In this document: positions 1-35,043 of the stretch, piece by piece
Layout: every line of letters starts with the position of its first letter
How positions within the stretch are numbered: position 1 is the first letter of the stretch
Source of the DNA: Halothiobacillus sp.
GTDB lineage: Bacteria; Pseudomonadota; Gammaproteobacteria; Halothiobacillales; Halothiobacillaceae
DNA length: 35,043 nucleotides
Direction of reading: 5' to 3'
Assembly (NCBI GenBank): GCA_016278265.1
Contig: JADQCE010000010.1
Span: 1-35,043 of the forward strand
The notes under the pieces: model-generated
Database searches by the model: none
Told to the model about the DNA's origin: nothing
What the model saw: only the letters and a program-made list of their open reading frames with translations
Program-made: the position numbers and the translations under genes

Positions 1-636
1 GGCCGGCGCCGCGGCGGGCTGCGACTGACCCCAGGCGGGGGTTGCGGGCTGCGCGGGCGCGGCGGCCGGCCGGGGCTTGTTCGAGGGCTGCGCGGGCACC
101 GTCTCGCCGGCCATCACCTGTCGCCACTCGGGCGCGGTGGGGAGCACGACATGGTCGAGCTTGTTGGCGTCCTTGTAGGCCGGGTTGCGGTTCGGCTCGA
201 TCTGGATCTTCGCGACGAAGGTGATTCCGTCGAGATCGGCGAGCCCGCGAAGAACCCGCTTCGCCTTGGCCTCTTCGCTCATGTCCTCGGGGTTCAGCCC
301 CAGCGCGCTGTCGATCATGGCCCGGAACTGGCTCTTGGAGATCTTCCAGCCGATCGACTGGCCCTGTTCGTCGAGCTTGCCGCCCTGCACGGTGAAGTTC
401 TGCCAGAACTTGCGCCGGGCATGCGGCCCCTCGGCCACCGTGAACTCGGCGTCGAGCATCAGCACGTCGCTGCCGGGCTGGTTCGAGGGCTTCAGGAGGC
501 CACGATCCACTTCGCTCGCCCCGTCCGTGCCGCCCTTGCGGATGGACATCGTCAGCTTGGCGAAGGTGCCGTCGGGGATCAGGTCGCCGGACTGCTGCGG
601 CGCCACGTCGTTCATGTCGAAGGTCATCTCGTTCAT
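1..636 (-). CDS. DUF669-like phage ssDNA-binding-type protein (partial, C-terminus off window)
   Basis: The frame is open from an ATG at 636 to the window edge (212 codons), so the C-terminus is missing. The ATG overlaps the stop of the upstream ATPase gene as ATGA. A second in-frame ATG at 627 is possible. The first ~160 residues look like a compact beta-rich domain (FWQNFTVQGG, WKISKSQFRAM, FVAKIQIEPNRN). A Pro/Ala/Gln-rich low-complexity tail follows, as in single-stranded-DNA-binding proteins. Phage proteins of the DUF669 type commonly sit next to RecA-like annealing ATPases, which is the arrangement here. The likely role is to coat ssDNA during phage replication or recombination in the cytoplasm. 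The family assignment is from memory and residue pattern; an unrelated phage early protein is possible. Confidence 0.6.
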   Translation of the reverse strand, partial: MNEMTFDMNDVAPQQSGDLIPDGTFAKLTMSIRKGGTDGASEVDRGLLKPSNQPGSDVLMLDAEFTVAEGPHARRKFWQNFTVQGGKLDEQGQSIGWKISKSQFRAMIDSALGLNPEDMSEEAKAKRVLRGLADLDGITFVAKIQIEPNRNPAYKDANKLDHVVLPTAPEWRQVMAGETVPAQPSNKPRPAAAPAQPATPAWGQSQPAAAPA

Positions 637-1481
637 CCTTTCGGTGCGTGGTTGATCTTGGAGAGGAGCGCGCTGAGATCGGCCGGCTCGGTCAGGTCCA
701 AGCGCCCCGAGCGGTCCTTCGCGGGCAGGCCCCAGGGATTGCCGGAGCGGCAGACGAGGCGGCGCGTCTCGCCCTTTTCGGGGTCGTGCCGCCAGGCGGT
801 CGCGCCGTCCGGTCCGGTCTCAGGGCTGAAGAGGCCGAGGGTCATCACCTGGTCGACGATGCCGGGCAGCTCGCGCGCGGCCTTGCCGCCCTCCATCTGC
901 GGCTGCCAGATCGTCCGGTTCATCTCGTCGGTGATCCGCTCGAGGATGCCGACGAAGATCACGGTGCGGCCGGGCGCGTGCTGGAGGTGCTTCAGGAGCC
1001 CGATCACCTCGCGGGCGAGCAGCCCGTAGGCGCCGCGGGTGTCCGGCTTACCCGTGCGCTCCGACATCGCCTCGGGCCGGGTCTTGGCCCAGGCCATCGC
1101 CTGGCGCGTCAGGTCGGTGATGCTGTCGACGAACACGATGCGCTTGGCGTCGAGCCGCGCGACGAGTTCCGGATGAAGCCCGCGGAGATGCGCGTGGTGC
1201 GCCTCCGAGAAATGCTCGTCGGGCTGCGCCGCCGGATTGGCCCCGCCGATCAGGCAGGCGATGTCCACGGCGTCGGCGAAGCGGCGGATCGGCAGGCTGT
1301 CGCCGCGCCAGTCCTGCACGGACTTCAGCCCGGCCTCGAGATCGAGGCAGACGGTCTCTTCGGCCGGCAGCGTCTTCAGGAGCGTGGTCTTGCCGGCGCC
1401 GCTCGGACCGAACAGCGCCATGGTGGTCTTGCCCTGCGCCTCGCGCAGCCGCTCGTCGGCGGTGACGATCCGGAGGCTCAT
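633..1481 (-). CDS. Sak4-like RecA-fold ATPase of phage recombination (AAA_24 type)
   Basis: This 282-residue protein starts at the ATG at 1481, which overlaps the previous stop (ATGA). A longer reading from 1685 only adds an Arg-rich out-of-character leader. The Walker A motif GPSGAGKT lies at residues 25-32 and a Walker B-like RIVFVDSIT at 114-122. The single RecA-fold domain and size match the Sak4/AAA_24 phage ATPases, which act with an SSB-like partner in single-strand annealing. The next gene downstream is such a partner candidate. Expected activity is ATP-dependent handling of ssDNA in phage replication. The P-loop assignment is firm; the specific Sak4 role is inferred from size and neighbour. 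Confidence 0.75.
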   Translation of the reverse strand: MSLRIVTADERLREAQGKTTMALFGPSGAGKTTLLKTLPAEETVCLDLEAGLKSVQDWRGDSLPIRRFADAVDIACLIGGANPAAQPDEHFSEAHHAHLRGLHPELVARLDAKRIVFVDSITDLTRQAMAWAKTRPEAMSERTGKPDTRGAYGLLAREVIGLLKHLQHAPGRTVIFVGILERITDEMNRTIWQPQMEGGKAARELPGIVDQVMTLGLFSPETGPDGATAWRHDPEKGETRRLVCRSGNPWGLPAKDRSGRLDLTEPADLSALLSKINHAPKG

Positions 1482-2014
1482 GCCGTACCTCCCTGTGGCA
1501 GGAGTTCGACCTTCAGCGTGCCGGTGCGCACGGTCCGCGCGGGCTCGAAGCCCTTGCGCCACGCCTCCGGCAGCGCCGCATATTTGCGCTCGGAGACCGA
1601 CAGGCGGGTGTCGATGAACTCGCCCGGATCGTCGCCGGCGGCGGCGATGTTGGCCGCGATCTGCGCCAGTTTTTCCTGATCCCATTCGACGCGCTTCGGC
1701 AGGTCGACGACCACCGTGAAATCGCCGTCATCGAAGCGGATCGTGCCGGTGTCCTTGCCCCGGGCCTGCCGCTCCTCGGCGGCGCGGGTGGCGTAGCGGA
1801 CCGTCAGGGCGCCATCGAGTTTGGCCTTGGCCGCCTTGGCGCGCTTCAGCGCCTCCTCGGTCTCGCGCTGCAGGATAGCGAGCAGTTCGACCGGCAGCTG
1901 CGCGAGTTCGGCATCGGGAATGCCCGGCAGGTCGTCGGGCGTGGGGGTGTTCTGCGGAAAGGGCATGAAGGGATCTCCGTGATCGGCGAATGGGGTCTGG
2001 ATGGGGAAGGTCAC
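1478..2014 (-). CDS. Prophage protein of unknown function, 178 aa
   Basis: It overlaps both neighbours by four bases (ATGA at 2011-2014 and at 1478-1481), so it is translated within the same early operon. An in-frame ATG 16 codons in could be the true start. Residues ~40-75 form a charged Ala/Lys/Glu helix, probably a coiled coil (LAILQRETEEALKRAKAAKA). The middle carries a short beta-like stretch ending VVVDLPKRVEW. The C-terminal third (RKYAALPEAWRKGFEPARTV) recalls small conserved proteins of Rhodobacterales prophages that sit beside Sak4-like ATPases. No catalytic motif is visible and I assign no function. Operon position suggests a role in phage DNA metabolism. Confidence 0.7.
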   Translation of the reverse strand: MTFPIQTPFADHGDPFMPFPQNTPTPDDLPGIPDAELAQLPVELLAILQRETEEALKRAKAAKAKLDGALTVRYATRAAEERQARGKDTGTIRFDDGDFTVVVDLPKRVEWDQEKLAQIAANIAAAGDDPGEFIDTRLSVSERKYAALPEAWRKGFEPARTVRTGTLKVELLPQGGTA

Positions 2015-2361
2015 GCCGCCTGCTCCTCGAGCAGCAGCGCCGACAGCGAGGCGGCGGCGTGCTTGGGTTTCGGACGCGCGACGGCGATGTAGGCGAAGCG
2101 GTCGGGGCCCACGCGCTCCTGCACGAGGTGGACGAGGCCCTGCTCGGCAGCCCAGAAGGCGCGGCTTGCCAGCCTCGCCAGTTCGGCACGCCGCGACTCC
2201 GGCAGATGCGAGAACACCGGAAAGGTATCGAGCACGAGGAAACCGCGGTGATATTCCAGCCGGTCGCCCGGCGCGGCCTGCGCCACCCAGGCGCAGAACT
2301 CGATTTCCGTCAGCGGGCGGCTGGCCCGGACGGTGATGAAGGGGGTGTTGCCCATGAACAT
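2011..2361 (-). CDS. Prophage protein of unknown function, 116 aa
   Basis: This is a 116-residue ORF preceded on the minus strand by a strong AAAGGAGGAG ribosome-binding site, which supports the start at 2361 (or the second Met two codons in). Its stop overlaps the start of the 178-aa gene. The sequence is mixed alpha/beta with a W/F-rich centre (FCAWVAQAAPGDRLEYHRGF) and a short Ala-rich tail. Small proteins of this kind are frequent in early operons of alphaproteobacterial prophages. No motif identifies an activity. Codon use and high GC fit the neighbouring phage genes. Confidence 0.7.
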   Translation of the reverse strand: MFMGNTPFITVRASRPLTEIEFCAWVAQAAPGDRLEYHRGFLVLDTFPVFSHLPESRRAELARLASRAFWAAEQGLVHLVQERVGPDRFAYIAVARPKPKHAAASLSALLLEEQAA

Positions 2362-2379
2362 GATCTCCTCCTTTTGCCT

Positions 2380-2640
2380 CTACTCACGCCGCAGCGAGAT
2401 CGTCCCAGGAGGGACTGCAGTGGCCCCCGGTGTGCCAGTCGTAGCCTCGTTCCGAGCACCTCGGTGGTCGGCACCCGCGTCGGCATAAATCGCCACGAGC
2501 GGGGTTCCGTCCTGATGACACCCGGCAGTCTCGATCCGATACGCACGCTGGTTCCTGAGAACCTCCGGCAGTTCCCAGCGGCGGTAGAGGCCGGGGATGC
2601 GCTTGAGTTTTGCGGATAATGGGTCGGCTTTGCTGATCAT
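2380..2640 (-). CDS. Prophage protein of unknown function, 86 aa
   Basis: The reading frame from the ATG at 2640 gives a basic 86-residue protein (MISKADPLSAKLKRIPGL start, then RRWELPEVLRNQRAYRIETA). An overlapping frame (2384-2728) is longer, but its composition is typical of a shadow (runs of Pro, Ser, Arg). The start overlaps the stop of the 27-codon ORF upstream as ATGA, which suggests coupled translation. No known domain is recognised. The RRWELP...RIETAG centre could be a small nucleic-acid-binding fold, but that is a guess. Confidence 0.55.
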   Translation of the reverse strand: MISKADPLSAKLKRIPGLYRRWELPEVLRNQRAYRIETAGCHQDGTPLVAIYADAGADHRGARNEATTGTPGATAVPPGTISLRRE

Positions 2641-2720
2641 GTGAGGCGACTTTCGGTTCGACTGGGGCGCTCGGTGGCATCTGAATGGAAAAAGCCACCG
2701 CAGCGCAGGCAACGGGACAT
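2637..2720 (-). CDS. Tiny CxxC protein, 27 aa
   Basis: A 27-codon ORF fills the gap between the sigma-like gene and the 86-aa gene. It starts 4 nt after the sigma-like stop and its TGA overlaps the next ATG. The peptide begins MSRCLRCGGFFH, a single CxxC knuckle followed by Gly-Gly and His that could bind one zinc. There is no separate Shine-Dalgarno, so reinitiation from the upstream gene would be required. The tight junctions on both sides are the main support. It could be chance. Confidence 0.42.
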   Translation of the reverse strand: MSRCLRCGGFFHSDATERPSRTESRLT

Positions 2721-2724
2721 CGGG

Positions 2725-3435
2725 TCATGGGGTTTCTTGCAGGGCGTCGCGCAGGCGGCGGGTGGCGCGCTGAAATCGCTTGCGCGCGGCCGCCTCGGAA
2801 AGGCCGAGCGCGGCGCCCGCCTCGGCCTGGGTCTGTCCTTCCCAGGTGACGGCCAGAACCAGCCCCGCATCGCGTCCGACCAGAGCCTCGACCTCGCGTG
2901 CGACATTCGCCTCGCAGCGGTGATGCTCGTCAAAAACCGTGTTATCGGGATCGATGGCTGCATCCTGCTTGTGCAGTTCTGCCTCGCGCCGCAGCGCACG
3001 ACCCAAATCACGCTCGACGTTACGCAGCAGCGTGGCCGCGACCCGATTGACCCGTGTCAGGTCCATCCCGCCGATCACATTGCACGTGACGGCCATCACC
3101 TCCGCCGCGATGTCTTCGGCAGGGCGTTTCCAACGCCAGATCAAGCGCCGCCGCACGGCATCCAGTCCCGGCCAGAGCGCGAGCAGCAAAAGAGTTTGTG
3201 CGCATTCGGCGGTTTCGGGGGCCGCTTGCGCGGCCACAATGAGCGCAGACAGAACGTCGTTCTTGCGTTCCGGCGCGTCACGACCGCGATGCAGGTATTC
3301 CAGAACGGCAGCCGAATCGGCAAACCTCTGCAATGCCGGCTGTTCGCTTCTGAGGGTTTCCAGATCGCGCTGGAAGCGAAGGGTTGAAGAGGACTGCATG
3401 AGGTGTTCACGAATCTCGTGCCATGCGAAGGGCAT
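2725..3435 (-). CDS. Sigma-70-family-like RNA polymerase sigma factor
   Basis: This 236-residue protein has a C-terminal helix-turn-helix at ~201-225 (GQTQAEAGAALGLSEAAARK, then RFQRATRRLRDAL). That matches sigma region 4 of ECF-type factors, including the typical 'Q-E-A-A-LG-S-AR' spacing. Residues ~80-155 are helical and Leu/Arg-rich and could form region 2, but they are diverged. The start at 3435 has a weak AGGCG upstream; an in-frame Met at 3399 is an alternative. It lies in the prophage early operon between a zinc-ribbon gene and the small genes. A sigma-like regulator here could direct RNA polymerase to phage promoters. A diverged sigma-like HTH protein without sigma activity is the alternative. 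Confidence 0.65.
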   Translation of the reverse strand: MPFAWHEIREHLMQSSSTLRFQRDLETLRSEQPALQRFADSAAVLEYLHRGRDAPERKNDVLSALIVAAQAAPETAECAQTLLLLALWPGLDAVRRRLIWRWKRPAEDIAAEVMAVTCNVIGGMDLTRVNRVAATLLRNVERDLGRALRREAELHKQDAAIDPDNTVFDEHHRCEANVAREVEALVGRDAGLVLAVTWEGQTQAEAGAALGLSEAAARKRFQRATRRLRDALQETP

Positions 3436-3534
3436 CGAACGCCTGCCTTTCGGCCAGGCGTCGGGCGCCTTCTCGTGGCCAGGTCAGGACGTCGCGCGTC
3501 TCTGTGGTTTCAGGGGGATGTGTGGATACGCGCG

Positions 3535-3783
3535 TCAGAGGGCGGCCGCGGTTGCGTGGTTCAGCGTGCCGCAACCGCGGCAGGTGGCCTGAACCGGGAA
3601 GCCCACGAAATACTCGTGCGCCCGCGCAAAACGCAGGTGCATGCGGTCGCCGCGGCAGACGCCGAGCAGCTTGTCACAGCGTGTGCAGCGCCATTCCTTG
3701 CCCGAATTGTCGGTGGTTTTGAGTCGCGCGACCCTCGGACGGGTGGTTGAGGCTGTGTGGCGAGAAAGGACCGAAGTCGGCAT
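3535..3783 (-). CDS. Com-like zinc-ribbon regulator
   Basis: An 82-residue protein with two CxxC knuckles, C33-x-x-C36 followed by DKLL and C68-x-x-C71 followed by TLNH. The CxxCxKLL...CxxCxxxN pattern resembles the zinc-finger Com protein of phage Mu, a translational activator of the mom modification gene. A CAGGAGC Shine-Dalgarno lies 8 nt before the ATG at 3783. The N-terminal ~28 residues are basic and probably disordered. It lies 99 bp upstream of the sigma-like gene, with three phased repeats just upstream. No mom-like acetyltransferase is seen in the window, so the target is unknown. A generic zinc ribbon is the fallback assignment. Confidence 0.6.
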   Translation of the reverse strand: MPTSVLSRHTASTTRPRVARLKTTDNSGKEWRCTRCDKLLGVCRGDRMHLRFARAHEYFVGFPVQATCRGCGTLNHATAAAL

Positions 3784-3830
3784 TGAAAATGCTCCTGTGT
3801 CGAGTGGAGCCCTTTCAATAATCAGCCGTT

Positions 3831-3873
3831 TGTCAGACCGTCTCTCATCGCATGTTAGACCGTTGTCAGACCG
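3831..3873. repeat. Three phased direct repeats TGTYAGACCG (candidate operator)
   Basis: TGTCAGACCG occurs at 3831-3840 and 3864-3873 and TGTTAGACCG at 3853-3862. Start-to-start spacings are 22 and 11 bp, two turns and one turn of B-DNA, so all copies face the same side of the helix. They lie 48-90 bp upstream of the Com-like gene start, and the last copy overlaps the stop codon of the 742-aa gene. This fits a cooperative repressor or activator site for the downstream early genes. The binding protein is unknown. Confidence 0.5.
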
Positions 3874-6094
3874 CAGCCTCGGGCGACGCCTGGGCGGTCA
3901 CCAGCCGCCAGTAGCCGCGTTTCTCGCCCTTCGCGATATAAACGTCTCGTATGCTCCCCCACGTCTTCGGGCGAAACGCTTGTTGCGGACTGCGCGAGCC
4001 GAGCCCGTCCATCAGTTGTTTCACCTGAACGTCCGGGCTACCCGCCTTCTGGGCAGCCACAAGACGCTCGAAGATCGTGATCTGGTCCGCGCCCGTGAGG
4101 TTCAGCGGATCCTTTCCGGGCACATGCAGCATCCCCGACTGCTTGCCAGAGCGCAGCACTTGCGGCGTCGCGCCGCCGCGCGCGAGCGCGAAGTTGCTGC
4201 GGAATGCCAGCTCGAGGCCGTCACGCGAGACCACGAGCTCCTCCTCTGCCGGCGCGATGTTCGACAATAACGGCACCACGACGCTCGGCCCGAGATGGGA
4301 TGGCATTACCTCACTGGCCGCCAGCACGATGCCGACGCCGGCCTGGTTGCGCGCGCGCAGCGCCAGGTCCAGCCGTTCGACGGTCTTCAGGTCGTTCAGC
4401 CGCCGCGCGAAAAAGAGCGGAACCTCGGCGCCGCCGATCTCCATAGCACCGAGCAGGGTGAGATCCTGATCGAGCACCTGCTGCGACCCTCGCCTCGTCA
4501 ACAGCGGCTTGAGCAGCCGCAGGATGGTCTCGTGCAGCCAATCCGCGTTGAGCGCGTACTTGTCGAGATCCGCCGCAGGAACTTCGCCGGCATCCTCGCC
4601 GAAAGGCCCCACGGTGTGTACCATCCCCGTCTTCTCGGACGGTCTCACGGCCCCTTCGCCATCGATGTCGCCATCCTCGATCAACACGATGTCCTGACGG
4701 TCGCGGCGCTCTAGCAGCCCGCCTTCGATCAATTGTTGGGGGTCGAGACCGAGTTCACCCAGGTACTGCCCCGTGACCTCGTCCTCGACGCGATCGTGCA
4801 GCTTTACCAACTCGACGAACATCGTCCGCAGGTTTGCGGGATCGATCTGCCGAAAGGGGTTGAGAATGCCCCATTCCTGGAGCAGGGCGAACCCGAGGCT
4901 TCGCTCGTCGGGATCCTTGTGGCTCTGGAGATTGCAGCTCTTCGTGCCTGAGATTGTGATGTTGAGGGTTCGCTCGGTCGCATCGCCAGCGCGGCTGTAG
5001 ACCACCGCGATGCCGATCCGGCTGAAGCGCTCGGCACGCCGGAAAACGTTGCGCGCGCCGAGATACCGGTCGGCGACCTTCTCGATGTCGTCGTCGATGG
5101 TGACCTTCAGAAGCAGTTTTCGGCGCCAGTGGCCGAGGCGCACCTCCGCTTCGAGAACGCGGGCGCAACTGATGTCGTAGCCTTCGATGGCGGGGCGTTC
5201 GAGCGCCAGCGAGGACCGGAACCGCGTGAGGTTGTACCGCTTCCAGGTCAGCGGCTTCTGGGAGATGTCGTGGTTGAGCGTGACCTCGGCGAAGGTGTCG
5301 CTGACCTGTTGGCGAACCAGCGGGCTGTCCGCGCAGACCTCGATCTGCCGCAGCGACGGCGTGTAGATCAGGGTCGCTTCGTTCGGCGGCCGATAATAGA
5401 TCGCCGCGCGCCGGCCGTCGTCGCGATGGTTATAGACGCTGGAGAGCGGCCCGCCATGCCGCACGATCAGCATGATCGATGCGGGGTGCGCATCGGTCGA
5501 CGGCAGGTCGAGCGCGCGGACCGTGCAGGAGATCGCCGGCTTCAACTCGAGAACCGCCTTGATCCTCATCGCCAGCGCCAGTTCGTCGATGGACGCAGCG
5601 TCGATGGGAACCGCATTCTCCAGGTCGACCTCGAAGGCGTCATAGAGTTTGCGGTGATCGCGGAATTGCCGGGCGAAATGGAAGCTCTCCGCGTCCTCGA
5701 AAGTCGCGCGCGCGTTCAGAAACGCCCATATGCTCCTGCAGAGCGGGTCAGGCTGCTCGTCGAATTCCTGCCCTCTTTCGTGATCCAGCTTCTGGGCCAC
5801 GATGGTCTCGAGCGACGTGATGCCCTTTCCGGTTGCGAGAGCCCGAATGCGGCGCGACCGGGTTTCGACCGGACGGAGCTCGTCAACGTCGAACTCGGCC
5901 AGCATTTCGATGAGTTGCCCCCGAAAGGCATCGACAGCGTCATCGTCGTCGAGATCCGGGATGTGCTCCGGCAGTTCGAATTCGGGTTCGTTGTCACCGT
6001 CCCGAACCGCAAGTGCTGCGCGAAGCAGATCGATCCGTGCATCTTCAATCAGACCAAGTGCTTCAGGACCCAAAGGAAAAGATCTGCGCGGCAT
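3866..6094 (-). CDS. Unrecognised 742-aa protein at the prophage/cargo border
   Basis: A long, well-formed minus-strand gene with GAGGTG six bases before its ATG. I recognise no family. The N-terminal ~90 residues are very acidic (residues 35-60 rich in D/E). The middle (residues ~180-450) looks like a large alpha/beta region with many beta strands, e.g. ASIMLIVRHGG and AAIYYRPPNEATLIYT. The last ~70 residues (TGADQITIFERLVAAQKAG onward, ending KRGYWRLVTA) have the look of a winged-helix or phage regulatory DNA-binding domain. There are no transmembrane segments, Walker motifs or obvious nuclease motifs. It is the first minus-strand gene before the plus-strand cargo and may have its own promoter. 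Its role is open: phage regulator or accessory (defence-type) protein. Confidence 0.75.
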   Translation of the reverse strand: MPRRSFPLGPEALGLIEDARIDLLRAALAVRDGDNEPEFELPEHIPDLDDDDAVDAFRGQLIEMLAEFDVDELRPVETRSRRIRALATGKGITSLETIVAQKLDHERGQEFDEQPDPLCRSIWAFLNARATFEDAESFHFARQFRDHRKLYDAFEVDLENAVPIDAASIDELALAMRIKAVLELKPAISCTVRALDLPSTDAHPASIMLIVRHGGPLSSVYNHRDDGRRAAIYYRPPNEATLIYTPSLRQIEVCADSPLVRQQVSDTFAEVTLNHDISQKPLTWKRYNLTRFRSSLALERPAIEGYDISCARVLEAEVRLGHWRRKLLLKVTIDDDIEKVADRYLGARNVFRRAERFSRIGIAVVYSRAGDATERTLNITISGTKSCNLQSHKDPDERSLGFALLQEWGILNPFRQIDPANLRTMFVELVKLHDRVEDEVTGQYLGELGLDPQQLIEGGLLERRDRQDIVLIEDGDIDGEGAVRPSEKTGMVHTVGPFGEDAGEVPAADLDKYALNADWLHETILRLLKPLLTRRGSQQVLDQDLTLLGAMEIGGAEVPLFFARRLNDLKTVERLDLALRARNQAGVGIVLAASEVMPSHLGPSVVVPLLSNIAPAEEELVVSRDGLELAFRSNFALARGGATPQVLRSGKQSGMLHVPGKDPLNLTGADQITIFERLVAAQKAGSPDVQVKQLMDGLGSRSPQQAFRPKTWGSIRDVYIAKGEKRGYWRLVTAQASPEAAV

Positions 6095-6254
6095 CGATAC
6101 ACCTCAATCAAAGGCGGCTTGTTAAGGACTCAACCTTAGATAGTTGCGGAGTCGCCATTTGCGCGCAAGCAGTTTTTGTTCTCAATATGTTCGCCGCGAT
6201 ATTTCGGATGTCCCAAGGCGGCTTCACGGGTGGCTTTTGGCCTGTGAGGAAACA

Positions 6255-6479
6255 ATGTACCCGGCCGCACACGACATGAAACGCCCCAATCCCCTCCCAC
6301 CCGACCATATGACACCCGCCGAACGCCGCGCAGAACTTTGCGATCTGCTGGCGCTCGGACTGGTGCGCCTACGGCAGCGCGAGAGCGGCGACCATTCTGA
6401 CGATACGGGAGAAATTCGCCTACACTCTCCGGCGCGCGCATGCCGTCATGCAACTCCAACGCATAGGAGAACAGCATGA
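6255..6479 (+). CDS. Small conserved protein upstream of DUF2924/recombinase, 74 aa
   Basis: The start at 6255 has a GAGG seven bases upstream; an internal Met at 6276 is an alternative. The protein contains MTPAERRAELCDLLALGLVR, a helix-rich segment that recurs in small ORFs preceding DUF2924 genes in alphaproteobacteria. Its C-terminal part (ESGDHSD...GEIRLHSP) is polar. The TGA overlaps the ATG of the DUF2924 gene, so the two are translationally coupled. It is the first gene of a four-gene overlapping unit. The function is unknown; the family link is from memory of recurring gene neighbourhoods. Confidence 0.6.
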   Translation: MYPAAHDMKRPNPLPPDHMTPAERRAELCDLLALGLVRLRQRESGDHSDDTGEIRLHSPARACRHATPTHRRTA

Positions 6480-6928
6480 CGACCCACGATCCCATCCCCG
6501 CGCGCCTGGCAGCGCTGAAGACCACCCCGACGCCGGAGCTGAAGGCGCAGTGGCGCGAGTTGTTCGACAGCGAGCCGCCGCCATTCAACCGGCGCTACCT
6601 GGAGAGCCGGCTCGCCTACCGCATCCAGGAACTCGCCTATGGTGGGCTGAAGCCAGAGACGATCCGGCGGCTGGAGCGGCTGGGCGAAGAACTCGACGGA
6701 GGCGACCGGAAGAAGAGCCGGATCCGCGCTGACCTGACGCCCATCGCTGGCACCCGCCTGATCCGCGAGTGGCAGGGCGTGGAGCACGTCGTCACCGTCA
6801 CCGCGGACGGCTTCGAATGGCAGGGGCGGCCCTACAAGTCGCTGTCCGCTATCGCCCGCGCCATCACCGGCACACGCTGGAACGGCTGGGTGTTCTTCGG
6901 GCTCAAGAACCGGAGGGCGCGGACATGA
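6476..6928 (+). CDS. DUF2924 protein
   Basis: A 150-residue protein with the characteristic DUF2924 segments: an N-terminal helical part with WRELFDSEPPPFNRRYLESR followed by LAYRIQELAYGGL, then a C-terminal beta-rich module (REWQGVEHVVTVTADGFEWQ, YKSLSAIARAITGTRWNGW). Genes of this family almost always sit directly before a serine recombinase in alphaproteobacteria, as here (ATGA overlap at 6925). The C-terminal RYxSLSxIAxxITGxxWNGxxFF-like module resembles DNA-binding modules found in other phage proteins, so a recombination-directionality or DNA-binding accessory role is plausible but unproven. Confidence 0.88.
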   Translation: MTTHDPIPARLAALKTTPTPELKAQWRELFDSEPPPFNRRYLESRLAYRIQELAYGGLKPETIRRLERLGEELDGGDRKKSRIRADLTPIAGTRLIREWQGVEHVVTVTADGFEWQGRPYKSLSAIARAITGTRWNGWVFFGLKNRRART

Positions 6929-8235
6929 CGAAACCGATCGTCCGAAAACAGCGTTGCGCCATCTACACGCGCAAGTCCTCCGAAGAAGGGCTGGAGCAGG
7001 AATTCAACTCGCTCCACGCCCAGCGGGAGGCCTGCGAGGCGTACATCTCCAGTCAGCGCTCGGAGGGCTGGGTGCTGGTCCGCGATCAGTATGACGACGG
7101 CGGCATCTCCGGCGGCACGCTGGATCGCCCCGGTTTGCAGCGGCTGCTGGAAGACATCGAGGACGGGCTGGTCGATGTGGTGGTGGTCTACAAGATCGAC
7201 CGACTGTCGAGGTCGCTGGCCGATTTCGCCAAGCTGGTCGAGGTATTCGACCGCAACGGCGTGACCTTCGTGTCGGTGACGCAGTCCTTCAACACCACCA
7301 CGCCGATGGGCCGGCTGACGCTGAACATCCTGCTCTCATTCGCCCAGTTCGAGCGGGAGGTGACCGCCGAGCGTATCCGCGACAAGGTCGCCGCGAGCCG
7401 CAAGAAGGGCATGTGGATGGGCGGGGTGCCACCCTATGGATACCGGGTCGAGAACCGGAAGCTGGTCGTCGACGAGGAAAGCGCCGAGCACGTCCGCTGG
7501 ATCTTCGCCCGCTTCCTCGAGATCGGCTCCTGCACGGAACTGGCGAGAGAAGTTGGCACGCGCGGCATCCGAACCCCGCGCGGCATCCGGATCGACAAGA
7601 AGTACCTGTACCGGATGCTGAACAACCGCGCCTATATCGGCGAGGCGGTGCACAAGGGCGAGAGCTACCCAGGCGAGCACGAGGCCATCATCGACCGCGA
7701 GACGTGGGATCGCGTCCACGCCATCCTGCAGGAAAGCCCCCGCAAGCGCGCGGCGCGCACGCGCGCCGAAACGCCTGCCTTGCTGAAGGGGCTGCTCTTC
7801 GGTCCCGATGGCGCGGCCTTTTCGCCGACGCATACCCGAAAGGGCGGCAAGCTCTACCGCTACTACGTCAGCCAGACGGTGCTGAAGCATGGTGCCGGGG
7901 CGTGTCCGGTCGGCCGCGTGCCGGCGGGCGACATCGAGGCCGCTGTCATCGACCAGCTTCGCGCGGTGTTCCGCCAGCCCGAGATCGTGGCCGGAACTTT
8001 GAAGGCAGCGCGCGCCCATGCCGACGACATCACCGAGGCCGACGCCCGCACGGCCCTGCAGCAACTCGACCCGCTGTGGGACGAACTCTTCCCCGCCGAA
8101 CAGTCGCGCATCGTGGCGTTGCTCGTCGAGCGCGTGGACATCGGCACGGAGGGCCTGAACGTAAGGCTCCGCGTCGACGGGCTCGGTGGCCTCGCGTGCG
8201 AGATGCTAGCTGGCGGTATCGGAGAAGCTGCATGA
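6925..8235 (+). CDS. Large serine recombinase (resolvase/invertase family)
   Basis: The ATG at 6925 overlaps the DUF2924 stop; a longer in-frame reading from 6769 runs over that gene and is rejected. The product has 436 residues. The N-terminal resolvase domain has the nucleophile Ser18 in YTRKSS, then YDDGGISGGTLDRPGL and VVVYKIDRLSRS with the catalytic arginines, and the long helix SFAQFEREVTAERIRDKVAA. The Recombinase domain follows (GGVPPYGYRV...RTPRG...YLYRMLNNRAYIGEAVHKG). The usual zinc-ribbon Cys cluster is weak or absent, and the C-terminus is shorter than in phage integrases. It should catalyse site-specific recombination through a 5'-phosphoserine intermediate. Its att site was not found. 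Confidence 0.92.
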   Translation: MTKPIVRKQRCAIYTRKSSEEGLEQEFNSLHAQREACEAYISSQRSEGWVLVRDQYDDGGISGGTLDRPGLQRLLEDIEDGLVDVVVVYKIDRLSRSLADFAKLVEVFDRNGVTFVSVTQSFNTTTPMGRLTLNILLSFAQFEREVTAERIRDKVAASRKKGMWMGGVPPYGYRVENRKLVVDEESAEHVRWIFARFLEIGSCTELAREVGTRGIRTPRGIRIDKKYLYRMLNNRAYIGEAVHKGESYPGEHEAIIDRETWDRVHAILQESPRKRAARTRAETPALLKGLLFGPDGAAFSPTHTRKGGKLYRYYVSQTVLKHGAGACPVGRVPAGDIEAAVIDQLRAVFRQPEIVAGTLKAARAHADDITEADARTALQQLDPLWDELFPAEQSRIVALLVERVDIGTEGLNVRLRVDGLGGLACEMLAGGIGEAA

Positions 8236-8621
8236 CCCGCGGGACGCCGATCCCCGAGACGGTCACGCTCCACGTACCGTTCCGCGTCGTGAAGCGCGGC
8301 GGACGGAAGGAGATGCAGCTGCCGGACGGCGCCGCGCAATCGCGCCGGACGGACAGCACCTTGGTCAAGGCGCTGGCCCGTGCGTTCCGATGGAAGCGGA
8401 TGCTTGAGTCGGGAGAGTTCGCAACGATCGCCGAATTGGCCGAGCACGAGCGGATTGCGTCCTCCTACATAACCCGCGTCCTTCGCCTGACCTTGCTCGC
8501 GCCTGATATCGTCGAAGCGATCTTGAACCGGAAGCAGGGCCTGGATGTGACGCTCGCGCAGGTACTGGAGCCGTTCCCGCTAGAGTGGCGACTACAGCGC
8601 GAGCACACGACGCTCATCTGA
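8232..8621 (+). CDS. Small HTH protein linked to recombinase, 129 aa
   Basis: The ATG overlaps the recombinase stop (ATGA at 8232-8235). Residues ~58-102 read as a ParB/KorB-like helix-turn-helix: FATIAELAEHERIASSYITR followed by VLRLTLLAPDIVEAILNRKQ. The N-terminal ~45 residues contain a basic stretch (FRVVKRGGRKEM). This protein commonly follows DUF2924-linked recombinases in alphaproteobacteria and completes the unit. It probably binds DNA near the recombination site or regulates the operon. That role is inferred. Confidence 0.75.
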   Translation: MTRGTPIPETVTLHVPFRVVKRGGRKEMQLPDGAAQSRRTDSTLVKALARAFRWKRMLESGEFATIAELAEHERIASSYITRVLRLTLLAPDIVEAILNRKQGLDVTLAQVLEPFPLEWRLQREHTTLI

Positions 8622-8922
8622 TTGCTACCTGAATCACGTCTGTCTTGGCGTCCCGTCTCGACCATTCAGCGCACGGGCAACATCGCGCGTTTCCTCATTG
8701 CAAACCGTGCTTTAGCAAAATCTGAACGCACTCCTGTGAAGCGAGAACGACGACATATATGGCGGGAGATATGCGATTTCTGGAGTGCGCTAGCCGCCGT
8801 TATCGAGAAAATATTCGACAAATATTTATGCAAAATGATTGACAACATACGCCCCCATGCACAGCTTCATGGTGGTCAGGGCATCGCATATGCGACCGAT
8901 TCGCTATCGCAAGGAGCCGGAC
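8622..8922. other. 301-bp intergenic region with AT-rich patch
   Basis: No gene is seen. The stretch ~8800-8850 is strikingly AT-rich for this window. It holds a 12-bp-period direct repeat of AAAATATT (8808-8815 and 8820-8827), then TTGACA at 8840-8845. A matching -10 box is not convincing. This is the most likely promoter region for the 83-aa/GHKL ATPase pair. It also marks the end of the recombinase unit, so a recombination junction could lie here. Confidence 0.4.
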
Positions 8923-9174
8923 ATGGATGGAAGCAACCACGAAGCGCGCGGTCTGAGCGCCAAGCACCAGAAGTTCCGTGACTTGGCTGAGAGCAGGACC
9001 AACAAGGCTCTTGATGCGATCGGGCGGATCGGAAACCTCTCGAATCGCTCGATCTATGAGTGGGATGAGGCGGAAGTTCGGAAGGTCGTCAAAGCCCTAA
9101 AGGACGCCGTTTCCGAGGTGGAGTCCCGCTTCGCCTCGCCCAAGGGCAAGGCAAGCGCCAAGTTCAAGCTCTGA
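8923..9174 (+). CDS. 83-aa helical partner of the GHKL ATPase
   Basis: The ATG at 8923 has AAGGAG seven bases upstream; an in-frame Met at 8839 lacks a ribosome site. The short protein is basic and helical. Its core (FRDLAESRTNKALDAIGRIG, NLSNRSIYEWDEAEVRKVVK) recurs, as I remember it, in many small proteins encoded beside phage-defence or restriction ATPases. There is no catalytic motif. The stop lies 15 bp before the ATPase start at 9190, so the two form an operon. It may be a regulatory or DNA-contact subunit of the ATPase. Confidence 0.8.
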   Translation: MDGSNHEARGLSAKHQKFRDLAESRTNKALDAIGRIGNLSNRSIYEWDEAEVRKVVKALKDAVSEVESRFASPKGKASAKFKL

Positions 9175-9189
9175 GGCGGGGAGGTGACC

Positions 9190-11505
9190 ATGGACGAACG
9201 CGAACTCCTCTCCGCCCTCCTAGAGGCGACGAACACGCAGCAGGTAGAGACGGCCCTCTCGGCGTACGTCGCTGCGAACCCAAGCGCCGGCTTCCAGCCA
9301 GTCGGCCGCCGACCCAACAACCGTGGTGCGATCGAGGTCGCGTCCGACGCGGGGCGCTCGATGATCGAGCGCGTGACCAACATACTCGACGCGCTCCTCG
9401 AACTGGAGCACGAGAAGCACGAGGGCACTCCGTCCTGCCGCTCGCCCCGCGAGGCCGGGAGCGCTTGGCTCGGGGTCCCTGAGAAGGAGGGCCTATCGGC
9501 ACTGTCCAACAAGCAGCGCCAGGACCTCGCGGCGCGGGCGGTCGTGCGCCTGGAGCCCGGCGAGGGCACCCAGTCCCGCCTGCTGACGGTGATCGACGAG
9601 GGCATCGGCATCGAGCCCGACCGGCTGGAAGGCACAATCCTGAGCCTGAACGAGAGCAACAAAATCCAGAAGCACTACCTCGCAGGGACCTACGGGCAGG
9701 GCGGCTCCAGCACCTTCGCCTTCTGCAAGTACGCGGTGATCGTGTCGCGGCGCCACGGCTCAGACCAGGTGGGTTTCACTCTGGTGAAGTACGAGGACCT
9801 CCCCGCCGAGGACTTCAAGACCGGTCGGTACGTGTTCCTCGTAAAGGACGACGCGCCCCTGGAGGTCCCGGCGGCCGAGGGCGACATCGTGCGCGGGACC
9901 GTCGTCCGCCACTTCGGCTACGACCTGACCGGCTACACCTCCGCTCTGGGGTCCAAGAGCGTCTACGGCATCCTCGGGCGGATCATGTTCGATCCGGTCT
10001 CGGCCATCCGCTTCGAGAACCGTGTCCACAACTGGAACCGCACGATCAAGGGCGCCAGGAACGCGCTCAACGGCGCCGTGGACGAGGGTGACGACGACGC
10101 CAAGGGGCCGTCGCTCGACCACCACGTCCCCATGTTCAACGTGGACCTCGGAGACTACGGCTCCATCGGCATCGAGTACTGGGTTCTCGCCCGACCGGAC
10201 GCGGCGAAGGGCAAGAAACGGACTAAACCCGCCGAGAACTTCGTGGACGCTACGAAGCCGGTGGTCCTGACCCACAACGGCCAGAATCAGGGCGAGCTTA
10301 CGGGCCGGATCATCAAGGACGCGAAGGACGGGGCCGACCTCCCGTTCCTCCAGACGCAGGGCCGGATGATCTGCCACGTCAACTGCGACCGCCTCTCGGC
10401 GAACGCGAAGCGCCTGCTGTTCTCCAGCACCCGCGAGCAGTCTCGCGAGGGCTTCATGCTGGAGCGTATTAGGGCCGAGTTGATCGGCGCCCTCAAGGCG
10501 GACGACGAGCTCGTTCGGCTCAACGAGCAGGCTCGCGAGCAGAGCCTCAAGGAGAAGGACGAGGACGCCCAGAAGAATATGCGCCGTCAGGTCGCCAAGC
10601 TCCTTCGCATCGCTGGCGCGGCGCTAGAACCTGTTGGTGGAACCAAGGACTCCAAAGACGGCGACCGGGAGGTGAAGCCCCGCCCGCCGCGCGTCAAGCC
10701 GCTTCCGATTGAGCCGAAGGATCCGCCGACGTTCATCCGGATTATGTGGGACGACGAAAGGGAAATGCCTTTCTACGCCGGTCAGCGTCGGTACGTTCGG
10801 GTCGAAACGGATGCCAATTCCGACTACCACGACCCCGACGATCCCAGCATGTCCCGCTTGAACATTGCTGTGGGCGACGACCTCCGCGTTTTCGGAACGA
10901 GCCCTCTCAAGGGCGGGCGGATGCGTATAGGGGTCGAGTGCTTGGAAAGCGTGGTCGTCGGCTCGACCGGCTCGCTCCGTGTGGAACTGTATCGCAAGGG
11001 CCTGCCTGCCCTCAGCGACGAGCGGGAGTATGACATAGTCGAGCCGCCCGAGCCGAAGGAGCAGGGGCGGCACAGCACGCTCCCCGATTTTGAGGTGATC
11101 GCGGTGCCCGGCCCTGAGGACGACGACTGGGAGTATATCTGCGACGACGCCGAGGACACGCAGGTGACCCGCCACGCCAGCAATTTCGTGATGAACGAGA
11201 GAAAGCTCTACGTCTACTACTCCGAAGCGTTCCCGCGGTTCGCCACCGAGGTGCGGCGCTTCGAGCAGCAGAATGAGGCGTTGGCGGCATCCTTCCGGGC
11301 GCGCTACGAGATGTGGCTCGCAGTCCACTCCCTCCTGATGTACCAGGAAACACAGACCGAGGATGCGACGGGCTTGCCCGAGGACGCCGCCGAGGAAATG
11401 GGGCGCCAAGAGCGCGCCCGGCTTGCGGTCATTGCCGCGATGGTCGCCGCTCAGGAGGTGAGAAGTGGGGTTGCCGAAATCGACGATGAAGACGCCGCAG
11501 CTTGA
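9190..11505 (+). CDS. GHKL (Hsp90/MutL-type) ATPase, candidate defence protein
   Basis: A 771-residue protein. The ATG at 9190 has GGGGAGG about six bases upstream; a GTG at 9184 is too close to that site. The GHKL fold is clear: N-box E60-x3-N64-x2-D67-A68 in SMIERVTNILDALLE, G1 box DEGIGI at 136-141, and G2 box GTYGQGGSST at 167-176. After the ATPase domain (to ~380) come a basic helical linker (RLNEQAREQSLKEKDEDAQK), a Pro-rich hinge (~residues 495-515), a beta-rich Ig-like domain (~515-620) and a helical C-terminus. No nuclease motif is visible. MutL/Hsp90-like ATPases with such extra domains occur in several anti-phage loci. The partner is the upstream 83-aa protein. The ATPase call is firm and the defence role is inferred from context. 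Confidence 0.82.
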   Translation: MDERELLSALLEATNTQQVETALSAYVAANPSAGFQPVGRRPNNRGAIEVASDAGRSMIERVTNILDALLELEHEKHEGTPSCRSPREAGSAWLGVPEKEGLSALSNKQRQDLAARAVVRLEPGEGTQSRLLTVIDEGIGIEPDRLEGTILSLNESNKIQKHYLAGTYGQGGSSTFAFCKYAVIVSRRHGSDQVGFTLVKYEDLPAEDFKTGRYVFLVKDDAPLEVPAAEGDIVRGTVVRHFGYDLTGYTSALGSKSVYGILGRIMFDPVSAIRFENRVHNWNRTIKGARNALNGAVDEGDDDAKGPSLDHHVPMFNVDLGDYGSIGIEYWVLARPDAAKGKKRTKPAENFVDATKPVVLTHNGQNQGELTGRIIKDAKDGADLPFLQTQGRMICHVNCDRLSANAKRLLFSSTREQSREGFMLERIRAELIGALKADDELVRLNEQAREQSLKEKDEDAQKNMRRQVAKLLRIAGAALEPVGGTKDSKDGDREVKPRPPRVKPLPIEPKDPPTFIRIMWDDEREMPFYAGQRRYVRVETDANSDYHDPDDPSMSRLNIAVGDDLRVFGTSPLKGGRMRIGVECLESVVVGSTGSLRVELYRKGLPALSDEREYDIVEPPEPKEQGRHSTLPDFEVIAVPGPEDDDWEYICDDAEDTQVTRHASNFVMNERKLYVYYSEAFPRFATEVRRFEQQNEALAASFRARYEMWLAVHSLLMYQETQTEDATGLPEDAAEEMGRQERARLAVIAAMVAAQEVRSGVAEIDDEDAAA

Positions 11506-11670
11506 CAGCTTACTTCGACGATTGGCGGACTTCTCAGTCATCGAAGAGACATGGTATCTTGCGGTGAGCATGCCGCATTGCCCCCTATCTTTCTGAATTG
11601 ATTGCGATAGTGTCGAATGGCGTGGCGGAACCTGCCGCGCGCAGGACGAAACAGATGTTGACGAGCGGAC

Positions 11671-13437
11671 ATGGCAAACGGCGGCACGAACTACATAAGT
11701 GACTTCAGAAAATGGCTAAAGAGCTACCTGAAGCCTAAGGGCCTGCAGCCAACGGAATGCGGCTTCAAAGCAAAGGCATTCCAGGCAATAGATCCCAAAA
11801 CCGGCCTCAGAGCCAAATCCAGTGACAATAGCAAACCTCAGCGTTGGCTCTTTCACATTAAACTAGACGCATCCGGCGCACTGATTGCGGAGCCCGCGAG
11901 TCCGGGAATGGCTAATTTCGCCTATCAAACAACCGGTTCTGGCGACAAGGCGGCCCTACTCGTACGCATTCTGCCGGTCTTTCAGACTGGGCCGGGACAC
12001 TTTTCGGAGCAGAACGATTTCGAAGTGAACGCCGTATTCACCCATCGCGATCCCTTGGATGCAGGAGGGAATGCAGACCAAACCGCCTTCGACCCCAAAA
12101 CGGGTGAGATGAACCATCGGTCGGAGAAGATCAAGAAATACCTGCCCCAGCCGTATATCTTCGGTGGTCTCCTCGGGATCAAGGATCGTAGTGACTCGAT
12201 CACCAAAACAATCAGCGGTCAATCCAAGACTATCAGCTACGGTGAGATCGTCGATGCTTTACAGACTGCCATTCAGGTCGCGCCCGATGGTTCTACGCCA
12301 GGAAGTATTCCGGTCTATGACCTAACCGACAAGAACGAATTGGATCGGTTGCAGAAAGACATCCAATCTGCGTACAAGAAAGCTGGCCCTCCAGCTCCCA
12401 AGAAAGCAACTCTGGCGGCAGCCGCAGGTGACGACGATGATGACGACGATGCAGTCGATTTCATCGATCCCGCGACCATTAAGATCTCAGAAGAACCCGC
12501 GCTTATCGGTATCGATCCATTCGTATATCGCCAAATCAATGCGGCGCTGAATTCAGGCAAGCAGCACATCATGTTCTATGGTCCACCGGGAACCGGGAAG
12601 ACCACGCTGGCGCGTTGGGTTGCAATCTCGCTTACCGGCACAAAATGGACCATGATTACAGGTTCAGCAGATTGGAGCAGTCAGGACATTATCGGCGGCT
12701 ATCAGCCTATGGGCGGCGGCAATATCAAGTTCTTCCCCGGCGTGCTCCTTCGCGATTATGATCGACCACTCATCATCGACGAGCTTAATCGGTGCGATAT
12801 CGACAAGGTGATCGGCCCGCTTTTTACTGTGCTAAGCGGCCAGGAAACCACGTTGCCCTACAGGCTCAATGCAGAAGACCCCGAAAGCCCGCAATATACT
12901 ATTCTGCCCCAGCCCAAAGCTGATCCGCAGGATCACGAATATGCGCCAGGGCGGGCTTGGCGGCTGATCGCAACGATCAATTCCATCGACAAGGCTTCGC
13001 TCTACCAGATGTCCTATGCACTCTCGCGGCGCTTCGGATGGGTTTACGTTGACGTCCCGCGTGATCCATCTGCATTCATCCGTGAGTTCTTCGAAAAGTC
13101 CGATACATCTTGGACGCCACCTGCAGCGGGTGCGCCTTGTCCCCTTGGCGAATTCTGGGCAGCGATCAATGGCGTGCGCGAGATCGGACCTGCTCCGATC
13201 ATTGATGCGATCAAGGCCATTCAAGCGATAGATGGCTCCCCTGATTTCTTCGCCGTGCCAAGCCCAGCGATGCGAACAGCGCTTCTGGACGCGGTCGATA
13301 TGGTGCTTCTGCCTATGCTGGACGGGATCATCCAGCGTGAAGCGGATGATCTCACCAAGGCGGCGATCAAGGCTTTCAACCTAGACGGTGATGATGAAAT
13401 CCGCATCACTGAGCGCATGAAATCGGTCGCGGTGTAA
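11671..13437 (+). CDS. McrB-like AAA+ ATPase
   Basis: A 588-residue protein. Residues ~1-230 are a non-conserved N-terminal region with a basic start and a beta-rich core; its substrate-recognition role is only inferred by analogy with McrB. An acidic linker (seven consecutive Asp at 254-260) leads into an AAA_5 domain with Walker A GPPGTGKT at 304-311, DIIGGYQP at 339-346, Walker B LIIDE at 367-371, sensor ATIN at 434-437 and a paired Arg at 453-454 (LSRRF). These match McrB, which uses GTP and drives a McrC-type nuclease. The next gene, starting one base into the stop codon (TAATG), supplies that nuclease. GC content is visibly lower than in the phage genes, which suggests separate acquisition. 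Confidence 0.85.
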   Translation: MANGGTNYISDFRKWLKSYLKPKGLQPTECGFKAKAFQAIDPKTGLRAKSSDNSKPQRWLFHIKLDASGALIAEPASPGMANFAYQTTGSGDKAALLVRILPVFQTGPGHFSEQNDFEVNAVFTHRDPLDAGGNADQTAFDPKTGEMNHRSEKIKKYLPQPYIFGGLLGIKDRSDSITKTISGQSKTISYGEIVDALQTAIQVAPDGSTPGSIPVYDLTDKNELDRLQKDIQSAYKKAGPPAPKKATLAAAAGDDDDDDDAVDFIDPATIKISEEPALIGIDPFVYRQINAALNSGKQHIMFYGPPGTGKTTLARWVAISLTGTKWTMITGSADWSSQDIIGGYQPMGGGNIKFFPGVLLRDYDRPLIIDELNRCDIDKVIGPLFTVLSGQETTLPYRLNAEDPESPQYTILPQPKADPQDHEYAPGRAWRLIATINSIDKASLYQMSYALSRRFGWVYVDVPRDPSAFIREFFEKSDTSWTPPAAGAPCPLGEFWAAINGVREIGPAPIIDAIKAIQAIDGSPDFFAVPSPAMRTALLDAVDMVLLPMLDGIIQREADDLTKAAIKAFNLDGDDEIRITERMKSVAV

Positions 13438-14672
13438 TGTCGGGCGATGCGCAGGCCATCACCGATTATGCCGCCAGCCTGTTCTTGAGGTATTTCCGTA
13501 AAGGAATATTGGCGGGTGCGGAGTCCCCCGCGTTTGATCTGCAGCATGATCTTGATCTCCTGCGGAGTCAGTGGGCGGTCTCCAGGCCTGTGCGGGAATT
13601 TCTGGGGTATGTGCTGACCCACCCGCATGAGGCGCAGAGCCTCCTGATGTTCAGGAGGCGGATAGATGATGCGGTTGCGCGCGGGCGGATTGATGCGCGG
13701 GCAACAGCCATGCTGCGCATGACGAGCGGCTTGTCCTCGGCGGTCGTGGCGGATGAGCCTGTGCGCTCCTTTGATACCGGCCCCAATCAACTTGTGGCCT
13801 GGGTCGTGCGCCATGCCACGCTTCACGCTTCGAGGTTGCTGGACGAGCAGCCGCCCGAGTCCGGCTACCGCAGCCTTGTGGAGCCGGCCATGGCAGAGCT
13901 TGCTGCCGTGAAACGCCTTGATGTGCTGCGCGAACCGCTAAAATCGTCGAGTGCTGCGCGGCGTCCTGGCGTGGGCGCGATCAGGGATGCGTCGCGCTCA
14001 CGCCGCATGCTTTACCGCCATGCGGTCGCAGCCTACCGCGCACTTTGCGACTTGGAAGCGGGTGATGAGGATGCGCTGCTGGAGATTATCCAAAGCACAC
14101 TGATTGCTCCCTTTGATGTATGGCGGCGTTTCGAGCTGGCTGTGGCAGTCGGGATCGGCCAAGCACTTTCCGAAGAAACAGGCGCATCGATGCAACTCAA
14201 TATGGTGGCCGATGGCTCGGCGACGCCGATTGTGGAATGCGGACGCTTCGGCATCTACTGGCAAAGTACCACAAAGCACTACATCAAGCCTCCACCGGAA
14301 CCTTCCGACGTCAGAGCGGACGCGGCGCTTGCAGCCTATGGCAAAGGCCAATCCATCGACCGTCCCGATTTGGTGGTTGTCGATGAGCACGCGGGCCGCG
14401 CGCTGGCCATTGTGGAGGTCAAGTATCTGGAAGGTGATACGGCAAACGCGCGTTTCCGAGAGGCGATGGGGCAGATCGTGCGCTATGCGCGGGGCTATGG
14501 CGGCGCTGGCGAGATTGACGGCATTATTCGCCGTTCCTTGATAGCTGTGAGCCGTGAAGCGCCGGAGCTACTCGATGCGAGCGCTCCGGCGCCTTTGGCA
14601 ACGGACTTTCCTACGATGCAGAAAGACGGTCTTGTGCCTTGGGTTCGCTCGAGGCTTTTGACTTCTTCGTAA
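13437..14672 (+). CDS. McrC-like PD-(D/E)XK nuclease partner
   Basis: A 411-residue protein translationally coupled to the McrB-like gene (TAATG). The N-terminal two thirds are helical and not recognised. The C-terminal third has a PD-(D/E)XK active site: P310-D311 in DRPDLVVVDE, E327-x-K329 in IVEVKY, then Q346-x3-Y350 in GQIVRYARGY, the motif order of RecB-like nucleases. It would be the DNA-cleaving subunit activated by the AAA+ partner. Compared with McrC it has a long divergent N-terminal arm. Its 3' end overlaps the 3' end of the opposite-strand methyltransferase by 62 bp. Confidence 0.8.
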   Translation: MSGDAQAITDYAASLFLRYFRKGILAGAESPAFDLQHDLDLLRSQWAVSRPVREFLGYVLTHPHEAQSLLMFRRRIDDAVARGRIDARATAMLRMTSGLSSAVVADEPVRSFDTGPNQLVAWVVRHATLHASRLLDEQPPESGYRSLVEPAMAELAAVKRLDVLREPLKSSSAARRPGVGAIRDASRSRRMLYRHAVAAYRALCDLEAGDEDALLEIIQSTLIAPFDVWRRFELAVAVGIGQALSEETGASMQLNMVADGSATPIVECGRFGIYWQSTTKHYIKPPPEPSDVRADAALAAYGKGQSIDRPDLVVVDEHAGRALAIVEVKYLEGDTANARFREAMGQIVRYARGYGGAGEIDGIIRRSLIAVSREAPELLDASAPAPLATDFPTMQKDGLVPWVRSRLLTSS

Positions 14673-15876
14673 GGCTCGCGGGACGTTTTGCGCCGCCATC
14701 TTCAAACAAGGGGATATCCGCTTCGTTCAAGGGCTGCGCGCAAGGCGGAGCGATGTCGTAGGCGACGTCCCGTTTCTTTTCAAGCGGCTGCACTTCAGGA
14801 ACAAAGCGCGCTTTTCCGCCCAAAAGATATTCCTCGGAAAGCTCGCAACATGTCCATTTGCGCTCTAGAGCTTCGGCCACCGCGCCCGTGACGCAAGACC
14901 CACCGAAAGGATCGACTACGTAATCGCCCGGATCGGTCAGGAACCTCATAAAATACTCTGGCAGGGCAGATGGGAACCGAGCCGGGTGAATGGCAATGTT
15001 TTCGTTTCGGCAATGATCCTGATAACGCCCATTGGACTCAGTGTTGGCGATGGCCAAAAGGTTTGGCGGAACTGATCCCCCATTATCCTTCGAGAACTTC
15101 TCGGAAATATCATGGCCAGACGGGCGTAACTTGGCGACATAGCCATTCTTGAGCAAGTGCTTCATCGACTTGCTGTAGGGTTGGAGAATGCGCTTGTTGT
15201 TGGCCTTGGGGTAAGGCGTTTTGGACAGCCACCATACGCAGTTCACGGCATCTTTGACACGCACGCGCCGTACGTTGACCCATTCTGCAGGCGTGGGGAG
15301 TTTCGAGGGGTTCCACCAGTAGTGTTCCTGGCAAAGATGAAAACCGTATTCCTCCACAAGCATGATCAAAAGCTTGAAGTGGTATAGGCTGCGGGTGGGC
15401 TGCCCGGGCACCCATGCTCCGCCAATGTCGATCACGAGGCTGCCACTGTCTTTGAGAACGCGTTTGAAGCCTTCTGCAAAAGGGCGGAACCAGTCGCAAT
15501 ATTGATCGGCATCTTCGTTACCGTAGCTTTTCTTGCGTACCAATCCGAAGGGCGGACTGGTCATGATCAGATCGACGCTCTCGGGTTTGGCTTTGTTGAA
15601 CAAAAACGAGCGAGCATCGCCCCAAAGAATTTCACCATGCTTTGTCGAGTGAAAATTCCGAATTTGGGAAGCCGGATATGCTTTGCGGTAACCTGCTAAG
15701 GTGGTCGCCTCAGCTTGCTCTTTCTCTGCAAAGACATCATGCAGGAACCGGATATATTCGCTAACGTTCTTGAGGCCTAGCTCCGCTGCTTTGGCTTCAA
15801 ACTCATCGCGCTCTTGCTCAGTGAGCCGGAGATTGGTGACCTTAGTACGGGGGTGCTCTGCTCGGGGGCGTGCCAA
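14611..15876 (-). CDS. Beta-class DNA methyltransferase with RHH-like N-terminus
   Basis: A 421-residue protein. Residues ~10-48 (NLRLTEQERDEFEAKAAELG, then LKNVSEYIRFLHDV) look like a ribbon-helix-helix or MobC-like DNA-binding motif. The methyltransferase follows: motif IV TSPPF at 106-110 comes first, a target-recognition region lies between, and motif I DPFGGSC is at 322-328. This order is typical of beta-class N4-cytosine or N6-adenine enzymes; TSPPF favours N4-cytosine. The usual third Gly of DPFxGSG is Cys here. Its position convergent to the McrB/nuclease pair suggests it protects host DNA from that pair. The target site cannot be read from the sequence. Confidence 0.85.
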   Translation of the reverse strand: MARPRAEHPRTKVTNLRLTEQERDEFEAKAAELGLKNVSEYIRFLHDVFAEKEQAEATTLAGYRKAYPASQIRNFHSTKHGEILWGDARSFLFNKAKPESVDLIMTSPPFGLVRKKSYGNEDADQYCDWFRPFAEGFKRVLKDSGSLVIDIGGAWVPGQPTRSLYHFKLLIMLVEEYGFHLCQEHYWWNPSKLPTPAEWVNVRRVRVKDAVNCVWWLSKTPYPKANNKRILQPYSKSMKHLLKNGYVAKLRPSGHDISEKFSKDNGGSVPPNLLAIANTESNGRYQDHCRNENIAIHPARFPSALPEYFMRFLTDPGDYVVDPFGGSCVTGAVAEALERKWTCCELSEEYLLGGKARFVPEVQPLEKKRDVAYDIAPPCAQPLNEADIPLFEDGGAKRPASLTKKSKASSEPKAQDRLSAS

Positions 15877-15927
15877 TGCCTGTGCTCCTCTTGTTCTGCT
15901 CTCGGATCCCCTCTAACTCAGGCATTT

Positions 15928-15965
15928 TCGTAAGACAAGAACCAGATGTGCTGAATCGTAAGACA
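15928..15965. promoter_or_regulatory. Direct repeats TCGTAAGACA upstream of the methyltransferase
   Basis: Two identical 10-bp copies lie at 15928-15937 and 15956-15965, 28 bp apart start to start and 52-89 bp upstream of the methyltransferase start. Read on the minus strand they are TGTCTTACGA. The gene's own RHH-like N-terminal domain is a candidate binder, giving autoregulation as in solitary methyltransferases of restriction systems. This is inference. Confidence 0.4.
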
Positions 15966-16105
15966 GTCGACTATAGGATCTCCGGCATGGCGTTTAGCTA
16001 CTGCCGTGCAGGGAATCGCAGCGGGCCCTAATTTGGCCTCGGCAACCTGGGTGAGGCGCACAGGAGACGCTGCTGCGCAGTGAACGTGACTTGATGTAAG
16101 CGGTT

Positions 16106-17124
16106 TAGGTGTTTGATCCCACGGTTTGATGGTGCGATCTTTCCTCAGGAATGGAAGGAAGCATTATGGGACAAGTTCGTCACGGGAGCGCCACGACCAC
16201 GTTCGCCGTCAGAGCTGCAATACAGCGATCGCAAGCTTCGCTCGCGCAGTTGAGCCGGGAGTTCGGCATCAATCCGAAGACAGTTGCCAAGTGGCGGAAG
16301 CGGGCGACGGTCGAGGATCTTAAGACAGGGCCGACGGAACCGCGCTCAACTGTTCTGACCGAAGCCGAGGAAGCGGCGATCGTGGCGTTCCGGCGCCATA
16401 CGCTGCTGCCGCTGGATGACTGCCTCTATGCCCTGCAGTCATCGATCCCGCACCTGACCCGATCAGCGCTGCATCGCTGCCTGCAGCGCCATGGCATCTC
16501 GCGTTTGCCGGATATTGAGGGCGACAAGCCCAAGCGGCAGAAGTTCAAGCGCTATCCGATCGGTTTTTTCCATATCGACATTGCGGAAGTGCAGACCGCA
16601 GAGGGCAAGCTCTATCTCTTTGTGGGTATTGACAGAACTGCCAAGTTCGCCGTCGCTCAGCTCGTTGAAACCGCCGACAGAAGAACTGCCTGGGAGTTTC
16701 TGCAGCACATGCTCGAAGCCGTGCCATATCAGGTCCACACCATATTGACCGATAACGGCATCCAGTTCGCCGAGCAGCCCCGGAACCGGAACACCATCTC
16801 TTCCCGGCCGATGCGGTTCGACATGATCTGCGAGGCCAACGGCATCGAGCACCGGCTGACCAAGCCGAACCATCCGTGGACCAATGGCCAGGTCGAGCGA
16901 ATGAACCGGACAATCAAGGACGCGACTGTGAAGCGGTTCCACTATGACAGCCACGATCAGTTGCGTGTCCACCTCGCCGACTTCTTGGCAGCCTACAACT
17001 TCGCCCGCAGACTCAAGACCCTGAACGGCCTCACGCCCTACGAGTATATCTGCAAGATCTGGACATCAGAGCCGGATCGATTCATCCTCGACCCGATCCA
17101 CCAGATGCCGGGACTGAACACCTA
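16106..17124 (+). mobile_element. IS481-family insertion sequence (about 1.02 kb)
   Basis: Imperfect terminal inverted repeats bracket the transposase gene. The left end begins TAGGTGTTTGATCCC (16106-16120) and the right end, read inward on the minus strand, is TAGGTGTTCAGTCCC (17124-17110), 12 of 15 identical. The right repeat includes the transposase stop codon. I see no clear target-site duplication, so the exact ends are approximate. The element lies between the methyltransferase promoter region and the ParDE locus. Confidence 0.65.
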
Positions 17125-17125
17125 G
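16166..17125 (+). CDS. IS481-family transposase
   Basis: A 319-residue protein started at the ATG at 16166, seven bases after GGAAGGAA; an ATG at 16151 overlaps that site. The N-terminal helix-turn-helix (SLAQLSREFGINPKTVAKWR) is followed by an rve-type catalytic core with D138 (FHIDIAEV), D196 (LTDNG) and E244 (GQVERMNRTI). This is the DDE set of IS481/IS3-like enzymes. It cuts and joins the element ends. The frame is intact, so the element may be active. Confidence 0.93.
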   Translation: MGQVRHGSATTTFAVRAAIQRSQASLAQLSREFGINPKTVAKWRKRATVEDLKTGPTEPRSTVLTEAEEAAIVAFRRHTLLPLDDCLYALQSSIPHLTRSALHRCLQRHGISRLPDIEGDKPKRQKFKRYPIGFFHIDIAEVQTAEGKLYLFVGIDRTAKFAVAQLVETADRRTAWEFLQHMLEAVPYQVHTILTDNGIQFAEQPRNRNTISSRPMRFDMICEANGIEHRLTKPNHPWTNGQVERMNRTIKDATVKRFHYDSHDQLRVHLADFLAAYNFARRLKTLNGLTPYEYICKIWTSEPDRFILDPIHQMPGLNT

Positions 17126-17619
17126 GGACCTGCACGTGCTGGCGTGCTCGGCTCCGCGGAGGACACAGACTCACATCGACGCCTGTCACCGGCCTGAATT
17201 ATGCCGCGGATGCCCCATCTGCAGCCCCAGTGTTGTGCCGTAACAGCATGACGCGGTCAGTTGGATTCCTGTTCCCTCTTGGTCGGACGAGACCATGATC
17301 CAAGTGATTAGCCTTGAGAAAAAATAGGTCACCAATATTAATGGCTTACGAATAATTCACCAAAACTGCGCAGTCAACAGGTCCGGAGAATATCGGCCCG
17401 GAGAGACCACTTCGGAACCTCTTGGCAGCGGGGCCGGTTAACAGCCCCTCCCGCATAACCCTCGAATACAATGGGAAAATCCGGCCGCAGCCGGATCGGG
17501 AGAACGCTTTCGCGCGGGCAAGTGGCGGAGGGAATGGGCCTGAAAGACAACCTTCTCCACCTTGGAAAGCTCCTCGCAGAGCGAAGTGAAGGAGACCTTT
17601 CATACGGAAAATCAACACT
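17126..17619. other. Intergenic region, 494 bp, no gene seen
   Basis: Only short unconvincing ORFs occur on either strand. An AT-rich patch lies at ~17310-17355. A hairpin that could end ParDE transcription is listed separately. No tRNA-like cloverleaf was found by eye. Confidence 0.5.
17476..17496 (-). terminator. Possible Rho-independent terminator after ParDE
   Basis: ATCCGGC (17479-17485) and GCCGGAT (17490-17496) form a perfect 7-bp stem with a CGCA loop. On the minus strand the stem is followed by a short TTTT run. It lies ~125 bp beyond the toxin stop. The T-run is short, so it may be weak. Confidence 0.42.
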
Positions 17620-17928
17620 TTATTCGAAGTCGTCCTTGAAGCGCTCGATCTGATGCATCCGCTCGTGCAGGATGGTGACGATCCCGATGTCGCCATTGGC
17701 AAGGCGTTTCCAGTACACGAAATGGCGCTCGTAGCGGAAGAAGTACCCTTCCACCCCGAACTCGGCCGGCACGGGCCTCGACATCACACCGCGTCTTTCA
17801 ATCCGCTCGAACGCGGCGAAGAGGCCGGTGACGTAGGTTTCGGCCTGCGCCTCGCCCCACCGGTCGCGGGTGTAGCGGTAGATCTCGTCGAGGCGGATCG
17901 AGGCCGCCTCCTGGACCCGGATCGCCAT
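17620..17928 (-). CDS. parE: ParE/RelE-family toxin
   Basis: A 102-residue protein with the ParE fold pattern: an N-terminal helix pair (AASIRLDEIYRYTRDRWGEA), then FFRYERHFVYWKRLANGDIGIVTILHERM. The central strands and a C-terminal Arg/His region (LHERMHQIERF) are typical. ParE toxins poison DNA gyrase; RelE-type relatives cleave mRNA instead, and the sequence does not settle which. The start is 4 bp after the antitoxin stop, the usual antitoxin-first order. The pair could stabilise this island or act in defence. Confidence 0.88.
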   Translation of the reverse strand: MAIRVQEAASIRLDEIYRYTRDRWGEAQAETYVTGLFAAFERIERRGVMSRPVPAEFGVEGYFFRYERHFVYWKRLANGDIGIVTILHERMHQIERFKDDFE

Positions 17929-17932
17929 GGGC

Positions 17933-18187
17933 TCAGGCCCGGTTCCGGGAGATCACCTCAGCGGCAGTCAGGGGCTTGTAGCTTTCCTCGGGCGCGGCGA
18001 AGGCGTGGTTCAGTTCGGCCTTCAGACGATCGAAGGCTTCGCGCTCGGCGCGTTCCTTGTCGCGGCGGATGAGATCGCGGATGTATTCGCTTACGTTCTC
18101 GTAAGCGCCTCCCTCGCCGACATTGGTCGCGACGAACTCACTGAGCGTACCGCTGACGCGGACGGTCATGGTCGTTGTGCGGGACAT
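17933..18187 (-). CDS. parD: ParD-like ribbon-helix-helix antitoxin
   Basis: An 84-residue protein. AGGAGG lies nine bases before the ATG at 18187; a GTG at 18193 would be too close to that site. The N-terminal RHH (TTMTVRVSGTLSEFVATNVG then YENVSEYIRDLIRRDKE) binds the operator, and the C-terminal ~30 residues (AEVISRNRA end) would wrap the toxin. The inverted repeat at 18214-18242 just upstream is the expected autoregulatory site. Confidence 0.88.
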   Translation of the reverse strand: MSRTTTMTVRVSGTLSEFVATNVGEGGAYENVSEYIRDLIRRDKERAEREAFDRLKAELNHAFAAPEESYKPLTAAEVISRNRA

Positions 18188-18213
18188 TGGCACGCACCTC
18201 CTCTCGGCTTCGT

Positions 18214-18242
18214 TGTCTTCAAGATAACCAAAATGGAAGACA
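18214..18242 (-). promoter_or_regulatory. Inverted-repeat operator of the parDE promoter
   Basis: TGTCTTC (18214-18220) and GAAGACA (18236-18242) are a perfect 7-bp inverted repeat with a 15-bp spacer. The left arm also begins a smaller palindrome (TCTTCAAGA). On the minus strand TTGATC and TATCTT, about 16 bp apart, could be the -35 and -10 boxes, so bound ParD would block RNA polymerase. The site ends 27 bp upstream of the antitoxin start. Confidence 0.55.
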
Positions 18243-18284
18243 GATCAAGCCGTGCGCTACGCTATCGCTCCCAGCTTCTGGCCT

Positions 18285-18590
18285 TCAATCGCCTTCGTCC
18301 TCCACCACTTGGCGGCCCGCAAGCGCGAGAAGCATGAACAGCACCGCATCGGAGTGCCGCGCCAGCTCGATGAGATGATCGCCGCTGGGTCCCCGTTCGC
18401 CCGCGAACCAGTATTTCACGGTGCGCTCGCTGGCACCCGTCCACCGCATCGCCATCTTGATCGCGCGACTGGTTGAACCGAGTTCCTCGTGCAACGCCAT
18501 CGCCATGGCTTTCCGGTAGTCAATCGGCTTGTCGATCAGGTGCACAAATGTGCCCATCTTCGGCACAACTGTGCCCATCTTAATCCGCAT
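18285..18590 (-). CDS. Small HTH regulator, 101 aa
   Basis: The start at 18590 follows GAGAGGA; longer readings upstream are Arg-rich and unlikely. The core (LGSTSRAIKMAMRWTGASER followed by TVKYWFAGERGPSGDHLIEL) is an HTH of the small regulators found near phage and plasmid recombinases in alphaproteobacteria. The hydrophobic end (DAVLFMLLALAGRQ) may be a dimerisation helix. It is divergent from the second serine recombinase, across a 315-bp gap, and probably controls that operon and itself. Two tandem palindromes lie inside codons ~6-16 (see separate entry). Confidence 0.7.
   Translation of the reverse strand: MRIKMGTVVPKMGTFVHLIDKPIDYRKAMAMALHEELGSTSRAIKMAMRWTGASERTVKYWFAGERGPSGDHLIELARHSDAVLFMLLALAGRQVVEDEGD
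18542..18575. promoter_or_regulatory. Two tandem palindromes inside the HTH gene's 5' end
   Basis: GCACA-AA-TGTGC (18542-18553) and GGCACA-AC-TGTGCC (18562-18575) are two related palindromes with centres 21 bp apart, two helical turns. They sit just inside the HTH gene's coding start. Part of the similarity reflects the encoded repeat KMGTVVPKMGTF. A related GCACA...TGTGC pair with a wider spacer is at 18834-18850. These may be autoregulatory operators. Confidence 0.42.
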
Positions 18591-18905
18591 CTTCTCGTTC
18601 CTCTCCGTTAAACATCTGGAGAGCCATGAAAACGGGAGAATCTCTTTTGCGCCCGAGACGACCCTACGGGGTCGCCTGGCAAAACACTTTGTTATTGGAC
18701 GGAGACGGCAATGCTTCGAAAACCAGCGCCACACGCGCACACCCGGGATCTGCGGTCGCAGTCGCTAAATTGCAGGACCGGAAAAGACTGGCCCTTTTCA
18801 GGAAACGACTTTCCGGGCGCGCCATCGTCTTCTGCACACACCGATTGTGCCGAGCACACCGATCAACTGCATCGGCGTCTTGGGTGGTGAAGAGGAGAAG
18901 CGCGG
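18591..18905. other. 315-bp divergent promoter region
   Basis: This lies between the HTH gene (minus) and the second recombinase (plus) and holds no convincing gene. It contains the repeat CACACCGAT at 18837-18845 and 18855-18863 (18 bp apart), a CGACCC/GGGTCG hairpin near 18660, and a GAGGAGA Shine-Dalgarno ahead of the recombinase. Both promoters must lie here but I cannot place them. Confidence 0.4.
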
Positions 18906-20477
18906 GTGAGAGGCGGCCGGGCAAACAGCGAAGACGGTGGCGCGGGCGCTGAACAGGATGTCCCGGCCGTCGCCTACGTCCGGATGTCGACCGACCACCA
19001 GAAGTATTCGACCGAGAACCAGCTCGACGTCATCCGCAGCTATGCCGCCGCCCGCGGCTTGCAGATCCTGCGCGTGTTCGAGGATTCAGGGCGTTCCGGG
19101 CTGCGGCTCGACGGCCGGGAGGCGCTGCAGAACCTGATGGCCGAGGTCCAATCCGGCCAGGCCGATTTTAAGGCGATCCTCGTCTACGACGTCAGCCGCT
19201 GGGGCCGGTTTCAGGATGCCGACGAGGGCGCCTATCATGAGCACGTCTGCTCCCGCGCCGGCATCCGGGTCCATTACTGCGGCGAGCAGTTCGAGAACGA
19301 CGGCAGCATCGGCTCGAACCTGCTGAAGACCGTCAAGCGGGTGATGGCTGGCGAATACAGCCGGGAACTCTCGGTCAAGGTATTCGCGGGGCAATGCCGC
19401 CTCGTGGAACTCGGCTATCGTCAGGGCGGTGCCGCAGGATATGGGCTGCGGCGGGTGCTGATCGACGAGCACGGCCATCCGAAGGGCGAACTGTCTCGCG
19501 GCGAGCAGAAGAGCCTGCAGACCGACCGCGTGATCCTAGTGCCCGGCCCCGAGGAGGAGCAGCGGGTCGTTCAGCGCATTTACGAGATGTTCGTCAATGA
19601 GGGGCGCTCAGAGCGCGAGATCGCGGAGACCCTGAACGCCGAAGGACACTGCACGGATCTCGACCGACCTTGGACCCGCGCGACCGTCCATCAGGTGCTG
19701 ACCAACGAAAAATACATCGGGAACAATGTCTTCGCGAAGGTGTCCTTCAAGCTGAAGCAGCGCCGCGTAGTGAACCCGCGCGAGATGTGGATCCGAGCTG
19801 AGGGCGCCTATACCGCCATCGTCGAGCAGGCGCGGTTCCTGCGCGCCCGTGAGATCGTGGATGCCCGCAGCCGCCATTTCTCCAACGAAGAACTGCTCGA
19901 CGCCCTGCGCGCGATCCTCGAGCGGCAGGGCATGCTGTCGGGGCTGATCATCGACGAGGAGGACAATCTTCCGTCCTCCAGCGCCTATCGTAGCCGCTTC
20001 GGCAGCCTGCTGCGCGCCTACCGGTTGATTGGCTATGAGCCGGACCGGGACTACAGCTACATCGAGATCAATCGCGCTTTGCGGCAGGCCCACCCGCAGG
20101 TGGTGGCCGAGATCATCTCCGGAGTCACGCGCCACGGCGGGTGGGCCGCGCAGGACCCGGCGACAGACCTGGTTCGGGTCAACGACGAGTTCAACCTGTC
20201 CATCGTTCTCGCCCGCTGCACGGCGACAGCGGCCGGGGCGCTGCGCTGGCGCATCCGTCTCGATACCGGCCTTGTGCCCGACATCACCATCGCCGTGCGC
20301 ATGGATGAGGTGAACGAGGCGCCGCGCGATTACTACGTGCTGCCCAGTATCGACATGACATTCGGGAAACTGAAATTCGCCGAGCAGAACGGGCTCGCGC
20401 TGGATGCGTACCGGTTCGACACGCTCGATTTCTTCTACGCGCTCGCCTCGCGGGCCAGGATCGCGGAGGTGGCATGA
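18906..20477 (+). CDS. Serine recombinase with long unique C-terminus
   Basis: A 523-residue protein starting at GTG 18906 after GAGGAGA. The resolvase domain has Ser28 in AYVRMSTDHQ, EDSGRSGLRLDGR, then LVYDVSRWGRF with the catalytic Arg. The Recombinase domain follows (GYRQGGAAGYGLRR, TRATVHQVLTNEKYIGNNVF). The last ~190 residues (from FSNEELLDALRAILERQGML) lack the zinc-ribbon/coiled-coil of integrases and carry an alpha/beta domain I do not recognise. The stop overlaps the first of two RepB/ParB-like genes. This three-gene set recurs in alphaproteobacteria; it is presumably an integration or mobilisation unit. Confidence 0.9.
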   Translation: MRGGRANSEDGGAGAEQDVPAVAYVRMSTDHQKYSTENQLDVIRSYAAARGLQILRVFEDSGRSGLRLDGREALQNLMAEVQSGQADFKAILVYDVSRWGRFQDADEGAYHEHVCSRAGIRVHYCGEQFENDGSIGSNLLKTVKRVMAGEYSRELSVKVFAGQCRLVELGYRQGGAAGYGLRRVLIDEHGHPKGELSRGEQKSLQTDRVILVPGPEEEQRVVQRIYEMFVNEGRSEREIAETLNAEGHCTDLDRPWTRATVHQVLTNEKYIGNNVFAKVSFKLKQRRVVNPREMWIRAEGAYTAIVEQARFLRAREIVDARSRHFSNEELLDALRAILERQGMLSGLIIDEEDNLPSSSAYRSRFGSLLRAYRLIGYEPDRDYSYIEINRALRQAHPQVVAEIISGVTRHGGWAAQDPATDLVRVNDEFNLSIVLARCTATAAGALRWRIRLDTGLVPDITIAVRMDEVNEAPRDYYVLPSIDMTFGKLKFAEQNGLALDAYRFDTLDFFYALASRARIAEVA

Positions 20478-21385
20478 TGCCCGACGACATGGAGCCGACC
20501 AGCAAAAAGCAGGTGACCCTCGTCCCGACCGACAGGGTCCGGATCCTCAATCCCCGCGTCCGCAATCGGCGGACCTTCGAGGCGATGGTGGCCAACATCG
20601 CCCGCATCGGCCTGAAGCGCCCGATCACGGTAGCCCCGCGCGCCGGCACCGACCCGCAGGAATACGACCTGGTCTGTGGTCAGGGCCGTCTCGAGGCCTT
20701 CATCGAGCTCAAGCAGGACCGCATCCCCGCCATCGTGATCGAGGCCGACGAGAGCGACTGCCTCGTCATGAGCCTCGTCGAGAACTGCGCGCGGCGGCAG
20801 CACAACCCCATCGACCTAATGCGCGAGATCGGCATGCTCCGCCAGCGCGGCTATAACGACCGCCAGATCGGTGAGAAGATCGGCCTGTCCACCGAATACG
20901 TGAACATGATCGCAGGGCTGCTGGAAAAGGGCGAGGAACGTCTGGTCGCGGCCGTAGAGACCGGAGTTCTGCCCCTGAACCTCGCCATCCAGATCTCCAA
21001 GACAGATGCGAAGGGCGCGCAGAAGGCGCTAATGGACGCCTACACGCAGAACAAGCTGCGCGGTCGAAAGCTGGCGCTCGTGCGCCGCCTGATCCAGCAG
21101 CGCGAACTGCGCGGCCCGCAGATCCAGACCAACCCGCTCGGACGGCGGATTGGGAAACGCGCTCTGACGAGCGAAGGCCTCGTGCGGGCCTATCAGCAGG
21201 AAGCCACGCGCCAGAAACTGCTGATCAAGAAGGCTGAACTGACCCAAGGACGGCTGATGTTCGTGCGAGAGGCGTTCCGTAAGCTCTGCGCGGACGAGCA
21301 CTTCCTGACGTTGCTCAGGGCCGAGGGGCTTGAGACGATGCCCGCCGATCTCGCACGGTCGGTCACTGAAGGTGCCCCGGCATGA
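20474..21385 (+). CDS. RepB/ParB-like DNA-binding protein (first)
   Basis: A 303-residue protein; the ATG at 20474 overlaps the recombinase stop (a second ATG at 20477 is also possible). It has a ParB/Srx fold with CGQGRLEAF at 69-76 and the box-II-like ENCARRQHNP at 103-112. A HTH follows (YNDRQIGEKIGLSTEYVNMI), and then a RepB-type helical C-terminus. ParB-family proteins of this fold bind DNA and often hydrolyse CTP; that is not demonstrable here. There is no ParA partner, so classical partition is unlikely and a role in site-specific recombination or regulation is more likely. Confidence 0.85.
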   Translation: MMPDDMEPTSKKQVTLVPTDRVRILNPRVRNRRTFEAMVANIARIGLKRPITVAPRAGTDPQEYDLVCGQGRLEAFIELKQDRIPAIVIEADESDCLVMSLVENCARRQHNPIDLMREIGMLRQRGYNDRQIGEKIGLSTEYVNMIAGLLEKGEERLVAAVETGVLPLNLAIQISKTDAKGAQKALMDAYTQNKLRGRKLALVRRLIQQRELRGPQIQTNPLGRRIGKRALTSEGLVRAYQQEATRQKLLIKKAELTQGRLMFVREAFRKLCADEHFLTLLRAEGLETMPADLARSVTEGAPA

Positions 21386-22299
21386 AACGCGAGGCCAAGG
21401 AGACCCTGCAAAGCGTTAATCACGGGTTCGAGGACGACTGCGTAACCCTCCCCATCGACGCGATCCTGCCGTTGCGCGCCCTTGGCAAGAGCGCGAAATC
21501 CAGCCGGAAATATCGGCAGATCGTGGCCTCCATCGCCCAGATCGGGATTGTCGAGCCGCCCGTCGTGGTACGGAACCCCGACAAGTCTGCAACCTGGTTG
21601 CTGCTCGACGGCCACCTGCGGATCGAGGCGCTGAAGGACGCAGGCGCGAGCGAGGTGGAATGCTTGGTCTCCACGGACGATGAGGCCTTCACCTACAACC
21701 GCCAGGTCAGCCGTCTCGCGCCGATCCAGGAGCACAAGATGATCCGCAAGGCGATCGAGCGCGGCGTGCCGGAGGAAAAGATCGCGCTCGCGCTCGATCT
21801 CAACATGAGCAGCATCCGGCGCAAGGCCCGCCTGCTCGATGGCATCTGCGAGGAAGCAGTCGCGATTCTGAAGGACAAGCCCTGCACCAATGCTGTGTTC
21901 GACACATTGCGCAAGATGAAGACCATGCGCCAGATCGAGGCGGCCGAGTTGCTGGTCAACGCGAACAACTATTCCGTCGCCTACGTGAACGCCATTCTCG
22001 CAGGAACGCCGCAGGCGCAGCTGGTCGAGTCCTCCAAGCCAAAGAAGGTAAAGGGCATCACGCCCGAGGCCATGGCGCGGATGGAACAGGAACTGGCCCG
22101 CCTGCAGGAGGGCATCGCCTCGATCCAGGACACCTACGGCCAGGACCATCTGCACCTGACCGTGATCAAGGGCTACGTCGGCAAGCTGCTCGGGAATGCT
22201 CGGGTCGTGCGCTACCTGGCGCAGAACCATCCCGAGTTCCTCGGCGAGTTCCAGACAATCACCGAGATCATGCCGACCGAGGCCGCCAACGCCGAGTAG
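21382..22299 (+). CDS. RepB/ParB-like DNA-binding protein (second)
   Basis: A 305-residue paralogue-like partner, ATGA-coupled to the first. It has a ParB N-domain with LLLDGHLRIEAL around D76-G-H-L-R80, a HTH (GVPEEKIALALDLNMSSIRR) and a RepB C-terminal helical domain (MKTMRQIEAAELLVNANNYS). C-terminal residues 220-290 are probably coiled coil. Two different ParB-fold proteins directly behind a recombinase suggest a hetero-complex on the recombination or control site. The function is unknown. Confidence 0.85.
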   Translation: MKREAKETLQSVNHGFEDDCVTLPIDAILPLRALGKSAKSSRKYRQIVASIAQIGIVEPPVVVRNPDKSATWLLLDGHLRIEALKDAGASEVECLVSTDDEAFTYNRQVSRLAPIQEHKMIRKAIERGVPEEKIALALDLNMSSIRRKARLLDGICEEAVAILKDKPCTNAVFDTLRKMKTMRQIEAAELLVNANNYSVAYVNAILAGTPQAQLVESSKPKKVKGITPEAMARMEQELARLQEGIASIQDTYGQDHLHLTVIKGYVGKLLGNARVVRYLAQNHPEFLGEFQTITEIMPTEAANAE

Positions 22300-22762
22300 C
22301 CGTTCTCGGCGAATGAAGGGGACCCGGACCCGATAAGCGCGGGGACCGCGGGAGACGCCGGACTGTGGGCCGGATCGAGCGCGGCGGTGGGGATGGCGGC
22401 GAACCCGCTCGGAGCCCACCAGGCTGGCTCGAGTTTTCGCCAGCTGCGCGGCCGCGCCTGCGGCTGCGTCTCATTCGGGGCGTGTCGGAGGTCGGGCTAC
22501 TCCGGCACGCCCTTACGAAGCGAGAGCGTCATCCACCCACTGCAGCAAGAAGGTGTCAACGGTCATCGCCGCATCGCCCTAACAACGACGATGCCGCGAA
22601 CTTATCATCGCCAGTCGAGAAACGTGTAGACGCCTCGAGATGGCTTGCGCTCGCGGTAAGACCCATCCGTTCCACCATCGAGATGGTGCCAAGCTTTGAT
22701 CTTGAATCCTGAACTAAGCCTAGTAGCATGAACCCAATGTTTTCTGGAACTTAGAAGTTGTA
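22300..22762. other. 463-bp intergenic region before the DUF6361 operon
   Basis: No supported gene. GC falls sharply towards 22700. TTGAAT (22702-22707) and TAGCAT (22724-22729), 16 bp apart, are a weak candidate promoter for the DUF6361 operon. This is the likely junction between the recombinase/ParB unit and the helicase system, so it may hold an att site. Confidence 0.4.
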
Positions 22763-24004
22763 GTGGGGCTCAGAGCGATGCGCCAGTTAAGATTAACCGG
22801 CGCGCGGAATGCGCTGCAATTGGAGCCGGCGCTAGGCTGGACTTTTCTGTCCCGCGAGGCACTGTCCCGCGCTAAGGCTCAGATGGACGAAGAGTCCATG
22901 GGCGTGCGCGACGAGATTGGCTTTCTAACGATTCATCAGCGTTACGCCGACCGCTTTTTTCCGGGCACATCAGTGCTGCATACCCGAGCCCGCTATATTC
23001 TTTTTGTGCCTTGGCTGTTCGAGGATTTGGCAGGTTTGACAGGTCCTGCTGCCATGCGTGCCATGCGCGAACGGGAAAGGGAGCTCGCTGGGCGGCTCAA
23101 GGATGCTGGAGAATCCCAAGTGATCGGGGGGCGCGTCTTCCCCCAGCCTTCGAGCCAGCCGCCGTCAACGGTGTACTGGAATGCGCTCGCGGTCTGGGGC
23201 CTACTGCGTAGGCGCCTTGATGGGCGGACCATTTCCCGGGCGCAGGCGCATCGGCTGCTTAAAAGCGCTGGAACAGCAATGGATGACGACGGCCAACCGC
23301 TCGTCAGTTTCGATCCACCATTCGTGCCACTCCCTAAACGACCGGAGAACTGGAGAAGTGGGCATATCTCCCTTCAGCTTACGACTGAGGAAGCAACTTT
23401 CCTGCGCGAGCGGCTTGGCCAGTTGCGGAGCAATGGTGGACACGAGGCCTCCCTGCTCGCGCGATTGGTGCGGACTGAGACTGTGGCACCGGACGGAATG
23501 TGGGCCACTGAAACCCGGGAGATCGCCGGCCCCGACAAATCCGCACTTGCGCGCGCTCATCAGGCTGCACACCTCGCGGGTGTCGGCCGTGCTGTCTACG
23601 ATGCACTACTGGAACGGATTGTCGAGACCGATGACAAGCGGGAGACTTCGACTCGACATCGCGACCACCTTTCTGCCGTCGTCGAAGATCATGGTTCGCT
23701 TGCAGTAAAACTCGATGTAGGTGCTCTCGAGGCGGACATAGGCGCGCTGCCAACGAAATTGCGGGCTGTACTGACAACTACTAAGGATTGGGTGGCCTCG
23801 AAATCACAAAACCCCGCCCCACTCTTCGACGTCTATGCTGCGGCTGAGGCCCGAAAGGGCCCACGCGCACGCTTCGCGGTTACACCCCATGGTCGTGCCC
23901 GACGGCTCGAATGGTCGAGCGATGAACATGGTCTCGCGGGGCCGCTCCACTACAGGTGGGAGCAGGTCAGCATGCTTCTCAATGATCTTGCGGGCGCCCA
24001 ATGA
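22763..24004 (+). CDS. DUF6361 protein, first gene of candidate defence operon
   Basis: A 413-residue protein from GTG 22763; ATG 22778 is an alternative and neither start has a strong Shine-Dalgarno. The segment DEIGFLTIHQRYADRFFPGT, then SVLHTRARYILFVPWLFE (residues ~50-87), is the signature I associate with DUF6361. The rest is mostly helical with no Walker or nuclease motif. It overlaps the PLD gene by four bases. As the lead gene of a three-gene set it may be the recognition or adaptor component, which is inference. Confidence 0.8.
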   Translation: MGLRAMRQLRLTGARNALQLEPALGWTFLSREALSRAKAQMDEESMGVRDEIGFLTIHQRYADRFFPGTSVLHTRARYILFVPWLFEDLAGLTGPAAMRAMRERERELAGRLKDAGESQVIGGRVFPQPSSQPPSTVYWNALAVWGLLRRRLDGRTISRAQAHRLLKSAGTAMDDDGQPLVSFDPPFVPLPKRPENWRSGHISLQLTTEEATFLRERLGQLRSNGGHEASLLARLVRTETVAPDGMWATETREIAGPDKSALARAHQAAHLAGVGRAVYDALLERIVETDDKRETSTRHRDHLSAVVEDHGSLAVKLDVGALEADIGALPTKLRAVLTTTKDWVASKSQNPAPLFDVYAAAEARKGPRARFAVTPHGRARRLEWSSDEHGLAGPLHYRWEQVSMLLNDLAGAQ

Positions 24005-25854
24005 CCGGCGCAGTCGAAAACTGGGCGGCGCTCTCGTTTCTAGAGGGTTTACGTCCCGGTCCCGATGAAAGTGTCGAGTTGGCACTGCTGGCGTCCTATT
24101 CGGCAGACCTGGGATCAATCGGCGCTACTTTGCTTGCCCTGGCAGGCAAAGACACAGATGCGGGCCGAGGTAGTCCCTCAGATTTCGCTGATGCGGTCGA
24201 GCGACTGCGAGGGAAGGCACGGATTGTCATTCAGCGTGGCCGCCTAGCAAAGATGCGTCGGACACCGCGCATAGCAGCAGTGTTGGACCAATTCGTGCGC
24301 GAGGTCGATTTCGATGAAGCCACCCATAGCTGGCACCCCAAGGTAGCTCTCGTTCGAACACGCAACACGACTGGAGAGACTGGCTGGCGGCTTTGGATCG
24401 GAAGCCGAAATCTCACCGAAAACGTGAACCGCGACATCGGGTTACTGCTTGTCTCAGGCACCAAGGGCGGCGCACTGATCGCTGGTGCGGATGAGATGGC
24501 GCGTGCGCTGGCTGAAAGGGCCGAACTGAAGGGGCTGCGCCCGGCCTCGCTCGCGGCGACGATCGCAAAGGTAGCTTGGCGTTCTCCGGCGGGCGTAAGG
24601 GTTGAGCGCATTCGCTGGTCTCCCGGAACTGGAGATCAGCCCGTTCCAGTCCCGCCGCCGGATGTCGATGAAGTCATTGTGGTAAGTCCTTTTATAGACA
24701 AGCAATTTCTTGCTCGTCAGCTCGTAAAGGGTACAAAACAGTCTAGGCGTGTTTTGCTGACTACGGTACGTGAGATTGAGCGGATTGGTCCGTCACTGGC
24801 AGCATTCGACGACTTGCTGGCGCTGGATGCACCTGATTATCCCGTGGGTGATGCGGAGCTTGGATCCCGGTCCCCCGAGTGGCCATCCGATGTCACTTCG
24901 ACCGAGGATGAGGAAGAAGAGGTCGGACGCGGCCTCCATGCCAAATTGCTGTACATGCGAACTGGGCGCAAACGCACCCTGTGGCTGGGAAGCGCGAACG
25001 CGACCCTCCGGGCCTGGACTGGACGCAACGCTGAAGCCACGGCCGAACTGGTTGTCACCGAGCCGGTCGAAAGAGGGCTAAAGGCGCTGCTGGGGTCAGC
25101 CCGTCTGGTCGACGCGCCCAGCGGCGAGCATTTGCCCGACGCAGCGGTCTTGGAAGAGGAAGCGCTCGAACGGGCGCGCGCGCAGGTGGCGGCGCGATGG
25201 TCCGCTTCGCTCAGTATTGATGGCGAGGGGATACGTCTCAGCCATCGTTCCGATCTACATCCCGACGGGCCACATCCTGACGAAGCCGACATCCTGCTGG
25301 AAGTTGGCGCTCTTCACGGTGACCTTCTGATCTGGCCGCCACGACAAGCCGAGGTGCATCTTGGGCATGTCGTTCCATCTGACCGAAGCGAGCTCGTGCG
25401 CTTGCGTGTCAGCCGCAAGGACAAAGGTCTCTCATGGCTGCAACGAGCACCGGCGGAGCCGCCGTTTGGGGAGGATCGAGACCGTGCCGCGTTCGTGCGC
25501 TTCCTTGGTGCGCGAGGGTTTCTTCTTTGGGTGGCCGGATTGCTCGCAAATGACGATACACAGAGCGACGGCGACTGGACGATTGAGGAACCGCGGGAAC
25601 GGACGAGTGAAGAGGAGAAATCAACATTCGACTCCTCGTTGCCAACTTTAGAAGCGATGTTGGCGGCATGGGCCCGCGATCCGGTAAAGTTCCGCGAGAT
25701 TGAACGGCGGGTCTCTCAGTATCTGCCTGCGGTGCTCGAACAGGCCGAACAGGAAGATATACCAACCGCTGAAATGCTGAGGAGCTTCAAGGAGTTGTGG
25801 AGCAAGCTCCGAACTGGGCTGGGCTCCACCGAAGTAAAGGGTAGAAGCCGGTGA
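24001..25854 (+). CDS. Phospholipase-D-superfamily nuclease-like protein
   Basis: A 617-residue protein, ATGA-coupled to DUF6361. It has two HKD-type half-sites: H112-x-K114 with GSRN at 134-137, and H313-x-K315 (GLHAKLLYM) with GSAN at 330-333. Two HxK...GSxN motifs are the mark of PLD-superfamily enzymes; in bacterial defence these act on nucleic acids rather than lipids. Acidic stretches separate the two halves (TEDEEEEV at 301-308). There is no signal peptide or membrane segment, so it is cytosolic. It is followed by a GTGA-overlapping helicase, which implies a shared complex. Confidence 0.85.
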   Translation: MTGAVENWAALSFLEGLRPGPDESVELALLASYSADLGSIGATLLALAGKDTDAGRGSPSDFADAVERLRGKARIVIQRGRLAKMRRTPRIAAVLDQFVREVDFDEATHSWHPKVALVRTRNTTGETGWRLWIGSRNLTENVNRDIGLLLVSGTKGGALIAGADEMARALAERAELKGLRPASLAATIAKVAWRSPAGVRVERIRWSPGTGDQPVPVPPPDVDEVIVVSPFIDKQFLARQLVKGTKQSRRVLLTTVREIERIGPSLAAFDDLLALDAPDYPVGDAELGSRSPEWPSDVTSTEDEEEEVGRGLHAKLLYMRTGRKRTLWLGSANATLRAWTGRNAEATAELVVTEPVERGLKALLGSARLVDAPSGEHLPDAAVLEEEALERARAQVAARWSASLSIDGEGIRLSHRSDLHPDGPHPDEADILLEVGALHGDLLIWPPRQAEVHLGHVVPSDRSELVRLRVSRKDKGLSWLQRAPAEPPFGEDRDRAAFVRFLGARGFLLWVAGLLANDDTQSDGDWTIEEPRERTSEEEKSTFDSSLPTLEAMLAAWARDPVKFREIERRVSQYLPAVLEQAEQEDIPTAEMLRSFKELWSKLRTGLGSTEVKGRSR

Positions 25855-28800
25855 GCGCGCCCAAGCCGTTCCAGGAAGCTGCAGTCAATGCGGCGCTCGC
25901 GGCCTTCGGAGATCATAATGGGCGTCGGCGATTTCTGGTGGCGGATGAAGTCGGTCTCGGAAAAACAGTGGTAGCGAAGGAATTGGCTCGCCGCATGTCG
26001 GAGGATGGTAGGGCGCCCCTGGTCATTTACTATATAGCCAACGGTCATGCGGTTTCGCACCAAAACAAGAGCCGAGTTGTTGACTTCCTTATGGGTTATT
26101 CACGTAAAGCCGCTATCGCAACACCAGATCGGCTCTCGCTGATTGCAGTCGCGAGACGGCCGGACAGTCCCGTCCTTGTCTACGCACTGACTCCCGCAAC
26201 GTCCTTTCCCGGGGGGCGGGTACGTCTGACTGGAGGACGCAAGGAAGAACGAGCATTCCTGAAGGTTTTGCTCGAGCAGAGCTATCCTGCTTTTGCACGC
26301 AATCTCGATCCGGACATATTGCAGTTGAGCGCGCGTGGGTCATGGGAGTGGGCCATCAAGGATGCGGAGCACAAGTTCGCGGCGTCGCCGCCCCATTTGC
26401 GGAAGAGGTTTCGCGAGGCCCTTGCGGCTGAGTTCGGCGAGCCCGTCCGCACGATGCTCGATCTGGCTGTGTATGGCGACGCGGCCCGAAAAATTAAGCC
26501 GCTCAAGCCTACCACCTTCGTTGGCCGCCTCAGGCGCGCCCTTGCACTGGCAACGCTTCGCCATCAGCCGCCCGATTTAGTCATTCTCGATGAATTTCAG
26601 CGCTACCGGCAAATTCTTGACGAAAAGGACGCAGACCCGCTTCTTAAGGCTCTTCTGGAACCTGAACATTTGGTTGTCCCGCCGGCAGTCTTGCTGCTTA
26701 GCGCTACGCCATATCGGCTATTAAGCACACGATGGGAAGAGGCGCGCGGTGCGCTTGCTCACTCGCAACTTCTAGAACTGATCGAATTTCTTGCCGGCGC
26801 CGATGTTCGAGAACGTGCGAAGGTGCTTTTTGCCGACTTCGGTGACAAGTTACGTGATATTGCGGCGCATGCAGATGCGAGTAGTCCCGAGTTGGCGGCT
26901 GAAGTCGCCCAAGCGGCCAGACTAAGAGATGAGCTCCGCGGCCTTCTGACGCCAGTCATGTCGCGCACTGAGCGGGACAGTGTGGCGTCGGCCGATCCAC
27001 TCGCCGCGACGCAATTTCTCGATGCGGACCCGTTGCCAGAGGATTTTCGGGTCTATCGACATCTCGTCGAGAGCTTTGCAGAGCAGATGCGCTACGAGGC
27101 GCTGCCATATTGGTCTTCGGTTCCGATGCCCGCCCAATCGCTTGGTCCACGCTATGCAGCATGGAAGCGCGCCAAATTCAGGGCAGCACCGAAGCTCACT
27201 AAGATGACCCGGGAGCGCCGCAACAAACTCAACGCGCCTACGACATGGCCTGACGCGAAGCTTCGCGCTCTGAACAGCGTGGCTTCTCCCAAGGAGCTTT
27301 CGCTGCCGTGGGTCGCGCCGTCACTACCTTGGTGGCCACTATCCGGCGGCTGGAAGGGTTCGGGAGCCGATCCCAAGCTCCTGATGTTCAGCCGCTTTCG
27401 CGCAACGCCCCCTAGCGTGGCGGCGCTTCTAAGCTTTGGCGTCGAGGCGCACTGTCTTCCCAAGAATCACGGCGGGTACGAGAAGGCTTACAAGCGCCGT
27501 CGTTTCAAGTTGGGGGCCGAGCCGGGGCCAGTGATGGCCGCATTCCATCCGTCGCCATGGCTAATCTGGAACACGAACCCGCTTGCGAAAGCCGGAGCGA
27601 CGCTCGGCGCTGTACGCAAAGAGGTTCGGCGACAAATTCTCGCCGCACTCCCCAAGGGCATCATTGAACGCGACACCGTGAAGGCCCGCAGGCGGCACAG
27701 ATCGATTGCCCGGATTCTGTCGTCGATAGAACGGACAGCAGGTGTTGTCGAACAATCCGCCTCAGGCTGGGGCAGCGCAATCGGTGATGATCGTGCCGCG
27801 AAGTCTGCAGTTCGAAAATGGCGCCAGGCGCAGCCGATTGAGCGGCTTTCACCTGTCGAGCTTTCTGATCTTGTGGACTATGCGATCGGGGCGCCTGGCG
27901 TCGCGCTAGGACGGGCATTGCTACGGCATGATCCGTCAATCCTTGATGCTACACGCTATCCCGAGTTGGTCCAGCTCTGTTGGCAGGGATTGCGCGCCTA
28001 CCTCGATAACCCGGTGATCCTGTCATCGCTGCCGGGGAAGAGCGCAGTCGAGCAAGTCATGGGCGCCGTGGTCGATGGCGGCTTCGAAAGCGTCCTGGAC
28101 GAGCATTTCTGGTTGCGATCGCAAAATCTCCAAGAGGGCGCAGCTGGTCTCGCCAAGGACCTTCAATCGTCGCTCGGACTACGCGCAGGCACCTTTAGCT
28201 TTCATGCAATAGGAGGTGCGCCACATAAGATCCCGGTGCGCTGCCACGTCGCCGTGCCGTTCGGCGACGCCGAGACCCAACCCGCCGTCAAGGTGGACGG
28301 CGGCGTGGGGCAAGCCGCTCCTGTCCGACCCGATGAGGTTCGGCGCAGCTTCAACACACCCTTCTGGCCACATGTGCTGGCAACAACATCGGTTGGTCAG
28401 GAGGGTCTCGATTTTCATCCCTGGTGCGCGCACGTGGTTCATTGGGATCTTTCGTCAAACCCTCTCGATATCGAACAGCGAGAGGGTCGCATCCAACGCT
28501 ATGCTGGTTTAGCCGTCAGACGCAGACTCGCGGTAGATTTGCGTGGTGACGTGCTGAAAGATCGTACTGCGGCACACCATTCCCCGTGGCATTGCGTAGA
28601 ATTTCACGCTGAGCGTCTGGTCGATGCGAGCGGCCTTCGCCCCTGGTGGGTGTACGATGGTGCCGAAATTCGTCGTCACGTCTTCGAGCGCCCGTTTGGA
28701 CGGGACATCGTCCGCTTCGCCCAACTTCGAGAACAGCGCATGATCTATAGGTTGGCTCTCGGACAACCCAATCAGGAGGACTTCATCGACGTGCTTTCAC

Positions 28801-28925
28801 GAGGTGGGGCGACTACCCGCGCTTTGCTGCAACCGTTAATTCTTGACCTGTCTGCGATGGGGCTTCGGCAACGGCCTATGCCATGTGGCAATGAGCTAGA
28901 ATGCTCTTGGTCATGCAAGAAATGA
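25851..28925 (+). CDS. SF2/SNF2-like helicase, third gene of candidate defence operon
   Basis: A 1024-residue protein from a GTG at 25851 overlapping the PLD stop (GTGA). Motif I is DEVGLGKT at 32-39, motif II DEFQ at 247-250, motif III SATP at 284-287. In the second lobe a motif V-like TSVGQEGLDFH lies near 847 and motif VI EQREGRIQRY near 876. The lobes are separated by ~550 residues of insert, much longer than in Swi2/Snf2 remodelers. The DEFQ box (not DEAH) and QxxGRxxR end fit the HepA/DISARM-type SF2 group. It probably moves on dsDNA and delivers the PLD nuclease. It stops 8 bp before the oppositely oriented spanin gene. Confidence 0.85.
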   Translation: MSAPKPFQEAAVNAALAAFGDHNGRRRFLVADEVGLGKTVVAKELARRMSEDGRAPLVIYYIANGHAVSHQNKSRVVDFLMGYSRKAAIATPDRLSLIAVARRPDSPVLVYALTPATSFPGGRVRLTGGRKEERAFLKVLLEQSYPAFARNLDPDILQLSARGSWEWAIKDAEHKFAASPPHLRKRFREALAAEFGEPVRTMLDLAVYGDAARKIKPLKPTTFVGRLRRALALATLRHQPPDLVILDEFQRYRQILDEKDADPLLKALLEPEHLVVPPAVLLLSATPYRLLSTRWEEARGALAHSQLLELIEFLAGADVRERAKVLFADFGDKLRDIAAHADASSPELAAEVAQAARLRDELRGLLTPVMSRTERDSVASADPLAATQFLDADPLPEDFRVYRHLVESFAEQMRYEALPYWSSVPMPAQSLGPRYAAWKRAKFRAAPKLTKMTRERRNKLNAPTTWPDAKLRALNSVASPKELSLPWVAPSLPWWPLSGGWKGSGADPKLLMFSRFRATPPSVAALLSFGVEAHCLPKNHGGYEKAYKRRRFKLGAEPGPVMAAFHPSPWLIWNTNPLAKAGATLGAVRKEVRRQILAALPKGIIERDTVKARRRHRSIARILSSIERTAGVVEQSASGWGSAIGDDRAAKSAVRKWRQAQPIERLSPVELSDLVDYAIGAPGVALGRALLRHDPSILDATRYPELVQLCWQGLRAYLDNPVILSSLPGKSAVEQVMGAVVDGGFESVLDEHFWLRSQNLQEGAAGLAKDLQSSLGLRAGTFSFHAIGGAPHKIPVRCHVAVPFGDAETQPAVKVDGGVGQAAPVRPDEVRRSFNTPFWPHVLATTSVGQEGLDFHPWCAHVVHWDLSSNPLDIEQREGRIQRYAGLAVRRRLAVDLRGDVLKDRTAAHHSPWHCVEFHAERLVDASGLRPWWVYDGAEIRRHVFERPFGRDIVRFAQLREQRMIYRLALGQPNQEDFIDVLSRGGATTRALLQPLILDLSAMGLRQRPMPCGNELECSWSCKK

Positions 28926-28933
28926 GCTTGCGA

Positions 28934-29188
28934 TCAGAGCGTGCATGCTCTGGCTTGGTCCCTGATGACGCCGTAGTCGGCGAGCATCTCAACGATGGCG
29001 GACGTCTCTGGAAGTAACGCGAGTTCCTCAGCCGCGCGCACTTGGACCTCGTTGGGATACTCTACCACGGGCGGGCAGACAGTCGCGATGACGGGCTCAG
29101 AACCGACCGTTGCGCAGCCGCTCAGCAAGCTCAACGCGATCGCGAGGACGGCGAGCCGCCGCATCCAGCATCCGGCGTTGAACATCAT
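28934..29188 (-). CDS. Outer-membrane spanin-like lipoprotein (Rz1-type)
   Basis: An 84-residue protein. Its ATG at 29188 follows a GGAGG. It has a lipoprotein signal (MRRLAVLAIALSLLSGC), with lipobox Cys at residue 25, followed by a short periplasmic part (VCPPVVEYPNEVQVRAAEEL). In the uninterrupted phage this gene starts inside the inner-spanin gene in another frame, the classic nested Rz/Rz1 arrangement. An o-spanin fuses the outer membrane to the inner membrane during lysis. It lies downstream of the IS66 element and is itself intact. Confidence 0.7.
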   Translation of the reverse strand: MMFNAGCWMRRLAVLAIALSLLSGCATVGSEPVIATVCPPVVEYPNEVQVRAAEELALLPETSAIVEMLADYGVIRDQARACTL

Positions 29189-29219
29189 TGGTTTCCTCCA
29201 ATGTTTCGAGACGTTCGGC
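29097..29219 (-). pseudogene. Inner spanin (Rz-type), 3' fragment
   Basis: This is the distal part of the gene cut by the IS66 element. Removing the element and one 8-bp duplication joins it in frame to the 31687-31829 fragment. The restored protein has 85 residues; this part encodes LETLEETNDVQRRMLDAAAR and then the end RLRNGRF, a charged coiled-coil periplasmic domain. It overlaps the o-spanin gene in another frame. Confidence 0.8.
29212..29219. repeat. Target-site duplication, left copy (CGTTCGGC)
   Basis: Identical to 31687-31694 and immediately outside the IS66 left end; 8 bp is the usual IS66 duplication length. Confidence 0.92.
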
Positions 29220-29235
29220 GTAAGCGGTGTCCCGA

Positions 29236-30774
29236 TCACACAGCGGCGGCGTAATTCCACGGGAGCAGATCGTCGATCTGGCTCTGCTTGTGACCGTTGA
29301 CGATTGCGGTGAGCGTGGCGGTCAGCCAAGCGTGGGGATCGACGCGGTTCATTTTGCAGGTTTCGATCAGCGAGGCGATGACGGCCCAGTTTTCGGCTCC
29401 GGCGTCGTGCCCTGCGAAGAGGGCGTTCTTGCGGTTCAGTGCGATGGGTCGGATCGTGCGCTCGGCGGTGTTGTTGTCGATCTCGATGCGGCCGTCGGTC
29501 AGGAAGCGGCCAAGGCCGTCGCGGTGTTTGGCGATGTAGGCGAGCGCCTCGCCCAAGGGTGACTTTGCCGAGGCGCGGGCACGGTGATGCGCCAGCCAAT
29601 CGTCGAGGCGGGCGAGGATCGCGGCGGAGCGGTCTTGCCTCACGGCCAGTCGGGTGGCGGGGTCGTTGCCACGGATGTCGGCCTCGATGGTGTAGAGATC
29701 GCGAATGAGGGCCACGCCTTCCTCGGCAATAGGCGCGGGTCCGGTGCGGGTGATCTCGATCAGTTTGCGACGCGCGTGCGCCCAGCAATGCGCGAGCTGG
29801 ATGCCCGGACCGATCCGGTCCGCTGCGATCAGACGGTTGTATCCGGCATAGCCGTCGACCTGCAGGATGCCGCCGAAGCCCTGCAGTATCCGTTCAGCAT
29901 GTTGCCCGCCCCGACCGGGGGCATAGGTGAAGACCACGCCCGGTGGTGCCGTGCCGCCCCAGGGTCGATCATCGCGGGCCGCGGCCCAGAAGTATCCGGT
30001 CTTGGTCTTTCTGGCACCCGGATCAAGGACCGGCGCGCGGGTCTCGTCCATGAAGAGCTTGGTGGACCGCTTCAGGTCGGCCATCAGCGCATCGAGGACG
30101 GGTCGGAGTTCGAAGGCGGCGCGGCCCACCCAATCGGCGAGGGTAGAGCGGTCGAGATCGACGCCTTGGCGGCTGTAGATCTGGGCCTGCCGGTAGAGCG
30201 GGAGATGGTCGGCATATTTGCTGACCAGAACATGGGCGACAGTCGCCTCGGTCGGCATGCCTCCCGGGATCAGCCGCGCAGGGGCAGCGGCCTGCACGAC
30301 ACCATCAGTGCAGGAGCGGCAGGCATACTTCGGACGGCGGGTCACGATGACACGGAACTGGGCTGGCACGATGTCGAGCCGTTCCGAGACGTCCTCGCCG
30401 ATGCAATGCAGACAGCCGCCACAGGCGCAGGTCAGGCTGTCCGGCTCGATGATCTCGTCGATGCGCGGCAGGTGCTTCGGCAGCGACCCACGGTTGGCGG
30501 CACGCGGTTTGGCGGAGCGCTTGGCTGCCCGATCCTCGGCATCCTCTTCGGCATGGATCACTGCCATGGCCGTTTCGAGGTCTTCCAGCGCCAGTTCGAA
30601 CTGGTCCGGATCGCTCTTCTCCGATTTCCGACCGAAGACCGCCTGTTTGAAGGCCGCGACCAGCTTCTCCAGCCGTTCGATCCGCTCGTCCTTGCGCCGG
30701 TCGCGCGCGTCCGCAGCGATCAGCATCGCCTTCAGCGCAGCAATTTCTTCAAGCAGATCAGCGGTCTTCGGCAT
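29236..30774 (-). CDS. tnpC: IS66 transposase TnpC
   Basis: A 512-residue protein with the IS66 order: N-terminal coiled coil (IAALKAMLIAADARDRRKDE), an RKSE basic motif, a zinc-binding segment (CACGGCLHCIG and CRSC), then the DDE catalytic core with LFMDETR, LQVDGYAGY and EIDNNTAERTIRP. It catalyses transposition. Its stop codon lies inside the left terminal repeat. Confidence 0.96.
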   Translation of the reverse strand: MPKTADLLEEIAALKAMLIAADARDRRKDERIERLEKLVAAFKQAVFGRKSEKSDPDQFELALEDLETAMAVIHAEEDAEDRAAKRSAKPRAANRGSLPKHLPRIDEIIEPDSLTCACGGCLHCIGEDVSERLDIVPAQFRVIVTRRPKYACRSCTDGVVQAAAPARLIPGGMPTEATVAHVLVSKYADHLPLYRQAQIYSRQGVDLDRSTLADWVGRAAFELRPVLDALMADLKRSTKLFMDETRAPVLDPGARKTKTGYFWAAARDDRPWGGTAPPGVVFTYAPGRGGQHAERILQGFGGILQVDGYAGYNRLIAADRIGPGIQLAHCWAHARRKLIEITRTGPAPIAEEGVALIRDLYTIEADIRGNDPATRLAVRQDRSAAILARLDDWLAHHRARASAKSPLGEALAYIAKHRDGLGRFLTDGRIEIDNNTAERTIRPIALNRKNALFAGHDAGAENWAVIASLIETCKMNRVDPHAWLTATLTAIVNGHKQSQIDDLLPWNYAAAV

Positions 30775-30853
30775 GGCAGGTTTTTACCAAACCGCCATGG
30801 GCTGCGCCTCTGGAAAGAGCCGGCTGAGTCATCCTGCCGCAGCCTTGAACGGC

Positions 30854-31207
30854 TCATTCCACGGCTTCGGGGGCCTTCGCCTCGATGGCCCGAACCCGCC
30901 GCCAATCGAGCCCCGCAAACAGCGCCTCGAACTGCGCATGGTTCATCAGCATCAGCCCGTCCTTCACAGCGGGCCAGGTAAAGCTGTGCTCTTCCAGCCG
31001 CTTGTAGGCCATCACCAGGCCAGTGCCGTCCCAGTAGAGCAGCTTCAACCGGTCCGCCTTCCTGGCCCGGAACACAAAGACCGTTCCGGTGAAAGGGTCC
31101 TTGCGCAACTCGTTCTTCACCATCGCGGCAAGGCTGTCGTGGCCCTTGCGGAAGTCGATAGGCTTTGTCGCCACCATGATCCGCACCCGGTTCGACGGGA
31201 AGATCAC
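30854..31207 (-). CDS. tnpB: IS66 accessory protein TnpB
   Basis: A 117-residue protein of the IS66 Orf2 family. It has VRIMVATKPIDFRKGHDSLA, then FVFRARKADRLKLLYWDGTG, the usual 'FR-KADRLKLL-WDG-G' signature. The GTG start overlaps the tnpA stop (GTGA). This is the IS66 TnpB and not the OmegaRNA-guided nuclease of IS200/IS605. Confidence 0.95.
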   Translation of the reverse strand: MIFPSNRVRIMVATKPIDFRKGHDSLAAMVKNELRKDPFTGTVFVFRARKADRLKLLYWDGTGLVMAYKRLEEHSFTWPAVKDGLMLMNHAQFEALFAGLDWRRVRAIEAKAPEAVE

Positions 31208-31578
31208 GGGCAGGCCTGCAGAGCCATGACCAGTTCCGCGACCCGTGCCGCAGGCGTGGAAGCATCCAGTCGCACCGTCACAGGGCCAATGATCAGATCA
31301 ATCGACGCAGTCGGGTCCGGCGTCTCGACCGACTGTGCCAGGGCCATGGGTGCTGCGAACTCCGCGCCCGCAATCTCGGGCACTACCAGCTTGCCATTCC
31401 GCGCCAGCGTCCGCCACGCAGACAGGTGGTTCGCCTTCAACGAATGGCGGCGAGCCACTTCGTTTACCGAGACACCCGCAACAAGCGTCTCCGCCACGAT
31501 CCGACCCTTCGCCTCATCCGACCACCGCCGTTTGGCAACTGGAGCCGCCAAGAGCTCCACAAACCCAACGGCCTCCAT
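31204..31578 (-). CDS. tnpA: IS66 accessory protein TnpA
   Basis: A 124-residue protein from the ATG at 31578 with GGGAGCG upstream; a longer reading to 31629 adds residues without a ribosome site. It is an IS3/IS66-type HTH: KRRWSDEAKGRIVAETLVAG and SVNEVARRHSLKANHLSAWR. It should bind the element ends. Confidence 0.92.
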   Translation of the reverse strand: MEAVGFVELLAAPVAKRRWSDEAKGRIVAETLVAGVSVNEVARRHSLKANHLSAWRTLARNGKLVVPEIAGAEFAAPMALAQSVETPDPTASIDLIIGPVTVRLDASTPAARVAELVMALQACP

Positions 31579-31682
31579 ATCGCGCTCCCGATGGACTCCC
31601 AATGAAACCTCCCGTGCAAATCTCCACACGAGGCCGCATCGCAGCTTACGGATTCAGCAGGAAGGTGGGGTCAAGACAGCGC

Positions 31683-31829
31683 TTACCGTTCGGCGAGGCG
31701 GCCCGTGCGTTCACCGGAACGCCGGAGTGCGAACAGGAACAGGAGCACTGTGAGCGCGATGGCGCCGTAGCGGAGAGCCGTCCGGGCCCACGGTTTGGTG
31801 GCGAACCCAGCGAGGAGCGCACCAATCAT
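31683..31829 (-). pseudogene. Inner spanin (Rz-type), 5' fragment
   Basis: Starts at the ATG at 31829, which overlaps the endolysin stop (ATGA). It encodes a single transmembrane segment (YGAIALTVLLFLFAL) and the start of a coiled coil. The frame hits a TAA in the IS66 end (31683-31685), leaving 48 of the original 85 residues. The periplasmic domain needed to bind the o-spanin is lost. See the 29097-29219 fragment. Confidence 0.82.
31687..31694. repeat. Target-site duplication, right copy (CGTTCGGC)
   Basis: Matches 29212-29219 exactly and abuts the right end of the IS66 element. Confidence 0.92.
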
Positions 31830-32500
31830 CGGCGGCCCACCTTCCAGTCGTCGATGCGGGCGTAGATCGTGACCGCTATGCCGCTGAGCGCGACGGCGAT
31901 GAATACCCAGCGGAGCGTGTCGAGATACGGGACGAACGGCAGAATAGCGGATTGCGTCTCGGCCAGGACGCTCTGCGCAACCTCGACCCCGGCTGCGCCC
32001 AGCGTCGCCACACCAGCCGCCCCGCCACCCTTCATGGTGCGGCTCTGCGCCAAGACCTCGCGCGCGGGCGGCGTCTCCGCAGCGAAGGCAGTCGCCCGGA
32101 CCGGGAACCGCTCGCCCCACTGCCGCGCGGGCCCGAGATCGACATGGATGAACCCCGAGCGCGGGTAGAAGCCGAAGCCGAGGAACCCGACCTCCCTTGC
32201 CGCCGCCTCGAAGGCCGCCGGGTCGTGGTTCGCCATGGCAATGTCGAACGCCGCACCGTCGAGGTGCTTGGAGCGGGTGGCGCCCCCGACGGCACGGTTG
32301 TGCTCTGGGCTCCGGTAGGCCGAGCGGACGATCAGCGGCTTGCCCAGCCGGTCGCGCAGCGCCTGCAGCTTGTCGAGCGCAGGCTCGTTGATCAGCAGCC
32401 TGCCGGTGCCTCGGCAGGCGATCTCGGCCGGGCTGAAATTCGGCCAGTGCCAGGTGCTCTCCGGTACATCACGCCAATAGCGGTGGAAGGTCGTGGTCAT
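31826..32500 (-). CDS. M15-type peptidase endolysin with C-terminal membrane anchor
   Basis: A 224-residue protein with GGAGG six bases before the ATG at 32500. The M15/YcbK-like peptidase domain (residues ~15-125) has zinc ligands H79 and D86 in SKHLDGAAFD and H119/D121 in GFIHVDLG. A Gly/Ala-rich linker (~158-182) leads to a transmembrane helix (residues ~198-214, WVFIAVALSGIAVTIYA). It should cleave peptide cross-bridges of peptidoglycan. The anchor means it may be exported and held in the inner membrane, like signal-arrest or holin-fused endolysins. The spanin gene follows with ATGA overlap. Confidence 0.88.
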   Translation of the reverse strand: MTTTFHRYWRDVPESTWHWPNFSPAEIACRGTGRLLINEPALDKLQALRDRLGKPLIVRSAYRSPEHNRAVGGATRSKHLDGAAFDIAMANHDPAAFEAAAREVGFLGFGFYPRSGFIHVDLGPARQWGERFPVRATAFAAETPPAREVLAQSRTMKGGGAAGVATLGAAGVEVAQSVLAETQSAILPFVPYLDTLRWVFIAVALSGIAVTIYARIDDWKVGRR

Positions 32501-32516
32501 GGGGTCCTCCAGAAAC

Positions 32517-32540
32517 GAAAAACCCGCCTCGAGGGCGGGT
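32517..32540 (-). terminator. Rho-independent terminator downstream of DUF6127
   Basis: On the minus strand ACCCGCC pairs with GGCGGGT (stem 32522-32528 with 32534-32540, 5-nt loop) and is followed by a run of T. It lies between the DUF6127 gene and the endolysin, so lysis genes may need read-through or their own promoter. Confidence 0.75.
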
Positions 32541-32573
32541 CATTGCGGGCTGATGAATGGGGATGGGGCGCGA

Positions 32574-32861
32574 CTACGGGCTGCCGCCGAAGATCTTCAG
32601 CTTGATGGCGATGCCCGCCAGCAGCGCGAGCATGACGCCAGTGGTGATCATGCGGACGGCGGTCTGCATGGCGGTGCGGCGCACGAGCCGGATGCAGTCG
32701 ACGAGGGAGCGCAGATCGCGGATGTCGAGCGCGGCCTCGTCGCCGTCGAGGCCGACATCGGCGAGCGCGCGCTTCGCGCCTTCCTCGGCCGCCCGGGTCA
32801 GGATCGCCTCGAACTCGGCGTCGGGCATGCGCACGAAGCCCTCGGATCGGGGTGGGTTCAT
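32574..32861 (-). CDS. DUF6127 small membrane protein
   Basis: A 95-residue protein with AAGGAGG before the ATG at 32861. The N-terminal half is an amphipathic helix (FEAILTRAAEEGAKRALADV) and DIRDLRSLVDCIRLVRRT. One transmembrane helix lies at ~70-88 (VRMITTGVMLALLAGIAIKL). The sequence resembles DUF6127 proteins next to tail genes in Rhodobacterales prophages. A holin-like or lysis-control role is possible because the endolysin lies next to it. Confidence 0.82.
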   Translation of the reverse strand: MNPPRSEGFVRMPDAEFEAILTRAAEEGAKRALADVGLDGDEAALDIRDLRSLVDCIRLVRRTAMQTAVRMITTGVMLALLAGIAIKLKIFGGSP

Positions 32862-32880
32862 CGGAGCCTCCTTTCGCCGC

Positions 32881-33957
32881 TCAGCCGATCTTGCAGCCCC
32901 AGAAGGACGTGTGATCGGCGGCGAAATAGCCGTCGGCGACGCGGAAATACCCCTGCAGCTCGACGGTATCGCCCGCAGTCAGCGGGACCATGGTCTGCAG
33001 CCAGATCGCGGTGGCGAGCGAGACATGGGTGGCGGAGATTTCGCCGAGGGAGCCGCGGATTTCGGTGGTGCCGTTCAGCACCAGCCGCCCGCGCATGCGG
33101 GCGGTGGCGCTGGCGTTCACCTTGTAGAGCAGCGTCGCGCCGAAGAGGTAGGTGCCGTCCACCGGCGCCACGAAGTGGTTGTTCGCGGCGTCGAACGCTC
33201 CCTGTTCGTTGTAGTCGGTGTTGTTGAGGCCGATCTTCGTCCAGGTCCCGACGCCAACATAGTTGTCGAAGTTGGTGTACGCCTTGAAGCGCGGCAGCTG
33301 GGGCTGGTCGACGATGCCGGTGGCGTTGTCGACGCTCAGCCCGTCGAAGAAGGTGCTGCCGTCGGCCGAGACCGCAAGCCGGAACCTGTCCGAGCCGAAC
33401 AGCCCGACCAGCGCCTTGGTCACGAATCCGGTCTGCAGGGTCAGCCCGAGATCATCGCCCGCGGCCTCCTTGTTCATCGTGTAGAACAGATTGCCGGTCC
33501 CACCCTCGGCCACGGTCTTCGCCGTCCAGAGCGCGGCGTTCAGCTTGGCCGAGAACGGGTTCGACGCATCCGCGGTGGTCCCGAGTCCCAGCAGCGCGAG
33601 GTTCTGCAGCGCGGCCGGGGTGGTTCCGATCCAGCCCGCGCCGTCATAGACGAGCAGCAGGCCCTCGTCCTCCACCCACGCCCGCCAGCCCGTGCGCGGC
33701 GGCAGGCGGAACCAGGCGCCATCGGTCCAGAGCGCGACGTTCAGGTCCCAGCCCGCCCAGTCGCCCGTCGCGCCCGAGCCGACGATGTATCGGTCGCCGT
33801 CGGCAGGGCTCGCAGGGGCTGCTGCCAGGTCCCGATCGATAACAGAGAGCTGGACGAGCCCGTCGAGGATCCGCAGCGCCTCGTTGTGGGTAACGTGCTT
33901 CTGGGCCTGCGCCGCGAGGATGTAGGGCAGCAGAAGATGGGTCGTGGCGTCGGACAT
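32881..33957 (-). CDS. DUF2793 tail protein with C1q-like C-terminus
   Basis: A 358-residue protein. The N-terminal ~115 residues match DUF2793 (HLLLPYILAAQAQKHVTHNE, ADGDRYIVGSGATGDWAG). The C-terminal ~130 residues (GTWTKIGLNNTDYNEQGAFD, FVAPVDGTYLFGATLLYKV, TVELQGYF) look like a C1q/TNF-type beta sandwich, which often forms trimeric tips in phage fibres. Putative surface-binding or fibre protein, attached through the DUF2793 part. It starts 10 bp from the end of the tail protein upstream. Confidence 0.88.
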   Translation of the reverse strand: MSDATTHLLLPYILAAQAQKHVTHNEALRILDGLVQLSVIDRDLAAAPASPADGDRYIVGSGATGDWAGWDLNVALWTDGAWFRLPPRTGWRAWVEDEGLLLVYDGAGWIGTTPAALQNLALLGLGTTADASNPFSAKLNAALWTAKTVAEGGTGNLFYTMNKEAAGDDLGLTLQTGFVTKALVGLFGSDRFRLAVSADGSTFFDGLSVDNATGIVDQPQLPRFKAYTNFDNYVGVGTWTKIGLNNTDYNEQGAFDAANNHFVAPVDGTYLFGATLLYKVNASATARMRGRLVLNGTTEIRGSLGEISATHVSLATAIWLQTMVPLTAGDTVELQGYFRVADGYFAADHTSFWGCKIG

Positions 33958-33967
33958 GGGATGGCTT

Positions 33968-35043
33968 TCAGAACGTGAGGGTGATGGTCTTGGGCGCGCC
34001 CCGCCCGACGAGGGCGGAGAGCTGGAAGATGCGGACGGTGAGGCTGTCGCCGGGACCGAGCGGCGCGCCCCAATCGGCGGTCTGGTGGGCGGCCGTGTAG
34101 ACCGCGCTGGTGGTGGCGGTGCTCAGCACCCGCATCACGGTCACGCCATCAAGGATCTCGACCTCGTAGGCTTCCAGTTCCTCCGCCAGCGGCACCTCCA
34201 GCCCGCCCCAGCTGTCGGCGGAGAGCGCGCGGGATCGTCGCGTCCAGCGGATGGTCAGATCGCCGGGCGTACGCGGCGTGCGCCACGGCTGCTCGACATG
34301 GGCGATGGCGAACGGCCGCAGGCCGGCGCCCGCGGGCGTGAAGGCCTGCGCAACATAGGTCTCGTCGCTGACCGGGCGGCTCGCCGGGCCGATGCGCCAG
34401 TTCCATGGCAGCCCGAGATCGGCCTCGGCGATCGGCAGTGACGCGAGCGCGGTGTCCAGAACCACTATCCGCACGCCTGCGGGCGCCGGGTTGCCCATTG
34501 CGCCTTCGGTCCCACGCTGGCCGCGCAGGAGACGGGTCAGGCGATAGCGGCCGGGCGCCAGCAATTCGGCCGCGCCCGCCTGCACGATCTCCCAGACGCC
34601 GGGCGCGCTCTCGATGGCGAGCGCATTAGCGCCGCCGAACAGCGTCAGGTCGGTCACGCTCTCCAGCGTGCCGGTGAGCAGATCGACCACCAGCGCATTG
34701 CCGAGGTCGAAGCGCGACGTCGGCCCCGCGAAGAAGTCGGAGACCAGAGCCCCGATCCGGGCGCGGCCGCCGAACGTCGTCTGCAACTCGAAGCCATCGG
34801 TCGAGGGGCTGCGGAACACCGCCATCTCGCCGGGCCAGGGAACCGCGTGCGCCGCAATGAGGGGCCGATGCGCGGGCTGGTCCTCGGTCAGCTGCGGCAG
34901 ATCCATCAGCACCGCATCCGGCGCGCCGAACACCACGGCGCGCGTCAGCGACGCCGCGCGGGGATCGCCGGGCGGCAGGTCGTAGGTCGCGCGGTCCTGG
35001 CGGACCGCCTCGATGCCGCGCGCCTCGGCGTCGGCGATGGAGA
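33968..35043 (-). CDS. GTA/phage tail host-specificity (megatron-like) protein, C-terminal part
   Basis: The frame is open to the window edge, so the N-terminus is missing (about 358 codons seen). The visible part has beta-rich repeats (RFDLGNALVVDLLTGTLESV, GRYRLTRLLRGQRGTEGAMG, TIRWTRRSRALSADSWGGLE) and ends VRIFQLSALVGRGAPKTITL. The 'RLLRGQRGTE' and 'TRRSRALSADSW' patterns recall the large C-terminal domain of the gene-transfer-agent tail protein and its phage relatives, which contact the host surface. An in-frame GTG at 34936 is not the real start. Confidence 0.85.
   Translation of the reverse strand, partial: SIADAEARGIEAVRQDRATYDLPPGDPRAASLTRAVVFGAPDAVLMDLPQLTEDQPAHRPLIAAHAVPWPGEMAVFRSPSTDGFELQTTFGGRARIGALVSDFFAGPTSRFDLGNALVVDLLTGTLESVTDLTLFGGANALAIESAPGVWEIVQAGAAELLAPGRYRLTRLLRGQRGTEGAMGNPAPAGVRIVVLDTALASLPIAEADLGLPWNWRIGPASRPVSDETYVAQAFTPAGAGLRPFAIAHVEQPWRTPRTPGDLTIRWTRRSRALSADSWGGLEVPLAEELEAYEVEILDGVTVMRVLSTATTSAVYTAAHQTADWGAPLGPGDSLTVRIFQLSALVGRGAPKTITLTF

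Follow-up and report, generated by a model that had tools for sequence, protein, structure and literature searches.

The window analysed here, a stretch of 35,043 nucleotides from Halothiobacillus sp. (contig JADQCE010000010.1), carries three adjacent genes of one operon, with a serine recombinase and two ParB-type genes upstream and an insertion sequence and phage tail-type genes downstream. Its features are as follows.

18906..20477, forward strand: serine recombinase/integrase of 523 amino acids, the mobility gene of the element (Resolvase and Recombinase domains; phrog_95 integrase)
20474..21385, forward strand: ParB1, RepB family, with a four-base ATGA overlap with the recombinase gene (PF07506, PF02195)
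21382..22299, forward strand: ParB2, RepB family, with a four-base ATGA overlap with ParB1 (PF07506, 7e-58)
22763..24004, forward strand: zacA, DUF6361 protein of 413 amino acids (PADLOC ZacA, PF19888)
24001..25854, forward strand: zacB, PLD-superfamily protein of 617 amino acids with two HKD sites (PADLOC ZacB)
24334..24411, forward strand: first PLD site of ZacB, H112-K114...GSRN 134-137
24937..25005, forward strand: second PLD site of ZacB, H313-K315...GSANAT 330-335
25851..28925, forward strand: zacC, SNF2-type SF2 helicase of 1024 amino acids (PADLOC ZacC)
25944..25967, forward strand: ZacC motif I (Walker A), DEVGLGKT 32-39, invariant in 35/35 loci
26589..26600, forward strand: ZacC motif II, DEFQ 247-250, invariant in 35/35 loci
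26700..26708, forward strand: ZacC motif III, SAT 284-286, invariant in 35/35 loci
28383..28499, forward strand: ZacC motifs V and VI, residues 845-883 (Helicase_C)
29212..31694, no strand assigned: IS66-family insertion at 29220-31686, separating zacC from the phage genes (matching plasmid DNA is annotated as IS66)
31826..33957, reverse strand: M15 peptidase (phage endolysin-like) and DUF2793 tail-fibre-like genes of a neighbouring prophage
33968..34936, reverse strand: tail-type gene with an Rcc01698_C (GTA-like) domain (Pfam, 7e-29)

All three zac reading frames are open. A previous sequence-only reading had described same-strand genes overlapping by four bases each, and the overlaps are indeed present (ATGA at 24001 between zacA and zacB, GTGA at 25851 between zacB and zacC) and recur in relatives: a start-type codon lies on the stop codon in this way at 30 of 40 A/B and 34 of 39 B/C junctions, those of the window among them. 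The start codon of zacA is uncertain, since the first ~20 residues differ among relatives. Scanning 22250-29300 for promoters and terminators gave a number of sites not above that of shuffled sequences.

The same reading had proposed a candidate undescribed defence system. The PADLOC search instead returned an already named one, Azaca, whose components ZacA, ZacB and ZacC are all present, and based on these matches the trio almost certainly represents a divergent lineage of Azaca (ZacABC) with all its genes intact. ZacA matches its PADLOC model at 8.2e-91 (303 bits; residues 22-411 on profile positions 3-392 of 396), ZacB at 1.7e-117 (residues 9-608 on 6-582 of 586) and ZacC at 1.1e-263 (876 bits; residues 1-1003 on 10-1017 of 1019). 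The accessible part of PMC10952713 lists Azaca among anti-phage systems, in a table that credits it to Millman et al. 2022, and an excerpt of one review gives its mechanism as unknown. Excerpts of PMC12278908 and PMC10925250 name ZacC as the Azaca helicase, of class SF2_SNF2. Literature under the Zac and DUF6361 names yielded nothing usable on the trio, the published name being Azaca: DUF6361 does not occur in the available text of PMC12458937, PMC10250203, PMC10853773 and PMC12839542, nor 'Zac' in that of PMC12458937, PMC10250203 and PMC8565338, and the PLD/helicase passage in the accessible portion of PMC11672841 is about Mokosh.

The individual assignments made for the three proteins were largely borne out. 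ZacA is a DUF6361 protein, scoring 61 bits against PF19888 (cut-off 25). Its predicted structure is mostly helical (pLDDT 67, with residues 1-57 below 50), and a fold search with this weak model gave no informative match (best Foldseek E-value 1.0, best VIA-align Z 4.3); its profile found only chance-level matches among PDB sequences. Eleven pattern matches to ZacA in viral contigs included no relatives, and 50,697 phage records gave a single weak match. ZacB reaches 21.9 bits against Pfam PLDc_2, below the cut-off of 27, and its profile likewise gave only chance-level matches among PDB sequences. Both of the intact HxK...GSxN sites ascribed to it were located. In the first, H112, K114 and N137 are invariant in 35/35 loci, S135 is conserved in at least 94% and G134 in fewer; in the second, H313, K315, G330, S331 and N333 are invariant in 35/35. 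The main SF2 motifs attributed to the 1024-residue helicase (I, II, III, V and VI) were also found, and Pfam Helicase_C scores 24.8 bits against a cut-off of 23.5. Motifs V (TSVGQEGLDFH, 846-856) and VI (QREGRIQR, 876-883) have core residues invariant in 35/35 loci, while a few residues within them vary. An insert of ~550 residues had also been noted in this protein; the length is roughly right, motifs III and V lying ~560 residues apart, and the stretch also contains the start of RecA lobe 2. The only relatives that the ZacC profile found in the PDB were RapA chains (E 1e-4, over the 44 residues 841-884), and its predicted structure is poor (pLDDT 52).

Across the 35 loci, with identities down to 21-24%, neither the catalytic H, K and N at the two PLD sites nor the residues at the core of the helicase motifs ever change, which argues that the sites and motifs are not there by chance. 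ZacA has 18 invariant residues in the same alignment. Pairwise distances of the three proteins are correlated at r 0.995-0.996 (35 loci), and at 0.975-0.979 within the window lineage alone (24 loci), showing that they diverge in step, as expected for one machine. The trio is complete in all seven ZacA-positive genomes, the window's own among them, of 369 from the class, in all three new ones of 398 from the phylum, and in 6/6 plasmid loci inspected out of 43 matches. Among 31 related genomic loci, 22 carry the whole trio, three are cut by a contig end and six are decayed remnants. These data show that Azaca, where intact, persists as a unit of three genes on prophage-like elements and plasmids.

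The surroundings of the operon bear signs of mobility, and point to its being cargo of a prophage-like serine-recombinase/ParB-ParB element adjoining phage tail genes; the island between recombinases and phage genes reported earlier is recovered, with the recombinases upstream and the tail-type genes downstream. Nearly identical DNA of 11.6-11.9 kb is present in Pararhodobacter, Palleronia and Paracoccus. An 8-base target duplication (CGTTCGGC; copies at 29212 and 31687) flanks the IS66 insertion, and the alignment of one relative locus to the window stops at 29220 and restarts at 31687 (L002). A repeat search of 17200-29300 revealed no clear att sites. We note that the recombinase-ParB-ParB module is more unusual than the trio itself, and that its cargo is varied and often defence-related; in another locus (L035) the same cargo slot is filled by C3a139 'HKD+Snf2'. 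More speculatively, and with the balance leaning against it, the window copy might belong with its 50-99% relatives to an Azaca subtype of their own, following a distinct recognition rule and dispersed among bacteria partly as prophage-like-element cargo. The conserved serine recombinase-ParB-ParB cassette would then be a vehicle by which defence systems are generally exchanged, with integration, excision or element maintenance directed by the ParB pair.

The defence role anticipated for the trio is well supported, by the named system and by the defence-type neighbours of its relatives, which, among the matches listed, include AbiE, restriction-modification systems of type I and type IIG, and further PADLOC families. 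Six of ten hand-picked neighbours gave good matches (PDC-S01, AbiEii, AbiEi, REase_I, mad3, which was partial, and REase_MTase_IIG), two matched weakly and two matched nothing. The PADLOC neighbour counts favour defence and are supportive rather than a test: redundant models, GajB (UvrD-like) and type I specificity subunits among them, push up the family counts (248, 39 and 274), the families considered are the first 25 listed per count, and control genes matched PADLOC families too, one control stretch containing CRISPR type III genes. Every neighbour family (ORFs of at least 150 amino acids within 7.5 kb) is confined to at most 7 of 19 loci, so no single methyltransferase family is a constant partner; unrelated methyltransferases may lie near single loci, and type IIG and type I systems are present.

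How the three proteins might act together is a matter on which we place roughly even odds, inferring the biochemical steps: ATP-driven DNA translocation by ZacC would be coupled to cleavage by ZacB, with ZacA as the sensor or specificity part. ZacC, as an SNF2-type ATPase, would track along invading double-stranded DNA; the two HKD half-sites of ZacB would form one PLD active centre and cut that DNA once ZacC engages ZacB; and ZacA, mostly helical and with no recognised fold, may contribute recognition or hold the complex together. Because the operon has no methyltransferase, what tells self from non-self is probably a structural feature of the DNA (ends, replication intermediates, infection-specific complexes), not a methyl mark supplied by the operon. 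Counted against the explanation as a whole, membership and mechanism together, were the sub-cut-off Pfam PLD match, the decay of 6/31 loci and the weak ZacA and poor ZacC models.

A competing mechanism, one that does not dispute Azaca membership, is abortive infection, in which ZacC would hold ZacB inactive on intact DNA until phage-induced DNA damage or intermediates released the PLD nuclease onto the DNA of both host and phage. The helicase and nuclease logic would be that of HamAB, described in the excerpts available as a nuclease constrained by a sensor helicase, and the operon has no modification gene to shield the host; however, ZacC is of the SNF2 type and HamB, according to the excerpts on ZacC, of the Ski2 type, and a third protein is present in 7/7 genomes checked. 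We regard this scheme as plausible at somewhat less than an even chance. It is unlikely that the operon acts chiefly against plasmids or rival mobile elements instead of phages: it is itself carried on a prophage-like element and on plasmids predicted to be conjugative, and a large ParB-type protein lies nearby in 7/19 loci (one of the seven was identified), but Azaca is catalogued as anti-phage and mobile elements commonly carry defence cargo. It is highly improbable that the three genes are a reduced version of a DISARM- or Dpd-like system: ZacC does match the DrmD and DpdE models near its SNF2 motifs, and both systems employ PLD nucleases, but the best-scoring stretches span ~40-60 residues, no DUF1998 or methyltransferase domain occurs in the three proteins, and the Zac models cover all three almost fully.

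With the gene set recognised as Azaca, the lead of an undescribed system ends. The 35-locus alignment names residues worth mutating, the 18 invariant ZacA positions included, and because this list is available the question of the Azaca mechanism is directly testable.

Among known systems, DISARM comprises DrmA/B/C/D/MI/MII, a PLD nuclease among them. The trio shares with it an SNF2 helicase and a PLD protein, and differs in having no DrmA, DrmB (DUF1998) or methyltransferase; membership was rejected, as it had been in the sequence-only reading, the NCBIfam DrmD score being 50 bits against a cut-off of 610 and the DrmA/DrmD matches short and confined to helicase motifs. Dpd (7-deazaguanine DNA modification), which uses a PLD nuclease according to the available part of PMC12458937, was rejected on a DpdE match of 46 bits against a cut-off of 500, not full-length. 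The PADLOC defence candidate PDC-M27 consists of M27B, akin to PLD proteins, and M27C, akin to helicases (ZacC against M27C, 4e-17), but the best-matching stretch of ZacC spans 58 residues near motifs V-VI, compared with 61-90 on the other two models, ZacB reaches E 0.011 against M27B, and with no full-length match this candidate was discarded as well. The single-chain proteins PADLOC PLD_Helicase, C3a139 'HKD+Snf2' and NF042964 combine, judged by their names, a PLD nuclease with an SNF2-type helicase in one protein rather than three genes, and PLD_Helicase and NF042964 resemble ZacC at the motif level only. Hachiman (HamAB), in the excerpts available, likewise pairs a helicase with a nuclease, one of which had earlier lacked an assigned function, but has two genes and a Ski2-type helicase, so that the comparison concerns only how it works. 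Azaca itself shares with the trio all three proteins, gene order, strand, near full-length profile matches and the SNF2-class helicase. The window lineage is just 23-29% identical to the Cronobacter pESA3 proteins, with a ZacC model score of 876 bits versus 1186 in Cronobacter, and since its Azaca model scores are lower, its specificity may differ.

Near full-length coverage of all three proteins by the PADLOC-DB 2.0.0 models ZacA, ZacB and ZacC places the window trio almost certainly in Azaca. Millman et al. 2022 is reportedly the original Azaca paper, with phage assays. "Azaca (ZacC)" is named in methods passages of PMC12278908 and of the preprint PMC10925250, where ZacC is assigned to SF2_SNF2; a table in PMC10952713 lists Azaca with a PLD-like domain and credits it to Millman et al. 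2022, and a passage of a 2026 review places it among systems of unknown mechanism. The sequence-only reading had proposed an undescribed defence system. Its three ORFs, four-base overlaps, two PLD sites and helicase motifs were all found as claimed, and a defence role is very likely given the models and the published naming of ZacC, but those same models identify a system that already has a name. As judged from sequence, the window copy adds a new and divergent member to Azaca, itself already described. The "~550-residue insert" proposed for ZacC has about the right size (~560 residues from motif III to V) but is not purely an insert, as it takes in the opening portion of RecA lobe 2.

Each Zac protein was aligned across 35 loci, excluding L002 and L003 (near copies of the Pararhodobacter locus L001), three contig-cut loci, L051 with its split ZacC, and remnants. 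Six ZacB residues (H112, K114, N137, H313, K315, N333) are invariant down to ~21-24% identity, as are the core positions of motifs I, II, III, V and VI in ZacC. Also invariant are 18 ZacA residues, among them D50, E51, G53, F66-G68, S70, R75, Y78, W139, W247 and W343, suggesting that ZacA is needed by the system; structure comparison of its predicted model recognised no fold. Pairwise distances among the three proteins correlate closely (r 0.995-0.996 over 35 loci; 0.975-0.979 over 24 loci of the window lineage), showing that they evolve as a unit.

Protein search of genome contigs returned 31 loci, 22 with the full trio in order, three cut by a contig end (L008, L009, L018) and six holding broken remnants only (L021, L026-L028, L030, L031), a decay that fits an accessory, disposable unit. 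The L021 remnant has a shortened ZacA whose frame runs into an unrelated ORF. Record titles are mainly alphaproteobacterial, with two Pseudomonas, one Paraburkholderia that holds just a remnant, and MAGs assigned to Nitrosovibrio, Granulicella and Bryobacterales, assignments that may reflect binning errors. We note that the L009 (Nitrosovibrio MAG) and L008 (Rhodospirillales MAG) contigs are apparently one and the same sequence. The ZacA model matches 7 of 369 sampled whole genomes of the window's class, its own counted, all seven with ZacB and ZacC (the latter in two pieces in G272), and 5 of 398 of its phylum, two shared with the class sample and the three newly met ones encoding all three proteins. 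Matches occur in 43 plasmid records; the six opened all carry the trio, the R. etli ZacC, missing from the gene table, being recovered by tblastn and the B. elkanii ZacA having a shorter annotation followed by a small ORF.

The window proteins are 98-99% identical to those of L001, 50-86% to the remaining aligned copies of the 31-locus search, to Janthinobacterium and Mesorhizobium plasmid copies and to genome G567, 35-43% to Bradyrhizobium elkanii, and just 21-31% to another group, in which Cronobacter is joined by G005, a genome from the same genus as the window. No relative of the window ZacC was found at 1e-50 in 56 other genomes, 10 of the same genus, which suggests that Azaca arrived recently. 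The surrounding features are as follows.

6769-8235, additional serine recombinase
9184-14672, second possible defence operon (proteins of 773 aa, 588 aa and 411 aa)
16151-17125, IS481 transposase, on one side of the Azaca-carrying stretch
18906-22299 (+), conserved cassette, serine recombinase then two ParB/RepB genes; also viral-contig loci L076-L155
22300-29220, variable cargo slot after ParB2, holding Azaca in the window; also L034 (nothing), L035 (WYL, HKD-Snf2 and type III methyltransferases), L036 (sulfate permease and Usp), L038 (PDC-S06) and L076-L155
29220-31686, IS66 insertion flanked by an 8-base target duplication, on the other side, downstream of zacC
L004:5041-7158 and L004:7335-8540, member of a 657-748 aa family and a 400-aa protein

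Positions 17355-29220 are 97.3% identical to Pararhodobacter DNA, and stretches of 11.6 kb in Palleronia and 11.9 kb in Paracoccus are 92.6% and 91.8% identical to the window. Past the IS66 insertion lie an M15 peptidase, DUF2793 and an Rcc01698-like tail gene; this last part of the window is 60-80% identical to DNA in 23 phage records, 20 of them from Rhodobacter phages; the records listed among these include "GTA TIM-barrel" proteins. The M15 gene has a relative downstream in L001 and a shortened one in L002; none was found in L003. Since the window is a whole contig, the far end of the carrying element is out of view.

Four-base overlaps link the cassette genes upstream of zacA. Both ParBs occur at 62 of the 80 viral-contig loci with the recombinase; the second is missing at 18, of which 16 retain <1.3 kb after the recombinase, the others having a partial ParB1 (L110) or none (L152). 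At 1e-60 the recombinase matches just 3 of 274 class genomes, the window's own counted and one match partial; G190 has it with both ParBs. Of 51 loci with enough DNA, 31 carry 69 co-directional cargo ORFs; the 52 non-redundant ones scanned jointly match 274 PADLOC families, headed by type I restriction-modification subunits.

Among neighbours of Azaca, 142 ORFs called at 19 loci were reduced to 113 and, omitting three ORFs of L012 that lie at its recombinase-ParB cassette, 110 were scanned. They match 248 PADLOC families at 1e-10, against 39 for 110 control genes, taken from the 173 on 17 arbitrary stretches of genomes of the class, counts that are inflated by redundant models and only supportive. 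Ten hand-picked neighbours scanned singly gave six good matches (PDC-S01, AbiEii, AbiEi, one type I restriction enzyme, one type IIG enzyme and, partially, mad3), two weak ones and two without a PADLOC match. The 657-748 aa family, ParB/Spo0J-like in the one member tested, lies near Azaca at 7 of 19 loci, suggesting plasmid- or ICE-like carriers there; at three of these (L004, L010, L016) it directly adjoins the 400-aa protein, for which no PDB match was found. Within the window, 9184-14672 is a possible second defence operon: its 773 aa protein has a weak HATPase match, the 588 aa AAA_5 protein has PDB relatives including McrB (5.8e-10) and midasin (1.4e-12), and the 411 aa protein has no match in Pfam, PHROG or PDB.

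As no neighbour family occurs at more than 7 of 19 loci, a dedicated methyl mark for Azaca is unlikely; unrelated methyltransferases may lie near single loci. Abortive release of ZacB is a tentative, somewhat less likely alternative. The absence of a constant neighbour family, both HKD half-sites kept in ZacB and the RapA-like ZacC favour translocation-coupled DNA cleavage, to which we give about an even chance: ZacC would translocate on DNA, ZacB would cleave it in a manner coupled to that movement, and ZacA would act as sensor or specificity factor. The solved relatives of ZacC by sequence are RapA chains only; RapA is an SNF2-type translocase, and its likeness to ZacC is limited to 44 residues.
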